This document shows positions 1 to 64,000 of a stretch of 64,000 nt of DNA, piece after piece. This DNA comes from Cymodocea nodosa. Taxonomy: Eukaryota; Streptophyta; Magnoliopsida; Alismatales; Cymodoceaceae. The notes below the pieces were generated by a model that worked only from the letters and a program-made list of their open reading frames with translations, did no database searches and had not been told where the DNA came from. Made by a program: the position numbers and the translations under genes. Every line of letters begins with the position of its first letter. Position 1 is the stretch's first letter. The stretch is taken from NCBI GenBank assembly GCA_036874045.1, contig CM072337.1, positions 25,518,001 through 25,582,000 of the forward strand. The letters are read 5' to 3'.

Positions 1-185
1 CGAGAGGTGCAAGGTATATCCAGATATTTCTCAAAAAACAAGTTGTATTGCACTCGACAAAAGACAGGTTATCCGGCTCGGAGGGTGCAGGGCTTTTCCT
101 TGGTTTTGCTTGATGTATCGTGTGGAGTGCCTTTGCTTGATTTGTGGTTTGATAGATTGAATGTTGTCTGCTCTTTCGCTTGCAG

Positions 186-3100
186 AATATCTTGGCTTCC
201 AACTGCCAGGCGTTTCTTCACACTGTCAAGGCAGATGCGAAGGGGAGGTAATGTATCGTTTGGGAACTCCCTGTTCTCTGTGTGCTTGGGAAGATGGTAA
301 AGCTAAGCTATGACAATGTTTCTGCTGAAAACTTAGTATGGCCAACTAGCTACTTGTGTTGGTTGTTACAGTGGTTCGTTTAGAACACATAATCAACTAA
401 AATGATTTGTTGATTATGTGCTGTCTAGAAGAGAATCTAACAAAAATATATTATGGTTCTTCAAAAGGAAACGAGCCTACACAGTGCATCAGCTTGCCAT
501 TCTTTTAATTTTTGCGTAGCAGCTAGTCCAGCACTTTTTTTTTTCAATAATGACAGTGTTTTTGCTTTCTCCAATTTTTGAATCTAAAAAGAATTATGAG
601 TACCGTTGCTTCCGGTTACTTGAACTATTTTAATTGGTTGCTAGGGCAATACTTGTAATCACTATAAAAAGTATGGAAGACATAACCTTCAACCTCTGTT
701 AAAACCCATTTTCTAACTAATTTAGCAATACAGTGAAAGATGCCAACGAGATCATGTCCTTGAAAGGTTGTTCGTGCGTACCATGTTTTGGTTGTATTTG
801 AAATTGTAGTTTCACTACAACTTCTCTAGAAAAACATTTTTTAAAATAATATGCTTTCAAGTACACCCAATTGTTTAAAATTTGTCATTGGAAATGCATT
901 TTTTGTGTTTTAATTCAAATCCAATGTTGTTTGAAAAAATTAGTACTTCAAATACAGTGCATTTCAGTTCAAGATTTTTCTTATAATTTTCCTTTGTCTT
1001 TACACAGGAATTACAAAAGACTGCAAATAGTGTTATTTAATAAGCTAGTTTTTCTGAAAACCTATAATTCCAACCACATTTTCAAATACGGCCCAAAGAT
1101 TAGAGTTTTGAAGCATTTCATCTGACATGCTTATGATGATCTCATGCTTGTTAAGTTGTTGTCAATACACTTTTGCAGCAAGGATGAAATTCACAGCTCA
1201 AAGGTCAAGTGCTTGATCAAGAAGGGAAAACCATATATATGGATTCCAGAGAAAGACTTGCACAACGTGGTAATTGATTTTATGGATGCTTCTTTGAGTC
1301 TCAACTTTGAATGATTCTCAATGGCATCGTTAGAGTCTTCAACTGGAAACAGTTCAGATTTCTGTTGATTCTGTCCCTCATTGAACAATATGCTCTTGGA
1401 TGTCTCATCACTCTTTGTCTTCTCACCATTTTTTACAATTTTCTATTTTTTGCGTTTTTTAATAATTCTCTCATCTGATTTCAAACTACAATGAACTTTT
1501 GATGGCATCATTGTATCCATAAATAATGTTCTATTTTAACTTTGAAACACATCCACCCCTTATTTTCTTTCTACAATATTAGCATTGTGTATTTTGCTTT
1601 GGGTTTAGAGCTTTTGTATTCATTGTCATTTTACGTCTTTTATAATCAATTACCAATGGTATTTGTTGGAGTATTTGCATGGTTGCATATACCACGGAGA
1701 ATGCATGCTTTTTGTGTTCATTAAATACAAAAATGACTAAGGTCATTCAACTTCCTATTTGGCAGAATACCATAATTGATGAGCGTGGATCACTATCTGT
1801 TTGCAGCCCTATTCCAGGACCATTACGTGGGCTGCTTAGATCACTAAACATGGTTTGTCTTGTTTACTTAAGTACATCACTGTGTCCTGTAACTTCATAT
1901 TATTATATTAGGATATATTATTCTCTCTAATGATAAAATCGACATCCTCACTTCTGTTTTTCTCATGTAATATACTAACAGCATGTATTCTATCTTTAAT
2001 TTCTTCTCCTTCCAGTATCATTGAGAGAAGCACAATATCATTTTCTTCAAAATTTGGGAATGCCCCAGACCTAAATGATTATATTTGTATTATTGATGAT
2101 CACCTTTGACCATCAATTGAAAAAATGTATATGTCGAAGTGTTTTCTTGGTTTATTCAGATAATTTAATGTATTTCTTACTTCAACTTCAATACCTGCTT
2201 TAATGGTTTTCTCAAAAACTCATTTTTTATGAGCATTATTGGAATTTGGGATTGTTCATTCCTGGTATTTTTATGGCATCCCATCTCTTCTCATAAAATA
2301 CTGAATGACATGATTTAAAGTCTGTAAATGCATAGAGTTAAAGAATTAGATCATTCGTCATATAATCTTGCAACATCATTCCCATTTTACTTGTTATCTT
2401 TCATGGCAATATTGGACAAACCCATAATCATGACAATAGCTTTATAATATTCCATGTGCAGGCTCCAGCTCGAGTTGCTTTTTCTGGAGATGTTACACGC
2501 CTTGCAGATGAGAAGGTCAAGATTTAAATCTGAATGATAGAACTTACCATATGAGTGCAAATTTGTACTCATTTTGCAAATAAACATTGATATTTTTTTT
2601 ATCATCGTCATGAACACATTTTACATTATTAGAATCATAGCATTTGCCAAGGTTATTAATCACCAATTTGATCATCTTCTCACACTTTTAGATGGGACCA
2701 TTATACTTTTACGTATTCATGGAATCATGGTTTACGCTGCTATTTTCTGCCGAAATATCTTCATGGAAGTGATACACTTTTAATAAATCATTGGTTAATC
2801 AGCTCTATCTGTCTTTGTTGTTTCTGTCTGCAGCTTCAAAGTGCAGAAAAAATTCTTGAAGAAGCCATATCAACAGAATATAAAACAGTCAGAAAGGCCA
2901 GCTATTCAGTTTCTAGTTTATTAAAATCTGCTGGTATTGGTTGCAGATCCATAAGTGAAAACCTTCAGGAGGTACTTGATGAGATTGAAAAGTATGCTGT
3001 TTACAGGTTCCTTGTCAGGTAAACTTTCCATTAGACATACAATATTTTTTCTTTTTGGAATATGTAGTTCAAAAATAATAATAATAGATTCATCAGCATG

Positions 3101-5784
3101 CATTTAAGGGAAAATATAGCACTTTATGTTAACCTCATGCATTTAAATATTCTTTTTTCCTTGCTAAAACATAATTACAAATCTATTCCAATGAATCAAA
3201 GACAATAATGTGATTTTGCTTGCTGACACAAACAAGCTGACGAAGTTTTCTGTAGTCCAGTCCAGCACGTTGCTCTGTGCTAACACAACTCCTGCCATTT
3301 TTCCAGTGTGGGCTGGACTACAAATATAGATTAATCAAATTAGCATGCGTTTAAGGGCAATAATAGCACTTCATGGTAATCTTATGCATTTAACTATTCT
3401 TTTTCCCTTACTAAAACGTACTTATAATTATAATTCTATTCCAATGAGTCAAATATAATATGCAATTTTGCCTGCTGATGCAAACAACCTAACTGGGCTT
3501 TCTGTAGTCCAGCTCAGCATGTTGCTCTGTGCTAACACAAACACTGCCATTTTTCTAGTATGGGCTAGACTGTTGGCCCACTTCGATGTTCTGGTTAGTT
3601 TTGGAATTGTCACTCTGAAGAGGCCTTAACAAAATCCATCAAACAATTTCTTTAGCAAAAGACAAGATGCAAATGTAGAACTGAAAGCCATTTTCTGTTT
3701 AAGCTTCCATATCCAACAATATTACTGTAAAGATTTTACTATTATGCATTGTATCATACAAAATATTGCATAAAAAATATCATGATCTATCCGAACTAAG
3801 CAAGACTTTGGTGATTTCCATTCCCAACCCAACTAAATCCAACAAATCTCTAAGCTAAGAAAATTGTCACTCTACCTTTTATCATAAACCTCAGAAAGGA
3901 TTATGGATTCACTAGGAACTCGCACCAAGGCTAAATGAACTTTTCAAATATTTCCCCAAAATTTATATCCATGATAAACTAGCCATGCAGGGCATGACAC
4001 TCTACAATTTCCTCCTAATCATTTATAAGAATTGATGGGTGCTTACGTAAATAGGAGGATAAGACCCCTGCCAGCCCCTCTGCTGTTGTGACCAAGGTAT
4101 GACCATGTGTACTTTCCACTTTTAAGCTGGCTTTTCAACTCAATGCATAAAACTAATATAAATTTAGTGGGTGGTCCGACCGTTAATCCAGTAATATATT
4201 TAGTATCTAATAAAACTTTGTTTTTGTAAACAGAAAGGTGCAACCAAAAAGTACGAGAGAAGAAGATGAGTGAATGATGACCATGATGAACAAAGAATGA
4301 AAAGACAAATAGACGATAATGTAGGATTGTAGTAGAGAAAGGAAAGCATGGATTTTACAATAAAGGACATTGTTGAGCATTAAATGGCATGGAAAACAAC
4401 TGTTGCCCTTGTGCTTGCTAACAGAGATCTCCAATCATATTAGTTTTGCCGTGGGCATTTGGCTCACAGGGGATTATTTTCAATCTGCCAATAGTTTTCA
4501 TTTTATGGAGATGCCTTAACTGGATGATAAGTCTCTTGTTTGTTCTGTTGCTTGAATTTGGTTTGTGTGGTAAGTAACATGTGTATTGATCTGACGAGTG
4601 CCTAAATCATATTAATGTCTATTCTATAACTTAACTAGTTTAGCTAAATATTTCTCTCTTCAACGAATTAAACCTGATTTTGACAGTAGTAGACTTATTA
4701 GCTCGGCCAAAAAAATCACAAACTTATCCAAGAATTCAAACTTCAAATACGACAATATATCCATGTAGGAAAATATATTTTCTTTATACATAAATCAACA
4801 ATGTCGAGTTGTGGCATTTGATGTGTCATCTGGTTAGTTTGATTCCAGATATGATTCAAAATATTGCAAACATTCTCTGCAGATCATGTTCCTATATTGA
4901 CAGCAACAATGGCATTCATGAAGTGGAACCAGATGATATTCATGTATCAGAAGCTGATGTATTAGGTGGGATTCCTAATTTACTTTTGCTGTTTTCCTTC
5001 GAAGAGCTTGCTGTTATCAATTCATATTGTTTTAATACGTCAGTATTTTGCTACTGCATCAGGCACTTATCTCAGATTAATGCATCCCAATTACAGATAG
5101 TATTTGGTGCTTATATTTCTGGTTTCTGAATGTACCTTTTCAACTATGTTGATGAGAATCATTTGATGTCGGCAAAAGGGATACACTCTTGATTGCTAAT
5201 CCTTTTGCTTGCTTGTTTACTTTTCTCTAGCACCATTATCTCAAAAGCTAATTGATGGAATCAATCAAAATGAGGCAAGGCGTCGTGCATTGATGCTTCT
5301 TTGTCTTGTTCACTTCAACATAAATGCAAGAGTAAGTCATTCAATTTATTATCTTCTCAAATGTTAAAGCTGCTTTAGTTAAATATCATTTTAACTAGGA
5401 AATTGTTTTAGTAAATCAGTCATTACCTTTACATTCAGAAAGAAACAATTCATTGAATTCCTCAAGTTGAACAACCACTGCTCAATTGTTGCTGTAGCCT
5501 AACTAATTGCAACTTAGTTCATATAAAATTTTCTAGTTTTAATTTGATAGTTATGTTTGTATATGAAGGATGCACTGATGCTTGCTGTTGACGCCAAAGG
5601 ATTCAATGTCCTTGCGAAAGTTCCTCAACCGGCCGTAACCGATGGAGACAACAAGAACCAATGGAAAGAATTTCGATTCACTTTCAAAGAAGAGGTTCCT
5701 AACGTGGAAATATTCTGCAGTCTGCTAGTGGATATGGAAGAGGAGGCTCTCAAGTACGTAAAAAGCTTCAGTGGTATCAGCTGA
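186..5784 (+). CDS. DUF2470-containing, FMN-split-barrel-like protein, eight exons seen, 5'-partial
   Basis: Eight phase-compatible exons were read by eye: 186-247, 1179-1269, 1766-1852, 2462-2515, 2834-3018, 4883-4965, 5231-5331 and 5569-5784 (TGA 5782-5784). Each has AG/GT borders, and together they give about 292 residues. Visible stretches include 'KGKPYIWIPEKDLHNVN', 'DERGSLSVCSPIPGPL', 'ARVAFSGDVTRLADEK' and 'LIDGINQNEARRRAL'. The last two exons ('LIDGINQ...' to 'EFRFTFKEE...MEEEAL') have the pattern of a DUF2470 domain, and the middle part resembles the FMN-binding split barrel (pyridoxamine-phosphate-oxidase-like) that usually precedes it in plastid proteins such as the glutamyl-tRNA-reductase-binding protein. 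From memory, the Arabidopsis relatives are At3g59300/At5g24060, which carry a doubtful 'PPR superfamily' label; no PPR repeat is visible here. Bases 1-6 followed by a gt could be the end of the preceding exon. The start codon and any transit peptide are not identified. Exon structure is confident; function is not. Confidence 0.7.
3095..3571. repeat. Diverged tandem duplication inside an intron
   Basis: Two head-to-tail units, about 3095-3319 and 3342-3571, lie in the intron between the exons ending at 3018 and starting at 4883. Both begin with 'agcatgc.tttaaggg' and share 'tctgtagtccag' and 'gttgctctgtgctaacaca'. Identity by eye is about 80%, so the duplication is old. No coding potential is seen. 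Confidence 0.75.
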
Positions 5785-6401
5785 TTTTCTGTCCAGGCAA
5801 CCTCTACCATGTCCAATATGGAACAGGTGCACAGACACTCTCAGTGTTGAAAGTTGAAGACACCAATTCAATACTTATATCCAGATGGCGTAGTGCCTGC
5901 TGGATGCTGATGATCTTAGTGGTTCATGGTTCCACAAGGGTGGCAGCATGTGGTTGTAACTTTTGCTTGCAACAGAAATCATATTGTGTATCATTACTAC
6001 CACCTTAAAAAAGTAGGTTGTCATTTAAGTTTCCCTTTTATGGTTACTTAACAGGAGAAAGCTACATATACCATCAGATCTAGGGATGCATTTGCAATCA
6101 TTTTTCATACTGTGACTTGCAATGAAACGTCAGATTTTTAATCAAAAATTATATTTTATTGTTTTCCATATCTCATCTTTTAGCTTTTTTTTTTCGTCTT
6201 TGATACTTCAGAGAAATTTAATAATAATTATTTCAGCTATTGTATGAAATACACTAGTGTTTTTAATAATCATTGTCAAGCATATCTGTATACATACGTC
6301 AATTGTAAAAATGTCGTAGTTCAAACTAAACAAAAGTTGGGTAGAATTTAGCTGAAATCACAGTCACACAATTCTAAACCAAAGCCAACTCAAATTTTTC
6401 T

Positions 6402-6563
6402 TCAGACTTGAAAAGGTTTCTGACGGCACAGGTGTCTGATTAGAGCCGTGCCTTCTGCAACGTTGCCTTTGTGGGTTAGGAGAATCTCGGAATATTCATC
6501 TTTATCTGCAACTAATGGATGGTTGCCCCACGGAACATGATAAGCTTCCTTTTTTGTCCAACG
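6402..6563 (-). other. Short protein-like reading frame, possible terminal exon or remnant
   Basis: The minus strand is open for 53 codons, ending in TGA at 6402-6404. It begins right after a possible 'ctag' acceptor. The peptide includes 'EAYHVPWGNHPLVADKDE' and 'ILLTHKGNVAEGTALIRH', which looks like ordinary globular protein rather than translated AT-rich noise. No family was recognised and no convincing upstream exon was found, so it could be a gene fragment or chance. Confidence 0.25.
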
Positions 6564-7994
6564 CTAGCTCCTGTCTGGACTTTGATCTCACCTTGCTTAA
6601 GACTTAAACAAACCCAACAATATCAGATGAAAAGGTGATCCTAGAATTTTACCTAATTCAATGTTATCCTCAAGGATGGAAAAAAGAAAGACAGAGAAAG
6701 AAGAAACGAAAAGAACACCAAGAAACATAGAATTTATAATTGCTCATGTAGCATATTGAGCTTACGACCTTATGATCTAAAAGGCAATAAAATTATTAAA
6801 CCATACAACTGTAACGATCGAATAGTTATATAACACACAACCAGGTGTAATAAGATGAGATAATTTCTCACCATTCCTGTTATCGTAGGTACAAGTCTTC
6901 AAACCAACACAAAGCAATCAATTAGTTATACATATTATGACATCATGTTAAATTTCCAACCCCATAATTATGACGATCTGTCTGCACTCATCCCACCGAA
7001 GTACCATAAATAAAAAATTATAATACACAATCTATCTACACTTTTTCATATTGCTTAAACAACATTATTTAATAAAATAAAAATTATTACTTAATAGTAA
7101 GAAATCAATATAACCGTCATTTTTATTTTTTTTCTTCGATAATAATAATAATAATCGTTATATTCATTAAAATTTGAATATATTGATGAATAATTGCGGC
7201 GTCATTCGAATATTTCAATCCACATCTGTTGGGGGCCCATGGAATGCCCACCCACCTCACTTGATTTTTCCCTTCTTTTTTTTTTAAAAAAAAATTTCCT
7301 CTCCTACGAACCACGGGAGGACACATGTGGGGTTGGTTTTCAAGTGGACGCCATTTCATTTGGCAGATTCCACTTTGGATATATATATATTTTAAAATTT
7401 CTCATTTGACAGATTCGAACCCATCCCACTCCCCCAAGTTTCCACCTCGCCCACTTCGGTATTTTTTTTTTTTCTGAATTAAAGACGTCTCACGTAAATC
7501 AAATCATAATTTTCAAAAATTTCCAATAATCAAAGAAATGATTGAAGATTTTTTTACTCACGATAATACATGATCTTCTGTTCTTCTCCCACTTTCATTC
7601 CCAGATCAACTAATTATTATCGGTAAATAGTTGATGGTGGTGTCACACTAGAAGAGAAATTTCTTTTTGAAATTAATTTTATTATTTAATCTATAATATA
7701 ATCATCTAATATGTATTAAAATTTTAAATTAATTTAAGGACCATTTATTCATTGTCATTTTTAATTAAAAATCAATGTTCAAAAATTAACAAAAATTGGT
7801 AAATTTTAAAACAGCTGATGGAATATTATTTAATTCAGGTAAAATTTTTCTCACTTATTTGCAGTCATCTAATAATAATCCATACAATTACTTCCATTTC
7901 CCTTATTTATTTATTTAGTTATAAGAAAAAACATAAAGATGACAATAAAATTATGTAATATGAAAAATTACCCTCAATTATTATTTCCTACGGT

Positions 7995-8265
7995 CGCAGT
8001 CATCAATAAATATAAAGATAAAAATATAAACTAATATACACTGAACTTCTTTACTTATTATCGATTGATTTTAAGATGAATTATTTTACAGGAAAAAAAG
8101 AGAGTACATTTACTTATAAAATATTTGTAAATTTAAAATAAGTTACAAATAAGAGATGATAGTATGAAAAGTCTCATATCGATAATCATAAAGATAAAAT
8201 CTAAATTAATGCACGACGAAATTCTTCATTTAATCAATCTATTTTAAAATAGATTATTTCACAAA
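7995..8265. repeat. Interspersed-repeat fragment with internal direct repeat
   Basis: Two similar segments (about 7995-8087 and 8180-8262) share 'aaagataaaat', 'ttctttacttattatcgatt'-like and 'ttttaagatgaattatttta'-like sequence. The same motif recurs near 23535-23583. This indicates an interspersed element common in this genome. The class is not assignable by eye. Confidence 0.4.
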
Positions 8266-10299
8266 TTAAAGCCCACGCAGGCAAAGACCATCAAATTCCA
8301 CGCAAAATCTTTGGAAGAAGAAAACCACGAGTTCAAAATAATAACCATGTCCCGATGTGGCGTCGATTCTTCGACATGTCTTTGTCCATGAACAACGGCC
8401 GCAGTGTCGTCTTAGACCATTCCATCACGTTTACGGTCGCACGCTCACTTTCCACACGTTTCCAACGTTCAGTTTTGTTTTTCAAAAGAATATTTTCATT
8501 GTTTGGTAAATGCATGAATCAATAATGTTAGCATATATTGATGTTTTCCCTTAATTTAGGTTACGGGAAATTCTGAAATGGCTTGGTTAAGAAAACGAGC
8601 AAATTTATCTTAAAAGATTCACCCAATTTACTCGCTAATCAACCTTAATCTGTTGTTTCAAATCAAGTCAAGTCAGGTCAGGTTAAGCAGGCTAAGTGCT
8701 GGAAAAGTCAAGTTAATTATAACCGAACCCGTTAGTCATTATCTCAAAATAAAAATTGCATTACGGATTGATCTCTAGTCTATTTCAACTTCTGCAGCAG
8801 CCAGGAGTCAATACGATGACAACGATATATAAAAGCTACAATAATGCAACCAATTGCATTAACTTAATTGATTGATAATGGTAATACTTGTAAAAACTTT
8901 ATTAGGTTTTGTTTTTGTACTGTGTTAGGGTTGTTTTTCTTCTAAAATTCGATTCTTTACCTCTTTTCTTTTGATTCAGTTGATGTTCCGAATATTTTTG
9001 ATCGCTTCTTTCAATTTCTCTTTGTATGATCTTACCTCGCTGGTTGTGGTCTTTAGAGTTAGAATCACAATTGAGAGAAGTCACAAAGTTTCAACAACAA
9101 AGAAGATAACAAAAGAGAAAAGATGTAAACCATCAGAAAAGCAAAATAAGCAAGGAAGAGCAGACGAAGCTAATGGTACTTATCTGCTCTCTTAACTTCA
9201 TCCGCTCATCTTGAGAAAAGTTAAGTTCAAGGTTAAAATCAAAAAGTTACTAAAGTAATTAGAACCTAGAAAGGTTTGCAGTTTATTTCCTACATTTGAA
9301 GAAAGATTAATTCATCAAAAAATAGTTAAATTTAAGATTTTACAAAATATAAAGAAGATATTTCCAAAAGAACAGTAAGAAATTAGGACGACTTGAAATT
9401 TGGGTTCACCCACGAAAACCATCAACCATGTCAAATCTCACATCACTGACCATGGAATTTCTGAAAACTTCTTTCGACGAGTAGTAGCGACAAATAACTT
9501 TTTAAATAAACACGTCCAACTCAAAAATCAAATAATTGTAAACCAAGATCGATGTCTTTGCCTATTTGCTCATCTTTTCTACTAAACTCTTTGACGGGTC
9601 TCCATGGGTTGATTTATGCCATTGGTCACTTACAAATAAACGTTTGAAAAATCAATATTCTGAATCGAAAACTTGATTAATATAAAATCAATACAAGTAC
9701 AAAAGAATTCATGATTTTGTGGTTTGTGATACCTTTTCTTTCATGTTTTGGGAAAAGCAACATTATTGGGTGATAGCATTTCTTGTATTAGCCATCTTCT
9801 TCAGGCGTGGTTTTACTGTAGACAGCATGCATGCATATGTGGTTTATGTTTGTGTATGTATGTAAAACCTTTAAAAACCTTGTATTAATTGCTAATTCTA
9901 TAGGAGCATCCACAGCAACCCATGAACTAGAGTATTATCTTCAAGTGAGGTAGATGTGAACTTACAATTACCTTTAGCATTAACTTTAGTAAGTAAAAGA
10001 GTGGGTATTATCCACATGTTAGTAGATATAGAGAGAAGTAAATAACCAATAAGGTAAAAAAAAATCATACACATTGTGCCCCTTTTACAAACCTAATCAT
10101 AGTAAAATGCACAATCCTGTGTGTGTGTGTGTTTTTTTTTAAAACAAAAAGAGAACAAAAATAATAATAATTTGAGGGAAAGGAAGAGAGAGGGAAAATA
10201 AGAAGATTATGGGTACAGATAGTTATTAATAAGGGAAATGATACATTTATACTATTATTAAGAGATTTTTTGAGTTTTTAGCATGGGCAACTTTGAAAT

Positions 10300-11430
10300 A
10301 TTGGATCCAAACGTTGATTCAACCCAAATGACTTCTCTTAAGAATAATATGAATGGGAATGTTATTTTATAATTTCATTGTCTCTTATGTGGATGATAGT
10401 TATTTATTCATGGAAAATAGATAATCATTCAAGTAAACTACTTATTCATAGAAGACAGATGGTTGTTCAAAGATCTATTTCAGAATATGGGAGAATTTCC
10501 TATCGTCTTCAAGAATCTAGGTAGTTATTCATAGGGGATAAAGAACTATTCATTTAGTGAAAATAGATTTTAAAAAGGTTCTCTCTTGAAAAAGAGAAAA
10601 TTTCACATTTTCTTCATGAATCAAAGTAGTTATTCATAAGAGAAAAATCATTATTCATTGGAGATTGAAAAATGATTATTCCAAGGGACAAACAGATATT
10701 CAATTCCCTTATGCAAAAATGCAAAGCTTTTGTACAATTTTTAGGATTCCAAGATGTTATTCATATAGAAAAAATAGTTGTGATTTTTGAGAAAATCATG
10801 GATAAAAAATATTTATTCATTTAAGAAAAATAGTACTCAATTGCCCCTATGTAGAAACACAAAATTTTTGTATCTTCTTCTTAAATCCAAGTAATTATTC
10901 ATAAAGGAGGTAGTTATTAATATGAGAAAAGTAGTTATTCATTTGTGAAAGTAGTTATATTCAAGGTCTTAACCTATCAAGAAACATGAAAGTTTAATCA
11001 CTTCATGAGCTTAGTTAGTTAATCATAAATTAGAACTAGTCATTCATTTGGACAAATAGTTAGTCAAAGACAATCTAGAAAATAGAGAAATCTAGGTATC
11101 TATTTACAAGGGATAAATCTTATTTGTCAGAGGAAAATAGTTATGCATAGGGGACATATATGGTTATTGAATGCCCTTGCCCTAGAAGAACATGAAAGTT
11201 TCATATCTTTTTCATAAATCCAAGTAGTTATATTCATGGGGAGAGATAGACATTCACTTGAGGAAAATAGTCATTAGTATTCAAGTAGCTTTTCAGAGAG
11301 GAGAAATAATTGTTCATTCGAGGAAAATATTTGTTCGAAGGCTTCTCTAGAAAATGGAAAATTTTCATATCTTCTTCATGAATCCAAAGTAGCGACTAAT
11401 CATAAGGAAGAAATAGTTATTCAATTAGGA
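10300..11430. repeat. Degenerate tandem array rich in 'gttattcat' modules
   Basis: About 1.1 kb is built from imperfect copies of a module with 'tcttcatgaatccaagtag', 'ttattcataggggagaaata'-like and 'ttcattcgaggaaaatagt'-like parts. The anchor 'aatccaagtag' or a close variant recurs near 10513, 10619, 10745, 10885, 11090, 11217 and 11382, giving irregular spacing of roughly 105-205 bp. Copies are strongly diverged. No open frame is maintained through it. Confidence 0.7.
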
Positions 11431-13245
11431 AAAATATTGATTAAAAAATAATATATGCAAAACACGAGAATTTCTTCTTTTTTTTCTTATTGCAAGAATT
11501 AATTGTAAATTAGAATTAAAGTATGCAAGTTTCATATGTTTCCACTTTTTCTCTATTTCAAGAGAGACGAATGTATATTTATCTAAAAGAGTTTAATGTT
11601 ATTGCAAACACTTACAGTTAAAAATATTAATTTAGATATATTAAATTAAAATCTGTCCACTAATAAAGATTATATTTAAAGTAAATGATTATTAAAGAAA
11701 GATGTTTATTTATTTCAGATATGTACAATCTTTTTCTAGGATCGACAGATTACTTAATGTGATAACCTCACAAGCATGGCTCTAAATTCTGATGCACTTA
11801 GAAGATGAGAATAAATTTAGCTCTTTTCCTTCTGTTATTATGCTGCCCTTGTCAAGCCTTTTATCTGCTTGCCTTCTCGTTGTTGAATTACTACTTGTTT
11901 TTACTTGATTAATTTGTTGTTAATTTTACTAAATTAACTTTTGTCAAAAACTTCTAGTTTCGAAGTTAATAATTAAAGACGTAACCGATATCAACAAAAT
12001 TTAATCGGGAATTACCATATAAGTATATTTTTTTTTTTAAAACGTGGGAAATTCTCCCTGGGCACGCAAAATATGGACGACGGCCTGATGTGATCTAACC
12101 GTTCATGGAATTGGAAAATCTTTATCAGAACGGGAAAGGGAAGGAAAGCGCTGCATGGCCGTGGAACTTTCGGCGCCAAGACCACTATTTCAGAAGATTC
12201 TTTCCTTCGTTATTCATAGCTTTTATTATATTTTAAATTCTAATAAATAAAAAAATAATATCATTTTCTTCCACGTACGTACGTACAGAAAAGAGAGAGA
12301 GAAAAAAACACACACACACACTTCAAGTGGACACAACAACTTCCGTTATATGTATGGCAACAACGGCGTTAACAACTTTTTTGACGGAGGTGAGAATTAC
12401 AATCATGAAAATAAATTTTGTTTACCGTGAGTTATAAAACATTAAGTTTAGGAAAATGTTATCGTAGATGCTCTCGTCTTGCATTAATACAAACAACGAA
12501 AATACTTGAGTTACGAGAGAGAGAGAGAGAACATTCTCTGTCGCGCTTCCATGGGATTAGTTAGCAGCTGCACGCGGTGTGGGGGGGGGAGGAAGAGAGA
12601 GGAATGACAAGGAACTGATCTCGAGATTCTCGACACTGAAGGAAGAAGCTTCAAGGTGACACTTCCAATAAACTACTGACAACCTTGAAGCTTTTCATTT
12701 TAATAGCACCCCATTTCCATCCAATCTATTAGTACTCAATATTCCCTACACTGACGAAGATCTTCCGATCCTTGGAAAAAAAAGAAAAACGAAGATCTTC
12801 CGATTAGGGCTTGCCTCCTTTCTCGTCGTTTATATATATATATTTATCTTATAATTTAAATTTATCAATTTAAAATTTATTAACGATGAATATTAAACTT
12901 GAAACAAGTAGATATTATTTTTATAAATATTTATTTCAAATGTAACTGTTATTAGTAATGTATTTTAAATTAATGTATCTAAATGGTAAAATAAACACAT
13001 ACAGCATTTTTAACTACCGAGTGTCTTTGCAATAACATTGAACTCTCTCTTTATATGTATATATATAGATGGGGTCATAAATTTGAATTCATAATAAGCT
13101 TATCGACATCAAAGAAAAAAAAAGAAACAATTGAAGCTTGGCATTGCTTAATAAAGCATGGCAAATTAAGAAGCTTAAAGGCTAAGGAATTCACCCTCTC
13201 AACCCTGAACAATACATGTTATATGAAGGGAAAATGTTAGTGGAA

Positions 13246-13278
13246 GTGATATAAAACCCTTCCTTTTCCATTCATTCA

Positions 13279-13309
<31 letters not shown>

Positions 13310-13401
13310 CGTGTCTGTCTGCAACTCTAATGTGGATGTGATTCTCCACCATCTACATAACCCCGTTAACCTTTACCAAAAAGAAGGAAGAAGCCCCAGC
13401 C
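13246..13401 (+). promoter_or_regulatory. Dof gene core promoter and CT-rich 5' UTR
   Basis: A TATA box (TATAAAAC, 13250-13257) lies about 150 bp before the Dof start codon. It is followed by a CATT run and a CT microsatellite (13284-13309), a typical plant leader. A three-codon upstream ORF (ATG at 13330, then TGG ATG TGA) lies in the leader. The transcription start is probably near 13280; this is inferred from the TATA spacing. Confidence 0.55.
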
Positions 13402-14782
13402 ATGGTTTATGCATCTATTCCTGCCTATCTTGATCCACCCAACTGGAACCAGGTGAGTCCTCCCTCTCCTCCACTCCTTCCCCCTTTCTTCTCAATCCCT
13501 TCTTCATCGAAAAAGCACGATAAAAGAAGCAGAGAACATAATATTCCAAAACCCTTTTCTCTACTACTCTTGAATATACCACTATTTGATTTCTTTGTAC
13601 CTTGTGTTTAATTTCTTCTGCTCTTCTTGTCTCTTTGATTTTTTCTTTTTTTCCCTTAATTTTTCTGTTGACAACCTATAGCAGCAACAGCAGCAGCACC
13701 AACCTGGAGGAAGCGGTGTTGTCCGAGGTACCGGTGGTGGGGGCGATGACGGTGCTCATCACCAACTACTCGGCCCCGTGCCGCCAAGGCAAGAAGCCGG
13801 AGGCGGCGGCGGCGGCGGCGGCGGCGGTGGTGGTGTCACATCTGCTGCAGTTAGGCCGGGGTCGATGGCCGACCGAGCTCGTCTCGCAAAGATCCCACAG
13901 CCGGAACAGGCGTTGAAGTGCCCAAGGTGCGACTCCATCAATACAAAGTTCTGCTACTTCAACAACTACTCCCTATCGCAGCCACGTCACTTCTGCAAGA
14001 CTTGCCGCCGGTACTGGACCCGCGGTGGCGCGCTGCGCAACGTCCCGGTTGGGGGAGGCTGTCGTCGCAACAAACGTAGCAAGAGTAGTTCTTCCAAGTC
14101 CTCCGCTTCCAACAGCCACACCGGGTTAACGTCGACAGGCGCCGGAGGAGCGCCAGCCGGGGTTGGTGCAATTGCCTCCCACATATCGGCACCGACGCAG
14201 CTGCCATTCATGTCATCCTTGCACCCTCTTTCCGATTATGGAGCGACAACCATTGGGTTGAACTATGGTGGACTACACACCATTAATGACACAGCCGTGG
14301 ATTACCATCAGATGGGAAATAGCTCCGGGAGTATGGGACTGGAGCAGTGGAGGCTTCAGCAGCTACAACAATTGCCTTTCTTTGCTGGGCTTGAGCAGCA
14401 ACCAACCGCAACGCCGCCGGCTCTAGGACTGTACCAATTCGATAGCCAGAGCGGAGTAGAGGGGGCAACGTCCACGTTCCTCGGGCAATCTCATGGGATG
14501 GCGACGGCAGCTGGGCTAGCCACGCAGCTGGCGTCGGTGAAGGTGGAAGAGAGCCAACAAGGGCTGAATTTGTCAAGGCAGTATCTGGGTATTCCTGGCA
14601 ACGATCAGTTCTGGAGTACTAGTGCCGGCACCGGCGGTGGTGCCAGCGGTTCTGGAGGCGGCAATACTACTACTTGTAATACCAACACCTCTGCTGGCGG
14701 TACTGGTACTGCTGGTGGAGGGTGGATTACTACCGATCTCTCTGGCTTCAACTCAACACAACCAACTGGAAATCTCATATGA
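13402..14782 (+). CDS. Dof zinc-finger transcription factor (DOF2.4/DOF5.1 type)
   Basis: Two exons, 13402-13452 and 13682-14782, give 383 residues. Exon 1 encodes '[17 protein letters not shown]', the N-terminal signature of the DOF2.4/DOF5.1/PEAR-like group. A Gln run follows the splice and a 12-residue Gly run precedes the '[18 protein letters not shown]' linker. The Dof finger starts at residue 97: 'CPRC', then 21 residues, then 'CKTC' (C-x2-C-x21-C-x2-C), followed by '[20 protein letters not shown]' and a basic KRSKS tail, which matches the family. The C-terminal '[19 protein letters not shown]' and 'TDLSGFNS' motifs are also typical. Dof proteins bind AAAG sites in the nucleus; relatives act in vascular and seed development. 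The acceptor sits in tandem CAG repeats, so one or more Gln may vary by splicing. The coding region is GC-rich. Exact orthology is uncertain. Confidence 0.95.
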
Positions 14783-15768
14783 GTACGACCAATTACCATA
14801 AATTAATCAATATCGTATCATGCATGGCACCTTAGAAGCTCGAATTTTTTCCACGTCTTCGACGAAGGGATCATCGACCGTCCAACGTTTGTGTCGGGAG
14901 AAGTGCGCGCATTCGTTTCAACGTCGACGATAGCTTTCGACCGATCCAAGAACGTTGCCGATGGCTGTTACTTCATCAAGTACGGAGGAAACTTGAACTA
15001 CTACTAGGTAGGCAGGTAGTTTTCTTTCGTATATCTTCGTTTTTTCAATTTGGTGTTGGTGGTGTATTTTTTTTTCTTCTCCTCTTGTATTTCTATAGTA
15101 TGTCTATGTTGATATGAACGGGTCAATGAATTTATGGGGTTTGATAGCTGACATGAAGATTAGCTTCTATATCTAATGAGCCATCGACAGCAATGTGCTG
15201 CATGCTAATCTATTTCACTAGTCTTGTGTTTGCAAACTTATGATTTATGAATCGTTGGGTTGGGTTTCACAACTATATAGTTAGGCACATGCGGTTGCTT
15301 CATATTTTTCAGTTGCCTTCATCATATCTTCTTCATTACCACAGCTGCTGATATTCTCAGCATATCATCACCACGTGCATGCTTTTATGCCGCCAACTCT
15401 AAGTAACTAATTAACTAGGGTTTTGTGTTTCATACTTCAACAAAAGTTCACATTCTCCTGTAATAGTAGCAGTAATAATGATGACGATGATGATTATGAG
15501 AAGAAGAAAAAGAAGTAATAGATGCATGCTATCCTCACACTTTTAAGGTGGTTGATATTCCAGGCCAATTGAGGGTTTATTCAAGGTTTTAATACCCATA
15601 GGCTGACTATATAATCACATTGTCTCTACAATTAATGCTATCAAGGAGATTAACCATGTTATGTTATGGATTTGTGAAAATAATATGAATGGTTTGGACA
15701 AATACCATACATCCATTTATCCTTTTATCACCATGATTCATTGGGCAGCTGTCAAAAAGATGTTCAGA

Positions 15769-15828
<60 letters not shown>

Positions 15829-17300
15829 ACTGTTGTTGTCGAATGGGATGCCAAGTAATCTTCATTCATTCACAAAAGGCGAGGTAATTCCTCCATGGGA
15901 AGAGTTCGAGGTCTGCCAGAGTTATTTGTGTCTTTTTTATAAAGTTAAGACCTTTTCATATATTTTGATTTCTACAGATACGCGATTTTGTGTGAGCGTT
16001 AATTTTGTTGTTCAAACAAATCTCTAATTTTGTGTTTGGAGAATCAATCCATCGTTCATTCACATAGAGGAAATAATAATGATAATAAGTTTATTTCACC
16101 TTCCCTTGCTTGAGAGATTAGAATCTCTTGTATGTTTGCTCGCAGACGTTGCAACACTTGTGTCCGTGCCCTGATTGTAGTAACCACAAATTATTGGCAG
16201 ATATATTAATCAGAAATCTATTTTCCTTTTAAAAAATGCTATTCTTATGTCAAAAATATGATTAGCTTTTTTTCTTAAACCACATTTTTCAAACACATAT
16301 AAGAATCGTTTTTTTTCTGGAATCAAAATCTTCAATTGAAAATCATAGTTTCAAAACTTTGTTACGCCTACCCTAAGCAGTTTAAAAAAGAAGATCATGT
16401 GATTTCACGTTTTATATGAGAATGTAAACCATGATGACCCATATCTTTGCATTTTACCTATAAGAAAACTCCAGGTTGGAGTTAATCAAGGTTCATACAT
16501 TACCGTAATGTAAAATCTCTTTTTACCATTCCTTCAAACATAAATCCCAATCCTCAAAAAAAAAAAAAAAGTCAATCAGAGCTCATGCTGTATGTGCCAT
16601 TTCTACGTTCTCTTTACAATTTCAAATAAAAAACCTAAGCAAACATGTCACAAACGCTCGTTCTTCAATGTAAAATCTCCTTTGTTTTACGCAAGAGAAG
16701 TGACAAACTATATATTTACTGTTTTTTTCTTCCTTTTCCATGGCAGATTCTATTAAAAAAGTTCCTGACTTGAATGCAGTGAACCATCAAATGTTTTCTC
16801 GTAAACTCCAAATTTTCACTTTTGAATGGTGCGAACTCGATCTATATATGCGTGTCCGCTGCAGTACCACACCATGTTTTTTTCTTACGATGATAATATT
16901 TCTTGTTAAGCTTGAATATCGCTAAGTTTATATATATGATACTGCAATATATTATGCTCATTATCCACTATTAATTGTGATCTTAGTATATGCTGCGGTA
17001 GTACGATATATTCTGATACTCATTAAATGAGAACAGTTAAAACAATTAAATGGATTCGGGTAGAGATAAACTAGATTTAATATATCGTTTTTAGATAACT
17101 AAAGAAAAAAAGGTATAATTATCCATATTTACATCTTTCTATAATATATTCACCTAATAAGCCTAACTAGTCTTGAACGCCAAGATGGCTTTCTTTGCCG
17201 ACTCTTGTCTTCATAAGTAATAAAGAAGCCATCTAGTATACATTGCAAAGATTCAGGTTGACAGACTTTGTTGTGCTGCTTTGATTTGTTTTTTAATTGG
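14783..17300. other. Dof 3' flank and intergenic DNA
   Basis: The first 220 bp are GC-richer, and in the Dof frame they are open for 66 codons (14807-15004) after two in-frame stops; no ATG is present, so this is most likely 3' UTR. The sequence then becomes AT-rich. It contains a CT microsatellite near 15.8 kb. No gene is recognised. Confidence 0.6.
15769..15826. repeat. CT dinucleotide microsatellite
   Basis: About 58 bp of (TC)n with a single TTT interruption near 15793. Confidence 0.95.
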
Positions 17301-17306
17301 GACTCT

Positions 17307-17587
17307 TTTGGTTGGCTATAATCTTAACATAAGGTAATTAAATTATATTACGTATTTAGATTACAATATTTGTTGATTAAATGTGAGCTAATTATATGAT
17401 TGTACAAAGAATTCATTTTATCATTCAAGTTTATATTTAGTTAGTTGAGTGACGTTTTAAAGAATTTGATTTCTTATAACAAAATTTCAAAGCTTATAAG
17501 AGTGATAACAAAATATTGTAATTTAATTAAGAAATGTGATTCAATTCAATTACGTTACATTAGATATTGATTACGGTCAATCAAATG
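17307..17587. mobile_element. MITE, family 1 copy A (about 280 bp, TIR)
   Basis: The left end reads 'tggttggctataatctta' and the right end, read in reverse complement, 'tgattgaccgtaatcaat', giving imperfect terminal inverted repeats of roughly 40 bp that continue into 'gtaattaaatt'/'gtaattgaatt'. The interior ('agttagttgagtgacgtttt', 'caaagcttataa') is shared with the copies near 18.2, 18.6 and 23.2 kb. There is no coding capacity, and target duplications are not clear by eye. The superfamily is unassigned. Confidence 0.6.
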
Positions 17588-18164
17588 AAAGCTTAAGTGA
17601 ATGCGCTGGAGCAGAATTTATGTTTTCTAACAAAAATTTAGCAAAGAACGTCATTAGTCCAAAGGCAGAATAAAGGGAAGAGTTAATTAATATTTCTAAA
17701 AATGCAAAACACAATCTCCTAGATATTCAGGAAAAAAAAGAATTTCCTTAGATTATCTTCCCACTAAATCGTAACCAAAACGGTTGAAAAAAGAATTGTA
17801 TCATACTACATTAACTCATATATATGCAAAATCATGACTATATATTTAACGAAAAATATTTTAACCTTGTAAAAAAACAATTTCTTGAGGTGTGGCAAGC
17901 AACAAGTGCTGCTGTGACTCTACTAGAGTTCAAGAAGCTATTGTTTTCAACCTTTTTTTAAACAATTTTGGAAATTGTATTTTCAAGAGTAGAAGCTTCG
18001 TTGCATTTTAGAGTAGTTTGCAAAAAAATATTCGTAAACAAGATTAATATATTTTTAAAAATTTAATAAAATTATAGCTTTTATAAAAGATTTTATGCAA
18101 AATCCATCGATCTGTACCTAATTAAAAAAATTAATTAGATAAAGAATCGATTTTATTATTTAAA

Positions 18165-18370
18165 GTCATATTTAGTTAGCTGGGTGGTCTCGAAGAACTT
18201 ATTTTCTTGTAATCAAAATTCAAAACTTATGGTTATAGAAACTCAAATATTATAATCTCTTCAAATATCGTAATCTAACCAAAGAATATAATTCACTAGT
18301 AACTATGTTTAGTGTTTGTAATCTACATGTGAAATAATGTAATGTAATGTAATTAAATTAAATTCCTTAA
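18165..18370. mobile_element. MITE, family 1 copy B (partial)
   Basis: The interior 'catatttagttagctgggtg' and 'aaattcaaaacttatggtta' aligns with copy A, and the right part ends in 'taatgtaatgtaattaaatt'. The left terminus is missing or too decayed to place. Confidence 0.45.
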
Positions 18371-18551
18371 TTAAATAAAAATATTTAAATTTTAATGATT
18401 GATATTTTAGATTTAGATTATAAAAAAAAAATATTTTTTTGGGACGTCTCTACTCTTATTATTAATTTACATTTTAATTACCAAACATCAAAATTTGTTT
18501 ATGTAATGTGATATTCAATCATGCAAACAAGGCCTAAACGAGAATTTCAAG

Positions 18552-18782
18552 CAACCAAACATTAATGCAATATAATGTAATTAAATTACAATATTTGTGT
18601 TTTTTTATCGTAAACTTCGAAATCTGATTACAAGAAATGAAATTGATTGGGACATCACTCAAGTAATTGAAGATGAGCATAAATGATATAATGGATTCTT
18701 TATAAATATTATAATAAATTTATATTTTTCTACCCAATATTTCAATTGCATTACATTACATTAAGATTATAATCAACCAGAT
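18552..18782. mobile_element. MITE, family 1 copy C (inverted orientation)
   Basis: Ends 'caaccaaacattaatgcaat' and 'ttaagattataatcaaccag' form an inverted repeat matching copy A's termini. The interior, read on the minus strand, contains 'ttgagtgatgtcccaatcaa', matching the 'ttgagtgacgtttt' region of copy A. This is the best-defined pair of ends in the family. Confidence 0.6.
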
Positions 18783-19029
18783 AGGACATTACTGTGATTA
18801 ACTAGTAATTTTTTGAAACAAGCGTAGGACATGTACGCGCTTCTCCTCTTGATGCAGGTGTTTGCTGATATTCTTCCCTCAAGAAAGCTGTATATTGTCT
18901 GGTAAAAACTTGAATGGTACAATGAAGAACAAGATAACATTAGTTGGTCATCCATGTTTTTTTATTACAAAGGATGAGATCTTAAGTTAAAATTCTGACA
19001 AAACCTTATAATTATTATCAAACAAAACT

Positions 19030-20130
19030 CAACAGTGCACACTTTTATCACTCGGAGACAGAGAGACCAGGCACTTTATTTGGGCAGCATGCTGTTGGAT
19101 TCGGCTTGCGTTTATTGCCCGGGATGAATGCCTCAAGACTGTTCGGCCTTTTCCACTTTGATTAGCATCGAAGTAATGCATCTGCTCGTAGATTATGAAG
19201 ATTTATTACCACCTAATGTCTGACTTACCTACCCAAAGGAACCGAGGTCGAAGGAAGGACAGATGGGAGATGACAAGAAGGCGCTGGAATCGATGCAGGC
19301 AAAAGAATTCGTTAAGAAAACCTAAGACTTGGTCAGACACAGGAGAAGAAGACATCCGTAGACGTATGAAGAGAAGAAGAAAAAAAGAAACAAAAGAGAG
19401 AAGAGTGTAACGAGCAGAGGAGATCGAAGAGATGGAAACGAGAGATTCAGAGCAGAAATTCTGATATCTGCTAATTAACATCATCGGTACGGCACAGTTA
19501 GTCATTTCTCTGTGTAACGGGGAAAAAGATCTCCCAGGTTAAAAAGTTGTATTATAAAAGAATTTCTTCCATCTACTAAGATGTCACTGTCCGAGGGAAT
19601 CTGGTTTACCGCTTGCTTTCACGAGGACCAACGTGGTTGTGGTCTTCATATGTAAGAGAATAAAGCGACCACTGAAAAATAAAAAAGAGGGAAAAGAAAG
19701 GGAGGAAGAAAACCCCACAAAAGAAATACCTTGAAGGTTGTAGCAGACGAGAAGAGAAGGTTGCTTGAGCAGAAACAGTAGTAACACGATGCGGAGAACT
19801 GAGAGAGAAACAAGGAAGCACTGCTGCCAAAGGAGAATTATTAATAAAGAAGGAAAAGGCAACAAAGGGTGGGGGTGCAATCAAATTTAGGGTTTTGAAT
19901 GGGCTCGGTAACCAATGCGCAGTAGTGGTGATGGGGCATGGGTGTGTCCATTGAAGCTTGTGGTTCACGACTCAATCTCAAACTGTGCCATGTGGAAGCG
20001 GCAGTGCCTCCGCCTTCCCTTCCCACTCTCTCCCTCTCTCTCTCCCCTTCTGATAGAAAAGGGCCGTGGCTCATGAGCTCGCCAACGCGGATAGATTCCA
20101 TTCTCCTCCCTCGTGATCACGTTCCCTCCC
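19030..20130 (-). other. Possible unrecognised transcription unit (minus strand)
   Basis: This segment is GC-richer than its surroundings. On the minus strand it looks like a plant leader: a pyrimidine/purine-rich start near 20.1 kb, a telo-box-like 'aaaaccctaaatttg' near 19.89 kb, then a TC-rich stretch ending at a possible donor 'aag|gtattt' near 19.73 kb. A possible acceptor ('tttttcag') precedes an ATG reading 'MKTTTTLVLVKAS', and a possible final frame near 19.1 kb reads 'FIPGNKRKPNPTACCPNK'. No spliced frame could be assembled with confidence and no family was recognised. It may be a small-protein gene, a non-coding transcript or a promoter region. Confidence 0.25.
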
Positions 20131-20299
20131 AATCATATGTGCAAAATCCCATCACATTCATCGTTCAATCTGCTGTATCATGTCACGTCAGACGCTCTGA
20201 TTTGAATTTTGTGGCCGAAAAAACGAGACAGCAACTCACGCACTACTCATATATGGTTTATTCTACTACTGGCTTGTGGTTTATTTGTGTTTGTGTCGA

Positions 20300-21700
20300 T
20301 TGATATATACTTATCATGTAAAATTATGTTTTTCGATGCATTGAATTATAAAATTAATAGGTTAAATTTGTAAATCGATATATCATTTACATCAATAATA
20401 TATTAATTTTAGTACAAACTCTTCAATTTTGCAAATTTAATATAGAAAAATCAATGCATACAACTTTCATAAATATTTTTCATACATTTTTTCCGTAAAT
20501 GATATATTGATTTTTTTTTTTAAAAAAAATGTATTGACTTGTAGGTTCAAATCTAGTTTCACAGGATGATGGCCTAGTACTTAAAAAAAATTACGCATAA
20601 TTTGACCATGTTGACCTAATTCAGCATAGTTGGGCGTAACTCAGTTGACATGTATAATTCATGCTGGCCCTACGCAATATAAATAACATCACGGAATCAA
20701 GACCTGGCTATTAAATAGAGTTTCCCGTGATTTTGTAAAAAATTAAAATAACATGTTATGATTTATATTTTTAGAATAAAAAAAGTTCAATTCTGATCAA
20801 TTTCAACGATTATGCGCAATTCTCTTTTTTGGCACGAAATTTGATTTTAAAATAAAAAGGATTCTAAATGAACTTTACACTGTAATCCAAAATTTTACGA
20901 TTTTTACTTCCTTAAAGCAAACATAATAGTTGCAATTTTTGTAACAATCTGGAAGTCTAACCATATCGAATCCAAGGCAAACCTAAGAAGATGAACGCCG
21001 TTCAATGCATGCCATCACACAAGTAGTAGAATTCCGATGTATTTAATCATAATTTAATTTAAAGTGAGAACCAAAGCAATGGGAAATAATTATCAATCCG
21101 TTCTCTAACAGTTTTCGTTCTGATGGGTAAACACGATTCGATTTGGTTTCAAAATTTTTAAAATCCAGTCGATAATTATTACAAAAAATGGATCCGAACG
21201 TAACCATTTATGCTATGTCTATGCCTCTGTCTTCGGTACCGCCGGAGACTGGCACTGGTCTTGCAAATGGGCCGGGCTGGGCCCATGGAATGCTCTGGAT
21301 CACCAGATCCGGTTGTTTCGAGCCGGACGTTGACTTTCAGTTCAATCTTCGTATTTGTATGAAGCCCAAATGCGAAATTTAGCTGAAAATTTTAAGGAAA
21401 CAAGAGATGAAAGGAAAAATTACTTAAGGACGATTTAATTTGCAACTAGTCTGCAACTTCAATGCAAGGAAACATCTTATATTTATTATATTAATTTTGG
21501 ATACCATCAAAAACGATATATATAGATATATAGATATAGATGGCAAGAAACCGCTGCATCGATCCTGTACTTTTTAATTAATCAAGGAGAAAATATTAAT
21601 TTCTTTCTGTTTTAACTGGCAACCCTAGAGAATCGGTGCGATATCCTCCAGCAATGGGATGACTTCCACGTTCACATAACATCGTCATCTCCTCCCAAAA
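20300..21700. other. AT-rich intergenic DNA
   Basis: No coding frame or recognisable element is seen. It contains homopolymer runs and short AT repeats. The last few hundred bases would be the upstream region of the MIR169-type gene. Confidence 0.5.
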
Positions 21701-21716
21701 GTCGCATCGTTTTAGG

Positions 21717-21726
21717 TCTATATATT
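21717..21726 (+). promoter_or_regulatory. TATA box for the MIR169-type gene
   Basis: 'tctatatatt' lies about 120 bp upstream of the hairpin base. This spacing fits a Pol II start near 21750 and a short 5' leader that would include the GT/GA microsatellite. Inferred from position and sequence only. Confidence 0.45.
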
Positions 21727-21767
21727 AAAAAAACTCAGTGGCATGGAGTGCAAGCAGAAGAACATTT

Positions 21768-21769
21768 GT

Positions 21770-21809
<40 letters not shown>
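21768..21809. repeat. (GT)n(GA)n compound microsatellite
   Basis: About eleven GT units run directly into about nine GA units, between the TATA box and the miRNA hairpin, so they are probably in the primary transcript. Confidence 0.95.
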
Positions 21810-21837
21810 TTGTGAGGAAGTCTTGCATGGAGGGGCA

Positions 21838-21957
21838 GAGAATTGAATGTAGCCAAGGATGAATTGCCTGCGCCTGTGATTTTAGGGTTTTCTTTTGGTC
21901 CGGCCTTCGCACCTGCAGTGGTTCCAGGCACTTCGTTCTTGGCTACACTGGGTTCTC
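21838..21957 (+). ncRNA. MIR169: MIR169-type microRNA precursor hairpin
   Basis: The 5' arm, 21850-21870, begins 'tagccaaggatga' and ends 'ttgcctg'. It differs from the widely conserved miR169 form at one base (position 14, A instead of C). The 3' arm, 21925-21945, reads 'caggcacttcg' then 'ttcttggcta'. The two arms pair at 20 of 21 positions, counting two G-U wobbles, with one T/C mismatch. Pairing extends below the duplex ('gagaattgaatg' against 'cactgggttctc'), as plant DCL1 substrates need. The 3' arm at 21927-21947 corresponds to a miR169 star with a 2-nt overhang. miR169 guides cleavage of NF-YA (HAP2) transcripts. The loop is about 54 nt. No second miR169 hairpin was found nearby. The call rests on hand pairing; expression is unknown. 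Confidence 0.88.
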
Positions 21958-22555
21958 TTCTTCTCATGCCAGACCCTCACAAGAACGCCCCTTGCCTCTA
22001 CTTAATCATTCATACCCGCCCTTGCTTCCACCCTAATCTTTTTATTGTGTTCCGACCGCCTGCAGTTTAATTTTTCTGTTGGATTTTCAATCACACACGC
22101 ACATATATATATATACCCGAAAAACAATTTTACTTGGTTGTTTACAATGTGATTTCTAGGTGCGTACGACGACGCTACGATGCAGAAGAACGGCGAATGA
22201 AAGGTATGCGGCAGATGATCGACCCAACCTTCCCAATATATATATATTGCCAAAAAAAAACTTTGTTTTCATCTATCCACGAAAACACAAGTTTAATATG
22301 TTTTTGCGTGTTCGAGTGTTTCTTCCTCCAATATATATATATGACGCACGTGGTTTCTAAGCCAACTCATATGATGTGACGATCGATAGCCTTGCTTCCA
22401 TGGGTGCCGATTAATTAATGAGGGAACTAAAGATAATCCATAAATTATATTAAAACGATAGTATTTGCATGATACGTCATAATAATTAATTAATTCATTT
22501 CAAATATGTTAAATCTGTAATTTAAGTTAGAATGTTGTGATGGCAGCAACCAACC

Positions 22556-22558
<3 letters not shown>

Positions 22559-22587
<29 letters not shown>

Positions 22588-22676
22588 TGTATGTATGTAT
22601 GTATGTATGTATGTATGTATGTATGTATGTATGTATGTATGTATGTATGTATGTATGTATGTATGTATGTATGTAT
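22559..22676. repeat. Long (ATGT)n microsatellite
   Basis: About 118 bp of uninterrupted ATGT/GTAT repeats (about 29 copies). Spurious frames (Tyr-Val-Cys-Met and Tyr-Ile-His-Thr repeats) run through on both strands and are not genes. Confidence 0.98.
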
Positions 22677-23116
22677 ATCATAAGATCATATCTGTAATTG
22701 AACCGGTAATAGATAGATCTGCTTCAAATGTTGTACTCTATTTCCTCTTTGTAGGGTAGAAATAGTTGTGACGTCAAGACATACGCAAACAACAAACTCA
22801 AGGTCCACGGAAATCTAGGAAAAATTCCATCTTTAATTATGATTTTAGAAGAATTAATCGCAGCTAAGATCGAACAGCAACGCAAAAGCCTTAATGCTGA
22901 TGCCAATAATAAGACTTAATCATAATTTTTTTTGTACTTGTACGGTTGTAAATTATATTGTCATTTTTAACAATTTATAGAATATCCAGGTCAATATTCT
23001 GTTGTAAAATGTAAGTATAGGCGTAGGGTGCCAAAATACAATACTAACATTCCAGCCATATATATGTCTTCAACTTTAGTTCTGAGTTCTCATCCAAAAA
23101 ACAGTGGTTCACATTT

Positions 23117-23404
23117 TAGGTTATGTTTGCGTAACCTTAGATATAGCATAATTAAATTGCATTACTTAAGTAAATTGCAATGTTCTGTAACCAAATATAA
23201 ATTAATTATGAGATTATATAAAAAATCGATATTACCATTTGTTTAAACTAATGTTTGAATTGTTGAGTGATATCGCAATGAATTTAATTTTTTATTCAAA
23301 TTCTAAAGTTAGTAGTTATAAAAGTTCTAATGTTATAATTTAATTGAAGAATGTATGTAATCTTTAATCGCACTACATTAGTGTACGAAGAAGGTGAATC
23401 AAAC
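23117..23404. mobile_element. MITE, family 1 copy D
   Basis: The interior 'ttgaattgttgagtgatatc' and 'aattctaaagttagtagtta' aligns with copies A-C, and the right side has 'gtaatctttaatcgcactac', matching their termini. The ends are approximate and the copy is diverged. Confidence 0.45.
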
Positions 23405-23721
23405 TAGCTAGGCACCATTTCGGTGACTAACTATTAGAGTTTTACGCACATATGGTTAGAGTTCAATGCGCTCATGCAATAATTATATATCTCAAAGAAG
23501 ACGGGAATCACTTCAACAACTCATTTGGTGGATAAAGTTCTCTGTTCATTATAAATTGATTTTAAGATAAAATATTTCACAATTCTTCAGTTTCAGGATA
23601 GTCAAATCATTGCATATTTTATAACAAACATTGGTCAAAAAACCATATAATTTTTTTTTTTTTTTAAAACTACATAATCGTACAACTAGTGGTGTTCAAT
23701 TACATATCACGGTAAAGCGAT

Positions 23722-24040
23722 AGAGTTGTACGAGAAGGAGGTGGTCAAGCTGGCGGAAAAGCTGCTGGACTTGTTCTGCGAGAACCTTAGGCTCGAGAAA
23801 GGGTACGTAAAGAAGGCGTGCGGCGGGGAAGATGATGGTCTCTATTCATGGGCACCAAGTTCGCCGAGCACCCGTCCTGCCTCAGGCCCGACATGGCTTC
23901 CGGGCACACACCGACGCCGGAGGTATCATCGTCGTCGTCGTCGTCTAAGATCAAGCGAGAACTACAAGGAGATCTACTCCGGCGACAACTTCGGCGAGAA
24001 GGCACCGAGATTCCAAGCACTGAAAGGGCATCGCTGCTAA
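23722..24040 (+). pseudogene. ACO: Fragment of an ACC oxidase gene (broken)
   Basis: The first part reads 'YEKEVVKLAEKLLDLFCENL' then 'LEKGYVKKA', the signature of 1-aminocyclopropane-1-carboxylate oxidase, the last enzyme of ethylene synthesis (2-oxoglutarate/Fe(II)-type fold). It continues in a second frame ('GTKFAEHPSCLRPDM', matching GTKVS.YPPCP.PD) and a third ('GFRAHTDAGGII', with the iron ligands H and D). It then jumps back to the first frame at 'ENYKEIYSGDNF' ... 'APRFQALKG', the C-terminal segment. Roughly 110 residues between the HTD motif and the C-terminus, including the second His ligand and the RxS motif, are missing. At least two frameshifts plus this deletion show it is dead. 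A GTC repeat sits at the deletion point. No start codon is present. Confidence 0.8.
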
Positions 24041-24399
24041 ATCTCTTGGCCAGACCAATGGGGTCGTGTGCTGATCGATCGATCTCCATACATATACATA
24101 TATCTACGTCTACTAGTCTGCGTATGGCCCGTCGTCGTTCCGTATCATCGTCGACGTTGTTGCATGGCCAAGTGAGTACGCCTTCCATGTCGAATTATGT
24201 AATAATAAAGTCCTTCAATTCTGCTCTTTTCCATAGAACATGTAGTGATATTTATTTATGGTCCATATGGAGCTCTTACTTGTAAGCTGGACTGAATACC
24301 ATTATCTATATTTTATACCGCTAGCTATTGAAAACTAAAGTAATACACTATGTCCAACATTTAACATTTGTTTTCGTATGCATTACTTTGGAAGCTTGC

Positions 24400-25060
24400 A
24401 TTCAAGGGGTTTCCACCAAAGTCCAAGGTTTTGTTTTAATTGTATGATTCGAAAGAAACTTAAAGGAGGATCGATCTCTATCGACCATTTTTGGGAAAAT
24501 TAAAGTAAGAAAAAAAAAAGTTAAAAATAACCTCGTTCGGTCTCTAGGAAAGGATTTAAACATTCCCTGCGTATAAAAACCTAAACATTCCTTTTCCCTC
24601 TGCCATTTCTGTCCTCCCCCCTCCAGAAAGTCCCAAATGCTAGCCGCCTCGTTTGTCGACCGTCCCCAAGCAGAAGCCGTTGAACTGAAAGCCATCGACG
24701 TGAAGGATGTCTCGTTTCAGGGGGGAGGCGTCTGATTCTTTCAGGGTGGTTTTTTGGGTTTCGTTCGTGAGGTAGAAGACACGAACTCCTCCGAGAATAG
24801 GTTCGATGAGGAAGTTGGTTCTTTCTTTGGAGCTTTGGATTCCAGATTCGAGGAGAAAGACTTCCTTTTGAGAGATATTGGCAGCCAAACGATTGTAATA
24901 TTTGTGGGTGATTCCATCAATGGAAACCAACGAGGCTTCGCCTGTGCAAGCTTGGAAGTAGTGCGTCGACTTATGGCTGTTGTGAAGAGGAAATGGGGGA
25001 AAAAGGAGGAGAGATTTTTTTTAAATATTGTAGTGTGTCGACCATTATTGATTATTGTAT
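24400..25060. other. GC-richer segment with open frames on both strands, unassigned
   Basis: A plus-strand TATA-like box ('gcgtataaaaacc', near 24.57 kb) precedes ATG 24707 ('MSRFRGEASDSFRVVFWV'), which stops soon after. Longer frames are open on the plus strand (24754-25083) and minus strand (24640-24930), but neither resembles a known family. The segment ends abruptly at the extreme AT-rich DNA of 25.06-25.56 kb. It could be a gene remnant or an untranslated region. Confidence 0.25.
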
Positions 25061-27233
25061 ATTTATTAATAATTATTATGTAATATTGTAGATTATTGTA
25101 CTTTATAAAAGGTGATGTATTTGAATTTATAAAAGTTTGTTTATATGAAATTATTTTGGCTATAATATCGATTTTTTTTATAATAACAATTATGAGAGAT
25201 AAAATTCAAATTTATATAATTTCTTTTGTATTATATAATCAAAGTATATTAATTATATTAATGATACAATTTTCATTATTACATAATGATAAATTTTACA
25301 ATATTATCAATTTATTTAATCATATTAATAGACATGTTAAATATCATTATTTTTTATTTTATACAGTTGTTAAAATTTTTCAATTTATCATGATATCCAA
25401 AATATTTTAATTTCTAATATTCTGTCAGCCATATTTTCTTTTCTTTAAAATTTAAATTTTTTTATTTTCAGTATATATATATTTTATATTTTTAAAATAT
25501 TCTATTTCCGATTATTTTAAGCTTTCCGTTTTCTCAATTTTATATTTCTCTGTTTATATATCTTTATCATATGTATATGCGCAATACATCTCATGGCCGA
25601 GACGCATCAAGATCGAGGTTATGATCGGATTACTGGGGGGCACTCGAGGGTGTCAAGTTAGACAAGTATAGATTGATCTTTACATTTATCTTTTAAGTTT
25701 AATGGATAAAAGATCGGGTGTTACCAAAGAGTTGATAAATAATAAGATTAAAATTTATATATTTACCTGCATTAAATAGAACAAGTCAAAGCAAATTTAG
25801 ACAACATTTAAATAAAGTTCAGTTTTGTATAGCATGAATATAATGCAAGGCTAATTAATTTAAATAATTGAATCATATAAGATATTTACATTTAATTAAT
25901 TATTATCTTTTTGAAATCAAACTTAGATACAAGATTTTCTTTTCCACTTTTTAATTGATTTAGTTAAAAATTTTTGGGTTCGGATATTGACAGACTTGCT
26001 TTGTGTTTACACTGTTTAGACGCTTACAAATACGTATGCCTAAAATCCATAATGTAAATTTTGACGTACACCGTTTATTATATTAATTATTTTTTGAAAA
26101 AATTATTTTATCAATTTTTACAAAATTTTTGTAAAATATTTTTGCGAAAAAAAGTTATGTAAAATATCACATCAAGTGTCGTGTGATTTGTCATGCGAAT
26201 TTCCACTGGATGCAACTTCAACGTCATACACACAAGAAATCTTGCGTTAATCATTGTTCGTTTTTTCTGATAAAAAAACTAATTACCTCCAACATCGTCA
26301 ACTTACTGATCAAATGCGTTGAGAGAATTATCGATCCGAGGCACTGGCACAGAACACTTTTAACGTAAAATGCAATCGTCGGCATTGCAAAAACTCTTTA
26401 CAATCACTAAGATATACTTTCAAATATAAATTTAATCAAAAAATTTTGCCATACTCATTCATAGATTTCATTTGGTTGATCATAAGTCACATTAACGTAA
26501 TTCAATTATGTTCATTGAGTTATAACATTCGTAACCAAAGAAAGCTATTAATTAGATAATTTAGGTTCATGGACCTCACCATTACAAGGGCATCTTCGGT
26601 TAGTCGAAAGGCAATCCAAGAACATATTTCCTTGTGCACAAATTTCAAATATGATAATAAGTGAAGATCACAATCAACCAACCGAAACAAACCTATGGGA
26701 CGCAAATAGAAGTTTCAGCACATGATTTTTCGTACGTGGTCCCCCTGGTTCAGTGCATCAAATGAAAATGTGATTGGATCAATCATCATTAGGTTCCGAA
26801 CCGTCGTCTTATCGATAGCCACAGCGAACAACCGGTCATCTTGCAATTACACTGGTGTTTATCCTGTAGTATTACGGTTCCCGTGCTATATTTACACGAA
26901 ACATATGTAAGCCACGCAAGTAGTTGCGAACCCAGTTTTACCATTCATGCAACAAAAAAGCCGAATTCCGACAAGACTTCCTCTCAACAAATGAAACAAA
27001 CGAATAAACAGTTCTCTAATAGAGTTAACTTTACAAATGACGACAAACACACTTTGTTTCGAATACCACAGCAAAAACGTAGAGCACCCAGCGAATTCAG
27101 AAATGATTGGTGGATAATGCCAAACCTCTGCTGTCCGATACTCACCCACGCATGTTGAGGTCAATGGTTGCGTTGTACATGTTTAAGTAGGTATTGCGTG
27201 CACAACTTTCTCACGGGCAGAACCCATAATACC
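25060..27233. other. Extremely AT-rich intergenic DNA
   Basis: 25.06-25.56 kb is almost entirely A/T. A short GC-richer patch at 25.59-25.65 kb is unassigned. The last few hundred bases before 27234 are probably the 3' UTR of the minus-strand YIP1-family gene. Confidence 0.5.
26468..26545. mobile_element. MITE, family 1 terminal fragment
   Basis: 'catttggttgatcataagtc' followed by 'cacattaacgtaattcaatt' matches the terminal repeat of the family seen at 17.3-18.8 kb. Only one end is recognisable. Confidence 0.4.
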
Positions 27234-30200
27234 TCACGCAAAGAAGAAAACTTTCATGAAAATTGCAAGTGTAAACTGTAGCAAAAAAGCACCGACGACA
27301 AACAGCATCATATCAGCCCCTTCGGAGTGGGTCTTCAAGTTCGTAGAAATGAATGTCCCAGACGAGGAACCCACAAGAAGAATGATTACCCATCGGATTA
27401 TCTCGATGGGGATAACCAGAAACAACTGAAAAGGAAAGAAGGTTCAAAATCTTTAGCGAAAAAGGATGGCAAAATTACGTATCCAGGCATACGGCAACTT
27501 CCATATGAACACAATAAAATACAGTTAGAAGGGGGTTTCTCAACGCTTACAGAGCTAGGGATAAAGACGAATAGGGAATATCCCCACATACACCAGAAGC
27601 GCACGAGGTTCACACGGCTAATACCGAAGTACTGCAACAGGAAATAGAATGCCGCCGGTACAACAATGAGGTAAGTGTAAAAAACAGATGCAGCCCAGTT
27701 GACGTAGTTAACGTCGAAGTTCCATGTGATGTCTGTATCAGACTTTTTCTGCATCAGATAAGTGGCACAATTTCCAAGGGCCGCCAAAGTGAAAACTAAC
27801 GTAGTGGTTATCCAAATAGGGCCATATCTGTATCCAAGAATTGTCAAGATATCCTCACGTCAAACTCATGTTACTTGGATACTTCAAGCCAGTCTTATCA
27901 TACAACATTTTGAATGTCAATATAAAACATTAATGAAAATTTGGAATTTATAGTTTTGTATTCTTTCCATATAAGGGAAGCATAGTAGATACTTTTAACG
28001 ACATTAAAATAGCTTACATAAATCTAAACTGCACATTATGTACTTATCAAATTTGGGGGGTCTTGCTTTCAAGATTTTGACATCTTTCTTGTACCAAAAT
28101 AAAGAAAAACATGGGTTACAACTGATAAAACGGCTTTGAAGGTAAAATTTTGAATATCTCGCTGGTTAGATGATAATCTAAATATTAGCATACAGTCAGA
28201 GGACCTCTTAACTAACGAGGTGGTATTACGACCAGAATATAGCGGAAATCAGCAGCATACGCTTAAATAAATAGCGTATTGCTCGTTCACGGTGGAATTG
28301 AGTAATGGGCATATGAATGATACTAATAGCTTATATAAAAAAATTTCCACAAATCTTATTCATAATGTACGTACCTCAAATGAGAAGAAAGTGGCAGCCA
28401 ATTGAAGAAGCCAAAATTATTTAATCACACTTGATGAAGAATCAAATAAAATATGTAGATCACAAAATGTAAGAATAAAGTAGTAATTGTACTAATTAAA
28501 TATAAGAAAAAATTGAATTAGGTGATTTGTTCAAAAAATGATTCATGTGACCAACCCCCACATTAAGATTATGGTACGGGTTATTCTACAAAATGTAAAA
28601 AGAAGACAAATGAATTCCTTTTGAAAATTTCTTAACAATACTAAACAGCCTCCAAGTATAAGGGTCCACAAGTCACTAGAACACCCTTGTTTACAGCTTC
28701 TATGGTTCATCAAAAAACGTAGTATCCCACAATGAGTAAATCATTATAACTTCATCCTCTTACTAATGCTACAAAATGTTCTTGTGAATTATATCATGTT
28801 TGCCATTGCTAATACTTCATTGGTATTTTTCTTCTAGGAGATGGAAACTTGGAGATGATTAGAAGAGACGCAAGGAAATCCTACTAGAATTGTGTATTGA
28901 TGAAGGTTAGTAAGACCTGATGAAATTCTTATCTACCAGCAAGTAGATGACTATCATTGGCAGATTGTTTTGGAACCACGTTGATAAATGAAGATTCACG
29001 AACATGTAGGAAAGCTATTAGTAATAACCTAAATTTTAGGTCCCTACCAATAGTGTTATGTCCTGTCAGTTATTGGTGGACCTAAGGATTTGAAATATTA
29101 GCTGTAAAGCAACTGCAGGACGGTTTCATGTGATGGCCCTGTATTGTTACTTGCATTGTGACCTACAGAGTATTTTTGATTGACATTACAATATAACACT
29201 ATTGTTTCCAATAACGACACCATTTTCATCTGTACAAACAGAAGCATTAATAGAATTCAATAGCACCACAAAGATTGGACTTATGGGCCAAAGCCAATTT
29301 GAAAAAAAAAACTATGTTTGCACTTATGTTTATATTGATATCTGTAATTCATAAGAAATGAATGAATAGGATGTGAGATTTGCTTTCAGACTTTGTGTGC
29401 ATTAAAAGAAATAGGAATAATGTAGGACAATCACACCTTACCACCACCAGCATTTCCTTTAAAAACTCTCCCTTCACGGATCTCAGTCATCATTTCACTT
29501 TCTCTGTTTCTCAACCACTCGGGATACTCTCCTCTTTTGATCCTTACTCAAATCAAAGTCCATCATCTCCTACTTATCACTTTGAATACCTCCAAAAGTG
29601 AAAATACATGTGCACATGAACACACCACATCTCACAATCCTCCCGATCATATCTTCAAAAAAGAAGCAAAAACCCAAGATTAGCTGCCGCATTTTTCCCA
29701 TCTTGAAACATGGACCAAGGACTTTGACATGTATGCAAATCAAGGGGTATGAAAACTTGTAAGGTCCAAGGTAATTGTTTGAATCCTTCACATGAAAATT
29801 TGGTGCAAGGTAATAGATCGAATCCTTCACATGAAGTGCACCATTGACCAACCTAGATCATCTAAGATGGGTTTGAGTATGAGCACGCTTATAGGGGCTC
29901 AACAGATGGGAACTATAGCTTTTGGAATGAACAAAAGTTTATTTAGTTTGCAATGGATTTATTGGAGCTTCTTCATGCTACATATGGTTGAAAATACTCT
30001 TCCGTTTTTACACGTATTAGATTAACATGAAAACAGTTTCAAATTGTTGTGTATTTGCATGGAAAGATTATTACATGTGCACTTATTCGTGTTGTAACTT
30101 GTGACTGAGTCACAAATGCTAATATTTAACTCCAATGATACATAGGAAATTCGTTCAATGTGCAATTCCAATGAATTTATATTTTTTTAGTAATGCATTC

Positions 30201-33200
30201 AATGTTTCCAAAACTAATGGAACAAAACTGTATGTTAGGGAAAGAAATATAAGTGATAATTTTCTAAATAATGGTAGGTGCAAAGCGTAAATAATGTTAG
30301 TTACAAGGAAAATAGCAAAAAAGAAAATTGAAATCTCAGTTTCTCATTGAAATTGGTAAAAGCTTCGGCAGAATTTATATATTTTAGCAACATAACTTTT
30401 ACAGATGCTATGTTAACTCATGGTTGTAAAATCTGAAGGTATGTTTGGATTGGATGATAGGATATAGGATTAAGGAATTATATGCACAATCGATTTGATT
30501 TTTACAATCTAAGACAAACGATCTCACTATGATAGATTTTGCGAAAATTTGGTGAGATTGTGCATATTAATTTTGTGAGAGAATTCTCACAATTTTCTTA
30601 GTAAAAAATTTCATCAATTATGGAATTATAGAGCCGAATACGAGTTGTTATTTCATGAATGTACTTGAGTATAAACTCAACTAAACATGATTCTTTATAA
30701 ATGAAAATAATATTTCAAATGATGATAATGTTAGTTATCTCATAAAATGTCTATAATCTTGATTATGCATAGTCTAAACATCCTATAATCTGATTGAAAT
30801 GCAACCTAAGTTGTGGGAGTTATCCTGTTTAAGATCATTTCTAGCTTTTGTAACTTTTCCCTGAAACTAACACCCAAAAGCATATCTCATATGGCCTTTA
30901 AACCAACAAAAAGACGGTCTAAGTTTTATGTCTAATCTTGGGTTCATGTTCAAAAACTGCTAATTTAAAATAATTATTTCCAGCTTAAGCCCAAAAAGAC
31001 GAAGGCAGCTTAAGTTGTCTAATATTGGGTTCATGTTCAAAAACTGCTAATTTAAAATAATTATGTTCATTTAGATGTATATAAAGACCCACTCTTTGCC
31101 GTTAAGAATAATGCCCACACTTTTCCAATCTCAAGTGCCAACTCACCTTTTCTCATCTTTCATAGTCACAATACCAAACTTAATTTCCAACAACTTTTCA
31201 TCACTATTCATTGCATAAGACAAGGAAATAAGGAAATATGTAGATTTATAAAATCATTTTGGAGAATAAATACATAGCGTGGAGAGAACATTTCAAGATG
31301 AGAACATAAAGTGTCATTTAAAGATAAGAAGAAATGAAATTAACAAAATGGAATGGAAATGCTACGTGCTGTATGATCCTCATTCAAGGTTATATACCAG
31401 TCTAATTGTTTTGGAAGGTGTAGAAAGGATTTTTAACGTCATAGGGGACTAGAAATGAAGTATGCGCTTTTTATAGTCATCAATATAAACTTGTACACAT
31501 CACACCTCCTTCAACAGTCAGGGAACAAAAACTTGGCATGGACCACACAAAAATTTATTCAAATCCTTGCAAATAGATGATTAGCAAAAAAGGGTGCTAG
31601 TCTAGATTATAATAGAATTAAAAACACTACATAAGCTGATAATTGGGACATATAAAGAACAACTGAACACAAAGGCTAACAAAATTCAAGTCCCCAGAGA
31701 CGAAAGACATTTTGATAGACATGTTTCCATATATAAAGCGATCTTCATTCTAATTCCAAAAAATTCAACAAATATGAAAAATACTTAACAAGGCCGAGCT
31801 TGAAATTTTGAATATTTGAAAAATGTAGAAAAGTAGCTATTTTCCCATTTATTAAATAATGAGATAGATGAATATAAGGAAAACCATGCACTAGCAATTT
31901 TCCAAAACAAGACATCTAACAAATTTGAGATGGAAATCCTAGAAAGAAAGGATCCATGTTGCCAAACCCACATAGTGTGATTGCGACATTCATTGATGCT
32001 GTTGTTGAATTTGTAGAAAGTAAATCATTCAAAAAAATAAAGGAAAATATATAATAAGTAATAAGTGATATTCTAGCTATGTAAAGTTAGCAGATAATTC
32101 AAGAATAAGGATTCAGGAGCAAGTATGAAGATAGGTAATACCGATCCATAATCTCTAAATCCTGACATGCCTGACCCTTTTTTTTTTTCTTTTTTTTTTC
32201 AAAGGTCTTCCTTAGACACTCAAACAACCTGGTGAACACCAGGAGTATCTTTAGAAGTGATAGAAGGTGAACCTTCATGAACACTCAAACAACCTGGTAT
32301 ACACCAGAAGTATCCATGGAGTTGATAACATGTGAGTCTCAATGGACACTCAAACGGCCTGGTATACATCAGGAGTATCCAAGGAGACGAAAGCTTGTAG
32401 GGGACCTTGCTAGACCTACTTTGGTAAGTGGTGGACACAACTACAGCTTGCCAATGCTTGAGCAGAGCCAACACAACTGCCCATAGGCACTGCATGAGAA
32501 CTTCCTAAGTGATCACCCATCCTGGTTCTGCTCCCGCCCAAACACAATTAACTCCAGAGTTCTTATAGGAGTCAGTGCTTGGTAGTAGGTGTAAATGCAC
32601 ACAAAGGTAAATATGGAAATACTAACTTCGTGGAAAAATGCTGATTTACAAAGGTAAAGAATATTTGAAGTCCATTTGATCATGTGCAGCAAAAATCCAT
32701 GTGTGAAGTGATGGAAAACGCACACAAAGCTAAAGAAGCAAAGTCTATGATATGAATTATGAATTTAAATTGTTCATGATGAAGGAAAGAGGAGCATAGA
32801 TACCGATCATATTGTAAAAATTACTTGCAAATACAATGGTAATTACATTTTCTAACAATTGCATCTTTTATCTGCTAAGTCAACTAAGAAAAGTTTTTGA
32901 GATATAAAACTTCTACTAGCTCGATAGCACTACTTCAGTTTCTAATTTGTCCCAATCTAAACACTGGAGATCACAGAGATTTTAAGACAACCCATGATAA
33001 CAAACTAAAAGAGAACAGAATTTGCCGATCATAGAACTCAGAATGGATGAAATGAATGAGAAGACTTACATATCAGGATTAGCCTCAATCTTTCTAAAAA
33101 AATCTCCACGAAAAGGGTTCAATGAACTGACAAGTCTATCAACAACTATGTCAGTATCCACGTTGAAGTATGGAGTATATGATTCAATATTAAGAGCTCC

Positions 33201-36200
33201 CTTCCAACTGCTTGCACCCTGATCAGTTCCATCTGCATGTTATTGGAAAGAGAACTAAGCAAGATTAGAGAGAATAAACACTGCTAAGTGATAACAAAAC
33301 TTAAGGACGCCAGATTATGCTCCCATACATCAGTGTTCCAAGAAGAATACAGCTGAACAGCTGTATTAGGTACTGGTGTACTTTATTGATATGGCTAGAT
33401 AGCATACCATTCCTAACCCTAAATGCATTCTCACTGTCTTTTTATTTGTTGATATCGGATATACAACAAATTCTTAGGACTTATTGCAAAAGAAGAAAAT
33501 ATGAAGTGTAAAAGAAGATTTAAGGAGGAGAATATGTGATGTAATACATTATAAATTTACATAAGTACATATTATATAGTTTTAGGTTAATTAGAGTTAT
33601 TATGTCTTAATAATAGGTAAATAGTCTCACATTTGAATTTCATCCTACCAAACTAATAATTAGTTATAGAGGGTTAGCCTAAATAAATAACATCAATCTC
33701 TCCTAATTTTCTCTCTTAACATCAGTAATGCAGATGGATTAGTTGAGCCTACTAGTGGTACATCTCATGCCTATAGGCCTCCCTGACTACCCAAGAAGAC
33801 ACTTGAAACTAAGCTGCCAATAAACCTACTTGGTGGACTGTCCAGCTATAGTTCCTCAACACAGGAGCGAGATTCTCAAAAAAATCAACAATTGTAGCCA
33901 GGATCAAAGCCAAAGTTTTAAGAGAGAAAAATGGAAGGCAGGAAAACCATAGCTGTCAACCACCCTACACCCCCTTTACTACCATTATTCCTCCACCCCA
34001 CTTCTTTTTCCCTAGCACTGATAAGACATGTTGTCATCATTTACAATGTGATCCACTATTGTTACCATCTTTTTTGACAAAGATTTACCACTATCTCCAC
34101 TTGTATTGTTGTTTTTATCATTGTTGTGTGTCATAGTCATCTTCCACTATTTACATTGTCACACACCGTCCTTTGCACCATCCACTTCCCTTCTTTCCAT
34201 ATGATTGTCTTGAAGGTGAGTTTAAGAAAAAGAAAAATTTGTATCATCAATGGGGAAGAAGGTATGCCTCCATCTACACATTTGTACCATGTTATCCTCC
34301 TATGACACATTGACACTTCATCACTGGCAATGTCATACTGTATCACCTTCATTATGTCACCATCACCATGTCACAAAGCTTCCTATGCCTTTGTTTCCAT
34401 GTTCTAATGCTACTTTTGTCATGTTACATGTGTTCCAACACTGCTGAACCATTGTTTTTCCAGAAAATACTATCCACCATTCCCACAAATCATACATAGC
34501 AAAAAAGGATGATGGAGAAGAAAAGGAGAAGAATCTCAAGGATATTTAAAAGGGGGGAGGATGAATTAAAAACTAGAGAGATGACAAAAATACTGCATCC
34601 ATTATAAAAAAAGGAAGAGGACATAAAAGGAAAAAGTTCAAGTTTGTATGGAAGTAGTCGTGCTTATTTTTGCAAATACTTGTGTTTTTGTCTTAAGGTT
34701 TCTGTGTTTGCAGGTGCTCATGTTTAGGCTTGTAGAACATCTGTCTACTCATGTGATAAGTTATGATTAGGTCAAATGGGTCAGTAATTTGGCTTGTGAT
34801 GAGTTTATTGTTGTTAAGTGAGGTTGATGCATTCAAAGCCACACTCATCAATACATGCTGAACAGAGACTTGTGATGAACCCTCCCCATCACAGTTGACA
34901 TCAACCAATGCACACAATCATTACCCATTCCTTCCACCCTCTACCCTCGACCACCCATCTCATACAATAATTTTGATAAGGCAATCCTTTTAAAATTCAA
35001 GATGATTATTATTTACTTATAAGATTTTAGTGATGTATTCAATCAAAACATACTAGTTTTCTATACACAAAAATTAATCTCGAATTCACCATCTAGGTGA
35101 TACCTAGTGCTGTGTTTGGATATGTAAGTTCTTACTATTGTAGCAGTAGAAGCTGCTATGTGGTATCTCTTTAGGGGAGCTTGAATAGAACAACTCTTAT
35201 AGTACCATAGCCATAATGTCAAGAGCTACTAGAGCTGCTATTTAGCAACTCGTAAAAAAACACTCTTTAAGAATAACATTTCTCAATAGCTATTACTCCC
35301 AAAAACTAGAGCTTAACTCACGTTTTCTTACAAGAGCTACTCAAAATACGTGCAGGAATCAAAGTTAAAATCAAGAACCGATAGCAAATGTAACCTAGGT
35401 GTCTTGACCCATGCCCATGACACTTTGGCACCATGATAAATATCGTTTGATAAACAAATGTAAATTGAATAAGAATGACAATGAGAACAGTGTACTAGTG
35501 TAGAATATCTACCTACCAGTCACACACTCATAAAGAATTAAATCATGGTAAAGATTAAAACTAAATGGAATATTAAAAGCACATCCCTAGCAAAAAAAAT
35601 TACTATGAAACAGGACACGTCAAAGTATTTCAGTTCTAATCCATGCTAGTCAAAATGTTCAATAATAACTATTGATGTTAGAGGTCAAGAATGCAGACAT
35701 TTTTTCCAAAAAATTGCATACCATATGGGGTTCCGGGAGATTGATATCCACCACTACTTGGTGCAAAACTGTGTGGATTCGTCTGTGATGCTGCCAACAA
35801 AATTCAATGACATGAATCCTCCCAGCAAGAAGCAAGAGCCACAACTAGAAGTGTAAAACTAATAATCAATTTCGGAACATCCACTTGTAAAAACTAGTTT
35901 CTGAAATATTTATAAAAGCTAGCTTTTGTTATGATGTTGATAAGCTAAATTTTGTAATTAACCATAAAAGTTTGTTTGGCTACTAGTGAGTTTTATTTTT
36001 AGCTTCTTGGTGTTGGATAGGCAGAAAAGAATTTTTCCATTTTTACATGTTCTGGACATATTTGAGGTGCTTTAAAAATTATCATGTATATTTACATGGT
36101 AAGTTTTACATGTACTCTTGTTTCTGTTGTAAAGTAACAACCCACAAATGCTAATATATTCTAAAACTTTAATGTCATATACATGAAATTTATTCAACAT

Positions 36201-37021
36201 GAAATTCTGATAATTTTATATAATTGTTGGCAACATGTCCCTACATGCCCAAAATCAGCGGAATAAGAAGCTAGTTTAGGCAAATAAATATGTACGTGGT
36301 AATTTTATCAGCATAGGTACAAGTTGTAAACAATTTTCAGTTACAGGGACGATATAAAAAAAGAAAACTAGAATCTCATACTTATAAAAGGTGGAAAAAT
36401 ATAGTTTCGGCATAAATTATGTTTAATGCATAAAACGATAGTTGTTAAAGTTGTAAACTTCCACGAGAAGCTGAAATTGTCGTGTTTGAGATCATTTCTA
36501 CTTTCTGCAGCTTCTCTCAGAATCAAATGCCCAGAGACAGAAACTATATAAAAAACTATGCTAAACAGACCCTAAATCGTAGAGATTTGAGAATAGAAGG
36601 AAAAAGATGGGATTACATACATTCGCCAGTAGCAGGCTTCTTATCGGCCGTTATCACAGCCTGCACGCAATTAGCAGCGTCAAATCAACAGAAACGCAAC
36701 CAGATCAACGCAAGAAAAAAAAATCGAATGTACAATTGGAGAGCAATCGAAATTTCGAAAATACAGATAGAAGAAAGGACGGAACACTCCCTCTCGTTAG
36801 AATAAGATAGTTCAAAGCAAGAAACAGCGAAAAAAAGTAACATCCCACACTAGCGTCGAGAAGGCTTTGCAAGTGCAGTAAAAGAGAAAGAAAAAACACA
36901 AACAAATCTGGAGGATGCGAGAAATGTGGAAAGATTCCAATCTCTAACACTACGATTGCAAGATGAAGATTGCGAAGCGTACGGGAACGGAACCGACGAG
37001 AGTGCCGTAGCCTTCCTCCAT
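27234..37021 (-). CDS. YIP1-family integral membrane protein (YIPF1/2-like)
   Basis: Six phase-compatible exons (minus strand): 36983-37021, 36621-36660, 35722-35790, 33070-33232, 27551-27827 and 27234-27425, 780 nt, giving 259 residues. The start 'MEEGYGTLVGSVP' resembles the N-terminus of Arabidopsis At2g39805-type proteins. The cytosolic part has 'GGYQSPGTPY' and 'YTPYFNVDTDIVVDRLVSSL'. Residues from about 104 on carry the Yip1 domain: 'NPDIYGPIWITTTLVF', 'GNCATYL', 'FDVNYVNWAASVFYTYLIVV', 'LRFWCMWGYSLFVFIPSS'-like sequence, 'IPIEIIRWVI' and a final hydrophobic helix, about five membrane segments. YIP1/YIPF proteins bind Rab GTPases and act in ER-Golgi vesicle traffic. Intron 4 is 5.2 kb and intron 3 is 2.5 kb, both loaded with repeats. 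All exon borders are GT-AG. Confidence 0.93.
30436..30809. mobile_element. Probable MITE in YIP1-gene intron
   Basis: The left end 'aggtatgtttggattggatg' with 'ataggat' and the reverse complement of the right end ('aggttgcatttcaatcagat' then 'tataggat') are about 70% similar over 30 bp, giving imperfect terminal inverted repeats around a 374-bp non-coding AT-rich element. Target duplication is not evident. Confidence 0.4.
30908..31063. repeat. Local tandem duplication, about 85-bp period
   Basis: Units 30908-30977 and 30993-31063 share 'aaaaagacg', 'tgtctaat.ttgggttcatg' and 'ttcaaaaactgctaatttaa', with few differences in the second half. It lies in intron 4 of the YIP1-family gene. Confidence 0.85.
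32214..32592 (-). mobile_element. 5S-rRNA-derived fossil, likely Cassandra-type TRIM LTR
   Basis: 32487-32592 on the minus strand aligns with plant 5S rRNA over most of its length. The internal promoter C box survives as 'ggatgggtgatc' and the A-box region as 'agttaattgtgtttgggc'. Cassandra elements are terminal-repeat retrotransposons in miniature whose LTRs carry 5S sequence, and the variants here ('cgggagcagaacc', 'ataagaactc') look more like that version than a genomic 5S gene. The adjoining 32214-32403 has three diverged ~65-bp repeats, each with 'ctcaaac..cctggt.aacac'-like and 'caggagtatc' parts. It is old and substitution-rich. A second LTR was not found. A dispersed 5S pseudogene is the alternative. 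Confidence 0.6.
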
Positions 37022-38640
37022 AACCTAGCACGATCCGATGTGACAGGCCGGGTGATTCACGTCCACTGGCCTCGGTCTTCGAAATGGAGAGGGGGGCGGA
37101 ACCGAGTCAGGTTTTCATGCATTCATGCCTGCTGTTGCTGCTGCAAACTTTTCAACCTGCCCTATTTCGCGTTGCAAGAAAACCACGACGGATCGACGCG
37201 TTTCTTTTGGAAGAGGGCAATAATGATAAAACTGTAGAGTATTTATGTAAAGTCCATTCTTACTTAAATTAAATTAAAATCTTTTAATTTCATTAAAAAT
37301 AAACGATATTTTCTCTTTGTAAATATTTTTTTCAAATATAATTTAAATCATGGATAAATTTTAAATTAATATATATAAATGATAAAATAAATATTTGCAA
37401 AATTTTAAATAACTACTATTTTAAATTAATGTTGCCGAAGAGGTAAGGCCTCGAGTATCCTATTTCTTATTATCTATTAATACATGTGAAATGGTAGTTA
37501 TTATGTATATATATTACTATTAGATAATTGTAAATATGTAATAAATTTTTTATTTAGATCAAATAAGTATTGGATTTTCATTTAGTGGTATTGAAATTAA
37601 TTAATTTTTATTCAATCAGTCATTATTTTTCAAATCTAAAAATTAATGAATAGAATTCAAATTAAGTTTAAATTTTAATATACAATATGTTATACTATAG
37701 ATAAATTATCTATATAATTAGTTTTATGTTTTAAAATAAAACATTAAAAAAAATAGAAACCTACAGGAAAAACTTCCTATAAACACATTTTTGCCTTTTG
37801 GAAATTGTGGCGGCATCCCATTTATCTCCAAGAGTGTTTTTATATCTATTTTTCTTGGTGATAATGTTTTTTTATTCTTTAACTCAACTCTAGAGGAAGT
37901 TATTATAAAAAATTCTGGACGAAGATAACGAATATCGCTAAACTTTAGCTAATTGAATTACCACAATTGATCGTTTTTGTACCTATTTCTCAATATCATG
38001 GAAAATTTCTCAATATCATGGAGGAAGTTTGATGTTCATCACCTTCTTTCGTCAAAAATTGATCAAGTTATTTTTTTTCTCACTTGCATAATTTAAAGCG
38101 AAATTAAAATAACCTTTTAAGTTATGTCTAATTTTCTCTACCGCACATCAAATAGTTCACGAATCAAGAATCTATTGTTGAATGCCACACCATGAAACGA
38201 AATTTCCAATAAAATTACTAATATTAAAATTGTAAGAGGAAAATTTAAGAAATTTCCAATAAACATAAATTTATACCAATGATTCTCTCCACTACATGTT
38301 TATTTTAGTTATAGACGAAATAACTAAAAAATTCAAAAAAAAAAACTTTAATGTATGTTATTTACTATAACATAATTTTCATTGAAAAAAGTACAATAAG
38401 AGTTGGTTTTAAATTAGAATTATTAAAAAATATTTTAGAGTGCAAATGATTTAAATTAAATAGGTCAAAAGCTAAACATATGAAGTGTAAGTATAAAAAA
38501 AATACGAATAATGATGAATGCATACAATTAAATTGCTGAGATTCATAAAAGTAAGACTTCAAATACGTGAGATATATAACAATGGAAAAATTATAGAAGA
38601 TAATAATCGTAAGATTAAAGTATTGTAGATAAAGTGAAGA
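37022..38640. other. Upstream region of the YIP1-family gene and AT-rich intergenic DNA
   Basis: The first 220 bp are GC-richer (probable 5' UTR and promoter of the minus-strand gene). The remainder is AT-rich with no frame or element recognised. Confidence 0.5.
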
Positions 38641-39110
38641 AATATTCCTAAAGTGTTACATGATAGAAAAATGCTCTTAAAATCAAAGAAAATTTTATTC
38701 TATATTTACCTAGCTATAGTTTATGATTCAGAATATTGAACTATCTGTATGTAAATGATTAAATGGATTAGTAATAATACAATAAGAGATAAGTTAAAGA
38801 ATGATTTTACTATAAAAAAAGTAAGAGTTACGTTAATTAAAGATAAAAGAAAATCAGTTTAAATGATTTGATCATATCCTTAAGAAATCAAAAAGAAATA
38901 CAAGCTAAGATAAAAGAATTGATTAGTACAGAAAAAACTAAGAAGAGGGAAACTTAAAATTACTTTGGCTAAGAATTATGAAAGAAGATTTAAATTAATT
39001 GAAGGCTTAACTATAGATAAAAATATATATAAAAAAGCTTCGTGTGATCGACTCCACATGATAAAATTATAACTCGGACCACTGTTACTGCAACTACTAG
39101 GCACTACAAC
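38640..39110 (+). mobile_element. 3' end of a decayed plant LINE (L1-type)
   Basis: Pieces of the plus strand resemble the C-terminal part of plant L1 reverse-transcriptase polyproteins: a region like 'IRDKL', a 'KLRRGKLKITLAKNYERRFK' segment matching the usual 'GRGRPKKTW..V...DL' block, then 'LTIDKNIYKKAS' and a terminal 'LGPLLLQLL', which resembles the common end '..ADPTKLGLGPLLLLL'. It is full of stops and frameshifts. No 5' part is present. Confidence 0.55.
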
Positions 39111-39640
39111 GCATACTAGGGGTGGCAATGTTGGATGATAATGTTGGGTTCGCATCCAAGATAATTACAACCTAATTCAATTAAATCCAATAAAAATGTA
39201 TCGAAAAGCCAAATTCACCTGTTTAATAAACTTGACTCATTTAGTACGCTTAACCTGTTAACCAGTAATATTCAATTAGATAGGTCAGCCAGACCTATTT
39301 AAGCTATTCTAACCTACTTAATTTAACAGAATATATAGTAGAATTTGTATAAATTTCGAATTATTAAAAGAAAGGCAAATTATGTTCTTCCACTGTTCAA
39401 ATATTGAAATACATGTCCACAATCAAAATCCAAGGAAAAAAAAAGGTTAAACAAATCGGCGTACCATCATAAATGGATGATCAATTTTATCAAACTGGAC
39501 GAGTCCTCGGAACTCGAACCTGTTTATGCTCTACCTAAAAGAGAATAAAAACCAAACAGCTGTTAGATTCAATTCCACAAAATAAGAGGAAGAGCAAGTG
39601 CTTCTAATATACAACAATATTCAATACATCACCAACATTC

Positions 39641-41137
39641 TTAGTATAGGCAAAATTGGGACATCTCTTCCCTCAACCGTCCTGCCTTTTCCACCTCATT
39701 TACTTTCATATACCCTGCGATGAAGGCATCGTACACCACCGCATCGGCTTGAAAGCCTTTACCAACCATCTCAGCCTGAAGCCCCAAGGCCTGTTCCATC
39801 TCTCCGTCGCCACAGAACCCCTTTATCAGATACCTGTAGCATTGCACGCTTGGACGAAACCCTTCTCGTCCCATCGCATCCCTGAAAATCCTCAATGCTT
39901 GGGTGGCGTGGCCTCTGCCACACAATTCCTCGAGCAGCATTTCCACGGCCACGGTTCCGGGTTGAAACCCCTTCCTTCTCAGGTCAGCGTACACCAGAAC
40001 CGCCCCTTTAACATCCCCACTCCTACAATACCCTTTCATCAGATGCTCGTAAGTGATGCAACTTGGTTCTATGCCACCACTCCCTCCAAGAACCATCTCC
40101 TGGAAAAGCTCTTCCGCTCTCGACACATCCCCGATATCACAAACGCCACCTATAATCGTATTGTAAGCGGCAACGTCAGGCTTGATTCCTCTAGATCTCA
40201 TTTCTTCCCATATCTCCATGGCTCCTTTCACCATCCCTTTGTCACAGTACCCTGCCATCAAAATGCAGTACGTGAAACAATTCCGCTCACATCCGAATTT
40301 CTCCATTTCCGCCAAAACCTTCGACTTCTTTTCTATCAACTTCCTGTCTCGGTACAAGCCAATGAACAGAGCATTAAATATATGCACATTTGGCTTCCAA
40401 ACCCTACATGACTCCTTCCCAAGTCCAGAATCGTTGTTGTCTCCAAAAACTTCTCGATAAACCCCAAACCCTTCCTCCGAGCCCCTCATTTTTGACGCCA
40501 ACTTTATTAGCTCACAACACGTGCGATTCTCCGGGAAGATCCCTCTCGACTTCAAAACCCTCACCACCGTCACCGCCCGGTCGATCCTCTTCGCCGCCAG
40601 GCACGCTCTGACCACGAGATCGAACACGAACGGTGCCGAGTCGCACTCCCTGTAGCTCCGGGCAAGAACCCCCAGTATATCGGGGAGGAGGTTCTCGCTG
40701 TCGTTGTCGCCGGAGACCATCGATGATTGGACGATAGAGAGGGCGGCGGAACGAAGGCGAGCGCGAGCGAGGATGTGGATGAATGTGGCGCGGGAGTGGA
40801 GGTCGTGACTGCAGAGCGAGGGGTTGGCGACCATCCAGTTGAAGAATCTAAGGGCGAGGCGGGGGGTGTTCCTGAGACGGAGGGCGATGGACGAGAGCTG
40901 GTTGGGGGTGAATGTGTGATGTGGGGGGAGGGTTTTCTTGAGGTAGTTCCATCGGGTTCTTAATCGGTGGGATTGGAGTATGGAGACAACGCTGGAGATG
41001 AGAGCTTCGTCGTCATCGTCGTTGGCAGCTGCGGCGACGGGGGTGAGGCCGACCGTCGAGAAGCGGGAGAGAGCGCGGAGCGGAGTAGGAAGCTGGTGGA
41101 AGGGCCTGGTTTTTGGTGGGAACGGAACGAACGCCAT
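39641..41137 (-). CDS. P-class pentatricopeptide repeat protein (At2g15980-like)
   Basis: A single uninterrupted frame of 498 residues, as is usual for PPR genes. The Ser/Arg/Pro-rich start ('MAFVPFPPKTRPFHQLPTPL') suits a mitochondrial or plastid presequence. The N-terminal region has 'SILQSHRLRTRWNYLKKTLP' and 'LRNTPRLALRFFNWM', and the middle 'SAPFVFDLVVRACL', all matching my recollection of Arabidopsis At2g15980. The C-terminal half holds about seven 35-residue PPR motifs, such as 'FTYCILMAGYCDKGMVKGAM', 'AAYNTIIGGVCDIGDVSRAE', 'ITYEHLMKGYCRSGDVKGAV' and 'QCYRYLIKGFCGDGEMEQAL', without E, DYW or SMR domains. P-class PPR proteins bind specific organellar RNAs and act in stability, splicing or translation. 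The RNA target is unknown. It ends 593 bp from the downstream end of the AKR gene, same strand. Confidence 0.95.
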   Translation of the reverse strand: MAFVPFPPKTRPFHQLPTPLRALSRFSTVGLTPVAAAANDDDDEALISSVVSILQSHRLRTRWNYLKKTLPPHHTFTPNQLSSIALRLRNTPRLALRFFNWMVANPSLCSHDLHSRATFIHILARARLRSAALSIVQSSMVSGDNDSENLLPDILGVLARSYRECDSAPFVFDLVVRACLAAKRIDRAVTVVRVLKSRGIFPENRTCCELIKLASKMRGSEEGFGVYREVFGDNNDSGLGKESCRVWKPNVHIFNALFIGLYRDRKLIEKKSKVLAEMEKFGCERNCFTYCILMAGYCDKGMVKGAMEIWEEMRSRGIKPDVAAYNTIIGGVCDIGDVSRAEELFQEMVLGGSGGIEPSCITYEHLMKGYCRSGDVKGAVLVYADLRRKGFQPGTVAVEMLLEELCGRGHATQALRIFRDAMGREGFRPSVQCYRYLIKGFCGDGEMEQALGLQAEMVGKGFQADAVVYDAFIAGYMKVNEVEKAGRLREEMSQFCLY

Positions 41138-41729
41138 TGCCCAAATCCACCGATCGAGGTCTTCCAGCTCAATAAAACGCTTAAATTAGTTTTTTAACTT
41201 AAACGGACAAGAATAAACTTCTTATTGTTATTATATGTTAATCAATTAATCAATAAGGACGAGAATTAAAATCTATCATGTAAATCATAAATTAATCAAT
41301 GAATATAATATATTATAGATTAAATATGCACATATAACAACGTTTCATATGGTAGTAATATGTCTTAAATTATTGTTACCATAAACATGCAGACGTACCC
41401 GCACAAAAATACAATCATTGATTCGAAAATGAATAAAATCATTGATATTTGTAGATAATCAGTACTTATTTGCATTGCTTAGGATATGGTAAAAGTCGAA
41501 GTACAATGTTCAACGAATAGAGGAACATGAGTTGTCACGATAACTATCCTTTTCATTTTTATATATAATCATTACCAAACTGAGAAAAATGTCTCACCGG
41601 TTATGCAGTCCGGCCACAGGATTATTTTGCAATAAATTGGCGTTTAAAAAATATTGAACAGTGCAAGGACGAAATCGAGTGAACGGTACTACTATTGTAG
41701 TATCGCTGCACAAATTTATATGTTTTTCC

Positions 41730-44700
41730 TTAGATCTCACCATCCCAAAGCTCCTCTGCACTTTTATATACACTATTTTCATGAACAAGAAAGTCGCCTC
41801 TGATAAACCTCGCCTGCAGAAAGTATAGCATGTTAGCAAGAATTTTAGATATTCAATATTTAAAATAAAAAAGAATGGAAAATTAAAAACGATGTTGCAT
41901 TATATCTTTAATTGAAAGAATTTTAGATATTTAAGATTTATAATAATAAGGAACGGAAAAATTACAAAAGATGTTCACAAACAGAAAATTTTTCAAAAGT
42001 ATTATGTGATATAAAAAAGAATATATAGATCAAAATACTTGCAAGTCTTGCTTGAGTTCAAAGGCAACAATTGATAAACAACAATTACCTGCTCAATCTC
42101 AGAGAACTTGGCAAACAAATCATCAGGTATGGACCAGCCGAAGATATCACAATTTTCTTTTATCCTTGCTTCGGTCACACTTTTGGGAAGTACACTGTGG
42201 CCCATCTGAAGTCCCCAACGAAGGGCAACTTGTGCAGGAGTCTTGCCTAATTTCTCGGCAACAGAAGTCACAACAGGGTTTGCAAGAATGCCAAGAAGGT
42301 TACCTTTCAGCCATGCAGTACCTGGTGAACCAAGTGGCGAATATCCCTGAGGAAATCCAGATGAAAGAAGTAAACAAAACAGAAAAAAGGCCATTCTAAA
42401 TCCTATGTAACAGATAATATTGTGTTGACTGTGAATTATCATCTTACAGAAAGGTGAACTCCCTTGGCCAGACAGTAAGTATGAAGCTTAGGCTGCTGCC
42501 AGACAGGATGACATTCCACCTGGTTGACAGCAGGAGGTATACGAGCCATAGCTAACAGGTCGTCTAGTTTCTTGGTAGAAAAATTACTGACACCAATCGC
42601 GCGTGCTTTACCAGATTCATACAGTTTCTCCATGGCACTCCATGTGCCAGCCATATCAAGTGGAACACCATTTTCAGGCTTCATGCTAGTTCCCTTCTTT
42701 AATTGGAAAGGCCAATGGATCTTCAAAAAAATTAAATACAGCTTTAAAAAAGTCACCAATTCATACCTGTCCTAGATTTAAACAAAAAGCATTTCCATGG
42801 TGTAGCCAAAACTCAAAAGGTTCCAAGGCCAGGAGTATATGTAATTTAGGCCACAAAACAGTAGTCCACTACCCCAGTAAACAGCAAGCCAAAAGTCAAT
42901 GAACTAAGTTTTACAAAATAGGACTAAAAGAATCCATATTGGCAGAAGGATGAGATTCAAACATGTAAGACAATAGGATGACTCTCGTCAAAGAGCATTG
43001 CCAAAAAGAGGAAAAGTAGCCATTTAAATGCTGTTTAAAACATTTTTCATCAAAATCCATTTTGTTTTTGGAAAAATGGCCATTTCTCTGTTTGAACAAT
43101 CATTTTTTTCTTTTTCAGGACATTAAATGACCTTTTCAATTTCTTAACTTTCATCTTTTAAGTTCTTTTCATTGATATAATTTCACTATTTTGATTCTTA
43201 TTAAAGATATAATTTCATAATTTTATTTCATCTTTTAATTGTACTTTTTGATATTTATGCTTTTCAATTTAAATGACAATTGCAGCAAAAAAATATGTTC
43301 TTGAATTTTTATTGCATGTAAATGAATTATAATTTATTTTATTCAATTATTTTCATTGTGATGCTTGTATATTTGTAAATATATTTATATTTATTCTTTT
43401 TTGCAGCATTTTTCTATTTAAGAAATGTTTTGATTTCATTTCATATAATTTCTGTTTTCCACTTTTCTATAATACTACTGAAAGCATCATTTAAGAACAA
43501 TGCCTCAGAAGACCGTTAAATGTCAGATCAGGCATAACTGCATAGCCCGTCTTTAAATATTCTCCTTTATAGATAGAGATGGTTACCATTTCTAATCCAA
43601 CTAAACATCCAGGACAGAATTAATCATGGTTGGGACCAAGAGATAAAATAACGTCCAACATTAGAATATTATTGGAAAACATGTTGGGAAAGCCGTACCA
43701 GGTAAAGGTCTAAATAGTCAAGCCCTAGATCCTTCAGGGTTAAATCAAATGCCACCGGAACATCTTCTGGTGCAAGATCAGTACACCTGAATCAAAATCT
43801 TGATAAGGTTATGTTCTAGAAAAGAAAATAAAGAAAAATGTAATGAGAAAACACTGTTAGAAGAATTCTTCTCCACACAAAAAAGAGAGCACCTACCAGA
43901 GTTTGGATGTGATAAACAAATCTTCCCGTTTTACAATACCATCTTCAAATAGTTTCTTCAGAGCAAAACCAACCTAAAAGAGCTAATGATAAGAAAGCAC
44001 ATTCGTACAATAATAACACAGAATTTTATGTCATTAAAGTGCCAAACTAAGATATGCATATGAGGCTCAAAATGGTAAATGAAATAATAAAATACAATAT
44101 TTATTATTCTAGATAATTTACATCAATAAAAATGAAGATAATGCCACAAAATGTTGAGATGCATCATGATAGAAAAGAAATAATGAATCAATGGTTTTCA
44201 TATAATATGAAATAGGGTCCAACAAAGGTAAGGTTTTTCTATCTTGACCAACAGGTTATAAGTTCAAATTCTAAGAAACGGTCTCTCCATTTATGAAGTA
44301 CAATTAGCCCATCCTCATACCTCACATTATTAGGAACCTTGTGTACTAGATTTTCTCTTTATAAAATAGGGACCACAATATTGTATTGAAGAAATAATGC
44401 ATTCAATGCCAAATTGCAAAAGAAGTATACATCAAACGTTGTGTACTTGTAGTTATAAATTTAAAACTTAAATTTTTGAATAAGAGTTATATTTGCAAAT
44501 GTGATTTCCAACTGATATCTCATGGTTTTGTGCATCATGTGGAATCCAAAAGAAGTATAGTCATTTATTTTACATGCCACAGAGTGTAGAGCAAAAGACA
44601 AACACTCAACCTATGAGAGGAAATTGACACTACCAATCATAAAAATGTTTATATGCATTACTTTTTCAGGCTGTGCATGTGAAAATTTGCTGGACACCAT

Positions 44701-47047
44701 AAGCAAAAATCTAAGTGTAAAGTTGAAAGCAGAGGCAGAATTATGTGTGATACCTATCAAACTACATGTGATCATTTAAATTATTAATCAGAAGAAAAAA
44801 AATTAGAAACGGATGTTATACCCTTTGCTCAGAGAAAGCTAGGACAAAACATTTTCAAATGCTCATGTAGAAATTAGATAGAGATGGGAGCATCTGTTCC
44901 ATTATAACATATAGGGTTTGTTTGGTAATGATATTTTAACCTGGTGTATGAAAATAAACTGGAATTCTTAAAGAAGTTGTAGAATTCAATTTTTTCCATT
45001 CAACATTTTTAGTTCAATTACAATTTTTTAAACTGATGCAAAAAAATAAACTAATATATAAATAATACATATGACAATGATTATTGGAAAATGCCAACAT
45101 ATTTCATAACTAATATAATCATTATCAAACAACCCCACAGTTTAAATAACAAGGATACGGATATTGAAACATATCAACAGAACAACAAGTTTCAATTCCT
45201 ACAACATTTTAATAATTAACACAAACAAAAATTGTCTAGATACCAAATTTAGAAAATGCAGCACAGCAGAAATGTAGATATTCCCTTTCAATGAGAAATT
45301 TGCATATTCCATAATTGTCTAAAACATATTTTCAAAATACAAGAATAATCCAAGCCATAATCCCATCACATGGGATCAACCACATAAATCCCTTTTTGCC
45401 ATATATTTCTATCCATGGTCAAATCTTTGATTAAATTACATAAATTTAAATCATTTTTCACAATTCCTAACCAAGTAGTTTAAGTCTTCCTCTAATTTTG
45501 CTAATTTCTTCTACACTAATTAATTCTTCTCTCATTATTAGGATATCATTTGGCCTCCTCGAGATATGACCAAATCACTTGCATCAATTTCCTCTTATTT
45601 TATTTTCAATTGATATGACTTCTATTCTATTCATAATAAAGTCATTTTTTAGTTTACCCCTTATAATATTACTACTTATCCATCTCTGCAACACCAACTC
45701 TTTGCAAATGATCATTTTTATGGCCCAACCTATTTTTAAAATATCATAGAGAAATTTGACACTAAAATTACCTCTTTCTCATTTGCGTAAATTCGTGCAC
45801 AGTCAATATGCCTATATCCCACCTGCATAACAAACATTACGAGAGCTATAATGATTTGAATCGTTCATGGAATCAAAGCAAAGGGCCAGACTAAGCATAG
45901 TGTGGAAGAGCATTCATCAATCAGAAACCACTTCATAACTAAATATGTTCAAAAAAAAAGCTATCCTTACTTTGAACTAACTTTTCGATATAACATATCT
46001 TACTTCGAGAGCATTCAGTTAGAATCAGTTCATCGATATAATGTAAGAATGTTGAATATTAGCTAAAAAATGATTCCAAATTCTGCCTATAGGATTCGTG
46101 TTTAGGAATCTGTTAAAAAAGGCATTCCTGCTTATTGATAGGGACAGAACAATATTCTTGTATTTCCTTTTTTGATGTTTATATTACTTCTGTAAAAGGA
46201 GCAAATTAAGCTAAATAATTCTAATCATCTTGTATCGGTAGTTATGACATCACCCAAAACAAGCAGTTGTTATTTACCAACAATATTTTTGCAAAAATGT
46301 AATTCATCTAAGAGAATTTTATCAAAAGTAATATTAATTACTTTTATTCTAAAACAAAAGATCATCAATAGTATCTTACCATATTTAAGCCAAGAGGATC
46401 AGATTGACATTCGGTCTAAAAATTCCGCATGTACCCAATAAATTTAAAGATTAAGGGCAAAAAGGAAAAGATGAACATCGAAAAGAGAAAAATGGTAATT
46501 TGAAAGAAAGGAGGAAGAAGGGAGAAGGAAATAGTGAGACAAGGGCGTAGAAGAGAGAAAGCGTGGAAGAAGGGAAAGAATCAGAAATTTGAAATTTGAA
46601 AGAATACATGAAGGATTATATATGTTGTTTATATGGAATATTTCTTATGCATTTAGATTGTGTAATCTACTAGAATAAGAGCTTTGGGGTCATCATTTAT
46701 TCATCTGGAAATACAATGGTTTATTAAAAAGAACGGACTCCAAACACTCAATTCTTTTTAATTAGCACTCATTTCTAGCCATCGTGCAGCAATTCTTTAT
46801 ATTCCCCCGTTATTTCTGATTCCTGATCACTCATCATCCTCTCAGTAAAGACGTTTCATTACTAAAAAAATAACACAGGAAGAACTAGATCGGTAGAAAA
46901 AGAGTGTAAGAAGAAGCATGAGGAGGAAGAGGTCACCTTGACGGCAGCAACTACGGCATCAGCGATGTTACTCGGCTTGGACTGCCAAGTACCGAACCCT
47001 AGCGAGGGCATCTTTGCTCCGGTGTTGAGCGTGAAGTACTCCGCCAT
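41730..47047 (-). CDS. Aldo-keto reductase, AKR4C subfamily, copy 1 (complete)
   Basis: Seven phase-compatible exons: 46937-47047, 45772-45822, 43897-43973, 43699-43786, 42448-42720, 42089-42346 and 41730-41813, giving 313 residues, the usual AKR4C length. The start '[20 protein letters not shown]' and end 'EELWDGEI' are family hallmarks. The catalytic tetrad is intact: D44 ('YRHID'), Y49 ('ARIYANEKE'), K78 ('ITSKLW') and H111 ('LIHWPF'). NADPH-binding signatures '[12 protein letters not shown]', '[10 protein letters not shown]', 'GYSPLGSPG' and 'HSVLPKS...RIKEN' are present. AKR4C enzymes use NADPH to reduce reactive aldehydes, methylglyoxal, sugars and steroids, and are often stress-induced. 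Intron 1 (1.1 kb) and intron 2 (1.8 kb) are long; intron 2 carries a SINE and a MITE. Exons 3-6 are nearly identical to the second copy at 60-62 kb. Confidence 0.96.
42075..44165. repeat. High-identity block shared with 60122-62222 (left member)
   Basis: Exons 3-6 of the AKR gene with their introns are about 98-99% identical to the second copy. Differences are scattered substitutions plus a few small indels, for example a 14-bp insertion in the other copy near 61319. Identity falls sharply on both sides: exon 7 (41730-41813) is about 77% identical between copies, and intron 2 beyond 44.49 kb about 88%. The pattern points to gene conversion. Confidence 0.85.
44212..44361 (+). mobile_element. 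Old Au-type SINE in AKR intron 2
   Basis: A tRNA-like head has an A-box-like 'aaaggtaaggtttttctatc' and B-box-like 'agttcaaattc', followed by 'aagaaacggtctctccattt'. The tail 'ctcacattattaggaacctt' then 'gtgtactag' and a T-rich end corresponds to the Au SINE body ('cctcgcatagcgggagcctt' then 'gtgcaccgg'). It is diverged by roughly a fifth. The second AKR copy does not have it at the corresponding place. Confidence 0.65.
44914..45136. mobile_element. MITE, family 2 copy A (223 bp)
   Basis: The left end 'gggtttgtttggtaatgat' and the reverse complement of the right end 'ggggttgtttgataatgat' form ~20-bp terminal inverted repeats. It lies in AKR intron 2, and the same insertion is present in the second AKR copy (63450-63661), so it predates the duplication. 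Confidence 0.7.
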
Positions 47048-47103
47048 TTCTACTTCGAAAGTCGCTTCACTGGCCTGGCAAAGAAAGCGTTACGACCTGC
47101 CAC

Positions 47104-47147
47104 CACATTTTATAGTGGTAGGGTTAAGAGAGCACGGCTGACGTGGC
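47104..47147 (-). promoter_or_regulatory. AKR4C copy 1 promoter: TATA box and ACGT element
   Basis: On the minus strand a TATA box (CTATAAAA, 47115 to 47108) lies about 60 bp upstream of the ATG. About 25-30 bp further upstream is 'gccacgtcagc' (47137-47147), an ACGT-core bZIP-type site of the kind linked to ABA and stress response. The regulation is inferred from motif identity only. Confidence 0.5.
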
Positions 47148-47483
47148 TTTTGCGCGTATTCACATGACACTGCGGCAGACTGGTAGGCCGTGGAAAGTAT
47201 CGATTATTTAACTTATGATTTTGAAAAAAAACTTATTTCTGTTTCCATGTATTAGCTTAAAAAATGTTTAAATTTACATTAAACAAGTTAAACACAAAAA
47301 AAGGTGGGATCATACAATTTTTAAACATCAAATTATTTTGTATATATTGTATTAAAATAATATTTATTAAACATAATTGTCGTAATTGAGGTAATGTTTT
47401 TTTTAAAAAAAAACTTCAAATAAACAACAATGATGCACTAAATTTATGCAAAATCCACGGGATATTAAACCTAAAATTTTAAG

Positions 47484-47680
47484 TTCCATTTGATAATAAT
47501 TATTTTCTGGTGCTTTTGCAATGAGGATGTAGAAGTCATGTATTTTTTATATTCAACAATTTTAATTCAAACTATACAGATTTTTAAGTTAATGCATAAA
47601 CAATTTTTTTAGTAACAATTATTAAAAAAAGTTAATGTGTTTTTCTATGTTGGATGAAATAATCATTATCAAATACTCCC
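47484..47680. mobile_element. MITE, family 2 copy B
   Basis: The left 'ttccatttgataataattat' and right 'aataatcattatcaaatact' match the terminal repeats of the copies in AKR intron 2. The interior 'attcaacaattttaattcaa' matches their 'attcaacatttttagttcaa'. Confidence 0.6.
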
Positions 47681-48727
47681 ATAAAATCAAATAATCAATT
47701 TTTTTCTTAATTTTAATATTTTAGTTAAGATTTTAGCAAGATTATTTATATCCATTATATTAATATTAATTAATAATATTCAGAAATAAATTATTTTTAT
47801 TTACAATTATAATGATTGTAATAATAAACAATAATAATTGTTATTACAAAGAATATTTTATTATTTATTATAACTGAAATGCCATAATGTTAATAATATT
47901 AGTGTGATTAATATGGTATAATTAACATTAAATAAAAGAAATCTTATGACTAAATCTAGAAAACTCACCATTAGAAAAAAGGATATGGCTATGTATCTGT
48001 ATAGGTATTATAATTTTATATTTTTAATAATTTTTTTTTTTTTGTGCTGTTCAAGATTCTTGAATGAGATTGTAAGTACCATCATCCTTAATCTGCTTAG
48101 TTATTGTGTTTGGTTATTATCGTAATTTCACATGCATACTATTGAAATTGAATCTCATAGATATTAATAAATTCTTATTTATCTATTATATTAAGCAAAT
48201 ACCCCATCAAACTAACCCCTTCTTTTTGTGAACTTCTAGATGTCTCTTTGCTAATTAAATATTGAATTCCTCTTCAATCCCCAATTCAAACATAATAATT
48301 AAACTCCGGTAACAGCCTAAACTACATGAATATGAAATCTAAAATATGTGTAAAAAAATCTAAAATTATCAAAATAATCAAATCCAATTCCAAGATAACA
48401 GGCAGTTGTGTCCAAGTTGACGTCTACCACATTACCAAGAAATTAATTCCATGCCAAACCAAAAACAATGTTGATTTTCTTTTATCTTTGTGGGAGGAGC
48501 CGGGGAGGTGACGAATGACGGGGAGAGTCATCATGAGAAGGTTATGAAATAAAAAATCGAGTACTCTACAGAAGTCCTTTAATTTTTCAAATTAGGTTAG
48601 TCAAAAGGTAAAAGTACGAGTGCAAGCATCTTAGCTACCGCTGAAATTTCTCATGGAATAAAAATAAAAGAATACTTGGAGTCCTTCGAATGAAACTCAC
48701 GATTTGAAGTTAAATAAGCAAGTGAAG
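47681..48727. other. AT-rich intergenic DNA
   Basis: No gene or element is recognised. It contains poly(T) and AT-rich runs. Confidence 0.4.
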
Positions 48728-49313
48728 TGAGGGAATGTTTATACGTTCATAAAATAATAAAAATGGTAGAAAAATTTTCATTATTTTTTAGGTATTTGTA
48801 TATTAAATGAGGTTCATCATTTTTCTTTAATATATATAAGAAAAAATTTCTTTCATTTTTCGACATTCTAATATCTAAAATTGATAAAAAAGAAAAAAAA
48901 GAAAATATAAATTATCATAAAATATATTAATAACATATAATTTTGATATAAAAATTATTTATATCATTAGTAAATAAGAATTGATATTATGAGAGATACG
49001 TGTAACAATAAAGATGTATAAAATATATTTTATGTTGTAACTATTATTATAAATAACTTTATCTTATATTATCTATAATAAATTTTGTTATTTTCTATCT
49101 TATAGATAAATATAAAGAATATTTAATTTATTAATTTTAATATTTTTATTTTGTAAATAAACAATATATTTTACATTCTATCATTTTTTATTCTATGTAT
49201 AAATAACTTGATTTTTCATTAATTTTTTTATTTTCCTCATTTTTCTTTTCTTCATTTTCTATAATATTTCGTTATTTTCTTTTCATTATTTTTCAATACA
49301 CAAATACTTCTTG
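48728..49313. mobile_element. Non-autonomous Harbinger-type deletion derivative 1
   Basis: Ends 'ggaatgtttatacgttcata' and, in reverse complement, 'aagtatttgtgtattgaaaa' are imperfect inverted repeats. The subterminal 'taatgaaaagaaaat'-like repeats and interior ('ttctttcatttttcgacatt', 'aatatattttatgttgtaac') match the copy at 50.2 kb and parts of the larger elements at 55.7-58.2 kb. There is no coding capacity. Confidence 0.5.
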
Positions 49314-50212
49314 ATATGATTCTCATCCAATGATAACAACAATAATTTAAATCATAATCTTACTACACAAAGTTAATTATGTAAATATTTTATTTATTAT
49401 CGATTCTTTGCTTATATCATATAAATTTAAATTATTCAAACATCTTCCTTCCAAGAATCCAAGGGTGTGAAGGTTTTGGATAGTAAAATAAAGAAGCAGC
49501 CGATATGGAAAAGTGAAAGGGGCAAAGTTAAGGAAAGAATAATAAAATAGTACTTATTTTATTAAAAAAAAAACTACCTATTACATTTTTTTCCAAAAAT
49601 CACGTGGACCCACGTGACTTCGCTCTTGCACGTGATTATAAATTAATCTTATGCATGCTTGAGAAGTTATCATGTAATAGCGATAACTAATCAACTTTAA
49701 TTTCCATGAGTTATTATTGCCAATTTTCATCGAGATTTAAATATAGTGACAACATCTTATTTCTGATTTTCCAAAAGAAAACTATTGATGAAATTATTTG
49801 TAATGGAATTTTAAACGTATATATTATTGCCAATTTTCCAAAAGAAAACTATAGACGGAATTATTTGGGGTGAAATTTTACAACTATCAGGTTGAAAATT
49901 CTATGCGCATGACTATTAAAATTCCAAAACTTGAAAATTACATTTGGAGCCCTCTCATTATCATTAAAAAAAAAATTTGACATTTGGATCCTGTTTGATC
50001 TGAACCGGCAATTAGAGTATACATGGGGGGCTGCTCGTGAATCTCCACTTGTCACGCACATGCATGATTCCTGGGAAATTATCTGTAATTTGAGCATTAA
50101 TTATGCCACATTTAAAGAATGGTACGTGAACAGGCTTTTTTTTCCTTTTCAAATTTATATAAAGAATGGTAAACAATGGTAGAAGGAAATAACAAAGATT
50201 TTCTATCTTTTT

Positions 50213-50890
50213 TAGGTGTTTATGTACTTAAAAAATAGTGAAAAATACTGAAAAAAAAATAGTGAAATTTTTTTTATCATTTTCTGAATATTTGAGCATT
50301 AAATGAGTTTTTGAACGATTATGCTATTTCCTTTCAATATATAAGAAAAAATTTTCTTTCATTTTTCAACATTCTGATATCTAAAATTGATGAAAAATAA
50401 AAAAATAGAAAAGTGAATTATAATAGAATATATTAGTACTATGTAATTTTAATATAGAAATTATTTATATTCCTAATAGATGAGAATTAATAGTACAAGA
50501 GATATGTAAAATATATTTTATATTATAACTATTATTACAAATGACTCTATCTTATATTATCTATAATAACTTTTATTATTGAATTTTGAATTTCATGGTT
50601 TATTAATAACTTTTATTAATAACTCTTATAGACAAATACAAAAAATATTTAATTTATCAATTTCAACATTTTTTATTTTGTAAATAAATATATATTTTTT
50701 ACATTTTATCATTTTTTATAATTTTTTGTTCTATGCACAAATACATGTATTTCAAATTCTATCATCTTCTATTCTATATACAAATAACTTGATTTTCTAC
50801 TAACTTTTTGTTACTTCCTATCATTTTCTTTTTTATCACTTTTTATGATATTTTGTTATTTTCTTTATATCATTTTTCATGATAATCAAT
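50213..50890. mobile_element. Non-autonomous Harbinger-type deletion derivative 2
   Basis: It begins 'aggtgtttatgtacttaaaa'. The interior 'ttctttcatttttcaacatt', 'aatatattttatattataac' and 'actctatcttatattatcta' is collinear with the copy at 48.7 kb. The right end is approximate. Confidence 0.5.
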
Positions 50891-52429
50891 CTATTCACTA
50901 TTGTAACCCACGAGATAATACTGATATCGACATTTGATAAGGAAAATGTCAAATAATTGAACACTAAATATGGATTGTAAGTCATTTAAGAATAAATTTA
51001 TAATCTCTTACTCCATTGAGATATTACAAAAAGGTCAAAATAGAAGGAGCTGATCATTTCTCTTGTTCTTTGCTACATCGCCTTAATGGGGGGACTATAG
51101 TTGAAAAGTTAATTGTTTTATATTACAATGAAATTTTTAGCATTCTAAGCTTTCCACTTAAACTAAACATCTTTCACCAATTCAACCCTCAAGCCAGTGA
51201 CAAGGTTTTTGAACAAAAAAATAGTTAAGTTGACTATATTTTCAAATATTGAGATAATATTCTTATTGGAATGGTTGGAAATAATATTATTAAGATCATT
51301 TCAAATAATCTAAATGAAAGATAACAAGAAAGAGTATCAAATTGAATAATTTTGAGGAAAGAATGTATTTACATTAAATTAATATTTATGCACATTGAAA
51401 ATGACAAAAGGGAATGATAGAAAATTTTCTAACATTTTAAAAGATTTTTCACCTTGAAAACAATGGAAGGAAAAATGATAAAAAAAATTTTAAGATATTT
51501 ATGCACCATTTGCATATATCAATATTTTCCCTCTTTTTGCTTTTAATATAAAAGAAACGTGTATTTACATTTTTCATCTCTCATTAAAAAAGTACAACAT
51601 TCCCCCTTTTGTGTCTCGACTTATCCAAACACTAAGAGAGGGTTTATATATGTGGAATTGGATAGAAATGAAGATAATTTTCATCCAATTCTAGTAGGTT
51701 AACGTTTGCGCATTCAAGGAAAATTATTTTCCAATGGAATTTCATTCTCGTCTCTTTGTAAAGTCTTAAAATTCATTTTCACAATTCATCACTTCAAAAA
51801 GTCATTTGTGATCTATAAAGATCTAATTATAACATCATATGGGTTGTTGATTGATTAATGTAGTTAATTAATTATATTTTAACTAATTACTTTAATTCAT
51901 TAATTAATAAATTAATTATAAAAAATTATATTACATTATTATCTTAAACAAATATAAATTTTAATTCTATCATATATACAAATATCTGAAATTTAATTTT
52001 TAACAAATTCTTAAATATATACAAATACTTGAATTTTAAAATTTATTTTTATTAAAATCTATAAAATTTAAATTCTATTAAATTAAATTTCAAATACACA
52101 AATATACCCTAAACTTCTATCATTGTTTACGTTGAAGACTCGTCTTCTTCGTCATCCATTGAACACTTAAAATCTTCGTCGTTTGCAGTGAATACTCGCC
52201 TGGTTAAACTCTCGTCGTCGTCATTATTAAACCTTTGTCTCATCGTCTGTATCAAACTCTCTATTGTCGCGTCATCCCATCAAACCCTTGTCTTGTCATC
52301 TTGGTGCCACTCTTCTCTCCCCTCTCGTTCGATCACTCTTTATTGCAATATGTTTTGATGATTTTATGAAAAAGTACAGATAGATGATCTGGATTTTTCA
52401 TTTAAGTTTAACAAATTGTATTTTGCTTT
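50891..52429. other. AT-rich DNA with unassigned repeats
   Basis: 51.63-52.11 kb begins with 'gggtttatatatgtggaatt' and ends near 'aaatacacaaatatacccta', which hints at another TIR element but is not secure. A short CGT/TCT-rich patch at 52.13-52.33 kb is GC-richer. No gene is recognised. Confidence 0.35.
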
Positions 52430-53110
52430 GCGTCTTCATTTCCTGATCATCTTCCCGTTTAATTTGTCTATATTTGTTTCTAGATAAAAGGCAGGTCTTC
52501 GATTTCTTCTAGGCTTGGTTGGTATTAGCATAAATTTCATCTGAACTAGGTTCTTCTATATTAATACCATCGTATGTTTGATCCTTATGGTTTAGATTTT
52601 CATCATAATTTAATTCTTCAAAACATTTTGAAGATCAACTAGATTACTTTCTTCGACACTAATAAGAAACGTATCATCATAATCAGTCAAATTTTGATTA
52701 TGAACGATTGAACCTTAGGTTCACCATTCTTAAATGGGTTTAGATTTTTATAAAATTTTGCATCTCTACTTACTAAGAATTCTTTGATATCCAAATCAAA
52801 GAGTCTATATGCTTTTCATCCGATCAGATACTCCCAAAAAAAAAACATCTTATAGCCCTTAGGCTAAATTTATTTTAAAGGATTAAGTTTTGTTGCATGG
52901 CATAAGCACTCAAAGAACAAAAATGGGAATCCCATTGATTAGACATGTTGCTGTGAGAACACAGCAACCCCAAAAACTTAAAATCTTAAGGCTCCAGTTA
53001 TTTGAATAATGTGTTGGTGCTTTCTTTCAACCATCTCATTTTACGGTAGAGTATAAAAACATGTACGTTAGACACTTAACTAACAGGTGCATGTACCTTG
53101 TGTCTTCCAA
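52430..53110 (-). mobile_element. Ty1/Copia-type retroelement fossil (pol fragment)
   Basis: Read on the minus strand, short matches occur in the usual Copia order: an integrase end ('MVERKHQHI'), the 'LTATCLINGIP' segment, and a post-integrase 'FDLDIKEFLVSRDAKFY' block followed by an acidic linker. Only this middle part of pol is recognisable. It carries many breaks. Neither LTR was identified, so it is an old internal fragment. Confidence 0.65.
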
Positions 53111-53829
53111 GCATTTTAGAAAATGGTGCAACTAAGAGAAGCCAGCAACAGCAACAATCATAATAAATTTACAGTGATTGATTTATTGCAACACCTGAAT
53201 TTATTGTGGTGGGTGCTGAGCTTATCACGCTTGTACGACACACTTTGTTTAGTGATGAGTAAACAACATTTTAGCATCTGCTTCAATGATGTAGATCTTC
53301 AACATTTTAGCACATTTTGTGCAGATCTAAATACTCTTTTTAGTTGCAGTCACAGTTTAGAATAGAACATAATGTTACTAATATGACTGTTTCTTGTTGG
53401 TCCAAAAAAAAAACAATATGGCAAGGAGTGGGAAACATTCAAGGTCCAGTTACAAATTGATTGAGCTGTGTCGTGTAGACCAACTCAATGCAATGTTTTA
53501 CCTGACGTGAACCTGCGGTCCGGTGTTTTGAGTTTCTCCTCTTCTCCAACGTCATTTCTCCTCTTCTTAATTTTGTACATGTACCTCCATAAAATAACAA
53601 TGTTATTTACTTACTTTTTCTTGTATCTCTCTCATTAACCATTTTTGTAAATTCATGTTGATAGTATGTGGGAAGTTATTTGTATTATTCATACTATTTA
53701 TTACGATAAAAATTGTATAACAGAGATTTATTCATCATGGGCATGTACATGTACTTCAAGATTTATTCATTTGATTTAAGCATCTTATATATGTCATGTT
53801 AGTTTGACTATGATTTTTTATATCAAAAG

Positions 53830-56750
53830 GAAAAATACATTGGTAGACAATGACAAAGATCAATATTAACAATGGAAAAAGGTTCCAACCAAAAAATTTT
53901 TTACATAAAGTCAAAAAGATGATGAACTCATATCACATGGAGTCAAAAAGATGGTAAGCTCATATTGAGTCTCCTTTGTAATGCTATATAATTCAAGGAA
54001 ATGCTAACACACCTGACGACAAGATTAAGATGAACACAAAATATGGTGATCAATGACTATAATGATAAAACAAATACTAGTCTAGAAAAGTAAAATGTTG
54101 ATAGTCACCTAAAGATGTGATAACACATGTATAAAAATTATAAAAAGATTGATTAAAATAGTTGAGGATGAAACCATGTAAATGGTCATATGAGTATCTT
54201 CAATGAAATCTAGGAAAAATTTGTGAATGTGAGATTAATTATTGTGAAAGATATATATGAATCTCTTATCTTGCATGTATCTAATACTTATTATATATTT
54301 TTCTTTTTGTAGAGTGATCCTAAATATAGTACCTTGAAAGGAAAGCATTGTTCAACATATGATGAAGTTGCTTAAGGAGGAATAAGCATTTTACCTATGG
54401 ATTTTCATGAGAGTGACAATTTAAATTTAAATGATGATATATCTCCTTTAGATAACTTCAATAATATTATTTGTCCAATATCATCTAGCAATGACATACA
54501 AATGTGAGCACCACTTTCACTCTAAAGATTCTAAGAAGGGAAAGTGACTTGTCCTCATGTAGAATCTTCTAAAAGGATGATAACAAATGAAAATAGACAT
54601 GAAAGAATTTTTATAAAAATATAATGAATGTAATAAAAGTAGAATATAGATCATAAAGTGTGTTACCAAAGCTAAAGAAGAAATAAATGAACTCTTAAGA
54701 ATACAATGTAATCAATTATACATTATTCCTTTATTATTTGAATTTCATGATCTAGATAAATACAATGAATATAATGCAATGACATTGTTAGAAAATCATT
54801 AGAAACAAAGATTGTTTTTAGGTCTATTGAAAGAGATGAGACTAAATTAACTAAAAGACAATCTCTCTTAAATATTATGGAGGATGTATTAGACTTTGCT
54901 ATTCGCTTATTATTTTTATGTTATAGATTGTCTTTTTTGTTGTTGATGTGATATACTAGACTTTGTTATTCCTTTTTGCCTAATTTTATTGTAGTACATT
55001 TTGTTGTTTTTATGTCTTCTATATTTACTTGTTTGTTCTCCATTTACTTACTATTTTTTGTAAGTGTTTTTTGACTAATACAAATGGATCTAAATGAAAG
55101 ATTTAAGAACTTGAAAGAGCTTATAGAAGAAGAGGCAAAACAAGAATAACTACTCATGTGCATGATAAAAGCATAGATATTTATGTCTACATTGACAAGT
55201 GATATAAGTATTGTTGTAAGAAGTACTTCAAGAATATATAGTAAAGAATGTTAACAATATATAACTATGTTATTATATCCAACTTTATCCAATTAAATAT
55301 ACAATTGTAGGAAAATTTACTAAATGAGTCAATATATTTTCATTTTTATAATTTCTTGAGAAGTGAAGGAGTCATGCAAGATATTATAATATGAATGTAG
55401 AAGAAACACTTGGAATATTTTTAGTTATTATTAGACAAAATTAGAGATATAGTATAACTATTGAGCACTTTCATCAATTTGGTTAGATAATTAATATTTA
55501 CTTTAATGAAATCTTGAATGTAATATTAAAAGTAGGATATAAACTTCTAGCTAAGTAATAATCATCAACTTCATCTAAGATTCGAAATGGTCATTATATT
55601 TATCTTTACTTCAAGGTGAGAGAATTTAATTCATTAATATGTTTTTAAATTAAGAAATAGATCATTATACATGTCTTTTTCCTTCTAAGATTGCATTGAA
55701 GTAGTTGATACTCATGTGAAAGCTATAATATATGGTAAAGAAAATGTACATTACAAGAATAGAAAAGGTAAATCATCATAAAATATAATAGTAATATATA
55801 ATTTCAATATAGAAATTATTTGTCTTTAATAGATAAGAATAATCAACAACTAATACTCGTATTCTTTAAGATACAATTTCTTAACATAAAATCTTCAAGG
55901 TTCTATCAAGTTTATTAATATTAGTAATACTTGAAAATACTCATCAATAGTAGAAATTGTTGAATTAATTTTTGCAGCATGATACTAATAAAATTTTTAT
56001 AAATTATAGGTAAATATTACTTAATAGATGTAGTTATTCAAATAAACCAAAATTTATTATTTCTTTTTATGGTGTAAGATATCACTTTAACGACTATAAT
56101 GGTAATAAACTCTAATGAATGCATTAAAAAATTTCAATTACAGATATTCATAATTAAAAATAGTGATTAAATGGACATTTGAAATAATCAAGCATCATTT
56201 TTAAATTTTTTAATATTATATATCATTTCCTTTTGAAATACAAGGAAAGATTATCTTAATATGTTTTTTAGTTCATAATTTTATTTTAAAGTGAATAAAT
56301 CAATTTTACTTTAAAATCTTTAAGATGAATTACAAAAAATGATAATTAATGATATTGGACAAGTTCTTTCAAAAGAAAAAGTATATATTGTTGCTAGACC
56401 AAGTCAATAATATAGGAAAGAAATTGTTGATAAAATGTGTGATAATATTATAAGATCTATATGAAAGAATAAAGATATGTGATTTTAATTTGTGTTGTAA
56501 CTAATACAAAGTATGATATATTTTTATATTGTTAATTTCTTATTTTCTATCATATAAATAAATACAAAAAATTCAAACTTATCATTTTATATTCTACACA
56601 AACACATATATTTTAAAATTTGTCATTTTTTGTTTTATGTATAAATACTAGGAAAATGACATATTTTCTATTATTGTTTTTAATTTTTCATTTCTATCAT
56701 TTTGCATAATTTTCTTTTTGACTTTTTCTAGATGCACAAACATCCTTTAG
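53830..56750 (+). mobile_element. Decayed PIF/Harbinger DNA transposon
   Basis: Near 53.88-53.93 kb 'NGKRFQPKNF' and near 54.31 kb 'SDPKYSTLKGKHCSTYDEVA' match the Myb/SANT-like ORF1 of plant Harbinger elements ('..HP.....R.KPFP.YDEL'). Near 55.39-55.61 kb 'MNVEETLGIFLVIIRQN', 'RYSITIEHFHQFG' and 'NEILNVILKVGYKLL' match the N-terminal part of the Harbinger transposase (helix-turn-helix region), followed by a 'KIRNG..IYLYFK' stretch. Near 56.34-56.46 kb a C-terminal-like 'RKEIVDKMCDNI' is seen. Stops and frameshifts are frequent. The right end reads, in reverse complement, 'aggatgtttgtgcatctaga'. The left end was not found. Confidence 0.65.
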
Positions 56751-56802
56751 AAAAAAAAAAACTAAGAAAATAAAATGATCATCTAGCATACGTCTACCGT
56801 TA

Positions 56803-56898
56803 CTCAATAATGAAGTCTAAAAGTCACAAATTTCAATACAATTGAAAAGGCTCAATAATGAAGTCTAAAAGTCACAAATTTCAATACAATTGAAAAGG
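56803..56898. repeat. Perfect 48-bp tandem duplication
   Basis: Units 56803-56850 and 56851-56898 are identical, each starting 'ctcaataatgaagtctaaaa' and ending 'aattgaaaagg'. The perfect identity in otherwise decayed DNA means it is recent. Confidence 0.95.
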
Positions 56899-57326
56899 AG
56901 ACTCTGATTATTCTTCAAACAAAGATTACATATTGAACAAGTAGAGCTACCCTTTCTTGCTGAATTTTCTTTAGTAGGTAATTTACTATAAATATAAAGT
57001 TAAGCTACAATTTTAGCTTTTAAGGAAGACTTAGACATCCAAATCTGATAATATAACTTGAACCTTAGATCGCCATCCATTAGCAGTTTATAGCAAGAAT
57101 TAACTGAAAAAACACTAGCAAGAGAAGCAATCCGATAAACAGAGTCTTTGTCGGGCAACAAGGAGTTTGAATTTAAGATGTCCGATAATTTGGAAGTACG
57201 CATAGACAAGTTAGTGAAGAGTAAACTTTTTAATTCATTTTTAAAGCCGATGGAGGTAGCTACTCTCGCAATACTAATTTTTGAGTTCTTAGGAGCACTG
57301 GACAATAAACATAATAATGTCTTCAA
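56870..57326 (-). mobile_element. LINE fragment with zf-RVT region
   Basis: A 108-codon open frame (57326 to 57000) contains 'FSVNSCYKLLMDGDLRFKLY' then 'QIWMSKSSLKAKI', and after a break 'KLPTKENSARKG' and 'CSICNLCLKNNQSLLFNC'. This is the zinc-binding region found at the C-terminus of plant non-LTR reverse transcriptases ('..W..K.P.K...F.W....KL.T.DNL..RG....C..C'). Only this small piece is present, on the minus strand, between two Harbinger remnants. Confidence 0.7.
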
Positions 57327-58190
57327 GATTCCATCATGTTTGTTACTACTAATAATACTTAAAAATACTTGTCAATAATGGAAATTGCTGAATTAAATTT
57401 TATAACATGATACTAATAACCTTTTATAAATTATAAATAATCATGACTTAGTAAATGTTCGTTATCTAAATAGACTAAAATTTATTACTCCTTTTGTATA
57501 GCATAACAAATCACTTAGATGACTATAATACTACTAGACTTCCAATGAATGTAATAAAAAATTTTAATTATAGATATTTACAATTAAGAACAATGATTGA
57601 ACATATATTTAAAATGATCAAGCAATATTTTTCAATTTTACAAAGTTATATATCATTTCCCTTTGAAATATAAGAAAAGATTATCTTAGCATGTTTTTTA
57701 GTTCATCATTTTATTTGTAAAGTAGATAAATTAGATTTACTTAAAGAATAAAGACATTCAAAATGAATTATAAAAAATAACAATTGATGATGTTGAACAA
57801 GTTATTTTAGAAGACGAAATATCTATTGTTGCTAAACCAAGTCAAAAATATAAGAAAGAAATTCTTGATAAAATGTGTGATAATATTTTGAGATCTATGT
57901 GAGAGAATAGAGATATATGATGTATAATTTGTGTTGTAATTATTACAAAATATGGTATATTTTTGTGTTGTTACTTTATTATTTTCTATCATGTAAACAA
58001 ACACAAAAAAAATTAAAATTATCATTTTCTATTATTTTATATTCTATGCATAAACATACATATTTTGAATTTCATCATTTTCTATTTTATACACAAATTC
58101 TAAGAAAATAACATATTTTCTATCATTGTATATTATTTTCTATCACTTTTACAATTTTTTTTGAACTTTTGTAGAAGCATAAACACCCCC
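57327..58190 (+). mobile_element. Second Harbinger remnant (3' part only)
   Basis: About 860 bp is collinear with 55885-56750 at roughly 80% identity, including 'gataaaatgtgtgataatat' and the right end 'agaagcataaacaccccc'. It lacks the transposase core. It starts exactly where the LINE fragment ends, so LINE insertion or a deletion junction separates it from its 5' half. Confidence 0.65.
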
Positions 58191-59876
58191 CTAAATTAAA
58201 AAACTATATTAAGAAAAGACGAAATCAATTTTCCTTTTAAGGACCATAGAGAAGAATACCTAGTCTTCCAAATTTTTTGAACCTATATATTATTTTCCAA
58301 TTTACTAATGCAAATTTAGATTTGCCATCAATGGAGGTACAGTAGAAATTTTTTTATAGTTTATTTATGCTTTTTTCACCTAAATAGGAAAATAAAGAGC
58401 AATTAGGCCATGATTTGGGATGAAACGTCAAGCCTAAGGATGTTACTAGTCATGATTTGAATTTCATTCCATGAATTTCAAACCTTCAAAATAAATGACA
58501 TTTTATGTAATATCATAAAAGTCTTTGTGTATTTGAGGTAAAATATGATTTACATTTCATTTAGGGTAAAGATTATAATTTAAACTAATATTTGATATAA
58601 TTTAACCTAAAATAAGTAATATCGTATGTAACATTACATAACTTAATAAGTCAAATTAATAAATAAGCATAATATATTATAGATTAATATGTAGACATTC
58701 ATATTTGTGTCTGCTCAAAAATGGATGCAAAAACAGCTATGATCATAGATACCCATGTATAACAAGTATTGCTTGCTCTCTCGATGATCATGGTACAAGA
58801 TCAAAGAAGACATGAACCCATTGTCGTTTTGAATCATTTTAATAGAAAGAAACCTGGATTTTTATAATACATAATCATTACCAAACGATATCCTACAAGT
58901 TCTTTCCCTCGGGGATCCATAACTCACTTATCTAATTCGTAACATTTATACTACGAAAACTCTTGTCATGCACGTGGGCGTATACGAAAAACATACACAT
59001 TCATTCACACTATTATAAAAGAAGGGAAACCATCACAGGTAACGTAAAAGATAGAGAAAAAAGTTTGGGCAAGAGGTTCAATGTAAAACCTATTTTGCCT
59101 TTAAATGTTTTAGATGGGAACATGCAACCAATTTCTCAAAAATAATAAAAAAAATCGTCTGACCCTAAAATTTTATCTTAAAATTAATTAATTAATATTT
59201 AAAAAAATCATCATTCAGTTAAAACCTTACATTTATCGATGCAAACATTTTTAATACTACACTTATCTTATTTATGTCTACAAATATTTATAAATAAATA
59301 TATATAAACCAACTTTGATTCCATAAAAAATTTGATCTCAAAAGTAATTAGTAATGAATAGAAAATTTCATTATATATAACACTTAGTATCGATGTAAAA
59401 CTTTTCTAACACTAACCATAAATTAAAATGATGCATCCCCGATTTAAAGTCCATAGCATGGTAATCCCGATGAAAGCATGCATTCCAAATATCAAAATGA
59501 TAACATGTTTCTTTCCGACAAATCGAAGAAAAATTCAAGCACCCGAAAACAAATTTTACGTCAGATGCCTACACCTGATGTAGACGTAAGCACTTTCAAT
59601 TTTACAAATGTATACATTGTCAAAAATATAACCGTCTATAACGACAAATGCATTGCATAATTTTCACTTAAATTAAATTAATAATGAAATTGAACATTCT
59701 TACGTAAAATTCAACTATTAAAACATAGATGAAAACTTAATAAATAAATTACGTTGGATCATGATATAACTTGACAGGTTGATTTAGTAAAACATCAGCA
59801 TTTAAAAAGTATTGCACAGTGCATAGACCATATCGAGCGAACTATACTACTGCAAAGCACACAGGTATGTTTTTCC
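58191..59876. other. Intergenic DNA, partly the 3' flank of AKR copy 2
   Basis: From about 58.66 kb on, short similarity to the 3' flank of copy 1 appears ('ataatatattatagattaa', also near 41.30 kb, and 'ataatcattaccaaac', also at 41.57 kb), so the duplicated unit extends beyond the coding region. No separate gene is recognised. Confidence 0.45.
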
Positions 59877-62800
59877 TTAGATTTCGCCATCCCAAACCTC
59901 CTCCACACATTTATACACACCATTTTCATGAGCAAGAAAATCAGCGCGAAGAATTCTCGTCTGCAGAATACATGGTCAGTTAGCAGAAATAATAATCTCA
60001 GGAAATCACAAAATAGCTGTAGATGTCTTAGATTGAACCAATTTTATTTGAGTAATATAATATTATTTTATTTTGAATAATATACTAATTGAAAGTTCTG
60101 TTTCAAATTCAAATATAGCATTTGATAAACCACAATTACCTGCTCAATCTCAGAGAACTTGGTAAACAAATCGTCAGGTATGGACCAGCCGAAGATATCA
60201 CAATTTTCTTTTATCCTTGCTTCAGTCACACTTTTGGGAAGTACACTGTGGCCCATCTGAAGTCCCCAACGAAGGGCAACTTGTGCAGGAGTCTTGCCTA
60301 ATTTCTCGGCAACAGAAGTCACAACAGGGTTTGCAAGAATGCCAAGACGGTTACCTTTCAGCCATGCAGTACCTGGTGAACCAAGTGGCGAATATCCCTG
60401 AGGAAATCCAGATGAAAGAAGTAAACAAAATAGAAAAAAGGCCATTCTAAATCCTATATAACAGATAATATTGTGTTGACTGTGAATTATCATCTTACAG
60501 AAAGGTGGACTCCCTTGGCCAGACAGTAAGTATGAAGCTTAGGCTGCTGCCAGACAGGATGACATTCCACCTGGTTGACAGCAGGAGGTATACGAGCCAT
60601 AGCCAACAGGTCGTCTAGTTTCTTGGTAGAAAAATTACTGACACCAATCGCGCGTGCTTTACCAGATTCATACAGTTTCTCCATGGCACTCCATGTGCCA
60701 GCCATATCAAGTGGAACACCATTTTCAGGCTTCATGCTAGTTCCCTTCTTTAATTGGAAAGGCCAATGGATCTTCAAAAAAATTAAATACAGCTTTAAAA
60801 AAATCACCAATTCATACCTGTCCTAGATTTAAACAAAAAGCATTTCCATGGTGTAGCCAAAACTCAAAAGGTTCCAAGGCCAGGAGTATATGTAATTTAG
60901 GCCACAAAACAGTAGTCCACTACCCCAGTAAACAGCAAGCCAAAAGTCAATGAACTAAGTTTTACAAAATAGGACTAAAAGAATCCATATTGGCAGAAGG
61001 ATGAGATTCAAACATGTAAGACAATAGGATGACTCTCGTCAAAGAGCATTGCCAAAAAGAAGAGGAAAAGTAGCCATTTAAATGCTGTTTAAAACATTTT
61101 TCATCAAAATCCATTTTGTTTTTGGAAAAATGGCCATTTCTCTGTTTGAACAATCATTTTTTTCTTTTTCAGGACATTAAATGACCTTTTCAATTTCTTA
61201 ACTTTCATCTTTTAAGTTCTTTCCATTGATATAATTTCACTATTTTGATTCTTATTAAAAATATAATTTTATTTCATCTTTTAACTGTACTTTTTGATAT
61301 TTATGCTTTTCAATTTAAGAATATATTCTTAAATGACAATTGCAGCAAAAAAATATGTTCTTGAATTTTTATTGCATTTAAATGAATTATAATTTATTTT
61401 ATTCAATTATTTTCATTGTGATGCTTGTATATTTGTAAATATATTTATATTTATTCTTTTTTGCAGCATTTTTCTATTTAAGAAATGTTTTGATTTCATT
61501 TCATATAATTTCTGTTTTCCACTTTTCTATAATACTACTGAAAGCATCATTTAAGAACAATGCCTCAGAAGACCGTTAAATGTCAGATCAGGCATAACTG
61601 CATAGCCCGTCTTTCAATATTCTCCTTCGTAGATAGAGATGGTTACCATTTCTAATCCAACTAAACATCCAGGACAGAATTAATCATGGTTGGGACCAAG
61701 AGATAAAATAACGTCCAATATTAGAATATTATTGGGAAACATGTTGGGAAAGCTGTACCAGGTAAAGGTCTAAATAGTCAAGCCCTAGATCCTTCAGGGT
61801 TAAATCAAATGCCACTGGAACATCTTCTGGTGCAAGATCAGTACACCTGAATCAAAATCTTGATAAAGTTATGTTCTAGAAAAGAAAATAAAGAAAAATG
61901 TAATGAGAAAACACTGTTAGAAGAATTCTTCTCCACACAAAAAAGAGAGCACCTACCAGAGTTTGGATGTGATAAACAAATCTTCCCGTTTTACAATACC
62001 ATCTTCAAATAGTTTCTTCAGAGCAAAACCAACCTAAAAGAGCATTAATGATAAGAGAGTACATCGTACAATAATAACACAGAATTTTATGTCATTAAAG
62101 TACCAAACTAAGATATGCATATGAGGCTCAAAATGGTAAATGAAATAGTAAAATACAATATTTATTATTCTAGATAATTTACACCAATAAAATTAAAGAT
62201 AATGCCACAAAATGTTGAGATGCATCGTCTACCATATATTAAAAAATAATTCCCGTAATTAGCATGTGATTTGATGTGCAACATCAAGGAAAGGGTAAAA
62301 GGAATGAATTTCTTGACAAAATCTACTGGGGTATAGCAAATTAGAAGCATTAAAAATTGTTTGGCTATTAGAATCATTTAAATAAAACATAAATTAAAAT
62401 TTCTTCCATAATTGAACACAAGCAAAATCTTATGACCACAGATTTTTGCCCGAGTATGAACCAACAAGTGACCTAATGAATAAGGTAGACTGATTAAACA
62501 CTGCTTTAGGCTTTTAGCTGCTCACAATATTGAAAGTTCGTCATTGATACACAATTACTAAAATTTGAATACATGGAAGAGTTGTATTTATTACAAATTA
62601 ACAAAACACGGACATCAGCTGACATACTCAAGAAATCAGGCCCCATCCCCAACCACTAAAAATCACAGGTTCGATCCCACAAATAGGTTTCAAACCTCCG
62701 ATGATGGGAAGCCCTATGCTGCTGATAGCTACTGGGCTACATCTTCAAAAAGAACAAACATGGAAAAAATCAACTAAGTATGCCTGAAACAACCCACATC

Positions 62801-64000
62801 AAAACAGGCACTCAACCGAAACATTGTTTTGTGAGACTGTTTTGGACTTGTAGCCATTTTTTCCCTTTTCTGGTAACAAGTATAGTTGGAGTGTAACCAA
62901 TCTAGAATAAGAAAAATAATTCATGATAAACACATGGAGAAAACATTTGCAATAATACTTTATAAACAATCTAGAATGATACTACAGGATTTGAATAATA
63001 CCCAAAGGTTGAAGGCCACCCTTCACAAAAACGGTTAAATACCACATATCATTTAAACTTTTGAGCGTAATTTTTGAAAATATGGTTTCCAATTGATATC
63101 TCATGGTTCCATGCATCGTGTGGAATCCAAGATAAGTATACCCATTTATTTTACATGCCAAGAGTGTAAAGCAGAAGACAAACACTCAACCTATGGGAGG
63201 AAATTGACACTATCAATCATAAAAATGTTTGTATGAATTACTTTTTCAGCCCATGCACGTAAAAAATTGTTGGACACCATAAGTAGAAATCTAAATGTAA
63301 GGCTAATTTAAATTATTAATCAGAAAAAAGAAAAGAAAAAGAAAACGATGTTATACCTTTTCCTCAGAGAAAGCAAGGAGAAAACATCTTCAAATGCTAA
63401 TGAAGAAATTAGATAGAGATGGGAGCATCTGGTCCAATTATAACATATAGGGTTTGTTTGGCAATGATATTTTAATCTGGTGCATAAAAATAAATTGGCA
63501 TTTTCAAAAAAGTTGTACAATTCAATTTTTTCCATTCATTGTTTTTAGTTCACTTATAATTTTTTAAATTGATGTATGAAATTAAAATGAGGTATGAATA
63601 ATATGTATGACAATGATTAATTTTCATACACTGACTAAAATAATCATTATCACACACCCCCATCATTTAAATAACAAGGATACAGATATTGAAACATGTC
63701 AAGAGAACAACAAATTCTGATTCCAACAACATTTTTAAATACAAGGTTAGCAGTTTATAGAAATTATCACAAACAGAAATTGTCCAGGTATCAAATTTAG
63801 AAAATGCAGTACAACTGAAATTTAGATATTTTCCCTTTTAAAGAGAAATTTGCATATTCCATAATTGTGTAAAACATATTTTCAAAATGCAACAATCCAA
63901 GTCATAATCTTACTACGTGGGATTGACTACATAAATCTTTTCTACCTTGTATTTCTATTTATGATCAAATCTTCAATTAAATTACATAAATTTAAATCTC
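59877..64000 (-). CDS. Aldo-keto reductase, AKR4C subfamily, copy 2 (exons 3-7; runs off window)
   Basis: Exons 61957-62033, 61759-61846, 60499-60771, 60140-60397 and 59877-59960 have the same lengths and phases as exons 3-7 of copy 1. Exons 1 and 2 would lie beyond base 64000, since intron 2 is still running. The visible part is intact: K ('ITSKLW') and H ('LIHWPF') of the tetrad, '[12 protein letters not shown]', 'GYSPLGSPG' and the end 'EEVWDGEI'. Changes from copy 1 in exons 3-6 are few (for example Leu to Arg in 'KGNRLGIL' and Ala to Thr in 'FTKFSEIEQ'). The last exon is strongly diverged: '[20 protein letters not shown]' against '[20 protein letters not shown]'. The C-terminal loop shapes the substrate pocket in AKRs, so specificity may differ. 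Confidence 0.92.
60122..62222. repeat. High-identity block shared with 42075-44165 (right member)
   Basis: This is the partner of the block in copy 1. It starts in intron 6 just downstream of exon 6 and stops in intron 2 at 'gttgagatgcatc', after which 62.23-63.05 kb is unrelated to copy 1. Homology resumes near 63.07 kb at lower identity. Confidence 0.85.
62230..63060. other. Copy-2-specific segment in AKR intron 2
   Basis: About 0.8 kb replaces the ~0.3 kb SINE-bearing segment of copy 1. It contains 'cacaggttcgatcccacaaa' near 62.67 kb, a B-box-like motif, so a tRNA-derived or other mobile element may be included. The class is not resolved. Confidence 0.4.
63450..63661. mobile_element. MITE, family 2 copy C (orthologous to copy A)
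   Basis: It begins 'gggtttgtttggcaatgata' and ends 'ataatcattatcacacaccc', with the same position and orientation relative to the AKR exons as 44914-45136. It is shared by descent from before the gene duplication. Confidence 0.65.

Follow-up and report, generated by a model that had tools for sequence, protein, structure and literature searches.

Gene conversion between duplicated plant genes has been described in rice multigene families (PMC2277409) and in Arabidopsis RPP8 (PMC6771003). In the accessible parts of these reports, a tract of high identity lies between flanks of lower identity and both copies are retained, which is also the form of the locus analysed here. The available text of the rice survey gives conversion tracts averaging 130 nt and ranging from 4 to 1237 nt in aligned cDNAs (PMC2277409). 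At the protein level, the closest described systems are the plant AKR4C enzymes (7w1x AKR4-1; 3h7u; 5jh1/5jh2 AKR4C7), with which copy A can be aligned over its whole or nearly whole length. As far as its available part goes, PMC8524200 names 3h7u as AKR4C9 and names the catalytic Asp-Tyr-Lys-His residues. The window is the whole 64,000-nt stretch of Cymodocea nodosa DNA that was analysed.

Two AKR4C-type genes in tandem

Copies A and B are tandem paralogues in direct orientation that encode AKR4C-type aldo-keto reductases. Both are intact genes of 313 aa on the minus strand, approximately 18 kb apart, with AG/GT borders at all twelve splice positions checked per copy and open reading frames. 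Copy A spans 41730–47047 (-), and copy B runs from 59877 (-) past the window end, its exon 1 reaching 70614 in continued coordinates (Table 1). The gene immediately 3′ of copy A (39641–41185) was taken for a PPR gene. A second copy of this PPR-like gene was sought for synteny with C6, and none close was found among the matches listed, where the best-scoring other match had 33% amino acid identity.

Table 1. Features of the two copies and their comparison (positions beyond 64000 are continued coordinates).
Feature	Position	Strand	Comparison
Copy A exon 7, C-terminal 27 aa and stop	41730..41813	-	Outside tract; 19/84 differences vs B
Copy A intron 6	41814..42081	-	Heterology bounding tract, exon-7 side
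Copy A tract part: exons 6-3, introns 5-3, first few bases of intron 6, end of intron 2	42082..44166	-	
Copy A exon 6	42089..42346	-	4/258 differences vs B
Copy A exon 5	42448..42720	-	2/273 differences vs B
Copy A exon 4	43699..43786	-	1/88 differences vs B
Copy A exon 3	43897..43973	-	0/77 differences vs B
Copy A intron 2 heterology	44167..44482	-	Bounds tract, exon-2 side
Copy A remaining intron 2, diverged level	44483..45771	-	172/1193 differences vs B over 44490-45771
Copy A exon 2	45772..45822	-	5/51 differences vs B
Copy A exon 1 with ATG	46937..47047	-	10/111 differences vs B
Copy A 5′ flank	47232..47941	-	Homologous to 71629-72325 upstream of B; 94/657 differences
Copy B exon 7	59877..59960	-	Exon comparison with A
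Copy B intron 6 heterology	59961..60132	-	Local alignment vs A intron 6
Copy B tract part, exons 6-3 inside	60133..62226	-	Matches A 42082-44166 at ~98.6% identity
Copy B exon 6	60140-60397	-	Within tract
Copy B exon 5	60499-60771	-	Within tract
Copy B exon 4	61759-61846	-	Within tract
Copy B exon 3	61957-62033	-	Within tract
Copy B intron 2 heterology, ~840 bp	62227..63063	-	No similarity to A or C6
Copy B intron 2, running past window end	63064..64000	-	
Copy B exon 2	64331-64381	-	Outside window
Copy B exon 1	70504-70614	-	Outside window

The domain PF00248 was found in A (E = 3.6e-53) and B (E = 2.3e-53), covering profile positions 2–289 of 291 in both. Residues 1–313 of copy A align to 7w1x (AKR4-1; E = 1.7e-155) and residues 4–313 to 3h7u (E = 2.4e-152). 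Eight distinct PDB sequences matched copy A at E below 1e-90, and their PDB names are AKR4-1, AKR4-2, AKR4C7 or plain "Aldo-keto reductase" (3h7u, 6kbl, 3h7r). The NCBIfam search, which uses a prokaryote library, gave no family at the cut-off for copy A. Motif placement, as distinct from superposition, puts the putative catalytic Asp44, Tyr49, Lys78 and His111 in A, B and the C6 paralogue. Copies A and B are thus predicted AKR4C enzymes with a full aldo-keto reductase domain and AKR4C proteins as closest solved relatives, an assignment made by similarity to solved structures and not by a family tree. Both carry a 3-residue insertion (approximately aa 217–220) that is absent in the C6 paralogue and in the two PDB relatives displayed.

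A genome search with 42075–43075, the first half of the shared block, returned 15 matches, including A itself, B at 99% and one C6 gene at 79% over 680 bp. The remaining 12 were short (approximately 45–80 bp) and came from a dispersed piece of intron 4. The protein search with the whole of copy A added no further close gene. With these two queries, the genome yielded the block in two near-identical copies, A and B, and neither a third copy nor a separate alternative-haplotype contig was among the matches.

The high-identity tract and its ends

The preliminary description of this DNA had two AKR4C copies about 18 kb apart sharing a block of about 2.1 kb at 98–99% identity, and the measured value, about 98.6%, falls within that range. 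In a self-BLAST of the window, the longest repeat apart from the trivial self-match was 42057–44165 against 60108–62226 (97.1% over 2128 gapped columns). In 100-column windows, identity was 97–100% from 42109 to 44117, 77% in the windows straddling either tract end, and 67%–93% across 44518 to 46599. Within the block, A and B are separated by 28 substitutions (2068 exon and intron sites aligned) and by indels of 3, 8, 14, 2 and 1 bp. The tract introns differ at 21/1372 sites (JC 0.0155 ± 0.0066), against 293/2200 in introns 1–2 outside the tract (JC 0.147 ± 0.017; 85–89% identical), so that divergence is about tenfold lower inside (Fisher p = 3.7e-41) and is not uniform across the duplicated unit. 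The coding differences follow the same division, with 7/696 inside and 34/246 outside (p = 9e-15). The longest low-divergence run was matched in 0 of 2000 column permutations.

Strong purifying selection might be thought to hold exons 3–6 alike, as these encode most of the protein and have a low Ka between A and B (0.004). However, synonymous sites (Ks 0.032) and introns 3, 4 and 5 (14 differences in 1181 sites) are about as alike, and the same exons stand at Ks 0.48–0.51 against C6. The drop in the introns from 0.147 to 0.0155, together with the low synonymous values, bears out the earlier argument that selection cannot explain the block; this reading is refuted and keeps practically no credence.

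Beyond each end of the block the copies remain homologous and collinear, though diverged; it is therefore a replacement and not an insertion. An inserted copied segment (Pack-type capture or retrocopy) was also considered; it is out, because the introns are retained and the flank on either side is collinear and homologous.

The tract takes up almost all of one homologous segment lying between two heterologies, intron 6 and part of intron 2, and both of its ends are within approximately 50 bp of them. The best local alignment of intron 6 between A and B scored 25, which was equalled in 144/500 shuffles. On this side only 43 bp aligns (42057–42099, of which 32 bp is intronic, across the end of exon 6), at 86%. 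The 78–81% identities obtained for intron 6, the 3′UTR and the 3′ distal flank come from global alignments, and those of intron 6 and the distal flank were heavily gapped and were left unused. In intron 2, A and B have no detectable similarity next to the block over approximately 320 bp (A) and 840 bp (B). The A segment 44167–44500 scored 22 against B (reached in 399/500 shuffles) and 36 against C6 (reached in 2/500), and 44171–44217 is similar to the C6 paralogue at about the collinear position. A fragment of a dispersed repeat, with dispersed genome matches, lies in A at 44203–44360; the heterology of B has one other short match in the genome. The preliminary description was right that intron 2 past the block is homologous and diverged, but this homology begins only after the dissimilar stretches, and its identity is 85.6% (ungapped, 1193 columns) instead of 88%. 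The abrupt end at the intron 2 heterology is also compatible with a non-homologous join.

Probable recent exchange between the copies and a possible older one

Recent exchange between the paralogues, with gene conversion as its simplest form, accounts for the block far better than any other reading. Judged from sequence comparison, A and B are very probably diverged tandem paralogues in which recent ectopic recombination copied about 2.1 kb, exons 3–6 with their introns, from one over the other. The old duplication and recent exchange proposed earlier are supported by the low-divergence block between diverged collinear flanks. The copies would first have diverged to approximately 0.15 substitutions per neutral site on the 5′ side, after which ectopic (interlocus) recombination would have copied the block onto the other copy. 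The likeliest mechanism is repair of a break in one copy through strand invasion of the other, which then served as the template for synthesis. Copying would have covered almost all of the homologous segment and ended for want of homology, in one direction at intron 6 and in the other at the dissimilar part of intron 2. Each copy would then have gained its own substitutions; polarised by the C6 paralogue, the private changes in the tract are balanced (12 in A, 14 in B). These changes show no GC-biased signature of conversion (AT>GC vs GC>AT 6:5 in A, 7:7 in B), and changes made after the exchange need not carry one. We infer conversion instead of two crossovers, a single event, and the repair pathway. 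Within the tract, the intron 2 part stands out from the remaining introns by its higher divergence (7/191 vs 14/1181, p = 0.019, post hoc test), which leaves room for more than one event. Across the intron 2 junction A is C6-like and B is not, which does not decide the direction, because conversion either way would stop at the heterology of B. The block was apparently overwritten in one copy by the other, in either direction.

Chimerism of assembly or haplotypes, in which the assembler would have placed an allele of one copy's block into the other copy, was weighed against conversion. The block divergence, approximately 1.4%, lies within the range that two alleles of an outcrossing plant might show. 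The blocks are not identical in substitutions or indels, C5 is a single 26.7-Mb record, the search with the first half of the block returned no further near-identical copy, and the artefact would take two in-register joins just 2.1 kb from each other; we consider chimerism improbable. Unequal crossing over between misaligned A and B, by two crossovers or by duplication followed by deletion, is permitted by the direct tandem orientation and would give an identical end product. It requires two events, one per end of the 2.1-kb block, without net change in copy number, and A and B were the only copies returned on C5; we rate it slightly less probable than chimerism.

Between A and B, the coding sequence falls into three levels of divergence. 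The synonymous comparison suggested earlier gave an A/B Ks of 0.218 in exons 1–2, 0.032 in exons 3–6 and approximately 1.0 in exon 7. Our recount of exon 7 matched the earlier one exactly (19 differences in 84 nt); its Ks (9/16.2) is as large as that to the C6 paralogue, and its Ka is 0.173. Exon 7 differed from exons 1–2 at synonymous sites (p = 0.010), as did the 3′UTR from the 5′-side introns in divergence (p = 0.025). Two results speak against such levels: a bootstrap of the ratio of A/B to C6 distance left a probability of P = 0.09 for exon 7 being no older, and the parts also differ in Ks between A and C6 (0.87 in exons 1–2, 0.48 in exons 3–6, 0.97 in exon 7). Small samples or unequal rates may therefore contribute to this pattern. 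With modest support, these values hint at an older, larger exchange besides the recent one. With substitution rates of 2.5e-9 to 1.5e-8, d/2r places the tract at 0.5–3.1 My and the 5′ side at 5–29 My, as orders of magnitude only.

We speculate, tentatively and with more doubt than belief, that A and B form a layered mosaic of old paralogues shaped by two or more exchanges that differed in age and extent. The A/B split would be as old as the split from C6, with exon 7 and the 3′ flank as its sole remaining traces. The older exchange would have reset the 5′ part, from intron 2 to approximately 0.9 kb upstream of the ATG, to d ~0.15, and the recent one exons 3–6; repeated exchange may keep the core uniform while the substrate-binding rims drift. 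If so, the two enzymes would have the same barrel core and loop A, with loop B one substitution apart, and their differences would be confined almost entirely to the surroundings of the N-terminal substrate loop and the C-terminal loop C. Between A and B, 15/17 amino acid differences lie outside the tract.

Comparison with known conversion tracts

The pair offers a clean example of probable ectopic conversion in a small family of metabolic genes, with a long tract that spans introns. No report of gene conversion in the AKR4C family was found in the literature searched, which does not prove that there is none. For tandem pairs of this sort, gene trees and Ks dates hinge on the exon chosen (Ks 0.03, 0.22 or ~1.0). 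A and B differ mostly outside the converted core, largely around two predicted substrate-binding loops, and partial conversion may, to judge from the predicted proteins, separate the enzyme core from specificity. The coincidence of tract ends with heterologies is a testable statement on what stops conversion tracts in plants.

At 2.1 kb with introns and 696 coding nt, the tract is longer than those given in the available text of the rice survey, whose cDNA lengths are not directly comparable (PMC2277409). It ends at heterologies, unlike the rice and RPP8 cases as far as the accessible parts of those papers describe them (PMC2277409, PMC6771003). The available part of a study of poplar and willow duplicates likewise describes genes homogenised over only part of their length; those pairs arose from tetraploidisation, whereas A and B are tandem copies 18 kb apart (PMC9205023). 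On this reading, the block shared by A and B is a clean example of a well-known process and is not new in kind.

Gene models and neighbouring sequence

The window covers bases 25,518,001-25,582,000 of contig C5 and has a G+C content of 32.4%. The genome searched was 374.6 Mb in 28 contigs, and further sequence was taken from 20 kb past the window end on C5 (coordinates continued from 64000) and 40 kb around the related gene on contig C6. Exon models of the tandem AKR4C-type copies A and B are predictions, and exons 1 and 2 of copy B fall past the window end. Introns of both copies have GT-AG ends. Each copy encodes 313 aa with no internal stops, and the Pfam domain PF00248 is present in both proteins. 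The nearest solved relatives of A are plant AKR4-type enzymes. A protein search of the genome itself gave 29 exon-level matches, covering 7/7 exons of A, 6/7 of B and 6/7 of the C6 gene; the short exon 2 was the exon missed in B and in the C6 gene. More distant copies were found on C4 and C2, and the C6 gene was the only close paralogue found besides the A/B pair.

Intron 1 of copy B carries about 5 kb that is extra relative to A. A 109-bp direct repeat (92.7%), whose unit is intron sequence present once in A, bounds this stretch on either side, and a second direct-repeat pair (~274 bp, 77%) lies inside it. Five diverged repeats between the genes are all inverted relative to a copy directly upstream of B, and short pieces of them also match near the C6 paralogue. 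An intact open frame of 498 aa from its ATG, which we take to encode a PPR protein, starts about 0.6 kb from the copy A stop codon. No close second copy of it appeared among the matches listed, the best-scoring other having 33% identity.

Coordinates of the features in and past the window
Feature	Coordinates	Strand	Remark
Copy A, exons 1-7	47047-46937, 45822-45772, 43973-43897, 43786-43699, 42720-42448, 42346-42089, 41813-41730	minus	placed by eye and copy comparison
Copy B, exons 1-7	70614-70504, 64381-64331, 62033-61957, 61846-61759, 60771-60499, 60397-60140, 59960-59877	minus	placed by eye and copy comparison
Extra stretch, copy B intron 1	65116-70193		continued coordinates
Diverged repeats between A and B	48756-49282, 50212-50867, 55755-55840, 56512-56745, 58005-58098		71-82% identity
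Copy upstream of B	70723-71330		past window
Direct repeat between A and B	55886-56745, 57314-58188		~0.88 kb, 79%
Open frame	39641-41185	minus	
AT-rich unit, copy A intron 6	41838-41896, 41916-41975		60 bp, 85%
Intron 4 piece	~42997-43075		in tract

Divergence inside and outside the shared block

Exons 1 to 7 of A and B differ at 10/111, 5/51, 0/77, 1/88, 2/273, 4/258 and 19/84 sites, the last value agreeing with the count in the preliminary description. The introns of the block formed by exons 3-6 differ at 21/1372 sites (Jukes-Cantor 0.0155 ± 0.0066), against 293/2200 in introns 1 and 2 outside it (0.147 ± 0.017; Fisher p = 3.7e-41), which bears out the ~98-99% identity first described for the block. 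Its indels are of 3, 8, 14, 2 and 1 bp. Synonymous divergence by exon, a comparison suggested in that description, gave Nei-Gojobori Ks values of 0.218 (7/37) for exons 1-2, 0.032 (5/159.7) for exons 3-6 and ~1.0 (9/16.2) for exon 7. The observed maximal-segment score was reached in 0/2000 permutations of the 4318 aligned A/B columns, from which non-homologous stretches were excluded. In this assembly the block is thus genuine, and it is recent. Since divergence drops at both intron and synonymous sites, its likeness does not come from selection on the protein; the initial view that purifying selection cannot explain it holds. The age of the tract is about 1/10 of that of the 5′ side (0.0155/0.147).

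Outside the tract, A and B are about as far apart in exon 7 (19 differences) as each is from C6 (21 and 24), whereas exons 1-2 show 15 A/B differences against 29 and 25 to C6. The synonymous contrast between exon 7 and exons 1-2 gave p = 0.010, the 3′UTR (22/101) against the 5′-side introns gave p = 0.025, and a distance-ratio bootstrap on the age of exon 7 gave P = 0.09. Ks to C6 is itself uneven among gene parts. Between A and B, neither intron 6 nor the distal 3′ flank can be aligned, while the 5′ flank is 86% identical. A tentative and rather doubtful reading of these levels is that an early exchange reset the 5′ part of an already old A/B pair, followed by the recent tract. Faster change at the 3′ end of the genes would explain them too.

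Tract ends and probable mode of exchange

Homology is recognisable on the 3′ side of the block in exon 7 and ~110 bp of 3′UTR (73% over 206 gapped columns). Beyond the intron 2 end it takes in exons 1 and 2, introns 1 and 2 and ~0.9 kb of 5′ flank (86% identity, 657 columns), all collinear. The block therefore occupies corresponding positions in A and B, and an insertion was rejected because homologous sequence flanks it in the same order on both sides. As the two copies lie in direct orientation and the genome searches showed no third copy of the block, a single conversion event explains the pattern most simply. The same product could also come from a double unequal crossover between A and B.

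The A/B match ends at A 44166 / B 62226 in intron 2. Over the next ~320 bp of A and ~840 bp of B, no similarity was detected (best local score 22, reached by 399/500 shuffles), and homology returns around A 44483 / B 63064 with the older degree of divergence. Just past this end, A resembles C6 near the collinear place (score 36, reached by 2/500 shuffles), and B shows no resemblance to C6 (186/500 shuffles do as well). The B heterology has one other genome match (113 bp at 75%), and the A heterology has several short dispersed ones.

Towards exon 7, the block stops where exon 6 meets intron 6; 43 bp spanning this border (32 bp of intron) align at 86%. The remaining intron 6 gave no A/B alignment (144/500 shuffles score as well). 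Intron 6 of A did not resemble that of C6 (187/500 shuffles), and that of B gave a weak 20-bp match (13/500). In this heterology, intron 6 of A holds an AT-rich unit twice.

The tract thus spans almost the entire homologous segment between two heterologies. Synthesis or branch migration may have halted where A/B homology ended. Alternatively, repair may have left one non-homologous end in intron 2 of B, which would make B the recipient. The 1826 three-way columns with C6 as the outgroup contained 27 A/B differences: 12 A-private, 14 B-private and 1 undecided. This split matches equal evolution after the exchange and carries no direction information. Within the tract, 12 matches scattered elsewhere in the genome (~45-80 bp, 77-89%) mark a piece of intron 4 as a dispersed-repeat fragment.

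Protein differences and known conversions

Exons 3-6 encode 232 residues and account for 2 of the 17 amino-acid differences between the A and B proteins; the other 15 fall within the 81 residues from exons 1, 2 and 7 (p = 5e-8). The 15 lie at residues 24, 26-28, 38 and 50 and at nine sites within 287-308. A codeinone reductase study (PMC8524200) describes substrate specificity as shaped by loops A, B and C together with the beta1-alpha1 and beta2-alpha2 loops. By approximate residue offset rather than superposition, residues 24-28 would be placed in the region of the beta1-alpha1 loop, and most of 287-308 would belong to loop C. As these residues are outside the tract, the two loops were probably not overwritten, and loops A and B would be inside it. 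A three-residue insertion in exon 6 (~aa 217-220), common to A and B and absent in C6 and two displayed PDB relatives, may be in or near substrate loop B; the A/B change Leu217Arg occurs there. Ka/Ks was ~0.3 (exons 1-2), 0.13 (exons 3-6) and 0.17 (exon 7); as all are below 1, nothing in the three gene parts points to positive selection.

A rice survey reported 377 conversions in 626 families, with a mean length of 130 nt and a range of 4-1237 nt (PMC2277409). Partial-gene conversion is given in another report for 5.73% (poplar) and 2.66% (willow) of tetraploidisation duplicates (PMC9205023). In the light of these published plant cases, the A/B tract well exemplifies a type of event already described.
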